From Lachnospiraceae bacterium (GTDB lineage: Bacteria > Bacillota > Clostridia > Lachnospirales > Lachnospiraceae): 64,000 nt of DNA. The translations under genes were made by a program, and so were the position numbers. How positions within the stretch are numbered: the first letter of the stretch is position 1; every line of letters begins with the position of its first letter. Under the pieces are notes generated by a model. It had not been told where the DNA came from. It saw only the letters and a list, made by a program, of their open reading frames with translations, and ran no database searches. Of this stretch, positions 1 through 64,000 are shown piece by piece. The DNA is taken from NCBI GenBank assembly GCA_022652545.1, contig JALCRM010000004.1:62001-126000 (forward strand), written 5' to 3'.

Positions 1-385
1 CCTGTTTTGTGTCTGCTTCCTTCCTTGCCTGCTGTGCTTCTTCCGTTGCCTGCTTTGCACTCTCTGCCGCTGCTGCCGCTGCGGTCGCAGGATCTGCCGG
101 AGCTGCGCTTGCTGCGGTACCGGCATCATCCGCCGCACCGGCCTCCGTGCCGGATCCGGCCGCTGACGCGTCGGAAGTATCCGCCGAAGCATCAGACGTT
201 TCCGTCGCTGCCGCATTTGCGGCTGCAGTGGCCGTCTGTACGGTCGTGCTGCCTGCAGCCTGTGCGGACGCGCTGGCTGCCGCTGCAAGAACCGCAGTGA
301 GCAGTATGGCAACCAGACGCATCCACGGTGTATTCAAAACATTTTTCTTCCCATCCCTGAATAACTTTCCTGTCATCCTCTGCAT
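1..385 (-). CDS. Secreted Ala-rich protein, N-terminal part only (cut by left edge)
   Basis: The reading frame opens at 385 and is still open at the left edge, giving about 128 residues. It starts MQRMTGKLFRDGKK, has a hydrophobic segment (MRLVAILLTAVLAAAASASA) with a signal-peptidase-like Ala-x-Ala end near residue 42, then a low-complexity Ala/Thr/Ser/Asp linker, and finally a Glu/Lys/Ala-rich stretch (AKQATEEAQQARKEADTKQ) that looks like the start of a coiled coil. The start at 385 is preferred over the Met at 376 because AAAGG lies a few bases upstream of it. This suggests an exported cell-wall protein, perhaps a peptidoglycan hydrolase of the CHAP or NlpC/P60 kind with an N-terminal coiled coil, but the functional domain lies outside the window, so this is only a guess. 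Confidence 0.7.
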   Translation of the reverse strand, partial: MQRMTGKLFRDGKKNVLNTPWMRLVAILLTAVLAAAASASAQAAGSTTVQTATAAANAAATETSDASADTSDASAAGSGTEAGAADDAGTAASAAPADPATAAAAAAESAKQATEEAQQARKEADTKQ

Positions 386-604
386 ATAAGCCTTTCGGGC
401 AAAACCTCTGCCCCTCCGTTCGTGATCTGTTCCGCTGTGATCCATCTGTGATCCATTTCGCAGCTGTCCGTTCTCCGGCTGCTTTTTTACGGAACCTGTA
501 CAAATATTTCGTAATTGTTACATCCAACGTTCAGAATTGTATTTATGCGTAACAATTTTGTCAAGTTTGGGGCGGAGATTGCCTTTCTGCGTTGTTTTGC
601 ACGT

Positions 605-642
605 AAAAAGACCCCGCAAGCCTTGAGTTTGCGGGGTTTTTC
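605..642. terminator. Bidirectional intrinsic terminator after proC
   Basis: A perfect stem pairs ACCCCGCAA with TTGCGGGGT around a short loop. It is flanked by AAAAAG on one side and TTTTTC on the other, so either strand gives a hairpin followed by a U-run. It lies between the end of proC and the next minus-strand gene and would close the long housekeeping operon. Confidence 0.9.
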
Positions 643-686
643 ACATGCATACAGCGGTTTTATGCCGCTTTGCGGGCATGTGCATT

Positions 687-708
687 ATTGTATTAAATTA
701 AATACAAT
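687..708. repeat. AT-rich perfect inverted repeat, possible operator
   Basis: Two 8-base arms, ATTGTATT and AATACAAT, are separated by AAATTA. It stands out in GC-rich surroundings and lies upstream of the left-edge gene. It could be an operator or a weak hairpin; no regulator can be assigned. Confidence 0.45.
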
Positions 709-713
709 TCAGT

Positions 714-742
714 CTCGGGAATATTCTCGGGAAGCTCGGGAA
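714..742. repeat. Three direct copies of CTCGGGAA
   Basis: CTCGGGAA occurs at 714-721, 726-733 and 735-742, next to the inverted repeat at 687-708. The spacing (12 then 9 bases) is not regular, so these may be protein-binding sites or remnants of slippage. Confidence 0.4.
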
Positions 743-752
743 TGCAGTCACA

Positions 753-775
753 GTGCGGATCTGTGGGATCCGCAC
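753..775. other. GC-rich hairpin downstream of proC
   Basis: Perfect 9-base arms GTGCGGATC and GATCCGCAC flank a five-base loop. It lies just past the proC stop and lacks a T-run, so it is more likely an RNA-stabilising or pausing hairpin than a terminator; the real terminator is at 605-642. Confidence 0.5.
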
Positions 776-800
776 CGGTCAGCTGCGGCATTTTTCAGGT

Positions 801-1595
801 TCACATCTTTTTGGATCTTTCGCTGGCAGCGGTCACCGCATCGATCACGGATGCCCGGAATGCGCCCTTTTCCAGGGCTGCAACGCCTTCGATCGTAGTG
901 CCGGCCGGCGAACAGACCATGTCCTTCAGCTCGGCAGGTGTTTTGCCTGTTTCGAGCATCAGCTTCGCGGAGCCCATGACCGACTGGGCAGCAAAGCGGT
1001 ATGCCTGCTGGCGCGGCATGCCCTCTCGTACGGCGGCATCCGCCATGGCCTCAATGAACATGAAGACAAAGGCCGGCGACGAACCGCTCACGCCGACAAC
1101 GGCATCCATAAGGCTTTCGGGAACGACTTCGGCGAGACCGCAGCAGCGAAGCAGCTTCATTGCGCTCTCCAGTTCCGCGTCAGTGACGTTCTCGCTGCGG
1201 CACACGGCCGAACAGCCGGCTCCCACAAGAGCGGGCGTGTTGGGCATGCAGCGTACGATCTTGACAGGCCTTGAGAAATACTGTGTGAGCTGTTTTGTGG
1301 TCTTGCCTGCTGCGATGCTGACGATCAGTTTGCTGTCGTCGACATTGTCATTGATGTCTTCGATCACTACAGGGAGATACTGCGGCTTGACCGCCAGTAC
1401 GATAATATCGGACTCAGCCGCCACCTGCGAATTGGAGTCGGACGTGCGGATCCCGAAATCCGCGGACACCTTCTGCCGCGTTTCTTCAGTCGCTGCCGAT
1501 CCCGTAATGTCTCCGGGCTGTACGAGCTGCCCGGCAAGGATCCCGCTGATCATTGCCTTAGCCATGTTTCCGAGACCTATGAAACCAATCACCAT
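801..1595 (-). CDS. proC: Pyrroline-5-carboxylate reductase
   Basis: Catalyses the NAD(P)H-dependent last step of proline synthesis. The 264-residue protein begins MVIGFIGLGNMAKAMISG, a Rossmann GxGxxA/G motif, and carries the C-terminal family signature around GVSGSSPAFVFMFIEAMADA and the substrate-loop region CSPAGTTIEGVAALE. Length is normal for the family (about 265-275). The start at 1595 is set by an excellent AAGGAGG six bases upstream; the frame is open for another 12 codons upstream but has no ribosome site there. It is the last gene of the operon beginning with tsaE, 39 bases behind the RNA methyltransferase, and is followed by hairpins and a bidirectional terminator. Confidence 0.95.
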   Translation of the reverse strand: MVIGFIGLGNMAKAMISGILAGQLVQPGDITGSAATEETRQKVSADFGIRTSDSNSQVAAESDIIVLAVKPQYLPVVIEDINDNVDDSKLIVSIAAGKTTKQLTQYFSRPVKIVRCMPNTPALVGAGCSAVCRSENVTDAELESAMKLLRCCGLAEVVPESLMDAVVGVSGSSPAFVFMFIEAMADAAVREGMPRQQAYRFAAQSVMGSAKLMLETGKTPAELKDMVCSPAGTTIEGVAALEKGAFRASVIDAVTAASERSKKM

Positions 1596-1634
1596 GACTG
1601 CCTCCTTACCGCCTCTGCAGGCGGTCTGCACATC

Positions 1635-2519
1635 TTATCCGGAAAACCTCCGCTGCCGGTATGCCTCGTAGACCAGTATGCCGGCGGCCATCGCCGCGTT
1701 CAGTGACTCGATCTGTCCGCGCATGGGGATGCGCAGCAGCGTGTCCGCCGCGGCGGCTGCTTTTTCACTCAGGCCGTTCCCCTCGTTGCCGATCAGGAAC
1801 GCCGCCCCCTTCGTATAATCTGCCGCATCGTAATCGGTGCTGCCTGCAAGGTGCGCCGCAAAAACGGAAATACCGCTGCTCCGGAGCCTGCCCGCGAGAG
1901 CCGGAAGATCCTCCGTCTGCAGGAAGGGCATCCGGAAAACAGATCCCATAGTGGCGCGCACGGTTTTCGGATTGAAGAGGTCGACTGTTCCGCGCGTCAT
2001 GACGATGCCGGTCACGCCGGCCGCTTCCGCCGTACGGAAGATCGTACCCAGATTGCCGGGATCCTGTATATCCTCAAGCAGGAGCAGAAGGGGCGCCGCA
2101 CCGTCCCCGGGGAGCAGATCCTTTTCCCCGTAGACGGGCATCCTCGCCACGCAGAGCACGCCCTGCGGCGTCTCCGTGTCACTCATGCCTGCAAAAACAT
2201 CGTCCGAAACGACTGTGCAGCCCGTCTCTTCCAGTCTGCGGGTCAGCCTTCCATACACCGCAGCCCGGTCCGCAAAGGCCTGCTGCGCCGTATCCAGGAA
2301 AGTCTTTGAAACATAGACCTGTTCCAGCGCACCGGCGGGCGCATCCAGATACAGGCGCAGGCCCTCTGTCACAAAGGCCTGTTCCTCACGCCGCGTCCTG
2401 CCCTTCGTCTGCAGCGCACGCACCCTGCGGATCCCGGGGTTGGCTGCCGACGTAACGCAGGGCCGGTCTTTGTTCAGCGGCACCGACGTGACGCAGGGCC
2501 GGTCTTTATCCAGCGGCAT
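1635..2519 (-). CDS. TrmH/SpoU-family RNA 2'-O-ribose methyltransferase
   Basis: SAM-dependent SPOUT methyltransferase, likely acting on 23S rRNA or tRNA. SPOUT motifs are intact: DIQDPGNLGTIFRTAEA (motif 1), FLIGNEGNGLS (motif 2) and IPMRGQIESLNAAMAAGI (motif 3), preceded by the substrate-binding N-domain (FVTEGLRLYLDA). The pfkA stop and the ATG at 2519 overlap by one base (TGATG), so translation is probably coupled; a GTG at 2522 also precedes it. Odd feature: the first 24 residues are two near-identical 12-residue units, MPLDKDRPCVTS and VPLNKDRPCVTS, from a 36-base tandem duplication. The second unit starts with GTG and could itself be the start. Homologues normally begin near the following SAANPGIRRVRAL. 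The exact target cannot be told from sequence. Confidence 0.88.
   Translation of the reverse strand: MPLDKDRPCVTSVPLNKDRPCVTSAANPGIRRVRALQTKGRTRREEQAFVTEGLRLYLDAPAGALEQVYVSKTFLDTAQQAFADRAAVYGRLTRRLEETGCTVVSDDVFAGMSDTETPQGVLCVARMPVYGEKDLLPGDGAAPLLLLLEDIQDPGNLGTIFRTAEAAGVTGIVMTRGTVDLFNPKTVRATMGSVFRMPFLQTEDLPALAGRLRSSGISVFAAHLAGSTDYDAADYTKGAAFLIGNEGNGLSEKAAAAADTLLRIPMRGQIESLNAAMAAGILVYEAYRQRRFSG
2448..2519 (-). repeat. 36-bp tandem duplication at the pfkA/methyltransferase junction
   Basis: Two copies, 2484-2519 and 2448-2483, differ at four positions. Each encodes (M/V)PL(D/N)KDRPCVTS, begins with a usable start codon (ATG in one, GTG in the other) and shares the core GACCGGCCCTGCGT. The duplication extends the N-terminus of the downstream protein without breaking its frame. 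Confidence 0.9.
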
Positions 2520-3493
2520 CACCGGGAAAGGGCCTGGCTGATCTCGAACTGATACTCGGGGATCGTCTTCTCCATGGCCAGGGCCTCTTCGATGTCAAAA
2601 TCCTGGAACTTTCCGTCGCGGTACCCGACGACGCGGTTCGTCTTGCCGGCCGCAATGATGTCGGCTGCGTAGGCGCCCATGATGGACGCATAGAAACGGT
2701 CCTTACAGGTCGGGGAGCCGCCGCGCTGCATATAGCCGAGGATGGTCGCACGCGTTTCGATCCCGGTCGCCGCTTCGATGCGGCGCGCCATGGAAGTCGA
2801 ATGCCCGATCCCTTCGGCGTTGATGATGATGTGATGTTTTTTGCCGTGCTTGCGGTTGTTGATGATGTTGTCGATGATCTTCTGCTCGTTGTAATCGTAC
2901 TTCTCGGGCAGAAGGATGTCCTCGGCGCCGTTCGCAATGCCGCACCATAGCGCGATATAGCCGGCATTCCTGCCCATGACCTCTATGATGGAGCATCTCT
3001 CATGGGAGGAAGAGGTGTCGCGCACCTTGTCGATGGCCTGCATGGCCGTGTTGATGGCGGTGTCAAAACCGATGGTGTAATCCGTGCAGGCGATGTCCAG
3101 GTCTATGGTGCCGGGCAGGCCGATGGTGTTGATGCCGAGGCGGGCCAGTGCCTGCGCGCCGCGGTACGAGCCGTCACCGCCGATCACGACGATGCCGTCG
3201 ATGTGATGCTTCCTGCAGATCTCGGCGCCCTTCTGCTGTCCCTCCGGCGTGCGGAATTCCGTGCAGCGCGCCGTGCCGAGGATGGTGCCGCCGCGTTCGA
3301 TGATATCGGACACGCTGTGCTTGTCCATGTCGATGATCTCTTCGTTGAGGAGACCCTGATAGCCTCTTTCAATGCCCTTTACAGTCAGACCGTTCCCGAT
3401 GGAGCGTCGCACGACCGCACGTATTGCGGCATTCATGCCCGGCGCGTCACCGCCGCTCGTAAGGATGCCGATTGTTTTTACCTGATCTGCCAT
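2519..3493 (-). CDS. pfkA: ATP-dependent 6-phosphofructokinase
   Basis: Phosphorylates fructose 6-phosphate in glycolysis. The 324-residue protein matches bacterial PfkA throughout: ILTSGGDAPGMNAAIRA at the N-terminus (ATP site), VVIGGDGSYRGA, the catalytic region GLPGTIDLDI, EVMGRNAGYIALW, and LGYMQRGGSPT near the C-terminus. Length is typical (about 320). Oddity: the catalytic segment is TIDLD where the usual motif is TIDND; both aspartates remain but the Asn between them is Leu. A good GGAGG site lies upstream of the ATG at 3493. It follows dnaE by 107 bases, a gap that may hold a promoter, although none was clear enough to list. The dnaE-pfkA neighbourhood is common in Clostridia. Confidence 0.96.
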   Translation of the reverse strand: MADQVKTIGILTSGGDAPGMNAAIRAVVRRSIGNGLTVKGIERGYQGLLNEEIIDMDKHSVSDIIERGGTILGTARCTEFRTPEGQQKGAEICRKHHIDGIVVIGGDGSYRGAQALARLGINTIGLPGTIDLDIACTDYTIGFDTAINTAMQAIDKVRDTSSSHERCSIIEVMGRNAGYIALWCGIANGAEDILLPEKYDYNEQKIIDNIINNRKHGKKHHIIINAEGIGHSTSMARRIEAATGIETRATILGYMQRGGSPTCKDRFYASIMGAYAADIIAAGKTNRVVGYRDGKFQDFDIEEALAMEKTIPEYQFEISQALSR

Positions 3494-3600
3494 GACTATA
3501 TACCTCCGTGCCGGACAAAACCGGTATCAACTGCATTCCGTTAATCCTGAAATAATCATAAACCAAACTGCGGTCCGTGAAAATGTCTGCCGCCGCGAAT

Positions 3601-6600
3601 TTACTTTAAAATCACATTGTCCGCGCCGTACCTGTCCTTCAGAAGCGCCAGCAGCTCCGCGTCCGCGCGCACACCCGAGCCCCGGGGCATGGTCTTCATG
3701 GACTTCGGCGAGGCGATGTAGATCGACACCTCATCGGGGCCGCCGTGGGTATCTATGATGGCGGCGAGCTCCTTCTCCGCTGCGGCGTAGCTCTCCCTGG
3801 TGTCAAAACGCAGCCAGAGCTTCTTCGGAACGCGGTCGAAGGGCGTGATGCTCTGGCACACCAGCTTGCCGTCCTTATCTTCCTCGAGGGAAACGCGCCC
3901 TGTGACGAAGACCTTGGAGTCCTCGGCGAGAACAGAGGAATACTGTTCATAGTCCCTGGGAAAAACGATGACCTCCACGTCTCCCGTCAGATCCTCGATC
4001 GTCACGAAAGCCATGACCTTGTCATTTTTCGTGTACTTGATCTTGCGTGCAGCCACCAGGCCGCCGATCGTCTCGACGGCGCCGTCCGTCACCGCGGCCG
4101 TTCCGGTCTCCTCGTCCAGCATGAAATCCGCGGCCTTCCGGGTGATGCGGCTCTTCCAGAAATCGATCGAATCGTCCAGCGGATGGCCGCTGACATAGAC
4201 GCCGAGCACTTCCTTTTCGAAGGCGAGCTTCATCTCCCGCGTGTACTCCCCTACGTCAGGCATGGGGACGGTATAGGCCGTGCGGTCCGTTTCGGGCGCC
4301 AGGTCGAACAGGCTCATCTGCCCTGCCAGGTCGTTCTTCTTCGAAGCCTGCAGGCCGTCCAGGATCTGTGAAAACACGCTCATCTGCTGCTTCCTGGTAC
4401 TGCCGAAGCTGTCGAAGGCGCCGGCCTTGATGAAGTTTTCGATCACGCGCTTGTTCGCGTCGATCTCCGCTGCCGTCACACGCTCCAGAAAATCATACAG
4501 GTCGCGGAACTTCCCGTACTGCTCCCTGTTTTGCACGATCCCGTCGATGACGCCGCGCCCTACGCCCTTGATGGCGGTAAGCGCATAGCGTACCGCACCG
4601 CCGGAGACGGAGAAACCGGCCTCGCCCTCGTTGATGTCGGGCGGCAGCAGACGTATCCCCATGGTGCGTGACGTCAGGATGTAGCCGGCCAGCTTGCCGG
4701 GGAAATCCACCACTGTCGTCATCAGCGCCGCCATGAACTCCGTGGGAAAATAATATTTCAGCCAGGCGGTCTGGTACGTGATCACCGCGTAGCAGGCCGA
4801 ATGGGACTTGTTGAAGGCATACTTGGCAAAATCGAGCATGGTATCGTAGATGCCCGACGCTGTTTCAGCCGGGATGCCGTTTGCGACGCAGCCCTTTACG
4901 CCCTCCGCCTCGTTCCCGTAAATGAAGTTGCGGCGCTCCGCCTCCATGACATCCTGTTTTTTCTTGCTCATGGCGCGTCGCACGAGGTCGCTGCGGCCGA
5001 GGGTATAGCCGGCGAGCTGCTGTACGATCTGCATGACCTGCTCCTGGTACACGATGCAGCCATACGTCGGAGCAAGTATGGGTTCGAGGAGCGGAGTCGC
5101 GTAGGTGATCGCGACGCGGCTGTTCTTTCTTTCGATATATTGCGGGATAAAGTCCATCGGGCCCGGCCTGTAGAGCGCGATGCCTGCGATGATGTCCTCG
5201 AGGCTGCCGGGCCGCAGTTCCTTCATGAAAGACTGCATGCCGCCGGATTCAAGCTGGAAAACGCCTTCGGTATGGCCTGTTGAAATTGAGGCGAAGACCG
5301 CCCTGTCGTTAAAGTCGATGTTGTCGATGTCGATCTGCGCAGGCTCCGCGCCGCCGTTTTCCGCCGCGCGTTCCTTCAGCGTCCTGTTGGCCAGCAGCAC
5401 CGCATCGTGGATGACATTGAGGGTGCGGAGGCCCAGGAAATCCATTTTGAGCAGGCCCAGGTGCTCGATGGTCGTCATCGTGAACTGGGTCGTGGTGGAG
5501 CCGTCCTGCGCCCTTGCAAGAGGCACGAGGTCCTCGGCGGGCTCCGAGCAGATGACGACGCCGGCCGCATGTACGGAAGTATGGCGGGGCAGCCCTTCCA
5601 GGCGCATCGACATATCCATCAGTGTTTTGACCCGCGGATCGCCGTCCACCGCCGCGCGCAGCTCGGGATTCATTTTCAGCGCCTTGTCCAGCGTGATATT
5701 GAGTTCGTTCGGGATCATCTTGGAGATGCCGTCCACAAAGCTGTACGGCAGGTCCATGACCCGCCCCACGTCGCGGATGACGCCCTTGGCCGCCATCGTG
5801 CCGAAAGTGATGATCTGGACGACACGCTCCCTGCCGTATTTGCGGGTGACGTAATCGATCACTTCCTGCCGGCGGTCGACGTCAAAATCCACGTCGATAT
5901 CGGGCATCGAAACACGCTCCGGATTGAGGAAGCGCTCGAAGATGAGTCCGTAGCGGATGGGGTCGAGGCTCGTGATATGCAGGCAGTAGGAAACGATGGA
6001 ACCCGCCGCGGAACCACGGCCCGGGCCGACAGCAATGCCGTTTTCACGGCAGAAATTGACATAGTCCCAGACGATCAGGAAATAGTCCACATAGCCCATT
6101 TTGCGGATGACGCCGAGCTCGTAGTCGAGCCTACTGCGCACCGCTCCGTCGTCGTCCGGATAGCGTTCCGCAAGGCCTTCGCTGCACAGCTTGTTGAGAT
6201 AAGTCCAGGAATCGTACCCCTCGGGTACGTCAAAATGCGGCAGCCTGGTGTTGCCGAATTCGATCGTGACATTGCAGCGGTCGGCGATCTTCGCGGTGTT
6301 GTCCAGCGCTTCCTGCGCGTACGGGAAGAGGCTGCGCATCTCCTCTTCGCTCTTTACATAGAACTGCCCGCCGGGATAGCGCATCCGGTCTTCGTCCGCA
6401 ACCTTTTTTCCGGTCTGGATGCAGAGCAGCATGTCGTGCGCTTCCGCATCGTCCGCATAGGTATAGTGGCAGTCGTTGGTCGCGATGAGCGGAATGCCCA
6501 GTTTTTCGCTCATTTTGAGCAGGGCCCTGTTCACCGTCTTCTGGTCGGCGTAGCCGTGATCCTGCAGTTCCAGGAAAAAGTTGTTTTGACCAAAGCAGTC

Positions 6601-7089
6601 ATTGTACTTGCGGGCGGCTTCCTCCGCGGCGGGAATGTCGCCGCGCACGATATCGCGGGCCACCTCGCCTGCCAGGCAGGCTGAGGATGCGATGATGCCC
6701 TCGTGAAATTCCCGCAGCAGCTCCATGTCCACGCGCGGGCGGTAATAGTAGCCTTCGGTGAAGGAGCGGCTCACGATCTTAGAGAGGTTGGCGTATCCCC
6801 GGTCGTTTTCCGCAAGAAGGATGAGGTGGTAGTAGCGGTCGTCGCTCCCCGAAAGCTCCCTGTCAAAACGCGAACCGGGCGCAACGTAGACCTCGCACCC
6901 GAGGATAGGCTTGATGCCGGCTTCGCGGGCGGCGTTATAGAAATCGATCACGCCGTACATCACGCCGTGATCGGTAATGGCCGCCGCACTCATGCCGAGC
7001 GCGCTGACCTGTTTCACATATTCCGATACTTTGTTGGAGCCGTCCAGCAGCGACCACTCCGTGTGGCAATGCAGATGTACGAATGCCAT
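3601..7089 (-). CDS. dnaE: DNA polymerase III alpha subunit (DnaE type)
   Basis: Replicative polymerase subunit of the C family. The 1162 residues show, in order, the PHP domain (HLHCHTEWSLLDG, then ITDHGVMYG), the palm with catalytic acidic residues in MPDIDVDFDVDRR (roughly residues 395-407), the fingers and tandem HhH region, and a C-terminal OB-fold (roughly 990-1070, around GGLVAARKIKYTKNDKVMAFVTIEDL). There is no exonuclease insertion, so it is DnaE and not PolC. Length is as expected. It lies between ispD and pfkA with a 72-base gap on the ispD side and no obvious promoter there, so it probably belongs to the tsaE-proC operon. Confidence 0.96.
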   Translation of the reverse strand: MAFVHLHCHTEWSLLDGSNKVSEYVKQVSALGMSAAAITDHGVMYGVIDFYNAAREAGIKPILGCEVYVAPGSRFDRELSGSDDRYYHLILLAENDRGYANLSKIVSRSFTEGYYYRPRVDMELLREFHEGIIASSACLAGEVARDIVRGDIPAAEEAARKYNDCFGQNNFFLELQDHGYADQKTVNRALLKMSEKLGIPLIATNDCHYTYADDAEAHDMLLCIQTGKKVADEDRMRYPGGQFYVKSEEEMRSLFPYAQEALDNTAKIADRCNVTIEFGNTRLPHFDVPEGYDSWTYLNKLCSEGLAERYPDDDGAVRSRLDYELGVIRKMGYVDYFLIVWDYVNFCRENGIAVGPGRGSAAGSIVSYCLHITSLDPIRYGLIFERFLNPERVSMPDIDVDFDVDRRQEVIDYVTRKYGRERVVQIITFGTMAAKGVIRDVGRVMDLPYSFVDGISKMIPNELNITLDKALKMNPELRAAVDGDPRVKTLMDMSMRLEGLPRHTSVHAAGVVICSEPAEDLVPLARAQDGSTTTQFTMTTIEHLGLLKMDFLGLRTLNVIHDAVLLANRTLKERAAENGGAEPAQIDIDNIDFNDRAVFASISTGHTEGVFQLESGGMQSFMKELRPGSLEDIIAGIALYRPGPMDFIPQYIERKNSRVAITYATPLLEPILAPTYGCIVYQEQVMQIVQQLAGYTLGRSDLVRRAMSKKKQDVMEAERRNFIYGNEAEGVKGCVANGIPAETASGIYDTMLDFAKYAFNKSHSACYAVITYQTAWLKYYFPTEFMAALMTTVVDFPGKLAGYILTSRTMGIRLLPPDINEGEAGFSVSGGAVRYALTAIKGVGRGVIDGIVQNREQYGKFRDLYDFLERVTAAEIDANKRVIENFIKAGAFDSFGSTRKQQMSVFSQILDGLQASKKNDLAGQMSLFDLAPETDRTAYTVPMPDVGEYTREMKLAFEKEVLGVYVSGHPLDDSIDFWKSRITRKAADFMLDEETGTAAVTDGAVETIGGLVAARKIKYTKNDKVMAFVTIEDLTGDVEVIVFPRDYEQYSSVLAEDSKVFVTGRVSLEEDKDGKLVCQSITPFDRVPKKLWLRFDTRESYAAAEKELAAIIDTHGGPDEVSIYIASPKSMKTMPRGSGVRADAELLALLKDRYGADNVILK

Positions 7090-7161
7090 GCCGTTCCTTT
7101 TGCCCTCCGTAAGGCTGCCGGTCCCCGGCGCCGCTGCAGAAAGGGAAATGCCGCGGTCTGT

Positions 7162-7857
7162 CTATTTCCGGTTCCTTTGCAGGATCGCTTCGGCCACCGC
7201 GATGTCATCGGGTGACGTGATCTTGATATTGCTGTAGGAGCCCTCCACGAGCTTTACCGCATGGTGCGTATAGGTCTCCACGACCATCGCGTCGTCGGTG
7301 GGCACCGGCTCTTTTCCCCTTGCTGCCGCATAGGCCCCGGCGGCAAGGCGGAAGTCAAAACACTGCGGCGTCTGTACGATCCAGACGTTCTCGCGGTCGG
7401 GCGTCGCAGCCACGAACCCGTGCGCATCCGCCAGCTTGACGGTATCCTTGCTCTTTACGGCAGCCACGGCAGCGCCGGTCTCCCTGACCGCCGCGTACAG
7501 GCGCTGCAGGATCTCCACGCTCACAAAAGGGCGCGCACCGTCATGGATGAAAACATAGTCGCACGGCCACGTCACAGCTTCCAGCCCGTTTCCCACGGAC
7601 TCGCAGCGTTCCGCCCCGCCGGCCGCATAACAGCGCACCTTGGACGCGCGGAGGGGCGCAGCGATCTTTTCCTGCACATACGCCTCGTCCCCTGCCGGGA
7701 CGACTGCCACGATATCCGAAATGACTTCGCTCCGTTCCAGGGTCTCCAGCGCGTAGGACAGCAGCGGCCTCCCGCAGAGGTCCATGTACTGCTTCGGGAC
7801 GTCTCCGCCCATGCGTCTGCCTTTGCCTGCCGCGAGCAGGATCGCCGTGACCTTCAT
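7162..7857 (-). CDS. ispD: 2-C-methyl-D-erythritol 4-phosphate cytidylyltransferase
   Basis: Transfers CMP from CTP to MEP in the non-mevalonate isoprenoid pathway, ultimately supplying undecaprenyl phosphate. The protein starts [33 protein letters not shown], the family's nucleotide-binding loop with the key Arg and Lys, and has [16 protein letters not shown]-type ([12 protein letters not shown]) and TPQCFDF motifs. 231 residues is the usual size. The start at 7857 shares ATGA with the tsaD stop (four-base overlap), so translation is likely coupled; a longer in-frame extension exists but it would lie inside tsaD. Confidence 0.94.
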
Positions 7858-8906
7858 GCGCCGGCCTCCGTCCCGTAAAGAGATTCTCCCAGCTTCAGGC
7901 CGGGCACGGCGTTGAGGTCCAGGCCGCTCTCGCGTCCCTTCAGGAATTCGTAGTAAGCGGCGCAGCCGATCATGGCCGCGTTGTCGGTGCACAGCACCGG
8001 CGGCGGGCAGAAGAAAGCGATGTTTTCCCGCTCACAGGCTGCCTTCATGCGCCCGCGCAGGGCGCTGTTCGAAGCGACGCCGCCCGCCAGGGCGATCCGG
8101 TCGAGACCGCACAGCCTCGCAGCCGCCATCGTGTGATCGACGAGCACGTCCACCACCGCTTCCTGGAACGAAGCAGCGACATCGTTCACGTCGACCTTCT
8201 CTCCCTTCATGTCGCAGGTATTCAGATAGTTCAGTACGGATGACTTGATGCCGCTGAACGAAAAATCAAACTCGCTGCCTTCCACTTTCCCCCTCGGGAA
8301 GCGGATGGCTTCCGGATTTCCGTCTTTCGCTGCCCTGTCGATCTTGGGGCCGCCCGGGTAGCCCAGACCGATCGCCCGCGCGACCTTGTCGAAGGCTTCG
8401 CCCGCCGCGTCGTCGCGCGTCGTGCCGAGCAGTTCATACTCGCCGTAACCCTTTACGCGCACCAGGTTCGTATGTCCGCCGGAGACGACGAGACAGGCAA
8501 AGGGCGGTTCCAGTGTTTTGTCCGCAATGTAGTTGGCACTGATGTGGCCTTCGATATGATGCACGCCGATCAGCGGAAGCCCCGACGCGAACGCGACCGC
8601 CTTGGCTTCGGAAATGCCCGTGAGCAGCGCGCCGACAAGGCCCGGTCCGGCCGTGACCGCCACAGCGTCCAGGTCGCAGAAGGTTTTGCCTGCCGTCCGC
8701 ATGGCTTCGCGGATGACCTGGTTCATGCGCTCGATATGCTTGCGCGATGCGATCTCCGGGACCACGCCGCCGTACAGCGTGTGGATGTCGATCTGCGAGG
8801 AGATCTCGTTGGAGAGCACCTGCCGCCCGTTGACCGTTACCGCGGCCGCCGTCTCATCGCACGAGGACTCGATCGATAATATGACTACGTCTTTCTGTAT
8901 CAGCAT
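7854..8906 (-). CDS. tsaD: tRNA N6-adenosine threonylcarbamoyltransferase
   Basis: Catalytic subunit for t6A37 synthesis on ANN-decoding tRNAs, working with TsaB and TsaE encoded just upstream. The ASKHA-fold protein begins [15 protein letters not shown], carries the metal-binding pair of histidines in [13 protein letters not shown], and the SGGHTNLV and [13 protein letters not shown] motifs. 350 residues is normal. I chose ATG 8906; the frame is open up to 8990, but that would overlap rnz and the alignment-like start is [16 protein letters not shown]. The gene is 67 bases behind rnz and overlaps ispD by four bases. Confidence 0.95.
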
Positions 8907-8973
8907 GTCTGTCTCTTTCCGGGCGCCCGTACGCTGCCTGACCTCCCAGCGGCGGTGCCTTTCCTTCAAAACA

Positions 8974-9912
8974 TCAGTCGTCATTCTCAAAACTAAGGTC
9001 CACGGATTTTCCGTCTTTGCCGGGATAAGCCTCCGGGAAAACAGCCCGCACGGCCGGCATGAAATCGTCGGGTCTTACGAGCGAAGGACTGTAGTGGGTG
9101 AGCCAGAGCTTCCCCACGCGCGCCTCGGCCGCAAGGGACGCGGCTTCGGCAAAGGTCATGTGCTTGTGCTCCAGCGCCTTGTCCTGCTTGTCGTCTTCCC
9201 CGTACATTCCTTCGCAGATGAAGAGGTCCGCGCCCGCGGCGTTTTTCACGATGGCATCGCAGGGGCGCGTGTCCGTCGTGTAGGTCACCTTGAGTCCCCT
9301 GCGGGGCGCTCCGAGCACCATGTCCGGCGTCAGTACGCGGCTGCCGCCGTCCGCCGTATCCAGTGTGACGTTTTCTCCCTTCTGCAGGAGATTCCAGCAC
9401 TGTTTCGGGATATCCAGCTTCAGCGCCTTGTCCACATCAAATCGACCGATCCGGTCAAGGATGATCGAATAGCCGTAGCAGACCACGTTGTGGTGTACCC
9501 GGAAAGCTTCGATGCGGAACCTGTCATTTCCGGGGAACGCAATGGTCTCCTCCGGTTCCGTCAGCTCCCTGTACACGATCTCGAAGGGCAGTTCCGGCGC
9601 GATGACGCGCAGCGATTCCACGACCCTCTGCAGGCCTTTGGGCCCCACGAGCAGCAGCGGCTCCGTGCGTTCCGAATTTCCCATGGAAAGCAACAGCCCC
9701 GGCAGGCCGCTGATATGGTCGGCGTGATAGTGCGTGAACAGGATCACGTCGATCGGCTTCGGGCTCCAGCCCTTTTTCTTCATTGCGATCTGGGTGCCTT
9801 CCCCGGCATCGATCAGAATGCTCATTCCGTTATAACGTACCATCAGCGACGTCAGCCACCTGTACGGCAGCGGCATCATGCCTCCGGTCCCTAAAAGACA
9901 GATATCCAGCAC
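8974..9912 (-). CDS. rnz: Ribonuclease Z (tRNA 3'-processing endonuclease)
   Basis: Zinc-dependent metallo-beta-lactamase-fold nuclease that trims tRNA 3' ends. The 312-residue protein starts [16 protein letters not shown], then [10 protein letters not shown], the zinc ligand motif [13 protein letters not shown], a second-metal region (TYTTDTRP), the family-specific [10 protein letters not shown] (HST-like loop) and a late histidine in WLTHYSPSL. Length fits the short bacterial form. It stands between rimI (7 bases away) and tsaD, so the operon groups tRNA processing with tRNA modification. An arylsulfatase-like MBL protein is the main alternative, but the motif set favours RNase Z. Confidence 0.92.
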
Positions 9913-9919
9913 TTTCCCC

Positions 9920-10378
9920 TCATTCCCCGTCCCGGCTCCCGCGGAGCCACAGGATCAGACAGTCTTCCTTCGGTTTCTCGTAAAATCCCGGCCGCATGCC
10001 CTCCGCGCGGAATCCGTACCGCTCGTACAGCGCGATCGCCGGGGCGTTGCCCTTCCTTACTTCCAGTGTGAAATCCCGTATCCCGAGCGCCCTGCCGTCC
10101 GCAAGGAGCCGTTTCATCAGCCCGGCAGCTATGCCCTGTCTCCGGAAAACGGGCCGTACCGCGACATTGGTGATCTCGCCCTCGCCCGCTACGTTCCGAA
10201 GGCCCATGATCCCCAGGATGTGCCCGCCTTCCTCCTGCGCCACATAGTAGAACGCATAAGGCAGGAGCAGCGTCTCGTTGTAGTCGGCCACGCTCCAGGG
10301 CTCGGAAAAACATTCCCTCTCGATCTCCACGGCCTCGGCGATGTCCCGCTTCTCCATCCTGCGTATCGCTACCGCCAT
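9920..10378 (-). CDS. rimI: Ribosomal protein S18-alanine N-acetyltransferase
   Basis: GNAT acetyltransferase that acetylates the N-terminus of ribosomal protein S18. It begins MAVAIRRMEKRDIAEAVEIERECFSEPWS, has the acetyl-CoA loop VRPVFRRQGIAAGLMKRLL and the typical LEVRKGNAPAIALYERYGFRAEGMRPGFY end. 152 residues matches the family. ATG 10378 is favoured because AGGAG lies nine bases upstream; a GTG at 10384 overlaps the tsaB stop but is too close to the same site. The tsaE-tsaB-rimI-tsaD order is a well-known Firmicutes cluster. Confidence 0.94.
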   Translation of the reverse strand: MAVAIRRMEKRDIAEAVEIERECFSEPWSVADYNETLLLPYAFYYVAQEEGGHILGIMGLRNVAGEGEITNVAVRPVFRRQGIAAGLMKRLLADGRALGIRDFTLEVRKGNAPAIALYERYGFRAEGMRPGFYEKPKEDCLILWLRGSRDGE

Positions 10379-10380
10379 GC

Positions 10381-11121
10381 TCACTGTCTCCTGACCGTCA
10401 TCGACATGTCCGCGCCCGCCTCGCGCCGGCGCTCCGCCTGTGAGAGCCGCAGGTATTCGGGCCGGAAGGCGTCAGGGTCGGCAAAACATTTCTCCCCCTG
10501 CGCAAGGTAGTACTGCATTGCCAGCGCCGCCACGGAGGCCGCGCGCTGTTTTGACAGATGCGCGGGGGCAAAACAGTACGGCACGTGCACACTGTCCGCG
10601 ATCGTGTCCCTGTATGCGTCGCTCCCGTCCCCGAGAAAGATCACGCTGCGCCCGGCTGTGTTCAGTTCTTCCGCTGTCTCCGCGACCTCCTGCAGGCACT
10701 GCGCATGCACGGTGCGGAACGCGGAGCCTGCCGGCGATTCATAGAGCCCGGTATAGACCTGGCCGCGCCGCGCGTCGAGCATCGGGCAGAGCAGGCTCTC
10801 CCCGGTCCCGTACAGGTTGAAAGCCAGCGCGTCGAGCGTAGGCACGGGGATGAGCGGCTTTTCGAGCGCAAGGCCGAGGCCCTTTGCCGTCGCGGCGCCG
10901 ATGCGGATGCCGGTAAAAGACCCAGGACCTGCGGTGAGCGCCACGGCGTCTATCGTATGCAGATCCAGCTCCGTCATGCGTTTCAGTTCGTCCATCATGG
11001 GGACCAGGCTGCACGAAGTCGCCCGGCCGCAGTTAAGGCTGTATTCCCCGAGAATTCGCCCGTCTTCGACAAGAGCCGTGCTGCAGGCTTTTCCGGATGT
11101 TTCGACTGCCAGTATCTTCAT
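10381..11121 (-). CDS. tsaB: tRNA threonylcarbamoyladenosine biosynthesis protein TsaB
   Basis: Partner of TsaD in t6A synthesis, forming the dimer that TsaE regulates. The ASKHA-fold start MKILAVETSGKACSTALVEDG and the conserved ALTAGPGSFTGIRIGAATAKGL are clear; 246 residues is typical. The C-terminal half (from about residue 120) is more divergent, as in most TsaB proteins. It is 24 bases behind tsaE and followed at once by rimI. Confidence 0.95.
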   Translation of the reverse strand: MKILAVETSGKACSTALVEDGRILGEYSLNCGRATSCSLVPMMDELKRMTELDLHTIDAVALTAGPGSFTGIRIGAATAKGLGLALEKPLIPVPTLDALAFNLYGTGESLLCPMLDARRGQVYTGLYESPAGSAFRTVHAQCLQEVAETAEELNTAGRSVIFLGDGSDAYRDTIADSVHVPYCFAPAHLSKQRAASVAALAMQYYLAQGEKCFADPDAFRPEYLRLSQAERRREAGADMSMTVRRQ

Positions 11122-11145
11122 AAATGTGCCTCTGTATAAATTTCT

Positions 11146-11580
11146 TCAGGACCGGCCGTCTTCCACGGTGATCCGACGGTAGTCGTTCCCCCTGGCCAGG
11201 TCCTTCGCTATCGTAACGCTTACGCGCGCCTCCGGCAGGATCTCTTCAATGATGTCCGCCCATTCGATAAGGCACACGCCGCGCCCGTTGATATACTCGT
11301 CAAAACCCACTTCGAACATTTCCTCCGGATCCTCGATCCGGCACACGTCGAAATGATACAGCGGGATACGCCCTGTTTCGTATACGGAAAGGATCGTGAA
11401 AGTCGGCGAGTTGACGTACTCCCTGACCCCGAGACCTTCCGCAAAGCCCTGGGCAAACACGGTTTTTCCGGTGCCGAGGTCGCCGTTCAGGGCAAAAACA
11501 TCGCCCGGCGCCGCCTTGAGTCCCATCTTCCGGCCGATCTCGTAAGTTTCCCCGGGCCCTTCTGTTTCCAGGATCTGCAT
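11146..11580 (-). CDS. tsaE: tRNA threonylcarbamoyladenosine biosynthesis ATPase TsaE
   Basis: P-loop ATPase needed for turnover of the t6A complex. The Walker A loop is GDLGTGKT, followed by the family sequence FAQGFAEGLGVREYVNSPTF, and HFDVCRIEDPEEM and LIEWADIIEEILPE later. I start at ATG 11580 (144 residues) because AAAGGA lies just upstream and the sequence before it is not family-like, although the frame opens at 11625. It is the first gene of the operon, 65 bases downstream of a TGCTATAAT promoter. Confidence 0.94.
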   Translation of the reverse strand: MQILETEGPGETYEIGRKMGLKAAPGDVFALNGDLGTGKTVFAQGFAEGLGVREYVNSPTFTILSVYETGRIPLYHFDVCRIEDPEEMFEVGFDEYINGRGVCLIEWADIIEEILPEARVSVTIAKDLARGNDYRRITVEDGRS

Positions 11581-11645
11581 GCCTGTCCTTTCATCCGCGG
11601 CTGCGCCGCGCGCGCCCTCCTTCAAAACAGCCGGGCACTGGGTAG

Positions 11646-11654
11646 ATTATAGCA
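11646..11654 (-). promoter_or_regulatory. Extended -10 promoter for the tsaE-proC operon
   Basis: TGCTATAAT on the minus strand: a perfect TATAAT with the upstream TG of an extended -10. No good -35 is seen at the right distance. The same nine bases occur at three other gene starts in this window (39836, 46781, 59155), which supports it as a genuine promoter element. Confidence 0.8.
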
Positions 11655-11663
11655 TGCCTTGCC

Positions 11664-12386
11664 CTACTTTATCACCCGGCTGATCTTCTTGTAGACCAGC
11701 ATCGTCAGCACGGAGACCAAAGTCCCCTTTATGATGTTGATGGGTGCGACGGTAAACAGGACGAAGGTGCCGAGATCCCTGACAGCCGGGTTGATCGCGG
11801 TCCCCATGGCGATGATCTGGTCAAGGGGAAGGCCGTAGAGGACGGCAAAGGTCGGGAGCAGATAGACGGCGTTGAACCATGTGCCGAATACCGCCATAAC
11901 GGCGGTGCCGACAGCCAGCGACAGGATGGCGCGCTTCCTGGTCTTGCGGAAGCTGTAGATGACCGAGGACGGCAGCACGAGCATGCAGCCGATGAGGAAG
12001 TTGGCAAAGTCGCCTACGAACGCGCTGTCCGTGGATTTCAGCAGGAGCTTGATGACTACCTTGAGGAATTCCACAAGCACGCCGGCAACGGGCCCGAAGG
12101 CAAAACCGGCGATCAGGGCCGGCATCTCCGACAGGTCGATCTTGTAGAACGAAGGCGCGATGGGCAGCGCAAAATCCACGCAGTACAGAATGCCGGCAAT
12201 GGCGGAAAACATGCCGATCATCGCGACCTTCCGCGTGGTGAGCGTCCGCGCCGTGCTGCCGTTCCTCTTTGCGAAAGAGCGCTCAAAGAGCCAGGCTACA
12301 GCCAGGATCCCGGCCGTCGCGGCGATACAGATGAGCATAAAGGCTGCGTTTTCCTTCAGTGCGGTTATGATCGTTCCTTTTTCCAT
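11664..12386 (-). CDS. ribU: Riboflavin ECF transporter substrate-binding subunit RibU
   Basis: S component of an energy-coupling factor transporter that binds riboflavin in the membrane and works with a shared EcfA/A'/T module encoded elsewhere. The 240-residue protein has about six hydrophobic segments and an N-terminal extra helix; the RibU-type segment FYKIDLSEMPALIAGFAFGP lies near residue 90. The start at 12386 follows AAAGGA. The FMN riboswitch and terminator directly upstream strongly support the riboflavin assignment: high FMN should stop transcription before this gene. It is expressed as a single gene, ending just short of the tsaE promoter. Confidence 0.93.
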   Translation of the reverse strand: MEKGTIITALKENAAFMLICIAATAGILAVAWLFERSFAKRNGSTARTLTTRKVAMIGMFSAIAGILYCVDFALPIAPSFYKIDLSEMPALIAGFAFGPVAGVLVEFLKVVIKLLLKSTDSAFVGDFANFLIGCMLVLPSSVIYSFRKTRKRAILSLAVGTAVMAVFGTWFNAVYLLPTFAVLYGLPLDQIIAMGTAINPAVRDLGTFVLFTVAPINIIKGTLVSVLTMLVYKKISRVIK

Positions 12387-12449
12387 GACAATGATCCTTT
12401 CCCGCCGGGTTTTCTTCCCGGCGTGTACAGTGTGCGCCCGCAGGGGCAC

Positions 12450-12485
12450 AAAAAGGCCCCGAACCTGAACCGGTCCGGGGCCTTG
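12450..12485 (-). terminator. Riboswitch-controlled intrinsic terminator before ribU
   Basis: On the minus strand GGCCCCG pairs with CGGGGCC (with ACC/GGT extending the stem), followed by TTTTTG. It lies between the FMN aptamer and the ribU start, where an expression platform is expected, so it likely forms when FMN is bound. Confidence 0.88.
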
Positions 12486-12561
12486 CCGTCTGCTCGCCAT
12501 GCTGCCTGTCCGCCGTGCGGCCGCTGATGCCTGCAGCCTGCCTGCGTCCAGGATCCCATGC

Positions 12562-12676
12562 CTTCTTCTTCCATCCAGACTTTACTGTTGGTCCCGGAGT
12601 TGCACCGGATCGGCCGCTTTGCAGCGGTTCGCGGACTTTACCGCCAGTAGGGGATCTCACCCTGCCCCGAAGAATA
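12562..12676 (-). promoter_or_regulatory. FMN riboswitch (RFN element)
   Basis: The minus strand shows the conserved RFN segments in order: CTTCGGGGCAGGGTGAGATC, then CCTACTGGCGGTAAAGTCCG with CGCGAAC, a variable arm (CCGCTGCAAAGCGG), GATCCGGTGCAACTCCGGG, and the closing CCAACAGTAAAGTCTGGATG followed by GAAGAAG, which pairs with the 5' CTTC. All helices P1-P6 can be recognised. It controls ribU. Confidence 0.97.
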
Positions 12677-12685
12677 CATCCTGTG

Positions 12686-12715
12686 AAATTACGTAGTGAT
12701 GATACCTCATTACAA
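12686..12715 (-). promoter_or_regulatory. Possible promoter for the ribU leader
   Basis: On the minus strand TTGTAA is followed after 18 bases by TAATTT, about ten bases before the riboswitch begins. The hexamers are weak matches, but the position is right for the riboswitch transcript. Confidence 0.4.
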
Positions 12716-12734
12716 AACCGAAAGCAACAGCGCC

Positions 12735-14039
12735 TCAGCTGACCCTGTGGATCTGTGCCCGCAGGTCATCGGTGCTGCCGTCTGCCTCCTCGAGGACCAC
12801 GATGTCTGCGCCGAGCGTACGGAGCTTGCCGGGGAAATCTTCATATCCCCGCTCGATGTACTGGATGTCGTGGATCTGCGAGACGCCGTCAGCCGCCAGT
12901 GCTGCGATCACGAGCGCCGCGCCTGCGCGCAGATCCGGAGCCACAATGCTGGTGCCGGAATATTTTTCCACGCCGTCTATGATGGCCGTGTTGCCTTCCA
13001 CCTTGATCTGGGCGCCCATGCGGATCAGTTCATCCACATACTTGAACCTGCTCTCGAAAATGCTTTCCGTAACGATGCTCGTCCCGGAAGAAAGCCCCAG
13101 GACCACCGAGATCTGCGGCTGCATGTCAGTGGGAAATCCGGGATAGGGCAGTGTTTTGACATGTGTATTGGAAAGACGCCTGGTGGCGACCACGCGCACC
13201 GCGTCGTCGGACTCCTCGATCTGACAGCCGATCTCGCGCAGTTTGGCGGTCAGGGACTCCAGGTGCTTGGGAATGATGCTGTGGATCGTGACATCTCCCC
13301 TTGTCGCGGCGGCGGCAAACATGTAGGTGCCCGCCTCGATCTGGTCGGGGATGATGGAATAATCCGTGCCGTGCAGGCTCTGTACGCCGCGGATACGGAT
13401 CACGTCCGTGCCGGCGCCCTTGATCTGCGCGCCCATGCTGTTCAGGAAGTTGGCCAGGTCGACGACGTGCGGCTCTTTGGCTGCATTCTCGATGATGGTC
13501 AGGCCCTTCGTACGCGACGCTGCCATCATGATGTTGATGGTGGCGCCCACGGAAACAACATCGAGATAAATATGGCTTCCGGTCAGCTCCGCAGCGTCGG
13601 CCACGATCATGCCGTGTTCGATGCGGACCTCGGCGCCCAGGGCACGAAAGCCCTTGACATGCTGGTCGATAGGGCGCAGTCCTATATTGCAGCCCTTGGG
13701 AAGAGAGACCTCTGCGTGCTTGTACTTGCCCAGCAGCGCTCCGATCAGATAGTAGGAACCGCGGATCTTCCTCACGGCGTCGTCATCGACGGGGCCGTCT
13801 ACAATGTGGGAACCGTTGATCTCATAGGTGTGGGGACTTGTTTTGACGACTTTGGTGCCGATGCTCTCGATCGCGCTGATGATGGCTCTGATATCGCTGA
13901 CATCCGGAACGTTCTCCACCGTGACAGTTTCGTCTGTCATGATCGAGGCGGCAAGTATGGGCAGCGCTGCATTCTTTGCGCCGGCGATCTCTATTTCACC
14001 ACTCAGGGGGGTACCTCCCCTGACCGAGTAAAAATTCAT
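12735..14039 (-). CDS. murA: UDP-N-acetylglucosamine 1-carboxyvinyltransferase
   Basis: First committed step of peptidoglycan synthesis, adding enolpyruvate to UDP-GlcNAc in the cytoplasm. Begins MNFYSVRGGTPLSGEIEIAGAKNA (substrate-binding Lys-Asn pair) and has the catalytic cysteine in PKGCNIGLRPID near residue 117, followed by the fosfomycin-contact Arg. The repeated inside-out alpha/beta barrel signatures and the 434-residue length are normal. It has its own strong promoter and a GAGGAG ribosome site, so it is a separate transcription unit; the gene ends 58 bases before the ribU leader region. Confidence 0.95.
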   Translation of the reverse strand: MNFYSVRGGTPLSGEIEIAGAKNAALPILAASIMTDETVTVENVPDVSDIRAIISAIESIGTKVVKTSPHTYEINGSHIVDGPVDDDAVRKIRGSYYLIGALLGKYKHAEVSLPKGCNIGLRPIDQHVKGFRALGAEVRIEHGMIVADAAELTGSHIYLDVVSVGATINIMMAASRTKGLTIIENAAKEPHVVDLANFLNSMGAQIKGAGTDVIRIRGVQSLHGTDYSIIPDQIEAGTYMFAAAATRGDVTIHSIIPKHLESLTAKLREIGCQIEESDDAVRVVATRRLSNTHVKTLPYPGFPTDMQPQISVVLGLSSGTSIVTESIFESRFKYVDELIRMGAQIKVEGNTAIIDGVEKYSGTSIVAPDLRAGAALVIAALAADGVSQIHDIQYIERGYEDFPGKLRTLGADIVVLEEADGSTDDLRAQIHRVS

Positions 14040-14071
14040 TTCGGATGCTCCTCGCTGTTATTAACTTTTGT

Positions 14072-14100
14072 ATCGTACCTTAATTTGGGTTTCCTGTCAA
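14072..14100 (-). promoter_or_regulatory. Sigma-A type promoter of murA
   Basis: On the minus strand a perfect TTGACA (14095-14100) is separated by 17 bases from TACGAT (14072-14077), about 33 bases ahead of the murA start. Confidence 0.85.
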
Positions 14101-14101
14101 C

Positions 14102-14137
14102 GCCGCGGGAATCGCGCAGCTGCGCGGTTTCCGCGGC
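14102..14137. other. Long GC-rich hairpin between the M23 peptidase gene and murA
   Basis: GCCGCGG pairs with CCGCGGC, with an inner CGCGCA/TGCGCG stem. It lies downstream of the peptidase gene and abuts the murA -35. No T-run follows, so it may be a factor-assisted terminator or an mRNA 3' stabiliser. Confidence 0.55.
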
Positions 14138-14157
14138 ATGTGAACATATGTTTTGCC

Positions 14158-15741
14158 TCAGTTCAGGTACGACAGCGGGTTCACAGCCGTGCCGTTGATC
14201 CGCATCTCAAAGTGCAGATGCGGCCCCGTACTGTTGCCCGTGCTCCCGCTCAGTGCGATCTTCTGTCCCTGGATGACCGACTGGCCCACATGCACCAGCA
14301 CCCTCGACAGGTGCCCGTACCGGGTCTGTTTGCCGTCCGCGTGGTTGATATAGACTACATAGCCGTAGCCGCTCTGCCAGCCCGCCACCGTGACCGTACC
14401 GGAGCTGGAAGCCATGACGGCCGTACCTGTGCTCACCGCGATATCGAGGCCCTGATGGTTGGTGCTGCCTATGCCGCCCGGCGAAGAACGGTGTCCGAAG
14501 CCGGAGGAAATGGAACCGCCGGATACAGGCCAGATAAAGGTAGGCGGCACTTTGGTCCCGCGCTCTATGATCTCCGGCACAGCTTCCCTGGTCACTTCCT
14601 CCTTTACGATGGAGGTACTGACCTTGTCGCTGTCCTCATAGCTGTTCAGCGCGATGACGCGCCGGTGGCCCTTGGACGCCTCCTGGACGACCTCCGTCTT
14701 GGTGATGTACCAGTCGGGGTTGTCCTTGTAGATGACATCTGCGGTATAGTCCTCTTCGTAGTATTCCTGCTTCGTATAACTGACGGAAAGCTCCGGCTGC
14801 GGCGACGTGACGGTGATCTCGTCACCCACGCGCAGGATCGCGCTCGAACTCGAATAGTTCGGGTTCAGCGTAAGCAGCTCATCCAGCGTAATACCGTACA
14901 TTTCCGCAATGCCCGACAGAGTGTCGTTCTGCTTCACCTCATAGATCTGCTGCTGCTCATTCTGCTTGAGCACTTCCTCCTCGGCGGCCGTAAGGTCGGA
15001 GATCTGGTTGGAAGGCATGTAGGCTTCCGCGATCTCGATCTTCTGCGTAAAATCCATGGCCGTGATCCCGAGCTTGTAATCCTCAAAATTCCGCCCCACG
15101 GCAGGCTGCGCGGAGTTCAGTACGTCCGACAGCGTGGCATTGATGCCGCCGCTCGGCAGGCTCTCCTCTTTCTCTGTCTGCAGCGCCTGTTCCTGCGTTG
15201 TGATGACCTTCGGGACCAGCACGTTGATCTCGCGGGAGGTGTCCAGCGCCAGATCCGTCACATACTTTCCGTCCTTGTCATACTGGGAAAGCGCCTTCTC
15301 AAGCAGCGTGAGAATGTCGCTCCTGCTCTGCATATTGATCGTGTTTTCGCCGATCTTCACCGTATAGCAGCGGGTCATGGCATTCTGTACATTCGTATCC
15401 AGTACGCTGACCATGCGCTTTGTGATCTCGGAGTCCTGATCCACCTGTCCCCAGAGGACCTCCTCGCCTTCCACGCCCAGTTCCGCCTTTACGTAGACGA
15501 GATCCTTGTTGTTCTTCGCCAGTGTGCGGCGTGCCTGCGTGAGGCAGTGCTCCGCGGTAGCCCGGGAATCCGTCACCCCGACGTAGGTGCCGTTCAGGGT
15601 GACCTGGAACATGGTGCTCCCGCTGTGCCGGAACGGCACGTAAACAGGCATGAAAAAAAGGCCGACAAGCATCGATATCGCTGCGGCGGTCGCGAACCAG
15701 ACCGGTATTTTTCTGCTGTGAATGGACAATCTATTGCTCAC
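14158..15741 (-). CDS. Membrane-anchored M23 peptidase with LysM and G5 domains
   Basis: Cell-wall endopeptidase. The 527 residues have one N-terminal membrane helix (about 12-33), a long extracytoplasmic region, a LysM peptidoglycan-binding domain (about 266-310, YEVKQNDTLSGIAEMYGIT), a G5 domain (about 318-400, ending VKEEVTREAVPEIIERGTK) and a C-terminal M23 domain with zinc ligands in TNHQGLDIA and GPHLHFEM. All M23 ligands are present, so it should be active. It starts with GTG, which shares GTGA with the flavin reductase stop, so the two are probably translated together. Family members cleave peptide cross-bridges during growth or spore formation. Confidence 0.92.
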   Translation of the reverse strand: MSNRLSIHSRKIPVWFATAAAISMLVGLFFMPVYVPFRHSGSTMFQVTLNGTYVGVTDSRATAEHCLTQARRTLAKNNKDLVYVKAELGVEGEEVLWGQVDQDSEITKRMVSVLDTNVQNAMTRCYTVKIGENTINMQSRSDILTLLEKALSQYDKDGKYVTDLALDTSREINVLVPKVITTQEQALQTEKEESLPSGGINATLSDVLNSAQPAVGRNFEDYKLGITAMDFTQKIEIAEAYMPSNQISDLTAAEEEVLKQNEQQQIYEVKQNDTLSGIAEMYGITLDELLTLNPNYSSSSAILRVGDEITVTSPQPELSVSYTKQEYYEEDYTADVIYKDNPDWYITKTEVVQEASKGHRRVIALNSYEDSDKVSTSIVKEEVTREAVPEIIERGTKVPPTFIWPVSGGSISSGFGHRSSPGGIGSTNHQGLDIAVSTGTAVMASSSGTVTVAGWQSGYGYVVYINHADGKQTRYGHLSRVLVHVGQSVIQGQKIALSGSTGNSTGPHLHFEMRINGTAVNPLSYLN

Positions 15742-16307
15742 TTGCGGTTCTTCTCCACGGAGAAGCCGAATTTTCCGATTTTTTCTCCCAGTGCATAGTA
15801 TTCGCCGTGCGAATACGCCATGAGATCGGCTCTTGCAAGATCGAGCCGCCCTTTATCATCCAGATATCTGTCGTCTACGTCGACACTGACTACTTCGGCA
15901 ATAAAAACATCATGAGAGCCGAGATTTTTTTGTTCGCGGACCACGCACTCCAGATTTACCGGGCTTTCCCCTATGCCCGGTGTACGGATGCATCTGGAAG
16001 GCTCCTTCGTCAGGCCCATCGCTTTGAATTTGTCGATGTCCCGCCCGGAACGCACCCCGCAGAAATCCGTCGCGCGGCACAGGCTGCGCGTCGTCAGGCA
16101 AAGCACGAACTCTCCGCTCTCCGCTATGAGGTCGTGGGTGTAGCGCTCCGGCCTTACGGATACCGATACCATGACCGGATCGGAGCACAGATTGCCTGTC
16201 CAGGCTGCCGTCATGACATCCGTATTGCCCTTCCCGTCGGAAGAAACGACAAGAACGGCCGGGACCGGATATAGCATATTGCCTGGCTTCCAGAACTGTC
16301 TTCCCAT
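15738..16307 (-). CDS. Flavin reductase-like FMN-binding protein
   Basis: A 189-residue split-barrel flavin-binding protein of the flavin reductase/DIM6-NTAB family. The family pattern is clear: PVPAVLVVSSDGKGNTDVMT, AWTGNLCSDPVMVSVSVRP, YTHDLIAESGEFVLCL, and NLECVVREQKNLGSHDVFIAEV. Start at 16307, one base past the preceding stop; no strong ribosome site is visible, which fits reinitiation. The substrate is not predictable. Its operon position between a coiled-coil protein and a wall peptidase gives no functional hint. Confidence 0.85.
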   Translation of the reverse strand: MGRQFWKPGNMLYPVPAVLVVSSDGKGNTDVMTAAWTGNLCSDPVMVSVSVRPERYTHDLIAESGEFVLCLTTRSLCRATDFCGVRSGRDIDKFKAMGLTKEPSRCIRTPGIGESPVNLECVVREQKNLGSHDVFIAEVVSVDVDDRYLDDKGRLDLARADLMAYSHGEYYALGEKIGKFGFSVEKNRK

Positions 16308-16308
16308 C

Positions 16309-17052
16309 TCAGCGCCTGAAGAGTGCGATAAAGAAATTGTTGATGGCGGGTGCATATCCGAAGAAATCCAGCCCCACCAGGGCAAGGGTCAGGAGCGCAG
16401 CGATAAAGGTCAGGATCTGCATTGCGCCCGTCCTGTGTTTTTCCGGCCTGGTGAGGATATTGTCCTCCGCTTCCTTGAAGTCCGCGCTCAGGTTCGCCTG
16501 TCCTTCGTGCAGCGCATAAAGCTGCTTGCGCAGCTCCTCCGTGCGCCTGTCCAGTTCCTCCGCCATGGAGGCCTGCACATTGCGGTAAACGCGGACATCG
16601 TCCCTGTGGCTCTTCTCATCCTGTTCGGCAAGCAGCTGTTCCAGCCTGCCGCGGGTTTCCTCGATCGATCTCAGGACCTCGTCCTTCGCACCGGAAGCAG
16701 CCTGGCCGGCCGCTGCGGAAGCGGCCTCGCCTGCAGCCGCGGAAATGGCGGCCACAACGTCGGGATCCGGCTCATCGTTTGCCGCCGCGGAACTCTGTGC
16801 GGCTGCGGACTGCATCTGCTGCGTGCCCTGCGCGACGATGTTCTTCACGTCCTCGCTGTTTTTGCGGCACAGCTCTTCCATCCTGGCGATCAGTTCATTG
16901 TTGCGGAGGTAAAGGCTTTTCATCTCATCCAGCTGTTTTCCGTAAGTCTCTACCTCGCGGTGAAGGCGGTCGTTTTCCTTTGCCTCTGCCTCTCCGTTCG
17001 CGCGGATCATTTCATCGGCATCTCCGAATCCAGTGAATACTTCCGTTTCCAT
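16309..17052 (-). CDS. Coiled-coil protein with C-terminal membrane anchor, unknown function
   Basis: The 247-residue protein is not recognised. It is Glu/Lys/Arg-rich with long heptad-like stretches (about 20-75 and 125-205), an Ala/Ser-rich linker between (about 90-125), and a single hydrophobic helix near the end (MQILTFIAALLTLALVGLDF). This topology suggests a tail-anchored cytoplasmic coiled coil. The ATG at 17052 follows GGGGG; a GTG at 17073 is possible but less likely. It heads a three-gene unit with the flavin reductase and the M23 peptidase. Confidence 0.75.
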   Translation of the reverse strand: METEVFTGFGDADEMIRANGEAEAKENDRLHREVETYGKQLDEMKSLYLRNNELIARMEELCRKNSEDVKNIVAQGTQQMQSAAAQSSAAANDEPDPDVVAAISAAAGEAASAAAGQAASGAKDEVLRSIEETRGRLEQLLAEQDEKSHRDDVRVYRNVQASMAEELDRRTEELRKQLYALHEGQANLSADFKEAEDNILTRPEKHRTGAMQILTFIAALLTLALVGLDFFGYAPAINNFFIALFRR

Positions 17053-17426
17053 CCAACCCCCGTTCACCCTCACAAATGCCTGATTGCGGCACTTTTCAGG
17101 GACAGTGAAAGTTTCTGTTTATTAGCCATGATAGCATCAACAGATGATCGGCGCAAGCCGGAAGGATGTGCTCTCCGTTGTGCATTTCATCCTGATACCA
17201 TGCCATTTTCCTGCTGTTTTTGTGCTAATTAACCATCTCTTCACTCTGCGTTCATATTTCGTTCATCTTTAATTGCTATCCTTATCTCAGATGCAGTTGC
17301 AAGTGTCGATATTTTTCATAATAGCCCGGGAGGCCGAAAGGCTTCCCGGGCACTCCTCATTTTATGGGGATCTTTTCTGTGAAAACACCTTTCCGGGCAA
17401 TGACCGCGACGCGGCTGCCCGGTTTT
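17053..17426. other. Intergenic region with two hairpins
   Basis: No gene is visible in these 374 bases. The part next to the coiled-coil gene is AT-rich and should hold its promoter, but no clear hexamers stand out. A hairpin at 17324-17351 (GCCCGGG arms) and a terminator-like hairpin at 17393-17428 lie near the end of the alarmone synthetase gene. Confidence 0.55.
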
Positions 17427-17428
17427 TT
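17393..17428 (+). terminator. Intrinsic terminator oriented on the plus strand
   Basis: CCGGGCA pairs with TGCCCGG, with an inner CCGC/GCGG stem, followed by six T on the plus strand. The only nearby genes are on minus, so it would stop antisense transcription from running into the alarmone synthetase gene; the minus-strand copy has only a weak T-tract. Confidence 0.65.
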
Positions 17429-18077
17429 ATTCGTTCTCTTCGCCCTCTTCCCCGGCGATCTTCCGGATCTCCTCATTCAGCGCCATCATTTTGGCATCGA
17501 GCTGGGAGACCATCTGCGCATTTTCAAGCAGCTGCTCCTGAATGTGCTGGGGCACCTCTCCCGGAAACTTGTACTGGATCTTATGTTCGAGGCTGGCCCA
17601 GAAATCCATGGCGATCGTGCGGATCTGAATCTCGACCCTGGCGTCCACGATACGGTCGGAGAGATAGACCGGGATCAGCACGATCATGTGATAGCTCTCG
17701 TAGCCGCTCGGCTTGGGGTTCGCGATGTAATCCTTGATCGCGACCACCTTGATGTCGCTCTGGTTGCTGATCATGTCCGCGATGCGGTAAATGTCGGACG
17801 TATAGTCGCAGATGATGCGGATACCGGCTATATCGTTGCAGTATTTGACCATGTTTTCCAGCGTGGACTCATAGCCGTGGCGCTTCAGCTTCTTGACGAT
17901 GCTCCGCGGTGTTTTGACACGGTATTTGATATGCTCGATCGGGTTGTATTTATGCACATGCTGGAATTCGTCGTTCAGGATCTCCAGTTTCGTGTAGATC
18001 TCCTTCAGGGCGGCGTTGTATATGATCATGACCTCTTCCCAGCTGTCCGCCCCGTTGTCCTTTACCTGCAGTTCCAT
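17427..18077 (-). CDS. Small alarmone synthetase (RelQ/YjbM-like GTP pyrophosphokinase)
   Basis: Single-domain (p)ppGpp synthetase transferring pyrophosphate from ATP to GDP/GTP. The 216 residues contain only the RelA/SpoT synthetase domain: YRVKTPRSIVKKLKRHGYE, the GDP-contact region DIAGIRIICDYTSDIYRIAD, KDYIANPKPSGYESYHMIV (G-loop Tyr) and EIQIRTIAMDFWASLEHKI. No hydrolase, TGS or ACT domains are present. It ends with an acidic tail (GEEGEENE). It lies 20 bases behind glmS and probably shares its transcript. The short family length fits a RelQ-like enzyme rather than RelP, but the subtype is an inference. Confidence 0.9.
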   Translation of the reverse strand: MELQVKDNGADSWEEVMIIYNAALKEIYTKLEILNDEFQHVHKYNPIEHIKYRVKTPRSIVKKLKRHGYESTLENMVKYCNDIAGIRIICDYTSDIYRIADMISNQSDIKVVAIKDYIANPKPSGYESYHMIVLIPVYLSDRIVDARVEIQIRTIAMDFWASLEHKIQYKFPGEVPQHIQEQLLENAQMVSQLDAKMMALNEEIRKIAGEEGEENE

Positions 18078-18097
18078 ACTGGCTTACCTTTCCGTCC

Positions 18098-19927
18098 TCA
18101 CTCGACCGTTACGGATTTTGCGAGGTTCCTCGGCTTGTCGACGTCGCATCCCCTGGCCACCGCGATGTAATAGGCAAACTGCTGCAGCGGTATGATGGCC
18201 AGCGAATTGGAAAAGTAAGGATCCGTATCGGGGATGTGGATGATGCAGTCCGCCGACTTTTCGATCGCCACGTTGCCCACGTTGGTGATCGCGAGCACAT
18301 AGGCTCCTCTGCTCTTGACCTGCTCCATGTTGCTGATGATCTTCTCATACAGGTCCGGCTGCGTCGAAACAGCGGCCACCAGCGTTCCTTCCTCGATCAG
18401 CGAGATCGTGCCGTGCTTGAGTTCCCCGGCCGCGTACGCTTCGGAATGGATATAGGAGATCTCCTTCAGCTTGAGGGAGCCCTCCAGCGAGATCGCGTAA
18501 TCGATTCCGCGGCCCATGAAGAAAACATCCTTCGCCGCGATATAGCGGTTCGCAAAACGGGCGATCTGGTCGTGGTTGCCGAGCAGCAGTTCGATCTGGT
18601 CCGGCAGTTTCCGGAGGTCGTCCAGCATGGAAGAAAACTTTTCGGAGCTCATCACGCCGCGCACCTTTGCGAACTTCATGGCGAGCAGGTACATTGCGCA
18701 GAGCTGGGCACTGTACGCCTTGGTCGTCGCGACCGCGATCTCCGGGCCGGCCCAGGTGTACATCACATGGTCCGCCTCCCGCGCAATGGAGCTGCCCACG
18801 ACATTGACGATCGCCAGTACGCGGATGCCGTTTTCCTTGGCAAGCCGCAGCGCCGCCAGGGTATCGGCGGTCTCGCCGGACTGGCTGATCACGATGAGCA
18901 CACTGTTTTTCACAAGAATGGGGTTCCTGTACCGGAACTCCGAGGCCAGATCGGTCTCTACCGGAATGCGTGCGAGTCCTTCGATGACGTATTTGCCTGT
19001 CACGCCTGCGTGATAGGCCGAACCGCAGGCTACGATGTACAGCTTTTCGATCTTCCTGATATCGTCGTCGGAGAGTCCGAGTTCGTCGACTACGATGTCG
19101 CCGTCCTTGATACGGGGCGAGATCGTGTCACGTACCGTCTTCGGCTGCTCGTACATTTCCTTGAGCATGAAGTGGTCGTAGCCGCCCTTCTCGGCAGCCG
19201 TGGAATCCCACTCGATCCGCTTCGACGGCAGCTTTACCTCTTCCTCGTCCTGATTGTAGAAGAAAATGCCGTTCTCCTGCGTAAGCTTTGCAACGATCCT
19301 GTTCTCAAGGTAGTAGACGTTCCTGGTATATTTGAGCAGTGCGGTCGCATCGGATGCGGCAAAACAGCCGTCGTCCGAAATGCCGCAGATCAGCGGGCAG
19401 TCCTTGCGCACGGCATAGACTTCTCCCGGCCGGTCTTCGAATACGATGGCCAGCGCGTAGGAGCCCTCTATCCTCTGCATCATCTGCACGATCGCGTGCA
19501 GCGGATCTCCCTTGTAATAGTGGTCCAGCAGATGTGCGACCGTCTCCGTATCCGTTTCGGAGATGAACTCGTACCCCTTGCTTTCCAGGGTCTGCTTCAG
19601 CGGGATGTAGTTCTCGATGATCCCGTTCATGACGACCGCGATCGTTTTTGCCTTGTTGAAGTGGGGGTGTGCATTGGTGTCGCTCGGTACGCCGTGCGTC
19701 GCCCAGCGCGTGTGTCCTATGCCCGCGTGTCCCGGCATGGTGCTGCCGCCGTGTGTCAGGTTCTCGAGTACGGAAAGTCTGCCTACGGCCTTCGAGATCC
19801 GTATCTTCTTTCCGTCGTTGATGGCCATTCCGGTCGAATCATATCCGCGGTACTCCAGCTTTTCGAGCCCGTCCAGAATGATCTCCGCCGCTTCCGATCT
19901 GCCGGTATATCCTACGATTCCGCACAT
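18098..19927 (-). CDS. glmS: Glutamine-fructose-6-phosphate aminotransferase (isomerizing)
   Basis: Makes glucosamine 6-phosphate from fructose 6-phosphate and glutamine, the entry to UDP-GlcNAc. MCGIVGYTGRSEAA gives the nucleophile Cys2 of the glutaminase domain, with HTRWATHG and GIIENY motifs; two SIS domains follow (about 290-430 and 460-600), ending in the DKPRNLAKSVTVE tail that closes the active site. 609 residues is standard. GAGGAAGGA precedes the ATG. The upstream spacer is only 66 bases, too short for a glmS ribozyme, and none of its conserved sequence is visible. It follows a rhamnosyltransferase-like gene, tying amino-sugar supply to the glycan locus. Confidence 0.97.
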   Translation of the reverse strand: MCGIVGYTGRSEAAEIILDGLEKLEYRGYDSTGMAINDGKKIRISKAVGRLSVLENLTHGGSTMPGHAGIGHTRWATHGVPSDTNAHPHFNKAKTIAVVMNGIIENYIPLKQTLESKGYEFISETDTETVAHLLDHYYKGDPLHAIVQMMQRIEGSYALAIVFEDRPGEVYAVRKDCPLICGISDDGCFAASDATALLKYTRNVYYLENRIVAKLTQENGIFFYNQDEEEVKLPSKRIEWDSTAAEKGGYDHFMLKEMYEQPKTVRDTISPRIKDGDIVVDELGLSDDDIRKIEKLYIVACGSAYHAGVTGKYVIEGLARIPVETDLASEFRYRNPILVKNSVLIVISQSGETADTLAALRLAKENGIRVLAIVNVVGSSIAREADHVMYTWAGPEIAVATTKAYSAQLCAMYLLAMKFAKVRGVMSSEKFSSMLDDLRKLPDQIELLLGNHDQIARFANRYIAAKDVFFMGRGIDYAISLEGSLKLKEISYIHSEAYAAGELKHGTISLIEEGTLVAAVSTQPDLYEKIISNMEQVKSRGAYVLAITNVGNVAIEKSADCIIHIPDTDPYFSNSLAIIPLQQFAYYIAVARGCDVDKPRNLAKSVTVE

Positions 19928-19993
19928 AGTCCTTCCTCCTGCCGGCAGCTGTTCTGCACCGCCGGCGCAGGCCCTGCCGGCCTGCCGTTCCGT

Positions 19994-21001
19994 TTATTGT
20001 ACTGTTTTGTCCGTATCTCTCCAGTAATTTCCGTTCATTGTCCAGCGCAGGATGAGCGTCCGGGGCAGCCTCCGGTAGTGCCGGCCGAGCCTGTAGCCGC
20101 AAAGACGGGCGGCACAGCCTGCATAAAATCCCGGTATCTCCATAGAAGCCCCGCGGCTGCGCAGCATCGCGGTCATCCTGCGGACGTATTTCCAGCCTTC
20201 GCTTTCGGACCGTATGCCGCCGAAGATCTCCGGATGGTCGGCCTGGGAGACCCCCAGGTCAAAGCTGCGGCTGAACTGCTGCCTTGCCGAGTATCTGTGC
20301 GAATGCTCCACCCCGGCTTCTGCCTCATAGTATACGGCATAGCCGGCCTGCAGTGCACGCCCCGCATAGATCATGTCCTCATTGAAGATCGTACGGTGAA
20401 TGAAACCGCCCAGTTTCCTGAAGATCTCCGCATCGTACATGGCGCATACATTCGAGCAGAAATACGCCCGCACGCCCAGCGACGGCACATCTGCCTGCGT
20501 CTGCCGGCGGGATGTTTCCGGATAGCTGAACTCCCTCGACAGTTTTTCACACTCCGTGCTGTCTGCTGCGGCGATCTGCCGCGCATAGACGACGGCTGTC
20601 CGCCCATCCCCGGCCCCGCTGCCGCCGCTTCCGCGTGTGAAGCCTTCCAGCAGCCTGGCCGTCAGATCCGCTCCGCGAGGCACCGCGTCCTGTGTCATGA
20701 ACAGCAGGAAGCCGGCGTCCTTCGAAAGGGAAGCCCCCAGGTCCCGGGTGCCGCCATGGTCAAACTGGCAGGCAGGCACGGGGACGATCCTGACGAAAGG
20801 ATAGCGTACGGCGAGGTCCCCGGCGGATATGTGCACCGTGCCGCCGGGACCGGTGATGCCTGAGCTGCCGTCGGCATTCAGGGTATCCATCAGCGTGACG
20901 GTCCTTATGCGCGCCTGCTGCCTTTGCAGCATGTCCAGCGTTTCAAGCAGCTGCGGTGCGGCATTGCGGCACGGAATGATGACATCTATGACTGTATCCA
21001 T
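19994..21001 (-). CDS. GT2 glycosyltransferase, rhamnosyltransferase-like
   Basis: Cytoplasmic GT-A-fold glycosyltransferase of 335 residues. It begins with the GT2 start VIDVIIPCRNAAPQLLETLDML, and then shows the subgroup signature FDHGGTRDLGASL, which is typical of rhamnosyltransferases, followed by LLFMTQDAVP (DxD-type site), FCSNVCAMYDAEIFRKLGGF and NEDMIYAGRALQAGYAV (catalytic base region). Because rfbA, rfbB and rfbC lie upstream, a dTDP-rhamnose donor is plausible. Located between the LCP gene and glmS, it may add a sugar to a primer or linkage unit. Confidence 0.82.
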   Translation of the reverse strand: MDTVIDVIIPCRNAAPQLLETLDMLQRQQARIRTVTLMDTLNADGSSGITGPGGTVHISAGDLAVRYPFVRIVPVPACQFDHGGTRDLGASLSKDAGFLLFMTQDAVPRGADLTARLLEGFTRGSGGSGAGDGRTAVVYARQIAAADSTECEKLSREFSYPETSRRQTQADVPSLGVRAYFCSNVCAMYDAEIFRKLGGFIHRTIFNEDMIYAGRALQAGYAVYYEAEAGVEHSHRYSARQQFSRSFDLGVSQADHPEIFGGIRSESEGWKYVRRMTAMLRSRGASMEIPGFYAGCAARLCGYRLGRHYRRLPRTLILRWTMNGNYWRDTDKTVQ

Positions 21002-21028
21002 CGCGCCTGTTATCTCCTGTTACAGCAA

Positions 21029-21050
21029 AGGAGCCCTTTGAGGGCTCCCT
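21029..21050 (-). terminator. Hairpin after the LCP gene, weak terminator
   Basis: On minus GGGAGCCCT and AGGGCTCC form a tight stem-loop followed by TTTGCT. The T-tract is short, so it may attenuate but not fully stop read-through into the glycosyltransferase gene. Confidence 0.5.
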
Positions 21051-21086
21051 TGTCCCGAAACTTCCCGTCCCGGTCCTGCAGCTCCG

Positions 21087-22607
21087 TCAGTTCGATACAT
21101 ACTGTGCGGTATCTGCCTTGATCTGTTCATTGCATTTTTCGACTTCATCCGACACCGTGTAGCTGGTATCGTTGAAGAGGAACTGGTGCAGCCACGTGTC
21201 GTTTGCGTCCAGGTCTTCCGGCACCACGCAGCTTCCCTTGGCCCCGATGTTGGCGACCTCGCGGTTTGCTTCCTGCGGGAAGCCGTTCTGGTCCACGATG
21301 CTGTAGGCGCTGATCCCCGAAAGAAGGGAAGCGATCTCGTTCACATCCATGGACGTGTAGATCTCGCTGAACAGGTCGTTGGCCATCTTCGCCAGCGTCG
21401 CGGCGTCGGCCTTCTTGGCCTTGTCCACGCACTTCATGATGACTGATCTCTGGCGCTCCGCACGCTTGAAGTCGCTGCCCGCCGTATAACGTATGCGGCA
21501 GTAGGCGGTGGCCTGCAGACCGTTCAGGTGCTGTTCCCCGGCCTGGGTGATCTCCGTGTAAGGGTAATTCAGCTGTTTTGTCATGCTCAGCTGGTAGTTG
21601 TTAAGGTGGCTGATCTCGTCGTCCTCGATCGTCACGTCGATGCCGCCCAGTGCATCCACCACGTCCGTGAGGCCGCCCAGTCCGATGGTCACGAAATCCG
21701 TGATGTTCATGTCGAGGTTCATGTTCAGCATGTTGATGGACTGTTCCGGACCGCCCTTGGCGTATGCGGCATTGCACTTATTGTAGGAGTCGTTGCCCAG
21801 GTTCAGGTACGTGTCACGGTAGACGGACACGAGCTTGACTTCCTTCGTCTGTTCATTGATGGAAGCGATGATGATCGTATCGCTTCGGTTGTCGCCTTTT
21901 CCGAGGTTGCTGGTACGCGTCATGTCGGAGCCGCCGTCGACGCCGAACAGCGCAATGTTGCGGTATCCCTTCATGGGACCGCTCTCCGTGTCCGCCTTGA
22001 CTTCCGAGCTCATGTTGCTGGCGATCTGCGTATCGTTCAGATCCACCTTGCCCACCTTGGAGGTACGCGTCACCAGATAAAGCGCGGCTACGACCACAAG
22101 CAGGATCAGGATCTCGATGATGAACAGTACGAAATGCCTTTTCTTTTTCGCCGGCTTTGCCTGTTTCCTGCCGCTCCGGCTGCTGTTTCTCCTGTTCCCT
22201 GTATCTTCGTAGGCATCGTTGTAGGCATCGTCATAGCCGTCGTCATCCTGCCCGCCGTTGCTGCCGTTGTCATCGTACCCTTCGTCGTAATCGTCGCGGT
22301 AGCTGCCGTCATCCCGGTAGTCATCGTCGCGGTAACTCCCGTCGTCCCGGTAATTCCCGTCGTCGCGGTAGTTCCCGTCATCCCGGTAACTGCCGTCATC
22401 CCTGTAGTTCCCGTCGTCCCGGTAGTTCCCGTCATCCCTGTAGTTTCCGTCGTCGCGGTAGTTTCCGTCATCCCGGTAGCCCCGCCCGTCATCTCCGCCG
22501 CGGTAGCCGTCATCCTGCTTCCCGCCGTCCATGCTCTGTTCATAGTCATCGTAATTGTCGTAATCCTGATATCGGCCGTTATCACTGCCGCGTGTTTTTC
22601 TCGCCAT
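21087..22607 (-). CDS. LytR-CpsA-Psr (LCP) family glycan-attachment enzyme
   Basis: Membrane enzyme expected to move a polyprenyl-linked glycan onto peptidoglycan or a wall anchor. The 506 residues divide into a hydrophilic cytoplasmic N-terminus (1-150) made mostly of YRDDGN/S repeats, a basic patch ([13 protein letters not shown]), one membrane helix (about 152-174) and the LCP domain (about 215-440) with [36 protein letters not shown] and [20 protein letters not shown], which keep the Arg/Asp residues that bind pyrophosphate and metal. It has its own promoter and closely follows the polysaccharide operon, which fits a role in attaching that glycan. Confidence 0.92.
22290..22478 (-). repeat. 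18-bp tandem repeats encoding YRDDGN/S
   Basis: About eleven six-residue units (YRDDGN or YRDDGS, one shortened to YRDDD) occupy residues 44-106 of the LCP protein. Copies differ mainly at third codon positions, so the array is not freshly expanded throughout. Confidence 0.9.
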
Positions 22608-22676
22608 CTCTCATCTCCGGATATCATGTGCAGTCCGCACGTGTTTGTTCCCTTAAAATGCCAAAATAACTAAGTA

Positions 22677-22705
22677 ATTGTGCCACAAAACCTGTATAAA
22701 AACAA
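22677..22705 (-). promoter_or_regulatory. Promoter of the LCP gene
   Basis: On minus TTGTTT (22700-22705), 17 bases, then CACAAT (22677-22682), in the AT-rich gap behind the glycosylphosphotransferase gene and about 70 bases before the LCP start. Confidence 0.6.
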
Positions 22706-22735
22706 GTCATGGCAGAGCACCGCTCCCGGGCCTGC

Positions 22736-24145
22736 TCAATAGGCGTTTTTATTGACAAAACCGTGAAAAATAGTCAGGAACAGGATACGGAAGTCAAAGC
22801 CCATCGTCCAGTTCTCGATATAATACAGATCGTACTCGATCCTTTTGCGTATGGATGTATCCCCGCGGTAGCCGTTGATCTGCGCCCAGCCCGTAATGCC
22901 GGGACGTACCTGATGCTTGACCATGTAGCGCGGGATCTCCTCCTTGAATTTTTCCACGAACTGCGGGCGTTCCGGCCTGGGACCCACGAGGCTCATGGAG
23001 CCTGCCAGCACATTGAAGAACTGCGGCATCTCATCGATGCTTGTGCGGCGCAGGAGCGCGCCGAATTTCGTGACGCGGGGATCGTCCTGCGTCGTCCACT
23101 GCCGGGCCTCCTGTTCCGCCGTCTGCACTTCCATCGTGCGGAATTTATACATTGTGAAAGGGCGGCTGTGCAGGCCGATCCGCGTCTGTTTGTAGATCAC
23201 GGGGCCCTTGCTGGTCAGCTTCGTCCCCACCGCGGCAAACAGCATCGCTGGTGAAAACAGGACGATGCAGAAAACGGAACCCAGAATGTCGACCAGTCTC
23301 TTCATGAGGATGTTCCACGTATTGGTGAGCGGCACGTAGCGGATATTGATGACCGGCAGCCCCATCAGATCCTCCGTGTAGGGATGGCTCGGAAACAGGG
23401 AGCTGTAGTCCGGTATGAATTTGGTGTGCACACCTGATTTCTCACACTCGGCCACGATCTTTTCCAGATTGTCGTAATCGTTCAGGGAAAGCGTGATCGC
23501 GATCTCATCCATCTTGTTCTCGGGCAGGATGATCTTCAGGTTGGCCACATCGCCCAGCACCTTCACGCCGCGGTACACTGTGCCCCTCGGCACGTGATCG
23601 TCCAGGATGCCGTGGATGACATAGCCCCACTGCCCGTTTGCCAGCACGCGGTCAATATACGCCTCGGCGGCACGCGAATAGCCGATGCACAGCACGTGCT
23701 TCAGGTTTTTGCCGCGGCGGCGGATATGGTACAGGATCGAGCGGAAGGCATAGTGTACGGTGCAGGTGAGAACGATATTGATCACATAGAACAGGCCGAG
23801 GAACGTACGTGAAAAGTCGTTCATGCCCGTCATGAAGAACACGACGATCGCGCCCAGGATCCCGAACGTGTTGGCGCGGATGATCTCCGCGAACTCGTTC
23901 CGTATCCGGGTCAGGCGTCTGGAGTTATAGAGGTTGCAGGCGAAGTACAGGGCCAGATAAAGCGGTACAAGAAAATAGAGCGCCGAAAAATACGTTCTCT
24001 CCGAATAGGCAGTAACGCCCGGCGTAGTGGTGGCGAACGAAGTTCTGAATTTTATCATCCATGCAAGCACGTAGCTGACTGCGGCAACAGCTCCGTCCAA
24101 CACTACGTGCAGCCGGTTGAAGTAGGTCTGGTTGTCCTTGATCAC
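22736..24145 (-). CDS. Polyprenyl-phosphate sugar-phosphate transferase (WcaJ/WbaP type)
   Basis: Initiating membrane enzyme that loads a hexose 1-phosphate onto undecaprenyl phosphate. The 469 residues have four to five N-terminal membrane helices (about 15-135), a CoA-binding-like Rossmann region (about 140-260), a fifth hydrophobic segment near 280-300, and the catalytic domain with KRLVDILGS, YKFRTM, LLRRTSIDEMPQFFNVLAGS, SLVGPRP and RPGITGWAQINGYRG. The start is GTG at 24145 with AGGA close by; no ATG is available in frame. It is the last of the glycan-assembly genes before the LCP promoter and probably starts chain synthesis. The sugar (glucose or galactose) is not determined by sequence alone. 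Confidence 0.93.
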   Translation of the reverse strand: MIKDNQTYFNRLHVVLDGAVAAVSYVLAWMIKFRTSFATTTPGVTAYSERTYFSALYFLVPLYLALYFACNLYNSRRLTRIRNEFAEIIRANTFGILGAIVVFFMTGMNDFSRTFLGLFYVINIVLTCTVHYAFRSILYHIRRRGKNLKHVLCIGYSRAAEAYIDRVLANGQWGYVIHGILDDHVPRGTVYRGVKVLGDVANLKIILPENKMDEIAITLSLNDYDNLEKIVAECEKSGVHTKFIPDYSSLFPSHPYTEDLMGLPVINIRYVPLTNTWNILMKRLVDILGSVFCIVLFSPAMLFAAVGTKLTSKGPVIYKQTRIGLHSRPFTMYKFRTMEVQTAEQEARQWTTQDDPRVTKFGALLRRTSIDEMPQFFNVLAGSMSLVGPRPERPQFVEKFKEEIPRYMVKHQVRPGITGWAQINGYRGDTSIRKRIEYDLYYIENWTMGFDFRILFLTIFHGFVNKNAY

Positions 24146-24217
24146 AAGTCCTGCCCGCTCAATGGATCATTCTGTGGATCGTTATTACTGACATACTACG
24201 CCTTTTCAGACGAACTC

Positions 24218-25291
24218 TCAACCTTGAAGGCGTCTGCCCATATTCTTCCAGAGGGCAAACTGAATGGCAAAATAATGAAAGAAATGCAGCGGGGAATACG
24301 GGACTTTCCCGCCCAGATAAAGCGGGTGGATGAGTTCCGTGCCCTCTTCGGTCCCGGACTCTTCCCAGATGGTGCCCTTTTCGGGGGAATCCAGTCTGCG
24401 CATCTCATCCCCGTACTTTGCACGCTCGATCAGGAAGGATCCGCGCGTCAGGCCGTCCCGCCACGCATCGCCGAGCCCCTGGCGGGCAAAATAGTTCTGT
24501 TTGATCCTTTCCCCTGCCAGGATCAGCGGAAGATTGATAACGTACTGAAAAGCGGGCATGTTTTTCCACAGCAGGTACCGGTTGTTGCCCGCCGTCATGC
24601 GTTCCTTGAACGCATTGTGCACGGCGCCGCTCGAGGCGCTGCCGGCGTGCAGTACGATGGCCGAAGGCTCGTACAGGTTGTGATAGCCCCAGATCCTGGC
24701 GCGGTAGCCGATATCGACGTCCTCCAGATAGCAGAAATGACGCTCGTCAAAATACCCGATCCTGTCAAAGATCCCGCGCCGGTACATGGCCGCGCCCGCA
24801 CAGGCGGAAAAGATCTCGCACGGAGTATCGTACCTGTCGGCCTGCTGTGCCTTGCCGCGCGCAAAGCCCCACCCCAGCGCACAGTACAGATCACCGGCGT
24901 CATCGATAACGTCGGGATCCTGCATGGAGAGCATCTTCGCCTGTACCGAAAAAGCGCGTTGCGACTGGATCAGCGCGGTATACAGCGAACGCACGCAGCC
25001 GGGGTCCACCTTCGTGTCATTGTTGAGGAGCATGACGAACTCTGTCCTCGTGATGCGCAGTCCGCTGTTCACCGCGTGGCAGAAGCCTGTATTGGCCTTC
25101 AGCCGCAGCAGCGTCACCTGCGGATAATTGTCCCTCACAAATTCAAAACTGCCGTCGTCGGACGCGTTGTCGACGACGATGATCTCCGGCAGCATGGAAC
25201 CGGCCAGCAGCCCGTCCAGGCAGTCCTTGATGTATTTCATTCCGTTGTAGTTCGGGATCACGACGGTTACTGCGTTCTCTTCTTCTCTCAA
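24218..25291 (-). CDS. GT2 family glycosyltransferase
   Basis: Cytoplasmic, GT-A fold, 357 residues. VTVVIPNYNGMKYIKDCLDGL, IIVVDNASDDGSFE, and LLNNDTKVDPG (DxD-like) are clear, with GYFDERHFCYLEDVDIGYRARIWGY as the acceptor/catalytic base region; this pattern is shared by rhamnosyl- and galactofuranosyl-type GT2 enzymes. It starts with TTG at 25291, seven bases behind GAGGG; this is the only well-supplied start. The C-terminal 90 residues are less conserved and include an amphipathic stretch that could touch the membrane. It lies ten bases behind the preceding GT2 gene; a 72-base gap follows. Confidence 0.86.
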   Translation of the reverse strand: MREEENAVTVVIPNYNGMKYIKDCLDGLLAGSMLPEIIVVDNASDDGSFEFVRDNYPQVTLLRLKANTGFCHAVNSGLRITRTEFVMLLNNDTKVDPGCVRSLYTALIQSQRAFSVQAKMLSMQDPDVIDDAGDLYCALGWGFARGKAQQADRYDTPCEIFSACAGAAMYRRGIFDRIGYFDERHFCYLEDVDIGYRARIWGYHNLYEPSAIVLHAGSASSGAVHNAFKERMTAGNNRYLLWKNMPAFQYVINLPLILAGERIKQNYFARQGLGDAWRDGLTRGSFLIERAKYGDEMRRLDSPEKGTIWEESGTEEGTELIHPLYLGGKVPYSPLHFFHYFAIQFALWKNMGRRLQG

Positions 25292-25301
25292 ACCAACACC
25301 C

Positions 25302-26651
25302 TCAGACAGTCTTTCTCATGCCCGGCTCCCAGACGATCAGGTAGCCCATCCCTGCCGCCCTGCGGCAGAACTCGACACTCGCGCTCCGGTAATCGGTGCC
25401 CTTGTGAAAAACATGTTCCGCGTAGGAGCTGCGGAACACCTGCTCATAAAGCGCTTCCAGTTCTTCCCGTATTTCCATGCAGCGCACGTCCACGGCATAG
25501 ACATCCGCCCGCGTATCGGCCCTGTGCATCGGACCGCTTTCGTATTCGTTCATGCCTTCGAAGACGACGTTCCCGTGCTCGTCATACTGCCCTCCGACAA
25601 TGCGGTGGTGACGGTCCGCGATCCTGCCGCCTATGACGCCGACCTCCGGCCTCGCGTGGAAAATATCCGGTTCGTAGGTGACATCGTAAAAACCGCGATG
25701 CCTGGAATGCGCCACTTTCGCCGGTATCCCCGACTTGTCGAAGAAGTCCTGCAGCGCCGCTCTTCCGGCCTCCGTCGCATAGTCCTTGTGCCCCGGGTCC
25801 TCTGCCGTGGAGCCGGGGTGCGCACGCCAGTGATAGAGGATCTTCGGCACGTGCACGATCTCCGATTTCGGCGCGCGCAGCACCAGGTCGTAGTCCTGCG
25901 CACCGTCGTATTCGCTGCGCAGCTTGAGCGCCAGAAACAGCCCGCGCTTTATCATCAGCAGATGGCAGATATAGTTGTTCGAGAAAAAGTAATCCGCATT
26001 GTAATCCGGTTTGCGGTTCGGTTCATAAAAATGCTGTCCGGCCGCATCGCACTTGTCCTCATCCGTATACAGGACCTCGCAGTCCGTCCGCATGATCGCA
26101 AGCGCTGCTTCGAACAGGGCATCCGGTTCCAGAAAGTCATCGTGGTCGAGAAAAGCCACATAGTCTCCCTGTGCAAAGATGGCCGCTGCGTTGGTGTTGC
26201 GCGAAATGCCGCCGTTTTCCGGCAGCTTGTGGTATTTGATGCGCATGTCGGCACTGTACTCCGTCACCACCGCGCGCACCGTCTCGCTCACGCCCGCATC
26301 CGCCACGATCAGTTCCCAGTTGCCCCAGGTCTGCGCCAGCATTGAATCGATCAGGTCGTGCAGATACACTTCATCCGTTTCGTAGGCGGGCACCAGCACG
26401 CTGATCATAGGCAGGCCGCTGCGCCCGGTATCGTATTCCGCGCCGAGCAGCATGGACGGTGTGCCGCCGGAAAGCAGGCTCTCCCACAGGTTCTTCTGCG
26501 CGCGCAGCTGCTCGGCGGAGGGCGTCTGCCTTACATAGGTTCTCTCCTCCGACTTTTCCCGCAGCCGTTCCGCGGCAGCATGCCAGGTATCGCGCAGGCC
26601 GTTGCGGCCCGCATAATGAAGTGTTTTTCTGATATCATCTGCTACAGACAT
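25302..26651 (-). CDS. GT2 family glycosyltransferase
   Basis: The 449 residues have a non-catalytic N-terminus (1-80), then a GT2 domain: MISVLVPAYETDEVYLHDLIDSMLAQTW, NGGISRNTNAAAIFAQGDYVAFLDHDDFLEPDA (DHDD as the metal site), and YDGAQDYDLVLRAPK with HWRAHPGSTA. The last 120 residues (from EVGVIGGRIADRHHRIVGG) resemble the second half of another GT2 domain without its own nucleotide-binding start, so this may be a trimmed two-domain enzyme. Start ATG 26651 follows GAGG. It lies seven bases behind the phosphohexomutase gene. Confidence 0.84.
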   Translation of the reverse strand: MSVADDIRKTLHYAGRNGLRDTWHAAAERLREKSEERTYVRQTPSAEQLRAQKNLWESLLSGGTPSMLLGAEYDTGRSGLPMISVLVPAYETDEVYLHDLIDSMLAQTWGNWELIVADAGVSETVRAVVTEYSADMRIKYHKLPENGGISRNTNAAAIFAQGDYVAFLDHDDFLEPDALFEAALAIMRTDCEVLYTDEDKCDAAGQHFYEPNRKPDYNADYFFSNNYICHLLMIKRGLFLALKLRSEYDGAQDYDLVLRAPKSEIVHVPKILYHWRAHPGSTAEDPGHKDYATEAGRAALQDFFDKSGIPAKVAHSRHRGFYDVTYEPDIFHARPEVGVIGGRIADRHHRIVGGQYDEHGNVVFEGMNEYESGPMHRADTRADVYAVDVRCMEIREELEALYEQVFRSSYAEHVFHKGTDYRSASVEFCRRAAGMGYLIVWEPGMRKTV

Positions 26652-26658
26652 CCGGACC

Positions 26659-28395
26659 TCAGTCTTTCGGAAGCATCGCCTTCACGGCGTCGGTCAGTTC
26701 CTGTACTTTTTTCGCGGAGTCATCCAGTCCTGTGCCGCGCACGCCCATGTAGAATTTGATCTTGGGCTCCGTGCCGGACGGTCTCGCGCAGACCCAGGCA
26801 TCGTTGTCCAGTGAGAAATAGAGCACATTGGACTTCGGCAGCCCGGTGGGCTTTTGTTCGCCCGTCGCCGTCTCTGTCACGATACCGGTCCTGTAGTCGC
26901 GGAATTCCTCCACTTTCCAGGCGCCGAAGTTCTTCGGCGGATCGTTCCGTATGCTGTTCATCAGATCTTTGATCTTCTCTGCGCCGGTGATGCCTTTCAT
27001 CGTGATGGAGTACTGCGTTTCCTTGTAATAACCGTATTCACGGTAGATGTTCTGCATCTGGTCCCAGACCGTCATGCCGTGTTTCTTGCACCATGCCGCC
27101 ACCTCGCACAGCATCATGACGGCCACGACGGCGTCCTTGTCACGTGCATGCGTACCCGCAAGGCACCCGTAGCTTTCCTCGAGACCGAAAACATAGTTGT
27201 AGGAGTGTTCCTGCTCAAAGAGTTTGATCTGCTCACCGATGTATTTGAAACCGGTCAGTACTTCCACATAGTGAAGGCCGTACTTTTCCGCGATCCTGCG
27301 GGCCAGGTTGGTCGTGACGATCGTGGTGACGAAAGCCGGTTTTTCGGGCATGGTGTGTTCCGCGGTCCTCTCGCGCAGGATATATTCCCCGATCAGCATA
27401 CCGGACATATTGCCCGTAAAGCCGATATATTCTCCCGTCTTCGTGTCTTTAGCGTAGATGCCGAGGCGGTCGGCGTCAGGATCGGTCGCCAGTACGATGT
27501 CCGCATCCTTTTCCTTTGCCAGCTTCAGTGCCAGCGTGAATGCCTCCGGATCTTCCGGGTTCGGGTACTTCAGCGTCGTGAAATTGCCGTCCGGCTCCGC
27601 CTGCTCAGGCACCACGAAGACCTGCCTGAAGCCCAGCTCGCGCAGGACGCGCGTCACGGGCACAAGTCCCGTGCCGTGGAAAGGCGTGTATACGATGCGG
27701 ATCTCATCCGCCATTTCCCTGATGACTTCCGGATGAATGATCTGCGTCTTGATGGCTTCCATGTAGAGGTCGTCGATCTTTGCGCCGAACTCCTCGTACA
27801 GTCCCGCAGCCTTGGCATCGGAAAGACTCATGGTCTTCACGCTGTCGTAGCTCGTCACCTTGTTCACGTCCGCGATAATGCCCGTATCGTGCGGCGGCGT
27901 GACCTGCGCGCCGTCCTCCCAGTACACCTTATATCCGTTGTAGGCGGGCGGGTTGTGGCTGGCCGTGATCTCCACGCCGGCCTGTGCATGCAGCGTGCGC
28001 AGCGCGAAGGAGAGCTCGGGCACCGGGCGCAGCGTGTCGGAAACAAAGGCCCTGATCCCGTTTGCCGCGAGGCACAGCGCCGTTTCGCGTGCGAATTCGG
28101 GCGACATGTTGCGTGAATCATAGGAGATCGCCACGCCGCGCGCAGGATCTCCGTTGGCGATGATATAGTTGGCCAGTCCCTGCGTGGCCTTGCGCACCGT
28201 GTACAGATTCATCCGGTTGGTACCGGCGCCGATAATGCCGCGCAGCCCGCCCGTTCCGAAATCCAGGTCCTTGTAGAAGCGGTCCGTGATCTCCGCCTCA
28301 TCGTTGCGTATCGCAAGGAGTTCCTTTTTTGTATCCTCGTCAAAATAAGGATCGTTCAGCCAGTACTCGAACTGTTCACTAACGCGTTTTTCCAT
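26659..28395 (-). CDS. Phosphoglucomutase/phosphomannomutase
   Basis: Alpha-D-phosphohexomutase of 578 residues, interconverting hexose 6- and 1-phosphate, which supplies glucose 1-phosphate to RfbA. The active-site phosphoserine loop is EITASHNPPAYNGYKVY, the metal loop is ATDPDADRLGI, the sugar-binding loop is GLEESYGCL (GEESG-like) and the phosphate-binding loop RPSGTEPKIKFY is near the end. The N-terminal FGTGGLRGIIGAGTNRMN is typical of the PgcA group. GGAGGTGG precedes the ATG. It sits between two GT2 genes in the polysaccharide operon, so it is probably dedicated to precursor supply. Confidence 0.95.
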   Translation of the reverse strand: MEKRVSEQFEYWLNDPYFDEDTKKELLAIRNDEAEITDRFYKDLDFGTGGLRGIIGAGTNRMNLYTVRKATQGLANYIIANGDPARGVAISYDSRNMSPEFARETALCLAANGIRAFVSDTLRPVPELSFALRTLHAQAGVEITASHNPPAYNGYKVYWEDGAQVTPPHDTGIIADVNKVTSYDSVKTMSLSDAKAAGLYEEFGAKIDDLYMEAIKTQIIHPEVIREMADEIRIVYTPFHGTGLVPVTRVLRELGFRQVFVVPEQAEPDGNFTTLKYPNPEDPEAFTLALKLAKEKDADIVLATDPDADRLGIYAKDTKTGEYIGFTGNMSGMLIGEYILRERTAEHTMPEKPAFVTTIVTTNLARRIAEKYGLHYVEVLTGFKYIGEQIKLFEQEHSYNYVFGLEESYGCLAGTHARDKDAVVAVMMLCEVAAWCKKHGMTVWDQMQNIYREYGYYKETQYSITMKGITGAEKIKDLMNSIRNDPPKNFGAWKVEEFRDYRTGIVTETATGEQKPTGLPKSNVLYFSLDNDAWVCARPSGTEPKIKFYMGVRGTGLDDSAKKVQELTDAVKAMLPKD

Positions 28396-28448
28396 TTTAT
28401 TCCACCTCCATTATGAAGCCCCGGGTCCCCCGGTCAGGGAACCGCAGG

Positions 28449-30458
28449 TCACCTGCTCTGTACCTTCAGTGACAGATCCGATCGGTCCAGCGTGAAGTTC
28501 GGGTTGTAATAAGGGTCGCCCTTTGCCAGTACTTCCTTCCATTTATCCCGGAAATGCGCGGCCTCCGCATCATAGCGGGCGGCGCGTTCCCCTTCGAGAT
28601 CCGATCCGCGCGAAGCGGATTCGTAGTGGTAAAGCTCCGCAAACGGAGTAAAAACATTGAGCAGGCCGAGTGCCCTGAAGCGCAGACACAGATCCACGTC
28701 GTTCAGGGAGACCGCAAAATCTTCGGCCAGCCCGCCGACCCGGTCCCAGAGCGTTCTTTTGACCATCAGACAGGCCCCTGTGACCGCCGACAGGTCCTGT
28801 GCGTAGCACAGGCGCCCCATATAGCCGAGGTTCTCACGGCGCTGCTTGTAGAAGGGGTGTCCCGCCGTGCGGTGTGCCCCGAGTCCCAGGATGATCCCCG
28901 CGTGCTGGATCGTCTTGTCCGGATAGTAAAGCTTGGCCCCGACTGCCGCTACATCCGGGCGCTGCGCATACATCAGCAGCTCCTCGATCCAGTCTATGGA
29001 GATCACTTCCGTATCGTTGTTGAGGAGCAGTACATACTCTCCGGAAGAGGCCGCGACGCCGGCGTTGTTGACCTTCGAATAGTTGAAAGTCTCTCCCTCA
29101 GGCGTATCGAAGGGAACGATGCGGATCCTGTCTTTGTAAGGCCCGGCCTGCAGCTCTGCGTAATATTTTCTGATCGCTTCTTCCGTGCTGCCGTTCTCCA
29201 CGATCACGATCTCGTAATTCTCATAGGTGGACTTGTCAAAAATGGAGGTCAGGCACCTCTTCAGATCGCTTTCGTGGTCGCGGTTTGCGATGACGATCGA
29301 TACGAGCGGGCTGCCCTCGATCTCGTAGGCGATCTTAAAGATCGTCTCGAAAGCCCTGGTGCTCGTGATCCTGAAGTTTTTGAAGCCGTGCCTGCGCAGA
29401 TGGTCCGCCACCGCGCCCTTCGCCGCATCGATCGCATAGGTTTTGGCACCGATGTTGCCGGCCGTGGAGCCCGCGTGGGACCGCCAGTAATACAGCAGCA
29501 TCGGCACGTGGACGATGTGTTTTGCCTTGTCCGTCAGGCGCAGGATCATGTCGTGGTCCTGGCTCCCGTCGTACTCGGAGCGGTAAAGCTGTTCGCCCTC
29601 CAGCAGCTTCCTGTCAAAACAGCTGAGATGGCAGATGTAATTGTTGGCGCGCAGCGTGTCGATCGCATAGTCCGGCTTGAAATGCATCGTGACAAAATGA
29701 TCGATATTGCCGTCCCTGAAGGTGGCTTCGTCACAGTACAGGTAATCGGCGTTCTCTTCGTTGATGGCCTTCAGATAGCGGTAGAGCACGGAGGGATGCA
29801 GATAGTCGTCGTGGTCAAAGGGCGCCAGATAATCGCCTGTGGCCATTCCCAGACAGGCGTTCGTGTTGGCCGAAATGCCGCCGTTTTTTTCGAGCCTGCG
29901 GTATTTGATCTTCCGCGCCGCCTCAGGATGTTTCTGCCTGTATGCCTCGACCTCTTCTCCCACTTCGGCGTGCTCTGCGTCAGACCCGTCGGCAAGGCAC
30001 AGTTCCCAGTTGCCGTACGTCTGTGCAGCGACGGAATCCAGCATGTCATTGAGGAAGACCTTCGGCGTGTTGTAGAGAGGGACCAGGATACTGAAAAGCA
30101 CCTGTTTCGGGTATGCAGCCGCTTCCGCAGTCTGCCTCGCCCGCTCGGCGGCATCGGGAAAGCTTGCCTTTCCGTAGCCCTTCTGCGCTTCCTTCTCGCG
30201 CTGTTTGTACCGGATCTTTTCGGCCACGCCCTGCAGGCTGCCCTGGTTGCGGAGGCGCTCCGTCTGCCGCTGGCACCAGTGATAGCAGTCCCTGGCAGGC
30301 TTCGTCGCCTTCCAGACCGGATTGGATTTTATCCGGTTCAGTTTGAATTCGAGTTCGTCCACACGGTCTTCGAGCTGCGCCACGCGCTCGGCCAGGTATG
30401 CGGCCCGTACGCGTTCCCGCTCGTATTCAGTTTTGAGATCGTTCCCGTTCTCTTCCAT
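28449..30458 (-). CDS. Large two-domain GT2 glycosyltransferase
   Basis: The 669 residues start with a short coiled coil (about 10-50, LAERVAQLEDRVDELEFKL), then carry two GT2 domains. Domain 1 (about 118-370): FSILVPLYNTPKVFLNDMLDSV, NGGISANTNACLGMATGDYLAPFDHDDYLHP. Domain 2 (about 390-650): SIVIANRDHESDLKRCL, VIVENGSTEEA, VLLLNNDTEVISIDW and LNDVDLCLRFRALG. Both have Asp-rich metal motifs, so both may be active and could add two different sugars. Related coiled-coil GT2 enzymes occur in O-antigen and rhamnan loci. It is a soluble, probably membrane-peripheral enzyme in the middle of the export operon. Confidence 0.88.
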   Translation of the reverse strand: MEENGNDLKTEYERERVRAAYLAERVAQLEDRVDELEFKLNRIKSNPVWKATKPARDCYHWCQRQTERLRNQGSLQGVAEKIRYKQREKEAQKGYGKASFPDAAERARQTAEAAAYPKQVLFSILVPLYNTPKVFLNDMLDSVAAQTYGNWELCLADGSDAEHAEVGEEVEAYRQKHPEAARKIKYRRLEKNGGISANTNACLGMATGDYLAPFDHDDYLHPSVLYRYLKAINEENADYLYCDEATFRDGNIDHFVTMHFKPDYAIDTLRANNYICHLSCFDRKLLEGEQLYRSEYDGSQDHDMILRLTDKAKHIVHVPMLLYYWRSHAGSTAGNIGAKTYAIDAAKGAVADHLRRHGFKNFRITSTRAFETIFKIAYEIEGSPLVSIVIANRDHESDLKRCLTSIFDKSTYENYEIVIVENGSTEEAIRKYYAELQAGPYKDRIRIVPFDTPEGETFNYSKVNNAGVAASSGEYVLLLNNDTEVISIDWIEELLMYAQRPDVAAVGAKLYYPDKTIQHAGIILGLGAHRTAGHPFYKQRRENLGYMGRLCYAQDLSAVTGACLMVKRTLWDRVGGLAEDFAVSLNDVDLCLRFRALGLLNVFTPFAELYHYESASRGSDLEGERAARYDAEAAHFRDKWKEVLAKGDPYYNPNFTLDRSDLSLKVQSR

Positions 30459-30484
30459 CCGTGTCCCTGCCCGGCGTTTCCTGC

Positions 30485-32566
30485 TCAGGCCCTGACCTTC
30501 AGATCCACGTCAGACCACTGCACGAGACGCTGTCTCGATGTCATATCGCTCGCCAGCATGCCCACCTGATACGTTCCGGGCGGCAGTACGCCTTCCGTAA
30601 AAACAGCGATAAAGCCGGTCAGCTGGTCGTGGATCTCCCCGGTGAGGTTGGCCGCGATGTCCTCGCGGTACATGGACTGCGCCGGCACGGTATAGATCCT
30701 GCCCGGCTCTCCGTGCGGACGCAGAAGCACCGTCCTTTTATAGACCGCGTTGTCTGCGTGGATCACGAAGCTGTACCCTTTCACATAATAGCCTTTCCTG
30801 TCACCTCTGGCAAACGGCCCGAGATACCACTCGTCGAGGCTGTTGGCGTATTCCACGCCGAGCCTCAGCACCGGGTCTTCCCATTTTTCGGGGAGCGGAT
30901 TCCTGCGCAGTTCCGGCTTTACAAGATTCTCCTGCAGTTCTTCGATCTGCGTATCCTCCACGTCGATGACAAACCGGCTCTCCGCCGGATTCTGCGTGAG
31001 GAACCTGTGGTAGAAGGGATCTTTCCCGTACAGGTCCGGATGGTTGCGCAGCAGCGTCTCCAGTTCCTTTGAAAGGCGCCGGGACTTGATGCTATCCTTG
31101 CGGTCGTCCCCGCGGCTCAGCGATTCGTGGTGGTAGAGGTACATGTTGTTCCGCACCACGTTGTAATAGCCCCGCTCATAGATCCTGTAGCAGAAGTCGA
31201 TGTCGTTGAAGGCCACCGCAAAGTCGGTCTCGTTGAAGCCGCCGATCTCGCGGAACAGACTGGTGCGCACCATCAGGCAGGCACCGGTCACCGCCATCAC
31301 ATTGCGTACTCCCTTGTTGAATCCGAAATACAGTTCTTCCGTGTTGGAAAGATACTGCAGCTTATGCACGGGTCCTACGCGCAGGTTGATGACGCCAGCA
31401 TGCTGGATCACATCGGAGTTGGGGTACAGCAGCTTCATGCCGACCGCACCGATATACGGCAGCTTGGCCTTCTCCGAAAGATAGGACAGCCAGCCTGGTT
31501 TGCGGATCTCGATGTCGTCGTTGAGGAACAGGAGCAGGTCGCCGTTTGCGGCGGCAGCACCGCGGTTGCACATCTTCGAGAAGTTGAACTCCTCTTTCTC
31601 ATAGATGTACTGCGTGGCGCCGAACTCTTCCATTTTTGCGAGCAGCCCGCGCACCTTCTCCCGGTTTTCCGGTGTAGAGCCGTTGTCCACGATGATGAGC
31701 TCATACGGCGCATTGTCGGTATACTGCATGATCGTATCCAGACAGACGCCAAGCACGCCGGGATCGTCCTTGCTCGGAATGATGATGCTGATCAGGCGGG
31801 TAGCCGCCGACTCCCTGGAGAATCTGCCGGTAAGGGAATTCTTGATATAGCGGCCGTCCCACATCTTGGGGCGCTCCGTGCGGTGGAAGAGGATCTCGCT
31901 GATGTGTCCGATCGGATACTTCCCGTTCACGCGTTTTGAAAAGCCGCCCTCTGCCTGTGCCATTTTCAGGCACATGTCATAGATCCACGCAGCCACCGGG
32001 CTGTCCGGATCGTCGTTTCTCGCTTCCTCTTCGTCCTCGCTGTCCGCTTCGATCGCTGCCTTCGCCTCGTAATCGGCTGCCGTGCGCCCGCCCGGATTGA
32101 TGAGCATCAGTTCCGAAGAACGGAAGGCAAAAATACCGCCGAAATAAAAGGTGGAAAGGAAAGTGTCCGGCGACCAGTCCGCTTTCAGCCAGGGATCCCT
32201 GAGTTCCCCGCGGTCGTCGATCCTGTCTTCATCCCCGTAAAGCAGTCCGATCCCGCTGTGCGCCGCAAAGAAGTCGCGGATCAGCATCTCCGCATAGTCG
32301 GTAAGGTTCCCGCAGTCGTCGCATGCGATGATGATGTCCGGCTTTTCGCCGCCCGTCAGCAGATAGTTTTTCAGATGCGAATAGCGCACCACTTCCGTGG
32401 TGAATTTCTGTCCCGGCGTGTGGTCGACTGCCTGCTGCTCCTTGAGGAACGTTCGCTTGTACGCCGTATACCAGGTGTGATACGACGGCTTTTTCTCGAT
32501 CACTTCTTTTTCGTATGCCGCATCCTGCCGTGCTTTCAGGATGCCCTTGATCTTTTCCTTCAGCAT
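30485..32566 (-). CDS. Large GT2 glycosyltransferase with accessory domains
   Basis: The 693 residues have a degenerate GT2-like first half (IIIACDDCGNLTDYAEMLIRDFF, GLLYGDEDRIDDRGE, LKADWSPDTFLSTFYFGG), interrupted by an acidic stretch (AIEADSEDEEEARNDD), then a well-kept GT2 domain (about 255-500): LISIIIPSKDDPGVLGVCLD, IIVDNGSTPENRE, LLFLNDDIEIRKPGW, AVTGACLMVRTSLFREIGGF and FNDIDFCYRIYERGY. The last 100 residues form an extra beta-rich domain not recognised. Start ATG 32566 lies one base past the preceding stop. It pairs with the 669-residue GT2 next to it and probably extends the same chain. Confidence 0.86.
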   Translation of the reverse strand: MLKEKIKGILKARQDAAYEKEVIEKKPSYHTWYTAYKRTFLKEQQAVDHTPGQKFTTEVVRYSHLKNYLLTGGEKPDIIIACDDCGNLTDYAEMLIRDFFAAHSGIGLLYGDEDRIDDRGELRDPWLKADWSPDTFLSTFYFGGIFAFRSSELMLINPGGRTAADYEAKAAIEADSEDEEEARNDDPDSPVAAWIYDMCLKMAQAEGGFSKRVNGKYPIGHISEILFHRTERPKMWDGRYIKNSLTGRFSRESAATRLISIIIPSKDDPGVLGVCLDTIMQYTDNAPYELIIVDNGSTPENREKVRGLLAKMEEFGATQYIYEKEEFNFSKMCNRGAAAANGDLLLFLNDDIEIRKPGWLSYLSEKAKLPYIGAVGMKLLYPNSDVIQHAGVINLRVGPVHKLQYLSNTEELYFGFNKGVRNVMAVTGACLMVRTSLFREIGGFNETDFAVAFNDIDFCYRIYERGYYNVVRNNMYLYHHESLSRGDDRKDSIKSRRLSKELETLLRNHPDLYGKDPFYHRFLTQNPAESRFVIDVEDTQIEELQENLVKPELRRNPLPEKWEDPVLRLGVEYANSLDEWYLGPFARGDRKGYYVKGYSFVIHADNAVYKRTVLLRPHGEPGRIYTVPAQSMYREDIAANLTGEIHDQLTGFIAVFTEGVLPPGTYQVGMLASDMTSRQRLVQWSDVDLKVRA

Positions 32567-32567
32567 G

Positions 32568-34739
32568 TCACTTTCTGTTCCTTTCCATTGCTTCTGCCAT
32601 CGTTACAGGCATGCCGCACATCTGTATTTCCATGCTCACGCAGTCTGTCCCGTCCTGTTTTCCCCGCGCCTGCTTCGCCGCGCGCCGGATCTGTTCAAGG
32701 TCAAAGATCATCTGCGGGTCTGACGTTGTAAACACGATGCTGCCGTCCGGCTGCATGCGCCCGTTGCATTTCATCTGCCTGCGGAACGCCGGCAGGGCAG
32801 TCCCGTTGAAAAGGAACTCCCCCGGCAGGACAAAACACGGACAGATCGCGGGATCCACGCGCAGGCTGCGGGCATCTTCCGGCACCTCCAGGGAAAAAGC
32901 GATCTTTCCCTCGTCGCCGTACTGTTCCTCGAGGAAGAAAGAAGTTTCCTCGCTGAATCCCGCCCCCGTATCATAATATACCTGCACACTGGACAGGGAA
33001 AGTTCAGGTTTTTCGGGCTGCGGGACGCCTCTCTCCTCTTCCTGGGCGAGAGCGCGTTCCAGCAGTACGGGATCCTCCCGTATGATCTCTTCCGGTACGG
33101 TCACATCCTTGCCCATCATGGCGCGCAGCGGACCCAGTGTGATCCGTCCGCCTGCCACCTTGTTCTGGAAACGCTCTTCGGCCTCTCCTGCCTTCTCCAG
33201 GTCGCTCTCCGTGATCCCGAAGCGCTTTTCAAGCTCCGCGCCTGCCATCACACGGCGCTTCTCCGAAGCGTCAAAATATACACGCAGGGCCCGGGCCAGG
33301 AGTTCTTCCGCCGGCATTGCGGTATCTTCCTCCCATTCGCAGTCGATGGCCGTCCACCGGTCGCCGTCCGCGAGGATATTGAAAAATGTCATGTCGGGAT
33401 CCGAAGCCGGATACTGCGCATTGGCCCCTGCCTTTCCGACATATTCCTTGATCAGGGCATAGAAGCCCTCCGCATCGCCCTCTGCCAGACGTTCATCCAG
33501 CAGCGATTCGAGCGAGGTGCCGGAGATATACGGTGACAGCACGGAGCCGTCTTCCTGCAGGATGCAGGGGCAGATCTGCAGCGCTCCCTGCGCCTGCCCG
33601 TACCTGGCGGCGAGATGCTCAGCGGCTTCCTGCATATGCGCGACGTGCGCCTTGGCCGCGGGATCGGCCGCTGTTTTGCGCACGGTCCTCGTTCCGTCCT
33701 CTGCCTCGAGGATCTCGGTCATGGTGCGGTAAGCAGGGGCCCGGTCGTTGGAAAATCTCGCATAGACGGCCGGCAGCGGTTTCCCCGTCATGACGCCGAA
33801 CGAGTTCGAAAAGAGCGGGAACAGCCCGTCCTGCACGATACCGTCATAGGCCTGCTTCTCGTCGAAGAGGAGCAGCCTGTCTCTGTCAAAATTCCTTATG
33901 TTGTCGCAGAGCTCCGCACCGGCCGGCAGTCTCCGGTCGGAAAAGACCGAGGAAGTAAACTTGTAATCCGGATACGGATAGTAGAAGGAAAGATCCCGGA
34001 CGCCGCAGCTGCGCAGCATCTCCTCGAGCACGGGGCGCGTGAAGGTCTGCGCACAGCTTTGTCTGTCCTCTGTGTGGTTCTCGTAATTCGTGATCCCGTC
34101 AAAATATTTCTGCGAATGGTCTTCCCTGCAGCCCGCAAAGTATTTGAGCCCCAGGCGGTTTTCGATGGCAATGAAGAGTCTGCCCTCGGCATTCCCGTCC
34201 GCCGCCTTCTTCAGGTGCGGCAGGATGCGCCGCAGCTCGAGCCGGAATGCATCCCTGTCGTTGATATAACTGCGCGCATATTCAAGGACGCCGATCAGGA
34301 AAATGTAGTCGTAATCCGTATCGAGGTCGGGTTCGATGTCCGCGAAATTGCCCACATGAATGGTGATGTTGTCCTGCGCCCGGTTCCTGCAGGCATTGAT
34401 CATGCTGCGCACGGAGGAAAGGTCCACGCAGGTGACGCTGCGTACGCGCCCGGCCAGCGCTGCGGTGACTGCACCCGGGCCGGAGCCGATCTCCAGCACC
34501 TTTTCCCTGCCCGTGAACGGGATCCAGGAAACGATGTTGCCGCGGAACGGCGACAGGTGGTAGAGCGTGGGCCAGTCCTTCCTGCGCGCAATGATTTCTG
34601 AAAAAGCTTCCGGCGGGTTGTTTTTCACCTCGTCAAGAAGCTCTTCCTCGACCTTTCCGTCACAGTAAAAGTCTTCGCCCGGATATTTCGAATAATCCAG
34701 TTTCACGCCGCCTTCCATGCGGACGCTGCCCTCTTCCAT
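32568..34739 (-). CDS. Methyltransferase-kinase fusion, WbdD-like (putative chain terminator)
   Basis: The 723 residues combine a class I SAM methyltransferase (about 60-260; motif I VLEIGSGPGAV at 81-91, then VTCVDLSS and YDYIFLIGVLEYA) with a kinase-like domain (about 320-480). The latter shows a possible ATP-binding lysine (RTVRKTA), an acidic helix (HMQEAAEH), a hinge (ICPCILQEDGSVLSPYISG), a catalytic-loop-like DPDMTFFNIL with Asp and Asn in the right order, and AIDCEWEE in place of the DFG aspartate. The last 150 residues are an unrecognised beta-rich domain (SVQVYYDTGAG). This order matches WbdD, the O-antigen methyltransferase/kinase that caps chains. It lies directly behind a Wzt-like ATPase with an extra C-terminal domain, the partner expected of such a system. 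ATG 34739 follows GAGAGG. Confidence 0.72.
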   Translation of the reverse strand: MEEGSVRMEGGVKLDYSKYPGEDFYCDGKVEEELLDEVKNNPPEAFSEIIARRKDWPTLYHLSPFRGNIVSWIPFTGREKVLEIGSGPGAVTAALAGRVRSVTCVDLSSVRSMINACRNRAQDNITIHVGNFADIEPDLDTDYDYIFLIGVLEYARSYINDRDAFRLELRRILPHLKKAADGNAEGRLFIAIENRLGLKYFAGCREDHSQKYFDGITNYENHTEDRQSCAQTFTRPVLEEMLRSCGVRDLSFYYPYPDYKFTSSVFSDRRLPAGAELCDNIRNFDRDRLLLFDEKQAYDGIVQDGLFPLFSNSFGVMTGKPLPAVYARFSNDRAPAYRTMTEILEAEDGTRTVRKTAADPAAKAHVAHMQEAAEHLAARYGQAQGALQICPCILQEDGSVLSPYISGTSLESLLDERLAEGDAEGFYALIKEYVGKAGANAQYPASDPDMTFFNILADGDRWTAIDCEWEEDTAMPAEELLARALRVYFDASEKRRVMAGAELEKRFGITESDLEKAGEAEERFQNKVAGGRITLGPLRAMMGKDVTVPEEIIREDPVLLERALAQEEERGVPQPEKPELSLSSVQVYYDTGAGFSEETSFFLEEQYGDEGKIAFSLEVPEDARSLRVDPAICPCFVLPGEFLFNGTALPAFRRQMKCNGRMQPDGSIVFTTSDPQMIFDLEQIRRAAKQARGKQDGTDCVSMEIQMCGMPVTMAEAMERNRK

Positions 34740-34748
34740 GCACACCTC

Positions 34749-36149
34749 TCACTCGACCTTTACGGACGAGTTCATGTCATAATAGCCTACCGTGTTCTTG
34801 TCGGATACGACTGTCAGGTTCATCACGTCGTACAGTCTGTGATAGACCGTGAATTCTTCCTTCTCGTACCCGGTGACGCCCAGAGAGATCAGGTACTCCC
34901 CGCCCTGCAGGTCGATCTTCTGCGTGAACGTGATCGTCTTTTCCTCACCGGCCTTTACCGGCTCAAGAAAGGCCTTCTCAAACATCGTATTCGTCCCGCA
35001 GATCTCCACGCCGTACACGTTGCGGATCGTAAACGCAAAGATGGGTGCCGCGATATCCTGCAGGATCTTCACCTTCAGCCAGACGGAGCAGGAAGAGCCC
35101 TTCATGACGGTCGTGGACGGGTTGCCCCGGTCATCGATCACGCCGTACTCCCTGATCACTGCTTTTCCGGAACCGTATTCCAGCGTTTCCGCGTTCCGGT
35201 CCGCCGTGCCTCGGTCTGCCGTGCCTGTTTCCGTGCCCTCCGGGCTCACCGACAGATGCTCGGCAGCCGCCTTCTGCTTCTCCAGCCTGTCCGCCGACTC
35301 GCCGCGGATCTTGGAGTCCGCTTCGTCCGCCTTCCGCGCCGCTGCAGCCATGATCTGATCGTCCGGGGACAGGCCGTCTGGGACCTTTCTGATCTCCCTG
35401 GTCTTCGGGTCGTACTGCCCGACCAGCACCTGCTTGTAGATGTCGATCATTTCCTTTGCGCTGCCCTCGCCCAGCTTCACGCCCTGGTTGAGAAGCACGA
35501 CGCGGTCGCAGTACTTGCTCACGTTGCTGAGATCGTGGCTGACGAACAGTACCGTTTTTCCTTCTTTTTTGAATTCCTCGAATTTGTGGTAGCACTTGGC
35601 CTGAAAAAACACGTCACCGACGGATAGTGCTTCGTCCACGATCAGGATCTCCGGTTCGATGTTGATGGCCACCGCGAAGGCCAGCCGCATGAACATTCCG
35701 CTGGAGTACATCTTGACAGGCTGGTTGATATATTCGCCGATGTCGGCAAAATCCAGGATGGCATCGAGTTTTTCGGTGATCTCCTGTTCGGAAAAGCCGA
35801 TCATCGTACCGTTGAGGTAGATGTTTTCTATCCCGTTGTATTCCATGTTGAAGCCGGCGCCCAGTTCGAGCAGCGCGGAGATCCGGCCGCGCACATCCAC
35901 GGTGCCGGAAGTCGGATTGAGGACGCCCGTGATGATCTTCAGGATCGTCGACTTGCCGGAGCCGTTCGTGCCGATGATACCCACTGTCTCCCCGCGGTAT
36001 ACCGTCATGCTCACATCGTTCAGCGCCATGTGCTCGCTGTAGTGGGACTTCAGGCCGAAAGCGTCCGCCACGCGGTCCCTGTTGCGCGCATAGAGCTTGT
36101 AACGCTTATTCAGATGACTGACCTGTACCGCGATCTCGTTCTTGTCCAT
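34749..36149 (-). CDS. Polysaccharide ABC exporter ATPase with C-terminal carbohydrate-binding-like domain (Wzt-like)
   Basis: ATP-binding subunit that drives glycan export through the adjacent permease. The 466 residues hold the nucleotide-binding domain (1-250) with Walker A GTNGSGKST at 60-68, signature YSSGM, Walker B ILIVDEALS and the H-loop SHD, then a charged linker (about 265-320) and a beta-rich C-terminal domain (about 325-466, SGKAVIREYGVIDDRGNPST onwards) like that of Wzt proteins that recognise capped O-antigen chain ends. The domain pattern, together with the WbdD-like gene eight bases downstream, suggests that export depends on chain capping. Confidence 0.9.
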   Translation of the reverse strand: MDKNEIAVQVSHLNKRYKLYARNRDRVADAFGLKSHYSEHMALNDVSMTVYRGETVGIIGTNGSGKSTILKIITGVLNPTSGTVDVRGRISALLELGAGFNMEYNGIENIYLNGTMIGFSEQEITEKLDAILDFADIGEYINQPVKMYSSGMFMRLAFAVAINIEPEILIVDEALSVGDVFFQAKCYHKFEEFKKEGKTVLFVSHDLSNVSKYCDRVVLLNQGVKLGEGSAKEMIDIYKQVLVGQYDPKTREIRKVPDGLSPDDQIMAAAARKADEADSKIRGESADRLEKQKAAAEHLSVSPEGTETGTADRGTADRNAETLEYGSGKAVIREYGVIDDRGNPSTTVMKGSSCSVWLKVKILQDIAAPIFAFTIRNVYGVEICGTNTMFEKAFLEPVKAGEEKTITFTQKIDLQGGEYLISLGVTGYEKEEFTVYHRLYDVMNLTVVSDKNTVGYYDMNSSVKVE

Positions 36150-36200
36150 TCCCGAATATCTTTCCTGTCCGCAGGCGCCGTACGCCCCTGCATCTGACCG

Positions 36201-37208
36201 TTACAGCACGTCCGCAAAGGACACCTTGAGTTTTTTGAAAACAAGCGACCCGATAATGAATACCAGCACTGTCGTGATCCAGAAATACGTCGAGGAATAA
36301 AAATGCTCGAAAAACCACTGCTTTCCGTAGATCGAGGTGCGGAATCCGTTGACGATATAGGTCATCGGGTTGATCTTGATGATGGCTTTTGTTTTGTCTG
36401 AGACCACGTTGATGTCCCAGAGGATGGGTGTCGCCCACATGCCCACCTGCAGGATGATGCCGATGATCTGCTGCAGATCGCGGAAGTAAACGGTCACGGC
36501 ACAGGTCGTATAGCAAAGTCCCAGCACAAAGATGAACTCCGCCGCCGAATAGTACAGCAGCTGCAGCCAGTATAGCGACGGGCGGAACCCGTACAGCAGC
36601 GCGATCAGCAGCATGACCGCAGTGAAGAAGACATGCGTGAAGAACGCGGCAATGATCTTGATGATCGGCAGGATACTGACCTTGAAGACCACCTTTTTCA
36701 CAAGATAGTTGTATTCGAGGAGCGAAGCCGTACCGGAGGAAAGCGCGTCCGTGAAGAAGAACCACGGCACGAGGCCCGTCGTGAGGAACAGGACGTAGGG
36801 GATCTCCTGTCCGGACGCCACCAGATGCTGGTGAAAGATCCTGTCAAACACGATGTAGTACATGATCACCGTGATGACGGGCTGTACCAGGGCCCACACC
36901 GCGCCGAAAATGGAGCCGGCGTAGCGCTTGCGGAAATCGTTCTTGGCCAGCCTCCAGATGAGCCTGCGGCTCTGCCAGAGTTCCTTCGGCAGCACCGTCA
37001 GCTTGTCGTAAGCAAAGGTGAAGACGACCGCGCCCGTGCCCAGCAGGATGATGCCGCAGAGTTTTTTGAGGTTCTCCGTATCCTGGTCATCCAGCGGATT
37101 GTGGTGCAGCAGCACCACCGCGCCGATCGAAGCCAGCACGGCCCAGACGGCAGCAATGACCAGCTTTTTGTGCTTCTTCTGTTCGTCGTTCAAAGGGACT
37201 GCCTTCAC
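36201..37208 (-). CDS. Polysaccharide ABC exporter permease (Wzm-like, ABC-2 type)
   Basis: Membrane channel for glycan export. The 335 residues have the ABC-2 core: amphipathic interface helix RLIWRLAKNDFRKRYAGSIFGA, GAVWALVQPVITVIMYYIVF, PYVLFLTTGLVPWFFF, and the closing ATPILWDINVV and INPMTYIVNGFR segments. Two additional N-terminal helices (about 15-35 and 50-70) precede the core, which most Wzm proteins lack. I choose GTG 37208, which overlaps the rfbC stop as GTGA and follows AGGAAGGG at eight bases; an earlier ATG at 37262 would lie inside rfbC and has no site. Confidence 0.88.
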   Translation of the reverse strand: MKAVPLNDEQKKHKKLVIAAVWAVLASIGAVVLLHHNPLDDQDTENLKKLCGIILLGTGAVVFTFAYDKLTVLPKELWQSRRLIWRLAKNDFRKRYAGSIFGAVWALVQPVITVIMYYIVFDRIFHQHLVASGQEIPYVLFLTTGLVPWFFFTDALSSGTASLLEYNYLVKKVVFKVSILPIIKIIAAFFTHVFFTAVMLLIALLYGFRPSLYWLQLLYYSAAEFIFVLGLCYTTCAVTVYFRDLQQIIGIILQVGMWATPILWDINVVSDKTKAIIKINPMTYIVNGFRTSIYGKQWFFEHFYSSTYFWITTVLVFIIGSLVFKKLKVSFADVL

Positions 37209-37783
37209 CTGTTCGACCCTTCCTGTTTCTTCTGTGCAAGATAGGTCCCGAGGCCGGACCATTTTGTGTCTCTGTCGGAGAGGATCAGTTCACAGCCCTC
37301 CGGGATCGGCCATTCGACGCCGATCTCGGGGTCGTTCCACATGAGGCCTCCCTCGTCGTTCGGATGGTAAAAATCAGTCACCTTATAGCAGAACTCCGCG
37401 TAGTCGGAGAGCACGAGGAAACCGTGCGCGAAGTTTTTCGGGATGAAAAACTGCTTTTTGTTTTCCGCCGTCAGCAGGACGCCGAACCACTTTCCGAAGG
37501 TCGAAGAGCCTTCGCGCAGGTCTACCGCCACGTCGAAAACTTCCCCGTTCACGACGCGCACCAGCTTGTCCTGCGGGAAATGCTTCTGAAAATGCAGGCC
37601 GCGCAGCACCCCGCGCCTGCTGGCCGACTGGTTGTCCTGGACAAAGACCTCCGGGATCCCTGCTTCCTTAAAATCGTTGTAGTTATACGTTTCCATGAAA
37701 TAACCGCGGGCATCCGGAAACACCTTCGGCGTAATGACTTTCAGTCCTTCGATCCCGCAGGTCTCAACTTCGATTTTTCCCAT
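37205..37783 (-). CDS. rfbC: dTDP-4-dehydrorhamnose 3,5-epimerase
   Basis: Third enzyme of dTDP-L-rhamnose synthesis. The 192-residue cupin protein contains ITPKVFPDARGYFMETYNYNDF, the RGVLRGLHFQ segment with the catalytic His, KLVRVVNGEVFDVAVDLR, and IPKNFAHGFLVLSD with Y132-type CYKVTDFY. Length is normal. It overlaps the permease start by four bases and follows rfbA, so the sugar supply and export genes are one transcription unit. Confidence 0.95.
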   Translation of the reverse strand: MGKIEVETCGIEGLKVITPKVFPDARGYFMETYNYNDFKEAGIPEVFVQDNQSASRRGVLRGLHFQKHFPQDKLVRVVNGEVFDVAVDLREGSSTFGKWFGVLLTAENKKQFFIPKNFAHGFLVLSDYAEFCYKVTDFYHPNDEGGLMWNDPEIGVEWPIPEGCELILSDRDTKWSGLGTYLAQKKQEGSNR

Positions 37784-37824
37784 TTTCTTTCATTCTCCCT
37801 GTATTTTTTCACGGCAGGCCGTTT

Positions 37825-38694
<870 letters not shown>

Positions 38695-38713
38695 TCCGTT
38701 CTGCCCTCCCGGC

Positions 38714-39802
38714 TCAGTCGCGGTCTCCGTACATCTTTTCGTAGTACTTCATGTAGTCGCCGCTCGTGATGTGTTCCATCCAGTCCATATGGTCAAAATA
38801 CCAGGCGATCGTCTTACGGATGCCTTCCCGGAACATCGTCTCCGGCTCCCAGCCAAGTTCCTTTTTGATCTTGTCCGGAGCGATCGCATACCTGCGGTCA
38901 TGCCCTTTGCGGTCCGCCACATAGGTGATCAGGTCATACGTGACCTTTGCCTTGCGGGGATCGGTATCCGGCAGTTCCTCGCGCAGCACATCGATGATGG
39001 TCTGCACGATCTCTATGTTCTGTTTTTCATTGTGTCCGCCCACATTGTAGGTCTCAAAGAGCCTGCCCTTCTCGATGACCAGGTCGATCGCGCGGCAGTG
39101 ATCCTCGACGTAGAGCCAGTCGCGGACATTTTTGCCGTCCCCGTATACCGGCAGCGACCTGCCGTTCAGTGCGTTGTTGATCATCAGCGGGATCAGTTTC
39201 TCCGGAAACTGGTAAGGGCCGTAGTTGTTCGAGCAGTTCGTGATGTTCGCCGGGAACTTATACGTGTCCATATAGGCCTTGACGAGCAGGTCGGAACCCG
39301 CCTTGCTCGCGGAGTACGGACTGTGCGGAGCGTACGGCGTGGTCTCGTAGAAGAAGCTCGTGTTGTCCTCCGGCAGGGAACCGTATACTTCGTCCGTGGA
39401 AACATGCAGGAATCTGCGTCCCTCGTGGAATGTGCCGTCCCCGTTGTCCCAGGCTTCCTTTGCGCAGTTCAGCATGTTGGCCGTGCCGAGCACATTCGTC
39501 TTCACGAACAGCTCCGGTTCGACGATGCTGCGGTCCACGTGGCTCTCCGCCGCAAAGTGCACCACCCTGTCTATGCTGTTTTCGGCAAAGACCTTCCGCA
39601 CGGCTTCCTTGTCGGTGATGTCCGCTTTGACGAACGTGTAGTTGCTCCGTCCCGCAACGTCCTCCAGGTTCTCGGGATTGCCCGCATACGTGAGCGCGTC
39701 CAGGTTGATGATCCTGATCTCATCCCCGTATTTTCCGAACATGTAATGAATGAAATTGGATCCGATGAAACCGCATCCGCCTGTTACAAGATAGGTGGTC
39801 AT
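38714..39802 (-). CDS. rfbB: dTDP-glucose 4,6-dehydratase
   Basis: NAD-dependent short-chain dehydrogenase/reductase fold enzyme forming dTDP-4-keto-6-deoxyglucose. [16 protein letters not shown] is the Rossmann loop, [13 protein letters not shown] and [15 protein letters not shown] (YxxxK) give the catalytic residues, and [19 protein letters not shown] is the family block. 362 residues is slightly long but normal. Strong GGGAGGAG precedes the ATG and an extended -10 lies 34 bases upstream, so it is the first gene of the polysaccharide operon. A dTDP-4-dehydrorhamnose reductase gene (rfbD) is not in the window. Confidence 0.96.
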
Positions 39803-39835
39803 GCCATTCTCCTCCCAATATAAAAGTCTGCCGAT

Positions 39836-39844
39836 ATTATAGCA
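39836..39844 (-). promoter_or_regulatory. Extended -10 promoter of the polysaccharide operon
   Basis: TGCTATAAT on minus in an AT-rich island ahead of rfbB; perfect TATAAT with upstream TG and no matching -35. The same element precedes tsaE, the FAD oxidoreductase gene and fkbH. Confidence 0.85.
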
Positions 39845-39903
39845 TAATTATTTCAAAGCATTGCGTCCGCGGGGAAGCTTCCGCGCCGTACCCCGCAGCG
39901 CGG

Positions 39904-42543
39904 TCAGTAGGACATATAGCTCTGGTTCATGTCAACGTCGCCGCTGATGCCCGCCACGCTGCCCTTGCAGGTATACTGCCACATGTCGTACCTTGTGGAA
40001 GTGTAGGTGGGAGCGGCCGCATACTGCGCGAGCCAGATCGTATACCCGCTCAGGGAAGACGTTGCGATCCGGCTGCTCAGCCAGTCTTTGTTTGAATAGA
40101 TCCCCGCACTGTACCCGGAGTTCGAGATCGTCTTGCAGAAAGCCCGGGCTGCTGCCGTACGCGTGGCTGTGTCGATGGCATCCGCCCGTCCGTCGCTGCC
40201 TTCGATGTCCAGGAAAACAGGGTATGTGAGACCCATCCCGCTGAGAAGATCCAGCACCATGGAAGCCTCTTCCACGGCCTCCACCTCGTTGACCGCCTGT
40301 GAAAAGAAATAGACGCCGGTCTTGATCCCCACGCTTTTCGCGCCCTGCATATTGGCCCTGAACCTTGAATCCTCGACCAGGGCGCCTTCCGAAGAGCCTC
40401 TGAAACCGCAGCGGATGATCGCATAATCGACGCCGGAATTTTTCACGGCTGTCCAGTCGATGTTCTCGTTCCACTTGGAAACGTCGATGCCGAGCTTATT
40501 GCCGCCGGCCAGCGAACCGTCGTCCCCGAACTTGTATTTTGCCCCCTGTATGGTCTGTTCCCCGGTGACCTTGTTGCCGTCCTTGTCATAATAGTATCTG
40601 CGTCCGGAAATAGTCTGCCAGCCTGTGTACTTATAGGTCTTCGTGACTGTCACCAGCTTGTAGAACGTATCCGCCGTGCTGTAATCCGCGGCGGTCGCAG
40701 GTACATACTTTCCGCTGTCATCCTTGATATACAGGGCATTGCCGTCTTTGTCCCGGAGCGCCGCCGAAGAAGAGCTGCCGGAAGAAGCCTTTGACGAGCC
40801 TTCCGAAGAGCCTCCGGAAGAACCGGCCGAGGAGCCCTGGGAACTGCTGCCGGAAGAAGCCTCGGACGAACCTGCGGAAGCACCTGTCGAAGAGCCGGCT
40901 TCCGTGACTTTGATCGTAACGGTCGCCGTGATCTCTTTCCCGTCCACCGTGGCCTTGCACGTAATTTCGGATTCGCCTACCGCCTCCCCCGTGACCGTAC
41001 CGTCGGAAGAGACCTTTGCGATCGGTTCCAGCGAAGAAGACCAGGAATAGCTGACGTCGTCCTTTGAGGGCTGCAGGGAGGCGCTGATCTTCGTCGTGCT
41101 GCCCGCGGCGATCGAAGAAGCGTCCGGTTTGAGGACGATCGAATAGTCCGTATTCTCTGCAGACGACGCGCTGCTGTCCGAACTGTCCGCGGAACCGTCG
41201 GACGACGCTGTCCCGCTTTCCGAAGGATCCGCGGATTCCTGCACGGCAGCCTCGCCGCCCTCGAGCGTCACATCCGCCTCTTCGAAGGCAGAAGCGCTGG
41301 CTGCCGGATCCGGTATGTCATCCTTCGACACTTCCTGGTAATCGTCTTCCTGCGACGCTGTACCGTCTCCGCTGCCGTCCACTTCCGTTTTTGAGGATTC
41401 CACCCATTCCACGGTGTCGGTGTTCACGCTCTCGACGACCGTATTCTGCTTCTCGGTATCTTCCTTGGCCACGTTGACCTGCGACTCTGTCTTGATCTCG
41501 TCCGCAACGTCGACCTTCTTGTATTCGATGGTGTCCTTTACCTGCACGGTCTGCGGCTGGGAGGAAATGCTGTATTTTTTGTGGTCCTCATCCGTCTCCC
41601 CAAAGGGGACCATGGCGACCGTGTAAGTACCGCCCTTAAGGTCTTTTCTGTAAATGATCCCGTCCTGGTCGTCATTCGTGTATACCGTGGTGGCGCCGGA
41701 AGGATCCGTGACCTGTACCTGAAAAGGCACGCCCGTGATGATGGCCGCCGAAGTATGGCTGATGAATTTGATCTTCAGATCTTTCAGGATGCTGGAAAGG
41801 TGCAGTTCCACGACATCTGTTTTGCTGTCCTCTGCCGCTTTGGCGCTCGCCGCCTCTGCCGCAGCCTTCGCCGACGCCGCCGAAGCCGCCTCGGCTGCCT
41901 GACGCGCAGATATCGCTGCCCCCACCGCCTCGATCTTGGCCTGTCCGATCGGTGCGCCGCCGGCAAATTCCGTCCCGATCGCAGCATACGTGTCGGCCGT
42001 TTTCCGGCTGGCCTTAAGCCCCATCCAGCTGACACCGAAAACGCAGAGCAGCACAGCTACCAGCATGCCCGTTCCGATCACGACGTAATCCATCGCGGAA
42101 AGGTTCCGGATCCGGTGAAAGAAGCCGGTCTCTTCCTGCTCTTCCCCGTCTTCTTCGCTGTCCTCTTCCGCGTCTTCGGGAGCCGGCTCCTCCGGGACAT
42201 CCTCTTCCGGCGCATCGTAGTCCGCAATATCCTCTTCGGGCGCGGTCTTCTCTTCCTCCGGCGCGGCATCCGCCGGGATCCTGTCGATCCGGACGGTGTC
42301 TCCCGGGACCGTATCCGTGCGGACAGGATCTATACGGACAGTGTCTCCCGGAACGGCATCGCAGGGCACGGCGCCGGCAGCCTTCAGTTCCCCCGTGTCC
42401 AGTTCTCCCGTCTCATCAAAATAAAAAGGCGCGCCTTCGGATGTTTTGTCTGCAGGCACAGAACTGCCTGCCTTTTCGTTGACCTGCGGCGCGTCTATAT
42501 TGTCTGTTTCATCAAAATAAAATTTCTCGTCATCCGATCCCAT
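39904..42543 (-). CDS. Membrane-anchored GH25 lysozyme with Ig-like (BIG2) domain
   Basis: Muramidase of 879 residues. It has an acidic cytoplasmic N-terminus (1-140) with two FYFDET(D/G) units and repeats of VPGDTVRID, one membrane helix (about 150-172), an Ala-rich stalk, a possible beta domain (about 260-350), a Ser/Asp/Glu linker, a BIG2 Ig-like domain (about 490-570), a Ser/Gly linker, choline-binding-like repeats (YTGWQTISGRRYYYDKDGN) and a C-terminal GH25 domain (about 695-879) with GIDVSKWNENIDW, IIRCGFRGS, GVYFFSQAV and catalytic DIE in FLDIEGSDGR. ATG 42543 is chosen with GGAGAAA upstream. A large cytoplasmic N-terminus is unusual for a lysozyme and suggests coupling to a cytosolic partner. 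Confidence 0.92.
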   Translation of the reverse strand: MGSDDEKFYFDETDNIDAPQVNEKAGSSVPADKTSEGAPFYFDETGELDTGELKAAGAVPCDAVPGDTVRIDPVRTDTVPGDTVRIDRIPADAAPEEEKTAPEEDIADYDAPEEDVPEEPAPEDAEEDSEEDGEEQEETGFFHRIRNLSAMDYVVIGTGMLVAVLLCVFGVSWMGLKASRKTADTYAAIGTEFAGGAPIGQAKIEAVGAAISARQAAEAASAASAKAAAEAASAKAAEDSKTDVVELHLSSILKDLKIKFISHTSAAIITGVPFQVQVTDPSGATTVYTNDDQDGIIYRKDLKGGTYTVAMVPFGETDEDHKKYSISSQPQTVQVKDTIEYKKVDVADEIKTESQVNVAKEDTEKQNTVVESVNTDTVEWVESSKTEVDGSGDGTASQEDDYQEVSKDDIPDPAASASAFEEADVTLEGGEAAVQESADPSESGTASSDGSADSSDSSASSAENTDYSIVLKPDASSIAAGSTTKISASLQPSKDDVSYSWSSSLEPIAKVSSDGTVTGEAVGESEITCKATVDGKEITATVTIKVTEAGSSTGASAGSSEASSGSSSQGSSAGSSGGSSEGSSKASSGSSSSAALRDKDGNALYIKDDSGKYVPATAADYSTADTFYKLVTVTKTYKYTGWQTISGRRYYYDKDGNKVTGEQTIQGAKYKFGDDGSLAGGNKLGIDVSKWNENIDWTAVKNSGVDYAIIRCGFRGSSEGALVEDSRFRANMQGAKSVGIKTGVYFFSQAVNEVEAVEEASMVLDLLSGMGLTYPVFLDIEGSDGRADAIDTATRTAAARAFCKTISNSGYSAGIYSNKDWLSSRIATSSLSGYTIWLAQYAAAPTYTSTRYDMWQYTCKGSVAGISGDVDMNQSYMSY

Positions 42544-42619
42544 TGCAGTGTTTCTCCGGCCTTCCGGGCACAAATCGCATATTTTTTTATTTTACCCTTC
42601 CGGCACTTATATGGCAACC

Positions 42620-42967
42620 TCAGAGATAGTAGGCCAGGATGCCAGCGAAAATGAAGCCCATGCCGATGAGCTTGTTCCTTGTGATCTTTTCCCCGAAAAA
42701 GATACGCCCGAGGACCATGACAAAAACATAGCCCATCGTTTCCAGCACGGGCACGTTCATGTACGCGTCGGCAAACCCGTATGCGCGTATCGTCAGCAGC
42801 ATCGAGCAGAACAGCATGAGGTAGCCTGTGATCACATATTTATTGAGATACTCGTGGATCCAGTCGGGATATTTTTGAAAAGTGCTTTTCTTAAGTATGA
42901 TCTGGGAAAAGGAGGCGATCGTCTCCGAGCAGATCATGGTCAGGATACAGGCTGTCAGTCCGCTCAT
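42620..42967 (-). CDS. Small EamA/SMR-type membrane protein, second of a pair
   Basis: 115 residues with four hydrophobic helices, similar to one half of an EamA transporter and to the ArnE/ArnF or EmrE type: LTACILTMICSETIASFSQIIL, ITGYLMLFCSMLLTIRAYGF, VLETMGYVFVMVLGRIFFGEKIT and LIGMGFIFAGILAYYL. The start at 42967 overlaps the preceding stop as ATGA. Paired genes of this kind often form heterodimers; ArnE/F-type pairs flip lipid-linked sugars, so a role in the nearby glycan pathway is possible but not shown by sequence. Confidence 0.82.
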   Translation of the reverse strand: MSGLTACILTMICSETIASFSQIILKKSTFQKYPDWIHEYLNKYVITGYLMLFCSMLLTIRAYGFADAYMNVPVLETMGYVFVMVLGRIFFGEKITRNKLIGMGFIFAGILAYYL

Positions 42968-43326
42968 GCCTTTTCTCCCTCCGGTTCCCTGTTCAGTACG
43001 ATGACGCCGATGATCACGAGGGCCACCCCCAGTATTTTCCTGGGAGTGATGGAATCCCGGAAGATCAGGACGCTCCACAGGAGCCCCCAGAGCAGGACCA
43101 TGGCCTTGTTTGCATAGGCGATCGAAATGTCGAAACGTTTGATCGCCTGCTGCCACAGCAGTGCGTAGACAGCCAGCACCAGCACTTCCAGTCCGTAAAA
43201 CAGGAAGAAGCCGCCGGTAAATACAGTCTGTTCCGATGCGAATTTGGCAACAACGGAGGAGAGGCTGAACACCATCACGATCCCCTGCAGTGCCAGAATA
43301 TCGCGCAAACGCAAGCTTTTATTCAT
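42964..43326 (-). CDS. Small EamA/SMR-type membrane protein, first of a pair
   Basis: 120 residues, four hydrophobic segments: ILALQGIVMVFSLSSVVAKF, FFLFYGLEVLVLAVYALLWQ, DISIAYANKAMVLLWGLLWSVLIFRDSIT and ILGVALVIIGVIVLN. The start at 43326 follows GGAGGG at eight bases; a longer open frame upstream lacks support. It is translated with the 115-residue partner through a four-base overlap. The family includes SMR drug exporters and lipid-sugar flippases. Confidence 0.83.
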   Translation of the reverse strand: MNKSLRLRDILALQGIVMVFSLSSVVAKFASEQTVFTGGFFLFYGLEVLVLAVYALLWQQAIKRFDISIAYANKAMVLLWGLLWSVLIFRDSITPRKILGVALVIIGVIVLNREPEGEKA

Positions 43327-43519
43327 AAAAATATCCCTCCGTGAGGAAAGCCGGGCCGGACAGATCGCGCAGTTTCCTGATACATGCTGCCGTTTTTTCG
43401 CCGCGTGGACTTTTCGAATCCGGTAGTTTACAATCAATGCAATCATAACACAAAGTCCGGACGCGCACGCCGCATCCGGGAAATGCATCCGCCATTCGAC
43501 GGGAGGCTTGGATCTTCAG

Positions 43520-44812
43520 ATGAAGCAGGACAAAGACAGTCAAAACAGCACTCCATCCGCTGAGGACGACATTCTGGACATTGAACAGGAGTATCTTAAC
43601 GACGATGCCGATGCCGCACACCGCAGAAAATATGAAAGCATTTACGGGGACGACACGCCGCAGGGCGCAGACCGTTCCGGCTCTGCCGGCGCGCGCCGCG
43701 GGAACGCGCGCGCCGGCAGCCGGAACAGCGGGTCCGAACGCCGCACGGGCAGTGCCGCCGGTCCGGATCGCCGCGCCGGCACGGGGCACGGACGCAGAAG
43801 ACGCAGACAGGGTGTGAACGCACACGCGGTCCTCTGGATCGTGATCGCGGCCATTGCCGCGGCTGCGGGGATACGCCTCTACCTATGGAACCGGGGCGAA
43901 AAATCCACCTACGACCCTTCCGCCGTCAATACGAATTATGATATCGAGGTGCAGGACATCATCACGGCGCAGGATCCCAAGGTACTCGAGGGGCGCACGG
44001 ACGACGGCAGGACCACGATCCTGTTCCTGGGCGACGACCCCATCAGCGATGATACGGGGGATACCGGCATCGCCGGCCGGGTCAAGGCACTCGGCGGCGA
44101 CAATGTCGATGTGATGACCGCTGCTTTTCCGGGCTCGCAGGTGGCGTGCAAAAATGCCACGTACAGCACCTCCTACGTGGATGACGCCTTCAATTTCTAC
44201 TATGTCTGCAGCAGCATCAGCCTCGGCGATTACACCGCCATGTCCAATGCCGCCAGCCTTAAGACGGACTCGGACGTCTACGCCTCTTCGGTGAAAACGC
44301 TGCAGGGCGTCGATTTCAACACGGTGGACGTCATCGCCGTGATGTATGACGCTGTCGACTATCTGAACGGTTCGCCGGTCTACAATACAAACGACACCGG
44401 TGATCTCCAGACCTATGCAGGCGCCCTGGAACGCGGATTCTCCCTCATCAGGGACAAATATCCCTGGATCCGTCTCGTGTTCCTGTCCCCCACCTACGCG
44501 CTGTACGTCGACGCCGACGGAAAACAGCAGCCGGGCGACACGTACGATGCAGGAAACGGCACGCTGCCCACCTACTGGACCAAGGCGATCGATGCCTGTT
44601 CGGCAGCGGAGACCGTCTCCTTTATCGACAACTATTACGGTTCCGTGAACGCAGACAACTACAAGGACTATCTGGCTGACAACATCCATCTCAACGCAGC
44701 CGGCTTTGATGCGGTCGCCCGCCATTTTGTCAGCAAGATCCTCGAAGGCTCACTGGACGAATACAACGCAGACGCGGCCGCTTCGGATGCAGATACCGCC
44801 GCTTCAGAATGA
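43520..44812 (+). CDS. Membrane-anchored SGNH/GDSL-like protein with degenerate nucleophile motif
   Basis: 430 residues on plus. A disordered basic Arg/Gly/Ala-rich cytoplasmic region (1-95) precedes one membrane helix (about 100-122), then an SGNH-like domain (about 150-420). Block I reads ILFLGDDPISDD where GDSI/L is expected, so the usual Ser is Asp; the closing block DNIHLNAAGFDAVA keeps the Asp and His spacing. It may be a non-hydrolytic or variant member of the family. ATG 43520 is 13 bases from GGAGG; TTG 43508 is too close to that site. It runs convergently into the next gene and overlaps its end by nine bases. Confidence 0.8.
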   Translation: MKQDKDSQNSTPSAEDDILDIEQEYLNDDADAAHRRKYESIYGDDTPQGADRSGSAGARRGNARAGSRNSGSERRTGSAAGPDRRAGTGHGRRRRRQGVNAHAVLWIVIAAIAAAAGIRLYLWNRGEKSTYDPSAVNTNYDIEVQDIITAQDPKVLEGRTDDGRTTILFLGDDPISDDTGDTGIAGRVKALGGDNVDVMTAAFPGSQVACKNATYSTSYVDDAFNFYYVCSSISLGDYTAMSNAASLKTDSDVYASSVKTLQGVDFNTVDVIAVMYDAVDYLNGSPVYNTNDTGDLQTYAGALERGFSLIRDKYPWIRLVFLSPTYALYVDADGKQQPGDTYDAGNGTLPTYWTKAIDACSAAETVSFIDNYYGSVNADNYKDYLADNIHLNAAGFDAVARHFVSKILEGSLDEYNADAAASDADTAASE

Positions 44813-45583
44813 GATCGGTACTTCGGGGTCCCGGTAGATCAGGAAGCCGTCCATCGTCCCGAGACAGACAAGGCCGCTGTCCTCGAATTTTCCGTCGACC
44901 TTCCGGAGCGAAGAGATCACCAGATAATTGCAGCCCGTATCCCGTGTGGCCTTCACAAGGGCCGCGGCATCGACTGTCTCCGGCTTTTCCATCACTTCGT
45001 AAACCTCATTCCAGTATTCCCACTTGCTGACCGTCATTTCGCGGCCGAAAGGCATATCGATCCTGGAGGTGTACTGGCGTACGCTTTGGGCCAGTATGCC
45101 CGGGAACGCGGCTTTGATGTTTTTCCCGCCGCTGTCCTGAAGGAGAAAATTGCAGATGTCCACCGTCTGGTAGGGCAGATGCAGCCGGTTGGAAGCCTTT
45201 GTGATATTGACATTGCTGTACGTATAGGTACCGCCCAGTACAAAGAGCGCGCACAGCACTGCGAACGCAGCGCGCGTATGCTTTCCGAACAGCCGGATGA
45301 CCGTATAAATGATCGTCGTGCCCATGGGGATCATCCAGAGCAGCCGGTAATAGGTGTCCGATTCCACTTTTGAATACAGCCGGTAGACAGGCGGCAGCAT
45401 GAACAGCACGAGAACCGTAAACGGCAGCCAGCCGAACAGGGCCTTCACCGTGCCGTCCTTTTCCCGTATGAGCAGGCAGACGAGAGCTGCGAGATAGAGG
45501 AACAGCAGCACGCCGGTGCCCTTGTATTCTGTAAGGATATTCAGTATTTCAGCCAAATGTTTTGTCCGTTCCTTTCCCGGCAC
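44804..45583 (-). CDS. Membrane protein, possible C-terminal half of the preceding DUF6077-like protein
   Basis: 259 residues: about four hydrophobic segments in the first 130 (TGVLLFLYLAALVCLLI, FGWLPFTVLVLFMLPPVY, LLWMIPMGTTIIYTVI, AAFAVLCALFVLGGTY) and a soluble C-terminal part ending GCNYLVISSLRKVDGKFEDS. That ending resembles the extracytoplasmic C-termini of large polytopic proteins such as the 49408-51387 product (GCKYVFSRIDISNADEE). The start is uncertain: GTG 45583 or TTG 45556, neither ideal. It follows the 45591-46667 gene by seven bases in another frame, which suggests one gene split by a frameshift. Confidence 0.65.
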   Translation of the reverse strand: MPGKERTKHLAEILNILTEYKGTGVLLFLYLAALVCLLIREKDGTVKALFGWLPFTVLVLFMLPPVYRLYSKVESDTYYRLLWMIPMGTTIIYTVIRLFGKHTRAAFAVLCALFVLGGTYTYSNVNITKASNRLHLPYQTVDICNFLLQDSGGKNIKAAFPGILAQSVRQYTSRIDMPFGREMTVSKWEYWNEVYEVMEKPETVDAAALVKATRDTGCNYLVISSLRKVDGKFEDSGLVCLGTMDGFLIYRDPEVPISF

Positions 45584-45590
45584 ACCTGCC

Positions 45591-46667
45591 CTACTTCAAC
45601 AGCGCATACAGCAGGACGATATACAGAAAATTCGGGATGCAGGCCAGCGCCGTGTTGCGCAGCACCTTCCGGTCATGCACCGCGATGCCCGTAAAGAGCG
45701 CACAAAGGAACAGCAGGCCGACGTTCATGATGGCTGCCATCGATGTGCACAGTCCCGAAGTCAGATTCAGCAGGACGAGCAGCAGCCAGACAAATTTTTT
45801 CTCCCCCGCAGCGGCCTTTTCTTCAGCAGAGCTGCGGTACAGTCCGGCTATGCACAGAAAAAGTCCGAAGACCATGGGCACGATCCAGTTCACGAAGATC
45901 GACTTGCCCTGCCAGGAACGCATCAGCAGAAAGGTCTCGGGCGTGTAGATCGAAACGTTGCCGAAGACCTGCAGCAGCGCCGCTGCCGCCATGAATGCGG
46001 CGATCTGCGGGCGCCTGTCCTTCAGCAGCCGCTTCGCGATCTGATACAGTGCCAGATCGGAAAGCGGGATCATGAGCAGCGGAAGGACCGAATGCGTGAT
46101 GGCGGCGGGATGCATGCCGGTGATCCTCGCAAGGTAGGCGATCCACATGGGAAACAGCGCCAGCGCATGGCGCACGTCCAGGGAAGTCGCGCCTCCGGTA
46201 TACGGCAGTATCCTGTACATCGTGCCTGTGTCATTCGTGATGACGGAGGCCGCCACGTAGTAGGCATCGTCGCCGTCAAAGAACATGTGCGTATAGGACA
46301 TGTACAGTTCAAAACAGAGGATCGCCGCGAAAATGATCCAGTAGACCGTCTCCTCCCTGCCGGGCTTCCCGGAAGGCAGGGTCAGTCCGCCGGGGCCGCC
46401 GCACAGTACAAGCCCCACCGCTGCGGGCAGGAGCATCAGGATCGTGAAAAGGACGGTGAGAAGCTGGAAATTTCCCCTCTCCGTCAGCAGCAGGATGGGG
46501 AGCGCCGTGAGTTCAAATACGGCAAAAGTCAGAAGATAGCCCGCGAGGCAGATCACGCCGGGCGTCCGCTTCTCCTTCGGCAGCAGGGCGCACGGAAGGA
46601 GCCCCGCCGAAAAGGGGATGACGAACATCCATATGACGATGCCTACCAGTTTTGTCAGTTCCGCCAT
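45591..46667 (-). CDS. Polytopic membrane protein, DUF6077-like
   Basis: 358 residues with roughly nine hydrophobic helices. The segment MSYTHMFFDGDDAYYVAASV, after helix 4, carries acidic residues in an outer loop (DGDD), similar to the first-loop acidic motif of GT-C enzymes; I place it in the DUF6077 group from memory, function unknown. It ends abruptly after a membrane helix (FLYIVLLYALLK), and the sequence that continues the fold appears to be in the next gene. ATG 46667. It starts divergently from the FAD oxidoreductase gene across a 157-base region. Confidence 0.68.
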   Translation of the reverse strand: MAELTKLVGIVIWMFVIPFSAGLLPCALLPKEKRTPGVICLAGYLLTFAVFELTALPILLLTERGNFQLLTVLFTILMLLPAAVGLVLCGGPGGLTLPSGKPGREETVYWIIFAAILCFELYMSYTHMFFDGDDAYYVAASVITNDTGTMYRILPYTGGATSLDVRHALALFPMWIAYLARITGMHPAAITHSVLPLLMIPLSDLALYQIAKRLLKDRRPQIAAFMAAAALLQVFGNVSIYTPETFLLMRSWQGKSIFVNWIVPMVFGLFLCIAGLYRSSAEEKAAAGEKKFVWLLLVLLNLTSGLCTSMAAIMNVGLLFLCALFTGIAVHDRKVLRNTALACIPNFLYIVLLYALLK

Positions 46668-46780
46668 GCTGCGTTCCGCCTTCCGCTGTATGCCACAAGT
46701 TTATCCCAAGCACCCGCCGCTGTCCATACTTCCCCCGCCCGCGCATCCCCGCAGAGCGGTCGATGTACGGATGCAATTTA

Positions 46781-46789
46781 TGCTATAAT
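46781..46789 (+). promoter_or_regulatory. Extended -10 promoter of the FAD oxidoreductase gene
   Basis: TGCTATAAT on plus, 35 bases before the ATG, in the divergent region shared with the DUF6077-like gene. No -35 is evident. Confidence 0.8.
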
Positions 46790-46824
46790 GCGGTGTACGG
46801 TCATAGTGACCGCTGGAGGTCTCC

Positions 46825-48378
46825 ATGAAAAAGGCTCTCGTCATCGGTGCCGGTCCCGCCGGGCTCACCGCTGCATATGAACTGCTCAGGCAGTCCGACG
46901 AATACGAAGTCACGATCTTTGAAGAGAGCGACAAGTTCGGCGGGATCGCCCGCACCGTAAACTACAAGGGCAACCGCATGGATATGGGCGGCCACCGCTT
47001 TTTCTCGAAAGTACCCGAAGTGAATGCCTGGTGGGAAGCCATGCTGCCGATGCAGGGCGCGCCGGCCAGCGACGACCTGGCGCTGGGGCGTACGCCTCAC
47101 CTTGCGCCCGGCGGTCCGGACCCCGAGAAAACAGACCGCGTGATGCTCAGCCGCAACCGCGTTTCCCGCATCTATTTCAACCGCAGGTTCTTTGATTACC
47201 CGATCACGCTGAAAGCCGAGACCTTCAGAAACATGGGGCTCGGCACTTCCCTTGCCGCCGGTTTCAGCTATCTGGCCTCCTGCCTGCATAAAAGGCCCGA
47301 AAAATCCCTCGAGGATTTTTACGTCAACCGCTTCGGCCATAAGCTCTACTCCATGTTTTTCGAGCATTACACGGAAAACCTCTGGGGCCGCCACCCGAGC
47401 GAGATCGATCCCTCCTGGGGCGCACAGCGCGTCAAAGGCGTTTCCATCACGGCCATCCTGCGCCACGCGCTGGACAAGCAGTTCCACCGCAAGGACAAGG
47501 TGGTCGAAACTTCCCTCATCGAAGAATTTTCCTATCCCAAACTCGGCCCCGGCGAGCTGTGGGACGTGACGGCTTCCGAGATCCTGAAAATGGGCGGCCG
47601 CATCGTCATGAACGCCAGAGTCACCGGTATCTGCAGGGATGACGGCACGGGAGCAGTCACCGGCGTCGTCTATGAAAAAGACGGCCGGTCCGAAAAGGAA
47701 AGCGCCGATGTCGTGATCTCTTCCATGCCGCTGCGCGACCTCGTGCACGGAATGGAAAATGTGCCGGAAAAGCCCGCTGCCGTCGCAGCCGGCCTGCCTT
47801 ACCGCGATTACATGACGGTCGGCGTACTCATCCCGCACCTCGACCTGAAAAACATGACAAAAACACCCACCGTCGGCAACATCGTGCCGGACAACTGGGT
47901 CTATGTCCACGACCGTTCCGTGAAAATGGGGCGTTTCCAGATCTACAACAACTGGTCTCCCTACATGGTAAAGGACCTGGAGCACAGCGTCTGGCTGGGA
48001 CTCGAATATTTCTGTTCCGAAGGCGACGAGCTCTGGAGCATGACCGACGAGGCCTTTGCCCGTCTGGGCTTTGACGAAATGGTGAAGCTGGGGCTCATCA
48101 GCGATCCCGGCACCGTGCTCGACTGGCACGTCGAACGCGTCCGCAAGGCTTACCCCGCATATTTTGACACCTACCGCGATATCGATGTGCTGCGCAGCTG
48201 GCTGGATACCATCCCCAACCTGTTCTGCGTGGGCCGCAACGGCCAGCACCGCTACAACAACATCGACCATTCGATGTGCACCTCTTTCGAGGCTGTCCGG
48301 GATATCCTCTCCGGCTCTTCCGACCGCAGCAACGTCTGGAACGTCAACACGGAGCAGGAATACCACGAGACAAAATAA
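46825..48378 (+). CDS. FAD-dependent oxidoreductase (amine oxidase/UDP-galactopyranose mutase-like)
   Basis: 517 residues. [22 protein letters not shown] is the dinucleotide-binding fold, followed by [21 protein letters not shown] (FAD ribose-binding Glu) and [19 protein letters not shown], a pattern shared with UDP-galactopyranose mutase and protoporphyrinogen-oxidase-like proteins; [19 protein letters not shown] near the end closes the FAD site. TGGAGGT precedes ATG 46825. It is a single plus-strand gene that converges on the radical SAM gene with only three bases between stops. The substrate is unknown; location favours a sugar or isoprenoid-lipid role. Confidence 0.85.
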
Positions 48379-48381
48379 CGG

Positions 48382-49362
48382 TCAGTGAAACAGTTTCTGG
48401 CTTGCTTCCGCCGTCGTGCTCTGTCCCTTCAGGATACCGGCGACGATATCCATGCGCAGGCCGCCGTCTATGAAGTCACAGTACTTGCAGAAATCGTTGC
48501 CTGCTCTCCCGTTCCGCACACTCTCGCGGAATTTTCTGTATGCCTCGCTGTTCCACGCTTCTTTTACCGGGACCTTGTTCACATCCGCCAGCTCGGTCAC
48601 TTCAAAGTTGTCGCAGCAGCAGTAGCCCAGCCTTCCGTCCGGGGTGATCCACATGTCGGTGTAAGGCATCAGGCAGGTCTCGCGGACGATCTTTGTTTTG
48701 GCCTGCTTGTTCGGCGCCGAACCGGCCCTGTTCGTGAGCACGGCCTTGACGTAGCGCATCTGGATCAGCACGTCGACATCCCTGAATTCATCCGGGTTTT
48801 CCCGGATGTAGCGCAGGCAGTCCGCCGTGGTTTTGTGAAGCTTCATGTCTTCGCAGTAGTTGTTGATGATGAGCTGGTTCACATAAGGCACGACCGACTT
48901 CATCCGGTCGACCGTCAGCAGCAGTCCGTTCGTGGACATGAAGATGAAGCAGTCCGGCAGCTTCTCCCGCGCGTATTTGTGAAACTCGACGATACGGTCG
49001 TCCAGCCAGGGCTCGTTGTTTCCGTACAGCGTAAGGTGTCCCCGGTATCCCCAGTCTGCCAGACCGTCGATGATCCTGCGGTAGAGCTCCGGTTCCATCT
49101 TTTTGAACGGCCGCTTTTCCGCGTGCACGTTGGCGGTGCAGAAGGCGCAGTTGCTGTTGCAGCGGTTGATCGTCTCGATGTTCACGACATTGGGAAAAGG
49201 CGGATTTTCCGGATCCTTCAGAAAATAGTCGATATATTTCTTCTGCATCCCGTTCCGCGTAAGAAACTGCAGTTTCAGGTAGCTGTTCGCCGAAAGCGTG
49301 GGAAAGCGCTTCTGCATCTCCCAACCGAATCTTCCCATGAAGTTGGCAACTTTTACCGGCAT
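48382..49362 (-). CDS. Radical SAM/SPASM domain protein
   Basis: 326 residues. The SAM-cleaving cluster motif is RCNSNCAFC (CxxxCxxC) near residue 68, followed by LYGNNEPWLDDRI and MSTNGLLLT, typical of radical SAM barrels. A SPASM-type auxiliary cluster region follows with Cys residues in ETCLMPYTDMWITPDGRLGY, a CCC run and FCKYCDF. Such proteins modify peptides, sugars or cofactors; the context is a surface-glycan locus with DUF6044-like and MBOAT genes, and no peptide substrate was found beside it, so sugar or protein modification is open. Start ATG 49362 follows GGAGACGG. Confidence 0.88.
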   Translation of the reverse strand: MPVKVANFMGRFGWEMQKRFPTLSANSYLKLQFLTRNGMQKKYIDYFLKDPENPPFPNVVNIETINRCNSNCAFCTANVHAEKRPFKKMEPELYRRIIDGLADWGYRGHLTLYGNNEPWLDDRIVEFHKYAREKLPDCFIFMSTNGLLLTVDRMKSVVPYVNQLIINNYCEDMKLHKTTADCLRYIRENPDEFRDVDVLIQMRYVKAVLTNRAGSAPNKQAKTKIVRETCLMPYTDMWITPDGRLGYCCCDNFEVTELADVNKVPVKEAWNSEAYRKFRESVRNGRAGNDFCKYCDFIDGGLRMDIVAGILKGQSTTAEASQKLFH

Positions 49363-49407
49363 ATCCGTCTCCGTTTCTCCGGCGGCTTTCCGCCTCCGGC
49401 GCTTCTG

Positions 49408-51387
49408 TCAGCGCAGCGTATAGACATATACGGTGTAGGGTGAGGACGGGTCCGTGTACGAAGCGTGCAGGAGCAGCCCCTCCTCGTCCGCATTTGAAAT
49501 ATCGATCCTGGAAAAAACATATTTACAGCCCAGTGCCTTCAGCGCCTTCTCGTCGATGGCGATCCGGCTGTCCGCGGGGCGGTAATTGCGCACGGCCTGC
49601 ACGATCGAATCCTCATAGCCGGAGTACAGGTAGCAGCGCGCGCCCCAGTCATCGTAATAGACCCGCGTGGCGGGACGGAGGTCGAGCGCCGGCGCGATCA
49701 CCCTGCGGAACGCATCCTTGTAGCTCTGCGGGTAAAATCCCAGATACCCGTCCAGGGTCGCAATGCCGTTGTACTCTAGTACTGCCGGGTGAAATCCGTA
49801 GGCGACCGCCCACTCGGTCCCTGTGTCTGTAGCGGTGCCTGTACCTGCCGCCGTATCCGTACCTGCCGCCGTATCCGCTGCGGTACCGCTCTCTTCCGGG
49901 GCGGCTGCCTTTTCCGTTACCGCCGAAGGCGTGCCATCTGTCAGAGACAGGTCGCCCGCCTGGTAGTGCAGGTCCTGCTTGATCTTTTCAAACAGGCCGG
50001 TCGAATAGAATTCCCCGTAGCTCAGTTCGTCCGTCTGCTTTCCCTTTGTCTTCAGGTAAAAAGCCTTAGCTGTGCTGCGCAGGTCATTGTAATCGTTCGC
50101 CGTGAGCAGCACGACGGCGATCGCGGCCAGGCACATCGCCGGTGCCGCAAAACGGCAGACGGCGCGCAGCATGCCCTCCGGTCTCCGGGAGCCGCCCGTC
50201 TTCCCGTCTTTTCCTCCGGCCGTCACCTTGATGCCATACTCCCCGTAGCGGCAGATCCGTATGCAGACCAGGAAAAACGACGCATACCAGAGAAACGGAT
50301 TGAAGAAGACCGTCCGGTTGAACTGGAACCCTTTGAGCGGCGGCAGCAGTTTCTCAAACAGGCCGCGGAAAGCGGGACTGTAGTAAAGTCCGTAGATAAC
50401 ACTGTTAAAAACAAGGAGCAGTGCGCACAGATTGTAGAGATCGCGGAAGATGCGGCGGCCCTGTCCCCGGACGATGTAGCGCACGTTCAGGAAGATAAAA
50501 TAGCCCGCACATACGGGCAGTACAAACCTTGCGTGCGCGTCCGACACATGCATCATCCCGTTCCTGAAAACGTCCGCGATCACCTGCAGGATCTCCCCCG
50601 GGCGCAGGTCTCCCGCCTGCATCGTAGAGCGGATCGACAGTGTGTGTGAAAAGAGCATCTGGGAGAAGAGCCGGTATTCAAACAGGACCGTCCCGGCGCC
50701 GAAGGCGACAGTACCCGCCAGGATGCGCAGCGGCGGTTTCCTGTCCCTGATCCAGAGCCAGAGGAAAGCCACCGCAAAATAGGCGAGCAGGAAAAAACCG
50801 AAGTAGGAAAAATAGCACAGGAACGGGCTTGCAAACAGTCCGAGCAGGGCCGGAACAGCCTGCTTTTTTCCCGCCGCGCGGTACAGCCGCACCATCAGCC
50901 AGAGGATGAGAGGGATCGAAGCAAACTCGATCCCGAACGCGGGAAACAGGTTGAGCACGCCGTAGGCAAAACCGCAGAGCGCAACGATCGCCTTCTCCGG
51001 CGCCGCAAAGGCAGACGCGTTGGTCCTGCCCTTCAGCAACACTTCCCCGGCCAGCAGGCCGAACGAAAACATGGACAGAATGACCTTGACGAACCAGCAG
51101 ACGATATAGGCCGGAAAAGACGGCAGCAGCCAGTAGATGATCCCCGCAAGCGACAGTTCGGACGGCAGCACATCGCGGCTCACGCCGCCGAGGAACGGCG
51201 CTGCCGTGCCGTGCAGGAAAAAGCTGCCCGTGTTCCTGAGCATACGGTACTGTGCCTCGAACAGGTCGAGGTTGTCGTGCACGCCGATCACCGCATTCTC
51301 GCCTTCCGCGATGTACAGGGCGGCTGCGGCAGCCAGAAAAGCGCCGATCAGGATCCTATACCAGTTTTGTTTTACCCGGTGAAGCAT
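49408..51387 (-). CDS. Large polytopic membrane protein, DUF6044-like (GT-C-like topology)
   Basis: 659 residues with roughly 11-12 hydrophobic helices through residue 430 and a C-terminal extracytoplasmic domain (about 440-659). The first outer loop carries an acidic patch (GVHDNLDLFEAQYRMLRNTG), as in GT-C glycosyltransferases that use lipid-linked sugar donors. I place it in the DUF6044 group from memory; its function is not known to me. The C-terminal part has a Thr/Ala/Gly/Asp low-complexity insertion (TAADTAAGTDTAAGTG). ATG 51387 is preceded by AGGAG. It is two bases past the stop of the DPM1-like gene, which could supply a polyprenyl-phosphate sugar. Confidence 0.78.
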   Translation of the reverse strand: MLHRVKQNWYRILIGAFLAAAAALYIAEGENAVIGVHDNLDLFEAQYRMLRNTGSFFLHGTAAPFLGGVSRDVLPSELSLAGIIYWLLPSFPAYIVCWFVKVILSMFSFGLLAGEVLLKGRTNASAFAAPEKAIVALCGFAYGVLNLFPAFGIEFASIPLILWLMVRLYRAAGKKQAVPALLGLFASPFLCYFSYFGFFLLAYFAVAFLWLWIRDRKPPLRILAGTVAFGAGTVLFEYRLFSQMLFSHTLSIRSTMQAGDLRPGEILQVIADVFRNGMMHVSDAHARFVLPVCAGYFIFLNVRYIVRGQGRRIFRDLYNLCALLLVFNSVIYGLYYSPAFRGLFEKLLPPLKGFQFNRTVFFNPFLWYASFFLVCIRICRYGEYGIKVTAGGKDGKTGGSRRPEGMLRAVCRFAAPAMCLAAIAVVLLTANDYNDLRSTAKAFYLKTKGKQTDELSYGEFYSTGLFEKIKQDLHYQAGDLSLTDGTPSAVTEKAAAPEESGTAADTAAGTDTAAGTGTATDTGTEWAVAYGFHPAVLEYNGIATLDGYLGFYPQSYKDAFRRVIAPALDLRPATRVYYDDWGARCYLYSGYEDSIVQAVRNYRPADSRIAIDEKALKALGCKYVFSRIDISNADEEGLLLHASYTDPSSPYTVYVYTLR

Positions 51388-51389
51388 CG

Positions 51390-52370
51390 TCAGCTCCTGC
51401 CCTCCGCCGCGCCGTGATCCTTCCCCGCGCTGCGCTCCAGTTCGCGGCGGTATCCGGCGTTCAGTTCATTGCGCCTTATCTCGAAATTCCTGCGGTCTTC
51501 ACGCTCCATGTTGGAAAGGATGAGGCCGGAGAACAGCGACTGGACAGCCGCCAGCATGACAAAACAGCAGACGAAGAGCGTGGGGAATTTGGCCACCGCA
51601 CCCGTCGCGAGATACGCCTTCAGTACCGGAATGAAGAAGCCGACGGAAAGGGCCGCGAGGACCAGCGAAAAGAAGCCGAAGAAGGCCAGGGGCCTGTAGT
51701 TCTTGTAAAGCGTGAAGATCATGCGGAGCACGCGGAAGCCGTCGCTGTAGGTATTGAGTTTGGATTTGCTGCCTTCCGGACGGTCCCTGTACTGCACCAC
51801 CACGTTGTCGATCTGCATTCTGTTGTAGATGGCGTGGATCGTCATCTCCGTTTCGATCTCAAAGCCGTTCGAGAGCACGGGAAATGTTTTGACAAAATCG
51901 TAGCTGAAGGCGCGGAAGCCGGTCATGATATCCCGGACATTGCTTTCAAAAAGCCGGTTGATCGTACTGCGCACGAGGGAGTTCCCCAGGTTGTGGAAGG
52001 GGCGTTTGTTCTCGGTGAAATAGGTCGAGGAAAGACGGTCGCCGACGACCATGTCCGCGTTCTTTTCCAGTACCTTCTCTACCATCTCCGGAGCCGCGTC
52101 CATCGGATACGTGTCGTCTCCGTCCACGATCACATAGCACTGCGCGTCGATCTCCCGGAACATCCGGCGTATGACGTTGCCTTTGCCCTGCATGTACTCT
52201 TTCCTTACGACAGCTCCCGCGGCGGAAGCCAGCGCGGCCGTTCCGTCCGTGGAATTGTTGTCATAGACATAGACCACCGCCTCAGGCAGCGCGGCCTTTG
52301 TGTCGGCCACCACCTTGGCGATCGTCAGCGACTCGTTGTAGCAGGGGATCAGAACTGCGATCCTGTCCAT
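51390..52370 (-). CDS. GT2 glycosyltransferase, polyprenyl-phosphate sugar synthase-like (DPM1/GtrB type)
   Basis: 326 residues: GT2 domain MDRIAVLIPCYNESLTIAKV, YVYDNNSTDGT, VIVDGDDTYP (DxD-type) and MTGFRAFSYDFVKTFPVLS, then two C-terminal membrane helices (about 235-300) and a basic tail. This layout is typical of enzymes that form polyprenyl-phosphate-linked sugars. Start ATG 52370 follows GGAAGGAG at five bases; a longer frame upstream overlaps the MBOAT gene. It probably feeds the DUF6044-like GT-C candidate next to it. Confidence 0.88.
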   Translation of the reverse strand: MDRIAVLIPCYNESLTIAKVVADTKAALPEAVVYVYDNNSTDGTAALASAAGAVVRKEYMQGKGNVIRRMFREIDAQCYVIVDGDDTYPMDAAPEMVEKVLEKNADMVVGDRLSSTYFTENKRPFHNLGNSLVRSTINRLFESNVRDIMTGFRAFSYDFVKTFPVLSNGFEIETEMTIHAIYNRMQIDNVVVQYRDRPEGSKSKLNTYSDGFRVLRMIFTLYKNYRPLAFFGFFSLVLAALSVGFFIPVLKAYLATGAVAKFPTLFVCCFVMLAAVQSLFSGLILSNMEREDRRNFEIRRNELNAGYRRELERSAGKDHGAAEGRS

Positions 52371-52389
52371 ACATTCTCCTTCCGTTACT

Positions 52390-53868
52390 TCAGAATCCCT
52401 GGTAGATGAATTCGGAAGTACTGTAACCCGGTCCGTACTTACCAAGCAGTATGACATAAAACAGCAGCGCAAACCATATGATCCAGCGGACTGCGCCCGG
52501 CTTTTCCGCTATCCTGTCGCGCAGCGGTCTCTTCTGCTGCAGCACGGAGGCAGTAAACAGAACGGCGACAGAGACCAGCAGCACCGTAAAGTCGATCCAG
52601 TCGAGCCCCAGGCCGAACAGGCTCCCGTCCGCAAGGATCTGCGGATTCCATACGGATATGCCCCGCCGCAGCATGTGCACGGCGGCACCGGCGCTCTCCG
52701 CCCTGAAAAACACGTTGCCGATATTGACCAGGAAAAAGGTCCTTACGATGCGGAAGGTGTCGGCTGCCCGCCCTTCCATGGGAATGTGCAGCTTCGGAAG
52801 GAATTTTTTCCAGAACGGCAGCGTCACTTCTCCGAATACGATATAGAACCAGTGCAGCAGACCGGCACCGATGACATACTTGATGTTGCCGCCGTGCCAC
52901 AGTCCTACGGACAGCCACAGGATGAACATGGCCGTGAAGGTGGTAAGCTGTTTTCCGGCCTTCCTGCCGAACCTTTCACGGTTCGCCTTTCCCAGCCGGG
53001 TAAAAAGTCCGGAGCGCAGCAGCGGATAAAACACGTAATCCTTCATCCAGATGCCCAGCGTGATGTGCCACCTGCGCCAGTATTCGGAGATGGACTTCGA
53101 AAAGAACGGTGTGCTGAAGTTTTCCGGCAGTTTGATTCCCAGCGTCTGGGAAAGTCCGATCACAATGTCCATGCAGCCGGAGAAATCCGCGTAAAGCTGG
53201 ATCGTAAAGAGCACCGCACCGACCCAGATATAGGCGCCGCCGTATTGTGTGTAATTGTCAAAGATCGTATTGGCCGGCACAGCGGCGTATTCCGAGATCA
53301 CGAGTTTCTTGAAAAAGCCCCAGACCATGCGCTGCATGCCCTTCGTGACCTGCTCGTAATCAAAGCGGTGCGGCTCGTACAGCTGCGCCCCGCTCTCGCG
53401 GTACAGCTGTATGGGGCCGGAGATCATCGTCGGAAAGTAGAAGCCGTACAGCGCCAGTCTGAAAAAGTTGTCCTGGCATTCCGCGATCCCGTTGTATACG
53501 TCGATGGCGTAACCCGCCAGGATGAATGTGTAAAAGGACAGTCCGAGGGGCACCGCGATGCCGCCTCCGAATCTGAGATATTTCAGCGCAGCCAGCACGC
53601 CGATGAGCAGCAGTACATCCAGCAGCAGCCATGCCGTCTTTCCGCGCGTCTGTCCGCTCTCCTGCGCTTTCTTCATGCGCTGCGTACAGAGAAACGTCAC
53701 TGCCACGGCCGCGGCCGGCCACAGGATCAGCCAGCCGTTCCCGGACAGCAGATAAAACAGGATGCTGGCCGAAAGCAGCAGCACCCACTGCAGCCTGCCG
53801 GGAAGAATATAATACAGGCACAGCAGCACCGCATAAAAACACAAAAAGTAAAACGAGGTGATCTCCAT
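52390..53868 (-). CDS. MBOAT family O-acyltransferase (DltB/AlgI-like), second copy
   Basis: 492 residues, about 11 membrane segments. The MBOAT core is clear: LGLSFYTFILAGYAIDVYNG, YFPTMISGPIQLYRES, KSISEYWRRWHITLGIWMKD and the catalytic-histidine segment SVGLWHGGNIKYV. The final LGKYGPGYSTSEFIYQGF resembles DltB-type ends. ATG 53868 follows GGAAGG. It faces the VOC gene across 75 bases and lies in front of the DPM1-like gene. MBOAT proteins of this branch transfer acyl groups from a carrier protein across the membrane onto extracytoplasmic glycans, and an ACP gene lies 540 bases away. Confidence 0.92.
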   Translation of the reverse strand: MEITSFYFLCFYAVLLCLYYILPGRLQWVLLLSASILFYLLSGNGWLILWPAAAVAVTFLCTQRMKKAQESGQTRGKTAWLLLDVLLLIGVLAALKYLRFGGGIAVPLGLSFYTFILAGYAIDVYNGIAECQDNFFRLALYGFYFPTMISGPIQLYRESGAQLYEPHRFDYEQVTKGMQRMVWGFFKKLVISEYAAVPANTIFDNYTQYGGAYIWVGAVLFTIQLYADFSGCMDIVIGLSQTLGIKLPENFSTPFFSKSISEYWRRWHITLGIWMKDYVFYPLLRSGLFTRLGKANRERFGRKAGKQLTTFTAMFILWLSVGLWHGGNIKYVIGAGLLHWFYIVFGEVTLPFWKKFLPKLHIPMEGRAADTFRIVRTFFLVNIGNVFFRAESAGAAVHMLRRGISVWNPQILADGSLFGLGLDWIDFTVLLVSVAVLFTASVLQQKRPLRDRIAEKPGAVRWIIWFALLFYVILLGKYGPGYSTSEFIYQGF

Positions 53869-53886
53869 CGTTCGGTCGCCTTCCGG

Positions 53887-53915
53887 TTGAAAAACCGCTC
53901 CCGCAGCGTTAACAT
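53887..53915 (+). promoter_or_regulatory. Promoter of the VOC gene
   Basis: TTGAAA (53887-53892), 17 bases, then TAACAT (53910-53915) on plus, 28 bases before the ATG. It lies in the 75-base region shared with the divergent MBOAT gene. Confidence 0.6.
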
Positions 53916-53943
53916 GATGCTTATGGACGTCGGGGATGCGCAC

Positions 53944-54348
53944 ATGCTGAATTTAAAAGTACACCACGTAGGCTACTTAGTCAAAAAATCGGCGCCGGCA
54001 AAGGAGGCTTTTCTTTCCCTCGGCTGGCGCACTGAACAGGATTTTGTCCGCGATGATGCGCGCGGGATCGATATCTGTTTTCTCATTAAGGACGGTCTGC
54101 GCATCGAACTGATCTGTCCGTTCCGCAGCGATTCCACAGTCAGCGGCCTGCTGAAGCGGATCCCGAACGGTCCCTACCATATCTGCTATCTCAGCCGTTC
54201 CCTGGAACAGGACGGCAGTACGCTGCGGGATCTCGGCTTCCTGCCGATCGGGGATCCTGCCCCTGCTCCCGCCTGCGGCGGTCACCCGGTGCAGTTTTTC
54301 ATACATCCTGCCATGGGCATGATCGAGCTGCTCGGTGAGGACGCCTGA
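53944..54348 (+). CDS. VOC (glyoxalase/epimerase) family protein
   Basis: 134-residue vicinal-oxygen-chelate protein resembling methylmalonyl-CoA epimerases. It begins LKVHHVGYLVKKSAPAKEAF, has a repeat of the beta-alpha-beta motif (YHICYLSRSLEQDGSTLRDL) and metal-ligand candidates in HHVGY, YHICY and FFIHPAMGMIELLG (Glu). ATG 53944 follows GGGGA; upstream Met codons in frame are less supported, and the longer frame behind them is antisense to MBOAT. It is the only plus-strand gene within the FkbH-MBOAT cluster. Similar small VOC proteins often accompany FkbH/ACP gene sets, so it might act on the acyl group before or after loading. Confidence 0.85.
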   Translation: MLNLKVHHVGYLVKKSAPAKEAFLSLGWRTEQDFVRDDARGIDICFLIKDGLRIELICPFRSDSTVSGLLKRIPNGPYHICYLSRSLEQDGSTLRDLGFLPIGDPAPAPACGGHPVQFFIHPAMGMIELLGEDA

Positions 54349-54409
54349 TCTGATCCCGACGTTTATGACGAAAGTTTTTGCTGCCTGACGGTCCTTTGCG
54401 GACGACCGC

Positions 54410-54655
54410 TCACTTTGCGAGCTTCGCTTCGACTGCGTCCGCCATCTCACCGACGTTCTTCATCGTCACGACTTCTCCCATACTGAAGCGTATTCCGAAT
54501 TCCTGCTCGACCGCAGCGATCAGATTGATGTGCTCCAGGCTGTCCCAGCCATCGATATCGGCGCTCGTCGTAGCGTCGTTCACCGTAATGTCCGCGTCGT
54601 CGAACACGTCCCTGAAAACTCCGTTCAGTCTCTCGAAGATCTGTTCTCTGCTCAT
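54410..54655 (-). CDS. Acyl carrier protein
   Basis: 81 residues; the phosphopantetheine-attachment serine is Ser39 in GWDSLEHINLIAAVEQEF. Acidic helix II is normal, and the length is that of stand-alone carriers. GGAGG precedes the ATG. It lies 31 bases behind the DHHW/SGNH gene in the fkbH operon, the position DltC has in dlt operons. It should carry the acyl group that FkbH loads and MBOAT transfers. Confidence 0.94.
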   Translation of the reverse strand: MSREQIFERLNGVFRDVFDDADITVNDATTSADIDGWDSLEHINLIAAVEQEFGIRFSMGEVVTMKNVGEMADAVEAKLAK

Positions 54656-54686
54656 ATCTGCCTCCGGAATGATGCGCTGCGCTTTT

Positions 54687-55835
54687 TTACTGCGCGGCAG
54701 CCTGTTTTGCGCCTATCCCCGTCGTGATCGAGAAATTCAGCATGTTGTTGAGATAGCGTTCGACAGTCTCATAGATCACGATCTTCGGCTGTTCTTCTTC
54801 CAGCTGGGAAAGCGCATAGTTGTAATAAAAGCCTTCATAGACATTGTTGAAGCGCAGCGCCACATAGGGAGCCATCATCGTGGAAAAAGAATCGCCGATG
54901 ATAAAGACCTTGCGGTCGTCTTCCCCGCCGTCGGTGCAGGTGTAGCGGAAAACAGTGAGCGCGTCGTTGTGTTCGCTCGTGATCGCGTGCTCCGCTATTC
55001 CCTCCAGCACGGGGGCCGGATCGTCCTTCAGCTGGTTGCCGAGGTGGAGCAGGCGCGCCAGGTCATATACGGGTACATGGCCGTCCGAACGTTCCACGGT
55101 GGAAAGATCCGGCAGTTCTTCCACATCCAGCGTCTTCAGGAGTTCGCGGGCGCCGATGTAGGACCCCAGGTTGTTCCAGTGTGTATCGTACTTATAGTAG
55201 AGCTGGTCCTGCGGATTGGCTGCCTTGTAATCCTCAATCGTCTCATAAGGGCAGACCACCGTGAGGTCCGTGTTTTTCTGCAGATACTCGACCACCTGGT
55301 CCTCGCGTCCCCGGGAAGTTAGTCTTCCGTAGCTGTCCGGCATATATTCCGCGTATGCGCGCTCCTTGTTCGGGCAGACCATGATGACGAACTGCATGCC
55401 CCTCGAAGAAAGTTCGTCCCTCGCTGCGGTCATGTTCTGCGCGATCTGCTGCAGCTGCTCTTCGGTAAACAGGTTCGTGCCTTCGTAGTCGGCGATGGGA
55501 TCTTCCCCGTTCACCTGGGAGCCCTTGTAGAAGAGCCAGCCCTTTTTGCCTATGATCACGCTGTCCGACTGGGTGCTGTGCAGCACCTTGTATTCCGCAA
55601 GTCCGTTCACAGTGAGCAGCGCGTCGCGGAACGGCAGGTTGTCGCTGAAATAGGATTCAAACAGGTTCGGGTAGGTCGTCAGGGTGGCTGCCGAAAGGAC
55701 CGGCCTCTGGGCGAGCTGCCGGTTCTCGCTGTCTGCGGAGACCGTCATTTTCCCGAATACCGCGGACAGAAGCAGCGGCAACGCGACCGCGGCTGCAAAC
55801 ACCGTTATGTAAAAAACACGTACGGACTTCTTCAT
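54687..55835 (-). CDS. DHHW/AlgX-like SGNH hydrolase-fold protein
   Basis: 382 residues with one N-terminal membrane anchor (about 7-25) and an extracytoplasmic SGNH domain. Catalytic candidates are Ser in VFIIGDSFSTMMAPY and the Asp/His pair in YKYDTHWNNLG, typical of AlgX/AlgJ/DHHW proteins that act in glycan acylation beside MBOAT enzymes. Conserved WLFYKGSQVNGED matches the family. ATG 55835 follows GGAGAGG; a frame start at 55862 is less likely. It lies between MBOAT and ACP, the place of DltD in the dlt operon, and may finish acyl transfer to the final glycan. Confidence 0.88.
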   Translation of the reverse strand: MKKSVRVFYITVFAAAVALPLLLSAVFGKMTVSADSENRQLAQRPVLSAATLTTYPNLFESYFSDNLPFRDALLTVNGLAEYKVLHSTQSDSVIIGKKGWLFYKGSQVNGEDPIADYEGTNLFTEEQLQQIAQNMTAARDELSSRGMQFVIMVCPNKERAYAEYMPDSYGRLTSRGREDQVVEYLQKNTDLTVVCPYETIEDYKAANPQDQLYYKYDTHWNNLGSYIGARELLKTLDVEELPDLSTVERSDGHVPVYDLARLLHLGNQLKDDPAPVLEGIAEHAITSEHNDALTVFRYTCTDGGEDDRKVFIIGDSFSTMMAPYVALRFNNVYEGFYYNYALSQLEEEQPKIVIYETVERYLNNMLNFSITTGIGAKQAAAQ

Positions 55836-55848
55836 TGTGACCTCTCCA

Positions 55849-57255
55849 TCAGAATTTGGCATAGATGAACGGATTGTATGTGTTGCTCGCCATCATGACG
55901 ATGCTGCAGAGCAGAACGCAGAGACAGAACACCGCTTCCGGCATGCTGTTTTTCCAGTCCGCCGTAAGCTTTCTGCAGCGTCCGCACTGCATGACAGACT
56001 GCAGCAGTCCGCAGCCGAGAACGGCAAGTACGCCGGCAATGACCGACTGTGTTGTCAGGATCTGACCCATATGAACGCCCGAAATCGTATATTTCCAGGG
56101 CAGCAGCATGCGGAGCACCATGGCAAAGCCGAACCGCACCGAGCCGACCCGGAAAAACACCCAGCCGATCGTGAAGATCAGTACCGCGTAGATGTGGGAC
56201 AGCACTTTGGATCTGTCGAGTACTTTCTTCAGACCCATGCGCTCGATGATCATAAAGAAGCCGTGATATATGCCCCAGCCGACAAAGTTCCAGCTGGCGC
56301 CGTGCCAAAGGCCCGTCACGGCAAAGACCACGAACAGATTGACGTAGGTGCGGATCTTTCCTCTGCGGTTGCCGCCCAGCGGAATGTACAGATACTCACG
56401 GAACCATGTGCCCAGCGTGATGTGCCAGCGCCTCCAGAACTCCGTGATCGATTTGGAAATATAAGGATAGTTGAAGTTCTCCGGGATGTCGAAGCCCATC
56501 ATCCGGCCTATCCCGATGGCCATATCCGTGTATCCGGAAAAGTCGTAATAGAGTTCCAGCGTATAAAACGCCGCGCCGATCCACGCCTGAGCGCCGTTCA
56601 TATTCGTCACGTCCATGGCGAAGATCACATCTACCGGTTTGGCCAGCACGTTGGCGATGATCACTTTTTTGCCGAGGCCGTAGATGAAGCGGCGGAAGCC
56701 TTCCGCAAAACCGTCCTTCGTCATGACGCGTTCGGTCAGCTGCGCCTCCATCTCGCTGTAGCGCGCGATGGGACCGGACACCAGCCTGGGGAAAAAGGAC
56801 AGGAACAGTGCGAATTTCAGCGGACTCTTCTGCACGGGGAAACGCCCCCTGTACAGGTCGATGATGTAGGTCAGCGCCGAGAAGGTAAAGAATGAAATGC
56901 CGAGAGGCATTCCGAATGTCGTCATCGGAATGGAGGTGTGCAGGATGTGATTGACCGTGTTGATGGCAAAGTTCGCGTACTTGTAATAGCCCAGCAGGCC
57001 GAGGTTGCCGACCAGCGCCAGGATCAGCACCAGTTTCTTCTCCGCACCTGCGCGGGACAGCCAGAGCCCCAGCGCCCAGTTCATCAGGATGGACAGAAGG
57101 AGCAGGACAATGTACTGCGGATCCCCCCACGCGTAGAACAAAAGACTGGCGATGAGCAGCAGGATGTTCTGGTATTTCGGCGGCCGGATCAGAACACACA
57201 GCAGCAGTACGACCGGCATGAATATCCACAGGAACACGAATGAACTGAATGACAT
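55849..57255 (-). CDS. MBOAT family O-acyltransferase (DltB/AlgI-like), first copy
   Basis: 468 residues, 11-12 membrane segments. Core motifs: PLGISFFTFSALTYIIDLYRG, FFPRLVSGPIARYSEM, KSITEFWRRWHITLGTWFRE, YIPLGGNRRG and TGLWHGASWNFVGWGIYHG with the conserved His. Compared with the other MBOAT in the window it is closer to AlgI/PatA-type proteins. Its ATG overlaps the fkbH stop by one base (TGATG), so expression is coupled. It should accept an acyl group from the ACP-bound form made by FkbH and move it across the membrane. Confidence 0.94.
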   Translation of the reverse strand: MSFSSFVFLWIFMPVVLLLCVLIRPPKYQNILLLIASLLFYAWGDPQYIVLLLLSILMNWALGLWLSRAGAEKKLVLILALVGNLGLLGYYKYANFAINTVNHILHTSIPMTTFGMPLGISFFTFSALTYIIDLYRGRFPVQKSPLKFALFLSFFPRLVSGPIARYSEMEAQLTERVMTKDGFAEGFRRFIYGLGKKVIIANVLAKPVDVIFAMDVTNMNGAQAWIGAAFYTLELYYDFSGYTDMAIGIGRMMGFDIPENFNYPYISKSITEFWRRWHITLGTWFREYLYIPLGGNRRGKIRTYVNLFVVFAVTGLWHGASWNFVGWGIYHGFFMIIERMGLKKVLDRSKVLSHIYAVLIFTIGWVFFRVGSVRFGFAMVLRMLLPWKYTISGVHMGQILTTQSVIAGVLAVLGCGLLQSVMQCGRCRKLTADWKNSMPEAVFCLCVLLCSIVMMASNTYNPFIYAKF

Positions 57256-59081
57256 CAGACTACCTCAATGTGGTGATTTTTTCCGGTATATTCCCGGGGT
57301 ATGATAAATTTCCAGGCTGTGTTTCCCTTTGCGTCTCCGCTGATCCTGACAAAGCCCATGTCGGCGTAGAAATCCTTCACCATGCCGTTTCTGGAAGTCG
57401 GATAGTAATAGCCGTAGATCTCGGCAATGCCCTTTTTCCGGCAGGCTGCGACCAGCGCATCCATCATAGCGTATTCCATATCCCGTTTCAAGACGCGGCA
57501 GCTCATGAGCCAGAGATCGATCAGCAGCGCGTGCGTACCCGTTTTCCTGGGAACGGCTCCGCTGCCTTCCTCCGTGACCGTCATAGCTTCGGAACCGACA
57601 ATGACGGATACGATGCCGTTGTCGCCGAACCGGTCAGCCAGGCTGCCGTACAGGGTCACCATCTCCGGATCCTCCGCTGCCTTCCGGATCTCCCCTTCGC
57701 TGTAGCGTTTCGTCGTGAGGTTGAACTGGTTGCTCTTGTTCGTCAGCTGCGTGATGCGGCCGTAAAACATAGGCTCGAAGCTACGGATATGCGCCTTCAT
57801 TTCCAGGGAATCGAGGTATGCCCCGTAGTCCCCGAACGAGGCTTCGGCTTTCTTCCGTGCCGTATTGGCGCGGATCATATCGGTGCGCTTTGCATCGTCT
57901 TCCGACAGGGAGATCACTTCAAAATAAGCCGCATGATCCAGGATACGGATGAAATTCTCCGGCGCCGTCATTTCAGGCACGGCTGCCTCCGGCACCTGCT
58001 GCCGCACGATCTCCCGCTCCGCCGGGTTGTCATCCACAAAGACCATGGCCTCGGGCAGAATATTCATATCCTCCGCGATCGCGGTGAGATTTCTGCTCTT
58101 CGGCTCCCAGTTGGCCCGGATGTCCGCGAAGTCTTCCGGGTGCAGCGCCCCGGACGGATGGCGCAGGCCGGCGAGCGCGTTGGCTTCATCGTTCTTGGAA
58201 TCCACCGTCAGGAGCACGCCGATCTCCTTGAGTTCCTTCAGGTATTTCTGGAATTCCAGGTAGACCTGCCCCATGGAGGTCTCTTTTCCGATCTCCAGTT
58301 TTTCAGGGCCGTCATCCCCGACGACACCGCCCCACAGGGTGTTGTCCAGATCCAGCGCCAGCGCCTTTTTATTCCGCCCGTACAGGGCCTTGACGATGGC
58401 TGCGATATTGTAGGCCAGCGCCGGGATCGCCTGCATGCACATCGCGTATTTGTACATGTTCCAGTAAGCATCGTCCGAAAAAGCATCCAGTCCGTACTGC
58501 GCCGCGATATAGTTCAGGTCACAGAGAAGGAAGCCGGCATGCGTGTCGGCGTACTCCGCCAGTTTTTCATTGAGCCTGTTCACAAACCGCACGCGTCCCC
58601 TGATGTCGGACGCTTCGCGGTTTCCCATGATACGGCAGGCGGGGTATTCAAAGTTGTTCTGGATCACGGGGCAGGAAAACCTTTCCGACAGTTTTTCCCA
58701 GACGGTGCGCCAGTCAGCGAAGACCTTGTCCGGGAGCGCCGCAGCTTCTTCCTTCGGCATGGCCGGGGAGGGCAGTTCGCCGCGCATTTCCAGATTGCGG
58801 CAGGATGTCTGGATATAGATGATATCGGGCGCGAAGGCATCCAGCTCTGCGTTGCCAAACACGGCATCCTCGTAAAAGCGGTCGTACTCCGATTCCCAGA
58901 AATCCGCTTCGATCCCCTGCTGCAGCAGAAAAAGATCCGTCATGCGGACCACGTCGTGCGTCGTCGAGCCTCCGAGGAACGCGATCTTCCTGCGCATCCT
59001 GGAAGTGCCGTCCGCCAGCAGTTCCCGACGGATCTTTTTGGAGTTTTTTAAAAGTTCGTCTGCGTCAAACGGATAAAACAT
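57255..59081 (-). CDS. FkbH-like HAD-superfamily (HAD-IIIC) enzyme
   Basis: 608 residues. An SGNH-like N-terminal domain (about 30-200; FLGGSTTHDVVRM) is followed by a HAD phosphatase-like domain with ALDLDNTLWGGVVGDDG (catalytic Asp244 and Asp246), TVDSKNDEANALAGL and VFVDDNPAEREIV, and a GNAT-like C-terminus (about 440-600, ADMGFVRISGDAKGNTAWKF). FkbH proteins take a phosphoglyceryl group from 1,3-bisphosphoglycerate and load D-glyceryl onto an acyl carrier protein. Here it is the first gene of an ACP/MBOAT/SGNH operon, so the loaded group is probably destined for a surface glycan. ATG 59081 follows GAGG; an earlier frame start at 59138 is not supported. Confidence 0.93.
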   Translation of the reverse strand: MFYPFDADELLKNSKKIRRELLADGTSRMRRKIAFLGGSTTHDVVRMTDLFLLQQGIEADFWESEYDRFYEDAVFGNAELDAFAPDIIYIQTSCRNLEMRGELPSPAMPKEEAAALPDKVFADWRTVWEKLSERFSCPVIQNNFEYPACRIMGNREASDIRGRVRFVNRLNEKLAEYADTHAGFLLCDLNYIAAQYGLDAFSDDAYWNMYKYAMCMQAIPALAYNIAAIVKALYGRNKKALALDLDNTLWGGVVGDDGPEKLEIGKETSMGQVYLEFQKYLKELKEIGVLLTVDSKNDEANALAGLRHPSGALHPEDFADIRANWEPKSRNLTAIAEDMNILPEAMVFVDDNPAEREIVRQQVPEAAVPEMTAPENFIRILDHAAYFEVISLSEDDAKRTDMIRANTARKKAEASFGDYGAYLDSLEMKAHIRSFEPMFYGRITQLTNKSNQFNLTTKRYSEGEIRKAAEDPEMVTLYGSLADRFGDNGIVSVIVGSEAMTVTEEGSGAVPRKTGTHALLIDLWLMSCRVLKRDMEYAMMDALVAACRKKGIAEIYGYYYPTSRNGMVKDFYADMGFVRISGDAKGNTAWKFIIPREYTGKNHHIEVV

Positions 59082-59154
59082 TCCGATACCTCTTTGCAAA
59101 GCCTGTTGCTTTCTGCCGCGGACAGCCTTTGTCCGCACTTTTATATATCAGTTT

Positions 59155-59163
59155 ATTATAGCA
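59155..59163 (-). promoter_or_regulatory. Extended -10 promoter of the fkbH operon
   Basis: TGCTATAAT on minus, 74 bases ahead of the fkbH ATG; same element as at 11646, 39836 and 46781. No consensus -35. Confidence 0.82.
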
Positions 59164-59211
59164 GGATATCGCGTACCGGCGGTCACGAAAATTCCGCGGA
59201 AACAGCCGCAG

Positions 59212-59242
59212 AAAAGGAACCGGGCGATTCCGCCCGGTTCCC
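59212..59242 (-). terminator. Intrinsic terminator after the heptad-repeat lipoprotein gene
   Basis: On minus GGAACCGGGCG pairs with CGCCCGGTTCC around a GAAT loop, followed by TTTTCT. It separates the MMPL-lipoprotein unit from the fkbH promoter. Confidence 0.88.
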
Positions 59243-59279
59243 CTCTATGCTGCCGCAGTGCCGTCCGCCGGTCCCGGTA

Positions 59280-62200
59280 TCAGTCTCCCGAATCCGACGA
59301 AGTGATCGCACCTGTCTTGTAAATGAATCTGACATCGTTTACCGTGTCGTCCGCGGAGCCGTCGCTCCCCTGCCCATCCATCGCTTCGGTGAAGGTACTG
59401 TAATCTTTGCCTGCCTGTGCCACCGCATTGATGCGGTCAACGACCTCCGTGACATTGTCCCCGAACAGCTCCGTGAGCTTTTTGATCCCTTCATTGTCCA
59501 GTTTCAGCATCCCGTCCAGCAGAGACTGTGCGCCGCTGTCCAGAGTGTCGACTCCGTCGTTCAGCGTGACCGTGCCGCTCAGGAGATCGCCCGCACCGCT
59601 GTCCAGGTCACCTGCGCCGGAAGCCAGCGTGCCCGCGCCGCTGTCCAGGTCCTGCGTACCCTTCAGCAGGTCTCCTGCACCGCTGTCCAGATCCTGCGTG
59701 CCCTTCTGCAGATCGCCCGCGCCGCTGTTCAGGCTGGCTGCGCCGCCTGCCGCCTCGGATGCGCCGGAGGCCAGAGTACCTGCGCCGTTCTGCAGATCGC
59801 CTGCACCCGAAGCCAGCGTGCCCGCACCGCTCTCAAGGTCGCCCGCGCCGGAGGCCAGTTTGCCTGCGCCACTCTGCACATCCCCTGCGCCGGAAGCCAG
59901 CTTGTCCGCACCGCTCACGAGATCGGAAGCCCCGCTGTCGAGACTGCCGGCACCCGATGCCAGTTTTGACGTGCCCGCTTTCAGCGTGCCCGCACCGGAG
60001 CTGAGACTCGAAGCACCCGATGCCAGCTGTGATGCACCGGAAGCCACATCCGATGCCCCGGAATTCAGCTGTTTTATACCGCTAACCAGTTTTGCGGACT
60101 GACTGTCGAGCTGTGCCAGCCCGGCGTCAATGCCGTAGCTCAGTTTATAGAGGTCGCCGGAGGTAAGCGAGGCCTCCATCTGCTGGATGCCTGCCGCTGC
60201 CGTTGTAAGCGCGCCCTTCACCGATTTCAGTATGACGATGGCTGCCGTGTCATCCGTACAGATTGTATCCAGTTCATCGCGCAGGTTTTTGCATTTTGAA
60301 AGAAAGACCTGGGCGGAGGAATAGCCTCCCCGGAGCGCTGCCAGAGAAGTCTCGTAGCTTTCCTTCTCGACAGCTGCGGCATATGTCGCAGCCGCCTGCT
60401 TATAGTCTGCCGTTGCCTCTTCCACTGCTTTCTTTTTGGCATCGACGTCGCTGACTGCCGCCGCCAGTTCGGATTCCGAGACCGCCGCTGTCGTCCTTGT
60501 GACCGTCGTTTTCTCCACGACAGCTTCCTTTGTCTTCGCGGCCTTCTTTGTGGTTTCCGCTGCTTCGCCGTCGCTCCCGGTGACGTCCTGCCCTTCGTCT
60601 GCTGCGGGATCCGCCGTGCCGCTGTCATCCGCCGCCGGTGTGACCGCCTGCGAGTCATCCGTCGCCGGCGCAGTTGCCTGCGAATCATCCGCCGCCGGTG
60701 TTGTCGCCTGTGAGTCATCCGCCGCCGGTGTTGTCGCCTGTGAGTCATCCGCTGCCGGTGCGGTTGCCTGCGAGTCATCCGCCGCCGGTGCAGCCGCCTG
60801 TGAGTCATCCGCTGCCGCTGCAGTCGTCTGCGTATCGTCCGCCGCAGGTGCGGCTGCTTCCTGGGCCTGCGCACTTTCTTCCTCTGCTGTGACATCCGGG
60901 CTGACGGCCGCATCCGCTGCCGGTGCTTCGAGCACGATATCCCCGGACTCATTCGTGCTGGTCGTCGTCTCCGTTGTCGTGGTCTTCTGCGCCTTCAGGT
61001 TCGCCAGCGTCGCAACAGCCGCGTTATAGGCTGCCTCCGCGTCCGTCAGATTCTGGTAGCTGCTGTCCATACTGCTCTTGGCCACGGAAGAAGCCGGCAC
61101 AGCAGAGAGCGCTGCGATCTTTGCCTGCAGGTCGCTTTCACTCTCGCTGGCGGAAGTCGCCGCATCCGAGATCACCCCTAGCTCGCCTTCCGCTTTGACC
61201 GCTGTGTCCGCGGAATCCTGCATTTTGGAGATCGCCGTATTGAGTGCTCCTACTGCCGTCGTGGTCCCGCTGTCGGTACCGTCTGTGATGCCGGTCCGTA
61301 TTTTGTCCAGTCCTCCTGCCAGCGTAGAGGTAAGCGCGGTAAACAGGGTATGCGAATAGGACGAAAGCGTTGCTGTGGACGAGGGAAGTGTCTCCGTACT
61401 GCTCTGAAGCTGCGCCGCACCTTCTGCGACTTTTCCCGCGCCTGCAGCGAGAGTGCTGCTCCCGCTCGCAAGAGAGGCAGCTCCTCCGGCGACTTCTCCG
61501 GCACCGCTGTCCACTTCACCTGCGCCCGAAAGCAGGGAAGACGTGCCGCTCTTGAGCGTCTGTGTGCCTGCCGCCAGGGAATCGGCGCCGCTCTTTAAGG
61601 TATCGGTCCCGCTCTTCAGGGTATCCGCGCCGCTCTTTAAGGTATCGGTCCCGCTCTTCAGGGTATCCGCGCCGCTCTTCAGGGAATCCATCCCGTTCTT
61701 CAGGGTCTGTGCGCCGTCCGCCAGACTCTGTGTTCCGTCCGCCAGACTCTGCGTCCCGCTTTTCAGCGTATCGGCACCGCTCTTCAGGTCAGAGGTCCCG
61801 TTCTTCAGATCGGAGGCGCCGTTCACCAGTTTGTCCGCGCCTTCCTTCATGTCCGAGGTACCGCTCTTCAGATCGGAGGTCCCGTCTTTCAGCTTCTGTG
61901 CGCCGTCCTGCAGCTTTGACGTGCCGTCCTTCAGGTCAGAGGTGCCGCTCTTCAGATCTTTTGTCCCGTCCACCAGGGCGTCCGTACCGCTCTGCAGGTC
62001 GTCCAGCTTGTCCGTCAGGCTCGATGTGTCTACGCTGTCCGTCAGGTTGATGTCGCTCAGTACATTGCTGGAAGCCATGGTCATCGTCATATCCAGCGAA
62101 AAATCCTTTACATCCGCTTCGATCTCCACGTACTCCGGAATGTTCATGTCCTCGAGTTTTTTCCTGGCTTCCTTATCGGTGGCCTTGCTCACAAGGCTGT

Positions 62201-62975
62201 CCCAGTCCAGGCTGTCCTTCAGCCCGGGGAACGCGACTCCCATCACGATGTTGTTGCTGCCTTCGGAAAGGATGCGTCCGTTTGTCACGCTGACATTGCT
62301 GAATGTATCCGAAGGCAGGACGGCGCCGCTCATCATGGCAAAGGGCACCTTGATCTCGGTCTCTTTCCCGTCGATCTTCACCTTTTCGGTCTGGCTGTTT
62401 TCATAGTCAAAACGTATCGTCACATGGCCGCTTTTGCCGGCCAGGTCCTCCGGGGATATTTCCTTCCCGTCCAGTTTATAGGACATCTTCACCTGCACGG
62501 GAAGTGTTTTGGAAGTGGTGCCCTGGTAATAGATATCCGCACCGTCTGCCTGCCAGGTGATCGTTCCGTCGCTGTTCTTTGTATAATCGCCGTAGCCGTT
62601 CACATTCTGGATGTCGCTGAGGTCTGTCCTGTCCTTCAGTTCGTCAGAACCGTCCTTGTTCTTCACCTGGTCGCTGACGATCACCTTCTGCGGACTGCCT
62701 GCCGCATCCGATATGACATATACTGTTTCGCTTTTGCCGCTCGTGCTGCTGTGCGAGGGAGTGACCTGCGCCATCGCCTCTTCCAGTACCGCACTGCTGT
62801 CCGAAGATGCCGAAGCGGAGCTTTCCTCCGTGGCTGCCGCAGCCGACCCGGCCGTCGAAGCACCGGTGTTTCCGGAAACCGCGCCGCACCCGAACAGCGA
62901 GAAGCTCATTGTTACCGTGAGCAGCACGCTGAGAAGTTTTGCTGATTTACCAACTGCAAGATTCCATCTTTTCAT
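59280..62975 (-). CDS. Giant heptad-repeat lipoprotein (x-x-x-Leu-x-x-Gly repeats)
   Basis: 1231 residues from ATG 62975 (GGAGGA eight bases upstream). Lipoprotein signal peptide with lipobox LFGC (Cys30), an Ala/Ser linker, a beta-rich N-domain (about 90-320), a first block of LKSGTSDL-type heptads (about 325-560), a coiled-coil middle with a run of DDSQATAPAA decapeptides (about 720-800), and a second heptad block (about 985-1160). The heptads match the x-x-x-Leu-x-x-Gly pattern found in YhgE/Pip-type and RND-associated proteins; such rods can extend across the wall. It is 27 bases past the MMPL gene and probably works with it. Repeats are extended by several recent tandem duplications. Confidence 0.9.
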   Translation of the reverse strand: MKRWNLAVGKSAKLLSVLLTVTMSFSLFGCGAVSGNTGASTAGSAAAATEESSASASSDSSAVLEEAMAQVTPSHSSTSGKSETVYVISDAAGSPQKVIVSDQVKNKDGSDELKDRTDLSDIQNVNGYGDYTKNSDGTITWQADGADIYYQGTTSKTLPVQVKMSYKLDGKEISPEDLAGKSGHVTIRFDYENSQTEKVKIDGKETEIKVPFAMMSGAVLPSDTFSNVSVTNGRILSEGSNNIVMGVAFPGLKDSLDWDSLVSKATDKEARKKLEDMNIPEYVEIEADVKDFSLDMTMTMASSNVLSDINLTDSVDTSSLTDKLDDLQSGTDALVDGTKDLKSGTSDLKDGTSKLQDGAQKLKDGTSDLKSGTSDMKEGADKLVNGASDLKNGTSDLKSGADTLKSGTQSLADGTQSLADGAQTLKNGMDSLKSGADTLKSGTDTLKSGADTLKSGTDTLKSGADSLAAGTQTLKSGTSSLLSGAGEVDSGAGEVAGGAASLASGSSTLAAGAGKVAEGAAQLQSSTETLPSSTATLSSYSHTLFTALTSTLAGGLDKIRTGITDGTDSGTTTAVGALNTAISKMQDSADTAVKAEGELGVISDAATSASESESDLQAKIAALSAVPASSVAKSSMDSSYQNLTDAEAAYNAAVATLANLKAQKTTTTETTTSTNESGDIVLEAPAADAAVSPDVTAEEESAQAQEAAAPAADDTQTTAAAADDSQAAAPAADDSQATAPAADDSQATTPAADDSQATTPAADDSQATAPATDDSQAVTPAADDSGTADPAADEGQDVTGSDGEAAETTKKAAKTKEAVVEKTTVTRTTAAVSESELAAAVSDVDAKKKAVEEATADYKQAAATYAAAVEKESYETSLAALRGGYSSAQVFLSKCKNLRDELDTICTDDTAAIVILKSVKGALTTAAAGIQQMEASLTSGDLYKLSYGIDAGLAQLDSQSAKLVSGIKQLNSGASDVASGASQLASGASSLSSGAGTLKAGTSKLASGAGSLDSGASDLVSGADKLASGAGDVQSGAGKLASGAGDLESGAGTLASGAGDLQNGAGTLASGASEAAGGAASLNSGAGDLQKGTQDLDSGAGDLLKGTQDLDSGAGTLASGAGDLDSGAGDLLSGTVTLNDGVDTLDSGAQSLLDGMLKLDNEGIKKLTELFGDNVTEVVDRINAVAQAGKDYSTFTEAMDGQGSDGSADDTVNDVRFIYKTGAITSSDSGD
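60631..60840 (-). repeat. Seven 30-bp tandem repeats in the lipoprotein gene
   Basis: Seven contiguous 30-base units encode DDSQ(A/V)(T/A)xPAA-type decapeptides. The units at 60691-60720 and 60721-60750 are identical, which points to recent slippage. Contiguous units without spacers rule out a CRISPR array. Confidence 0.92.
61585..61668 (-). repeat. Two identical 42-bp tandem units in the heptad block
   Basis: 61585-61626 and 61627-61668 are identical, each encoding two heptads (ADTLKSGTDTLKSG). They show expansion of the rod by 14 residues at a time. Confidence 0.92.
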
Positions 62976-63002
62976 GATCAATTCCTCCGTTTTGAACTGT
63001 TT

Positions 63003-64000
63003 TCAGATCTGCGCCCTGACTGTCCGGCCAGAGGTGCTGCCTTTCCTGGCCTCCTCCGGAAGAACCTTCCAGATGCTCTTCCTGCGGTCGCTGTCAGAGA
63101 GCGTGGTCATAAGGATCAGCCTGTCAAAGATCATCAGGAAACTGGGCAGGACAAAGATAACGGCGACCATGCTGATCAGTGCGCCGCGGGCCATCAGCGT
63201 GCACAGGGAACTGATCATGTCGATCGTTGAGTACAGGCCTACGCCGAAGGTGGCCGCAAAGAAGGAAAGCGCGCTGACAAAAATGGATTTGGCACTTGTC
63301 AGGTCCGCGATGCGGATGGCTTCGTACTTTGTTTTGCCGCTCTGGCGTTCCCGCAGATACCGCGTCGTCATCAGGATCGCGTAGTCCACGGTGGAACCCA
63401 GCTGTATGGTACCGATCACGATATTCGCGATGAACGGGACGGACGTCCCCATGTAGTACGGTACGGCCATATTGACCAGTATTCCCGTTTCGATGACCGC
63501 CACCAGGATGAACGGCAGTGAAAGGCTGCGGAAGACCAGCAGAATGATGACGAAGATCACGCCGATCGAAACAAAACTCACGGTATTGAAGTCGTGATCC
63601 GAGATCGTGATCAGGTCCTTGGTGCCCGGTGCTTCTCCTACAAGCATTGCGCCGCTGTCGTATTTCTTGGCGAGTGTGTTGATGGCGTCGCACTGCGCAT
63701 TCACTTCGTCGCTGGCCACCTTATATTCGGAGCCGATGATCAGGATCTGCCAGCGGTCATTTACCAGCGAGGACTTCAGGCTGTCCGGGATCATGTCTTC
63801 CGGGATGCCCGTGCCCTTGATCGTATTGACGCCCAGCACGTACCTCACGCCGTCGATCTTCTTCAGCTCCGCAGTCAGGCTTTTCAGCTCCTTGTCCGGA
63901 ATATCCGAATTCAGCATGAGCATGTGGTTCGTGCTCATATCGAACTTATCGCGCACCTCCGTGTTCGCCACGATGCTTTCAAGGTTTTTGGGCAGCGATT
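63003..64000 (-). CDS. MMPL/RND family transporter, C-terminal part (cut by right edge)
   Basis: The frame is open through the right edge (it continues upstream of the GTG at 63971 as SLPKNLESIV), so about 332 C-terminal residues are seen. They show a periplasmic-type loop domain with CDAINTLAKKYDSGAMLVGE, then six membrane helices in the MMPL pattern: FVSIGVIFVIILLVFRSL, FIANIVIGTIQLGSTVDYAILMTTRYLRE (conserved Asp-Tyr), SAKSIFVSALSFFAATFGV, LCTLMARGALISMVAVIFVLP. Gram-positive MMPL proteins export lipids or peptides. The adjacent heptad-repeat lipoprotein is its likely partner. Confidence 0.9.
   Translation of the reverse strand, partial: SLPKNLESIVANTEVRDKFDMSTNHMLMLNSDIPDKELKSLTAELKKIDGVRYVLGVNTIKGTGIPEDMIPDSLKSSLVNDRWQILIIGSEYKVASDEVNAQCDAINTLAKKYDSGAMLVGEAPGTKDLITISDHDFNTVSFVSIGVIFVIILLVFRSLSLPFILVAVIETGILVNMAVPYYMGTSVPFIANIVIGTIQLGSTVDYAILMTTRYLRERQSGKTKYEAIRIADLTSAKSIFVSALSFFAATFGVGLYSTIDMISSLCTLMARGALISMVAVIFVLPSFLMIFDRLILMTTLSDSDRRKSIWKVLPEEARKGSTSGRTVRAQI

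Follow-up and report, generated by a model that had tools for sequence, protein, structure and literature searches.

A candidate carrier-protein-based system for acylating an exported surface glycan in a Lachnospiraceae locus with FkbH, ACP and two membrane O-acyltransferases

The Dlt system (DltABCD and DltX), which D-alanylates teichoic acid, resembles the locus described here in having a stand-alone carrier protein, a DltB-fold MBOAT, an SGNH-type protein, and a likely target on an external polymer. Unlike Dlt, however, the locus has FkbH and no DltA ligase, the MBOAT itself bears a shuttle tail, its SGNH protein is AlgX-like and not a DltD, and its MBOATs fall under the cut-off of the DltB model. 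The PatA/PatB, PatA1/PatB1, and AlgI/AlgJ/AlgX O-acetyltransferases also pair an SGNH partner with an MBOAT that ends in FxYxxF, but the present locus also encodes an ACP together with the enzyme that likely loads it. As far as the available text of PMC12148441 goes, PatA/PatB- and AlgI-type systems use acyl-CoA and no carrier protein, the role of FxYxxF has been shown for PatA and is stated for DltX, and the title of a study cited there names a secondary wall polysaccharide as the target of PatB1. FkbH accompanies a stand-alone ACP in the tetronate and methoxymalonyl modules (available sections of PMC7489565), and the catalytic residues found here are also those of FkbH copies in long frames, whereas the partners in our locus are MBOAT, VOC, and glycan genes, with no ketosynthase among 50 scanned proteins. 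Campylobacter is known to carry glycerate on a surface glycan: its pseudaminic acid with di-O-methylglyceric acid forms part of a Cj1295-dependent flagellin glycan (PMC3068675, in the portion available, the main text of which contains neither "MBOAT" nor "acyl carrier"). No description of a glyceryl-carrier/MBOAT system of the present kind was found in the searchable open papers. Set beside these systems, the gene set looks like a hybrid with a Dlt-type carrier protein, a PatA-type built-in shuttle, and FkbH replacing the ligase.

The window, meaning the whole 64,000-nucleotide stretch that was analyzed, contains all of the genes named in a first-pass annotation of this DNA, present and intact:

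21087..39802, minus strand: surface-glycan genes encoding an LCP protein, a sugar-phosphate transferase, GTs, and a Wzm/Wzt-type exporter (Pfam LytR_cpsA_psr, Bac_transf, Glycos_transf_2, Wzt_C, ABC2_membrane), together with genes that we take, from their ORF starts, to be RmlA/B/C-like
43508..44812, plus strand: divergent homologue of the SGNH family that adjoins FkbH in relatives (70 bits to the model of that family), with GDD in block I, not GDS
48382..49362, minus strand: radical SAM/SPASM protein (PF04055, PF13186), a neighbor in 37 of 80 loci (best 80 of 251)
49408..51387, minus strand: multi-pass DUF6044 protein and possible GT-C glycosyltransferase (PF19510, 504 bits)
51390..52370, minus strand: DPM1/AglJ-like GT2, a probable polyprenyl-phosphate-sugar synthase (PF00535, 67.7 bits; TIGR04182, 194.9 bits, below the cut-off of 325)
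52390..53868, minus strand: MBOAT2, with C-terminal FIYQGF, the commonest MBOAT partner of FkbH-ACP in relatives (PF03062, 43.7 bits)
53944..54348, plus strand: VOC protein of the Glyoxalase_4 family that may modify the thioester of glyceryl-ACP (PF13669, 42.4 bits)
54410..54655, minus strand: stand-alone acyl carrier protein with WDSLEH and Ser39 (PF00550, 28.1 bits, cut-off 20.8)
54687..55835, minus strand: predicted AlgX/DHHW-like SGNH acyltransferase with an N-terminal hydrophobic stretch and DTHW and GDSF motifs (PF16822, 65.3 bits)
55849..57255, minus strand: MBOAT1, membrane O-acyltransferase with C-terminal FIYAKF (PF03062, 107.6 bits)
57255..59081, minus strand: FkbH-type glyceryl-ACP synthase (HAD-IIIC plus FkbH_N), 608 aa from the ATG at 59081 (TIGR01686, TIGR01681, PF21211)
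59155..59163, minus strand: extended -10-like element TGcTATAAT upstream of FkbH, spotted by eye in the sequence

FkbH, MBOAT1, the AlgX-like SGNH gene, and the ACP gene form one minus-strand run, and MBOAT2, GT2, DUF6044, and the radical SAM gene form another. Between them, and on the plus strand, is the VOC gene, which runs toward the ACP gene and away from MBOAT2; this orientation places it outside both runs and splits the gene set in two. The first-pass annotation had listed VOC alongside a single-promoter operon of tightly spaced or overlapping genes. The start of MBOAT1 shares one base with the stop of FkbH. VOC belongs to neither run, and for the promoter the eye-spotted element stands against a consensus scan that gave no sigma-70-type site before FkbH. 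Because the frames (81 to 659 aa) have family matches above curated cut-offs and many of their residues are invariant in up to 81 sequences, the set reflects more than chance; the earlier reading as a whole was partly supported.

FkbH scores 251 bits against TIGR01686, above the curated cut-off of 146.65, and contains both the HAD DxDxT motif and a conserved Cys in SCR, which is presumably the residue that carries glyceryl. Its catalytic residues D244, D246, T248, and C528 are kept in 81 of 81 aligned rows, and D244, D246, and C528 are kept in all 45 rows of the wider FkbH set, 7 of which come from frames of 729 to 4261 aa. Ser39 of the ACP is likewise invariant (78 of 78 rows). Judging from its family and conserved residues, FkbH would take glyceryl from 1,3-bisphosphoglycerate, remove the phosphate, and load the product on the ACP, and we infer that the ACP carries this glyceryl group. 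In this genome, which is 81% complete, the sole DltA-like match lies on another contig, C5 (242.7 bits against a cut-off of 559.85), as part of a separate Dlt-like group with an ACP, an MBOAT, and a DltD-like gene. Consequently, FkbH standing in the place of DltA, as had been proposed, is the natural reading.

We lean toward the view that the locus encodes a system for acylating an exported surface glycan by way of a carrier protein, in which glyceryl-ACP, possibly altered by VOC, would be passed on by MBOAT and SGNH proteins. By analogy with the PatA/DltX mechanism, MBOAT2 would unload the ACP and place the acyl group on the Tyr in its C-terminal FIYQGF tail, and the SGNH protein, which is AlgX-like here and GDSL-type in most relatives, would then hand it to the glycan. 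GT2 and DUF6044 would supply lipid-linked sugar to the same glycan. The pairing of MBOAT1 with the AlgX-like SGNH is specific to this lineage; MBOAT1 probably shares the ACP, or else belongs to a separate acetyl-CoA system.

Conservation was surveyed in a main set of the best 80 of 251 loci, to which two assemblies contribute two loci each, and in a wider set of 40 regions (20 from the family and 20 from the class) hand-picked from match lists and mostly containing stand-alone FkbH. Counts for the wider set use 37 of the 40 regions, as L112, L113, and L123 had no FkbH above 250 bits and were dropped. The set omits 10 of the 29 FkbH family genomes, including the six that bear an MBOAT2 orthologue, and six of its 20 family regions were chosen with an MBOAT near FkbH already seen. 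Related sets turn up repeatedly in Clostridia, and the commonest unit in relatives is FkbH-ACP-MBOAT2, frequently joined by VOC, GT2, and DUF6044. FkbH has an ACP no more than 6 kb away in 77 of the 80 loci (best 80 of 251) and in 34 of the 37 further loci, and an MBOAT is present in 20 of those 37; among the class-list regions, chosen blind to MBOAT, one is found in 10 of 18 counted loci. FkbH and ACP also occur with no MBOAT nearby in 14 of the 37 wider loci and 13 of the 80 (best 80 of 251), some on short contigs, so the FkbH-ACP module has other uses. The exact FkbH-MBOAT1-SGNH-ACP set was rejected as a general unit, since in the best 80 of 251 loci MBOAT1 exceeds 400 bits in 6 and the AlgX-like SGNH occurs in 5, all nearest relatives. 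Of the co-conservation that the first-pass annotation anticipated, then, the core is kept together, but the exact gene order goes no further than the window and its closest kin.

The window's VOC protein belongs to the glyoxalase/methylmalonyl-CoA-epimerase superfamily of metal enzymes, and its nearest solved chains are 2qh0 and 3hdp (79 bits). Its H12, E59, H83, and E132 (H-E-H-E; numbering starts at GDAHM, four residues ahead of Met) are conserved in 50 of 50 rows, and we take them to be metal ligands. Of 150 family genomes, 14 carry close homologues, and every one of the 14 is among the 29 with FkbH (p 4e-12, with genera treated as independent). Operon membership was rejected: the window, like 49 of 49 named VOC loci, has the gene on the opposite strand, yet the strand is shared in 11 of 11 wider loci; what survives of the earlier link between VOC and the gene set is the tight co-occurrence with FkbH. 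Of 54 core loci, 13 lack a VOC gene inside 6 kb, near relative L015 included. Gene context points to FkbH-ACP rather than a glutathione hemithioacetal as the partner of VOC, and co-occurrence together with the metal site suggests that VOC probably acts on an alpha-hydroxy thioester, for example by inversion at C2.

This bears on a refinement that is compatible with our preferred reading and to which we give somewhat less than an even chance: the final acyl group may not be plain D-glyceryl but epimeric glyceryl here and lactyl in MaoC-SDR variants. Dehydration and reduction of glyceryl-ACP could, by our own reasoning, yield lactyl-ACP; a literature search found no papers tying FkbH to lactyl, or to bryostatin and lactate. 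VOC accompanies FkbH-ACP in 60 and MaoC in 21 of 117 loci (best 80 of 251 plus 37 wider), and the two never occur together (0 of 117). The exclusivity, however, is not significant once kinship is counted (independent pairs: 0 same and about 3.3 opposite of 12; median p 0.25), and 36 of the 117 have neither, in part from truncated loci.

Less probable, and in our judgment unlikely, is that MBOAT1 and the AlgX-like SGNH, perhaps with MBOAT2, are ordinary PatA/PatB-type O-acetyltransferases working on acetyl-CoA, with FkbH-ACP making glyceryl for a cytosolic step and merely co-located. The closest solved relatives of the AlgX-like SGNH, AlgJ and Bacillus PatB1, do belong to acetyl-transfer systems; the protein hits PF16822 and PF14286 but none of the NCBIfam models, giving it no DltD identity, and its D217, H219, and S316 are kept in 6 of 6 rows. 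The acyl-shuttle motif FxYxxF, which ends both MBOATs and 55 of 55 core MBOATs versus 0 of 1010 non-MBOAT ORFs, is uninformative about the donor and is also found on 4 of 6 MBOATs of the same genome distant from FkbH. FkbH-ACP-VOC sets with no MBOAT in the fetched stretch (L094, L095, L098, and L120) likewise favor co-location. Against this, the linkage of MBOAT to FkbH-ACP is recurrent and tight (in the 37 further loci an MBOAT stands no more than 3 kb from FkbH at 20 places and 3 to 12 kb away at 0), and the six rows beside the MBOAT1 clade are all FkbH-linked.

Both MBOATs keep the catalytic His (MBOAT1 H318 in 7 of 7 rows and MBOAT2 H324 in 55 of 55), and they score 169.2 and 138.9 bits against the DltB model TIGR04091, which has a cut-off of 375. 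The fold of MBOAT2 is nearest DltB (TM 0.74 to 0.76 by target), the MBOAT that works with a carrier, and DltB is the only solved match of MBOAT1; as this likeness is common to both, it is silent on which MBOAT uses the ACP. Rows for the MBOAT trees were thinned; successive trees included 1, 3, and then 6 of the 7 own-genome MBOATs, L003 had no clean frame, L006 was then dropped, and wider rows below 200 bits or 380 aa were excluded from the final tree. Once the wider loci are included, MBOAT2 is surrounded by a group of 38 FkbH-linked rows (97), and this group excludes all 5 own-genome MBOATs from elsewhere and all 15 divergent ones, a purity that owes something to the sampling, since almost every row came from an FkbH locus. 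MBOAT1 sits in its own clade of 7 with six FkbH-linked rows next to it (L088, L104, L106, L107, L115, and L118), forming an FkbH-linked group of 13 rows (99), and some wider rows fall outside both groups. A single clade of FkbH-linked MBOATs with MBOAT1 as a stray insertion was ruled out, as at least two FkbH-linked groups are present after 18 wider MBOATs were added. Since the nearest kin of MBOAT1 in other Clostridia lie beside FkbH, it remains a candidate ACP user, which makes the acetyl-CoA alternative slightly less likely. The first-pass annotation placed MBOAT2 next door, and it does lie in the adjoining run, but across the family no other MBOAT accompanies FkbH-ACP as often, and its six best matches among 150 family genomes (at least 444 bits) are all within 5 kb of FkbH.

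That FkbH-ACP supplies a secreted polyketide or glycolipid in the style of tetronate clusters, and not a surface polymer, is improbable: the available parts of PMC7489565 and PMC13122637 place FkbH in natural-product pathways, but no ketosynthase or NRPS was found among 30 neighbor proteins from the loci and 20 window proteins scanned, genes for LCP, Wzt, and GT proteins are present in the window, and the neighbors in relatives include GTs, GtrA, PMT, and DUF6020.

Taken across Clostridia, the surface-acylation reading can be extended, though we do so tentatively and would not call it the probable outcome, to a modular supply of short alpha-hydroxyacyl groups from a glycolytic intermediate for surface decoration. 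FkbH-ACP would be followed either by VOC, which inverts or isomerizes, or by a MaoC dehydratase plus SDR leading to lactyl-ACP, with export by MBOATs that depend on the ACP, belong to two or more lineages, and each bear a shuttle tail. If true, surface glycans would carry glycerate or lactate straight from glycolysis, and the route, a carrier protein plus a membrane acyltransferase with features of both Dlt and PatAB, would connect the cell surface with central metabolism. Widespread, generically annotated MBOAT, VOC, and ACP genes would gain a function, and some clostridial proteins filed as glyoxalase I would really be glyceryl-ACP enzymes, with a predicted natural substrate.

DUF6044 has 15 carriers among 150 family genomes, 11 of them FkbH-positive (p 2e-6, with genera treated as independent) and 4 without FkbH; within 12 kb of FkbH in the 37 wider loci, GT2 is found at 0 places and DUF6044 at 1, so neither is tied to FkbH there. 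The DUF6044 model (pLDDT 72.1) is led in Foldseek by OST, PglB, and ArnT with probability 0.97 to 1.00, matches that are weak by other measures (E 8e-3 to 4e-2, none below 0.001; TM about 0.3, rmsd above 10), and the protein is possibly a GT-C glycosyltransferase. An SGNH protein of either of two families is present in 44 of 54 core loci. In the FkbH-adjacent SGNH family, GDS is found in 52 of 52 copies from other loci versus GDD in the window's divergent homologue.

The FkbH locus contains two MBOAT genes, both of which score far below the cut-off of the DltB equivalog model, and a single gene on the plus strand:

59081-57255, minus strand: FkbH, 251 bits against a curated cut-off of 146.65
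57255-55849, minus strand: MBOAT1, passes PF03062
55835-54687, minus strand: AlgX/DHHW-like SGNH protein
54655-54410, minus strand: ACP
53944-54348, plus strand: VOC gene, between ACP and MBOAT2
53868-52390, minus strand: MBOAT2, passes PF03062
52370-51390, minus strand: DPM1/AglJ-like GT2
51387-49408, minus strand: DUF6044
49362-48382, minus strand: radical-SAM/SPASM gene

The window's genome (2.67 Mb, 27 contigs, 81% complete) holds nine MBOAT matches, four PP-binding matches, and one FkbH. At this completeness its sole DltA-like match is on a different contig, where an MBOAT and a weakly DltD-like gene adjoin it and an ACP follows about 1.3 kb on. Because of these Dlt-type neighbors, we consider this a separate Dlt-like group, with the FkbH locus lacking such a ligase. 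Next to the locus, a 1233-aa protein (59280-62981) rich in short repeats (DLKSGT, SGAGDL) adjoins an MMPL-like protein (63003 on), both identified by look.

We looked for the window's genes in the best 80 of 251 candidate loci around FkbH relatives, whose titles mostly indicate Lachnospiraceae; some are on short contigs, so absence counts may be overestimates. Among these best 80 of 251, 77 have an ACP and 49 a VOC gene no more than 6 kb from FkbH, and 65 have an MBOAT no more than 10 kb away. Clustering found GT2 in 49 of them, DUF6044 in 43, and a radical SAM gene in 37. MBOAT2 orthologues (>500 bits) were found in 54 loci, referred to here as core loci. The first-pass annotation expected the gene set to be kept together in relatives, and this holds for the FkbH-ACP-MBOAT core, but MBOAT1 (>400 bits, 6/80) and the AlgX-like SGNH protein (5/80) are confined to the window's nearest relatives. 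In 21 loci (L024, L026, L027, L050, and others), a minus-strand MBOAT-like gene upstream of FkbH is paired with a DltD-like family, the DltD match having been checked on L050 alone, so that these clusters contain another acylation pair. An odd context was seen in L079, L084, and L089, where FkbH adjoins phosphofructokinase and DNA polymerase III gamma/tau matches (assigned by Pfam on L089 genes and by the same clusters in the other two).

The FkbH-ACP-MBOAT module is real and widely distributed. FkbH exceeded the cut-off in 29/150 family genomes and 35/291 class genomes, and of 40 FkbH regions taken from these, the 37 with FkbH above 250 bits were counted as wider loci. ACP was nearby in 34 of the 37, MBOAT in 20, VOC in 11, and MaoC in 8. 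MBOATs above 100 bits occurred at 20 places within 3 kb of FkbH (216 kb searched) and at none from 3 to 12 kb (425 kb); 10 of the 18 counted class-list regions, chosen blind to MBOAT presence, had one. The GT2 and DUF6044 models matched 0 and 1 places in the 37 wider loci, and given this near absence, the two glycan genes look like features of a single form of the system. One locus from a record labelled Treponema sp. MAG (L093) carries FkbH, MaoC, ACP, and MBOAT, reflecting either spread beyond Bacillota or a binning error.

Key residues are conserved across the module. D244, D246, and C528 of FkbH are invariant in 81/81 rows and in 45/45 of a second set, which includes 7 FkbH copies from longer frames; ACP Ser39 is kept in 78/78 and MBOAT2 His324 in 55/55. 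The MBOAT2 model (pLDDT 87.7) is closest to solved DltB folds (TM by target 0.74-0.76, E 2e-12 to 7e-11). In an MBOAT tree of 79 rows that included the wider loci (quick search, long branches flagged, nearly all rows sampled at FkbH loci), 38 FkbH-linked rows group around MBOAT2 (support 97) and 13 around MBOAT1 (99), the latter made up of MBOAT1's own clade of 7 together with L088 and five of the wider loci. L103, L129, and L131 fall near the MBOAT1 set and other wider rows elsewhere, while five MBOATs from other contigs of the window's genome fall outside both groups. Earlier trees with fewer rows recovered the MBOAT2 core as one clade.

A C-terminal FxYxxF was present in 55/55 core MBOATs, 7/7 grouped MaoC-SDR-type MBOATs, and L088, and in 0/1010 non-MBOAT ORFs. 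Among divergently encoded MBOATs, 17/29 have the narrow tail pattern, another 8 match FxYxxF and have Tyr as the second residue, and the ends of the other 4 are cut off or unlike; wider-locus MBOATs above 200 bits have the strict motif in 13/19 and Tyr at its position in 19/19. PMC12148441 describes acylation of the FxYxxF Tyr as shown for PatA and states it for DltX.

Of the core loci, 44/54 encode an SGNH protein, GDSL-type in 41 and AlgX-like in 4, with both in one. GDS is found in 52/52 copies of the GDSL-type family, and the window carries a divergent homologue (43508-44812, 70 bits) with GDD instead. This homologue may have lost serine acyltransferase function, and the SGNH role in the window may have passed to the AlgX-like protein. 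DUF6044 is present in 15/150 family genomes, 11 of the 15 with FkbH (p 2e-6), and VOC and DUF6044 are both present in 5/6 close-MBOAT2 genomes. OST, PglB, and ArnT top the matches to the DUF6044 model (pLDDT 72.1), but none has E <0.001 and TM is ~0.3.

Genes at 21-40 kb of the window encode an LCP protein, a sugar-phosphate transferase, glycosyltransferases, and an ABC transporter with Wzt_C and a membrane part; with these surroundings, the acceptor is likely a wall glycan exported by the ABC route. The same stretch presumably encodes RmlA-, RmlB-, and RmlC-like proteins, recognised from ORF starts. The first-pass annotation had read the locus as Dlt-like, with FkbH in place of DltA; this is partly supported, and the wiring differs in part, with VOC on the plus strand and MBOAT2 in 54/80 loci versus MBOAT1 in 6/80. 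The module looks Dlt-like in its overall mode of working without being a Dlt member, differing by FkbH as the putative loader and resembling PatA by a C-terminal MBOAT tail as the putative shuttle. According to PMC12148441, other MBOAT-SGNH pathways have no carrier protein, whereas the FkbH locus encodes an ACP. PMC7489565 describes FkbH-like enzymes, paired with a stand-alone ACP, as glyceryl-ACP makers, and PMC3068675 a glycerate derivative on the Campylobacter flagellin glycan. Two papers cover FkbH together with MBOAT: a peptide synthetase is loaded by FkbH there, and the proposed role of the MBOAT, a separate enzyme, is to acylate a sugar or act on another part. Among the listed open-licence literature, we found no system of this kind for FkbH with ACP and a polysaccharide, with glyceryl, or with a cell wall, nor anything similar among the 15 of 165 papers listed on two or more of HAD-IIIC, ACP, MBOAT, and glycerate.

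With the window's VOC as query (E 1e-15), a homologue was found in 14/150 family genomes, and 14/14 of these belong to the 29 FkbH-positive ones (p 4e-12 by a hypergeometric test, or 2e-11 without the window's genome, genera treated as independent). Since VOC and FkbH are far apart or on separate contigs in five genomes (G003, G045, G079, G107, and G120), this co-occurrence is more than linkage alone. The solved chains that VOC matches best carry the names lactoylglutathione lyase and glyoxalase I. When one of them was used to query 14 genomes from a different family of the class, 4/4 matches directly adjoined FkbH. Four putative metal ligands of VOC are invariant (50/50). To our knowledge, Clostridia mostly lack glutathione. 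Because S-lactoylglutathione and glyceryl-S-ACP are both alpha-hydroxy thioesters, exchange of the C2 proton of glyceryl-ACP makes chemical sense, and VOC could catalyze it.

VOC and MaoC appear to mark different styles of locus. The 54 core loci have VOC in 41, MaoC in 2, and neither in 11; across all 117 loci, VOC is near FkbH in 60, MaoC in 21, and both in 0. These labels switch many times along the FkbH tree, on which an independent-pairs test of mutual exclusion was not significant. Some MaoC loci also have an SDR and a split transketolase. Three of the loci (L053, L069, and L073) run FkbH, split transketolase, MaoC, ACP, SDR, and MBOAT, and form a second FkbH-ACP-MBOAT style, whose acyl group may be lactyl or a different one.
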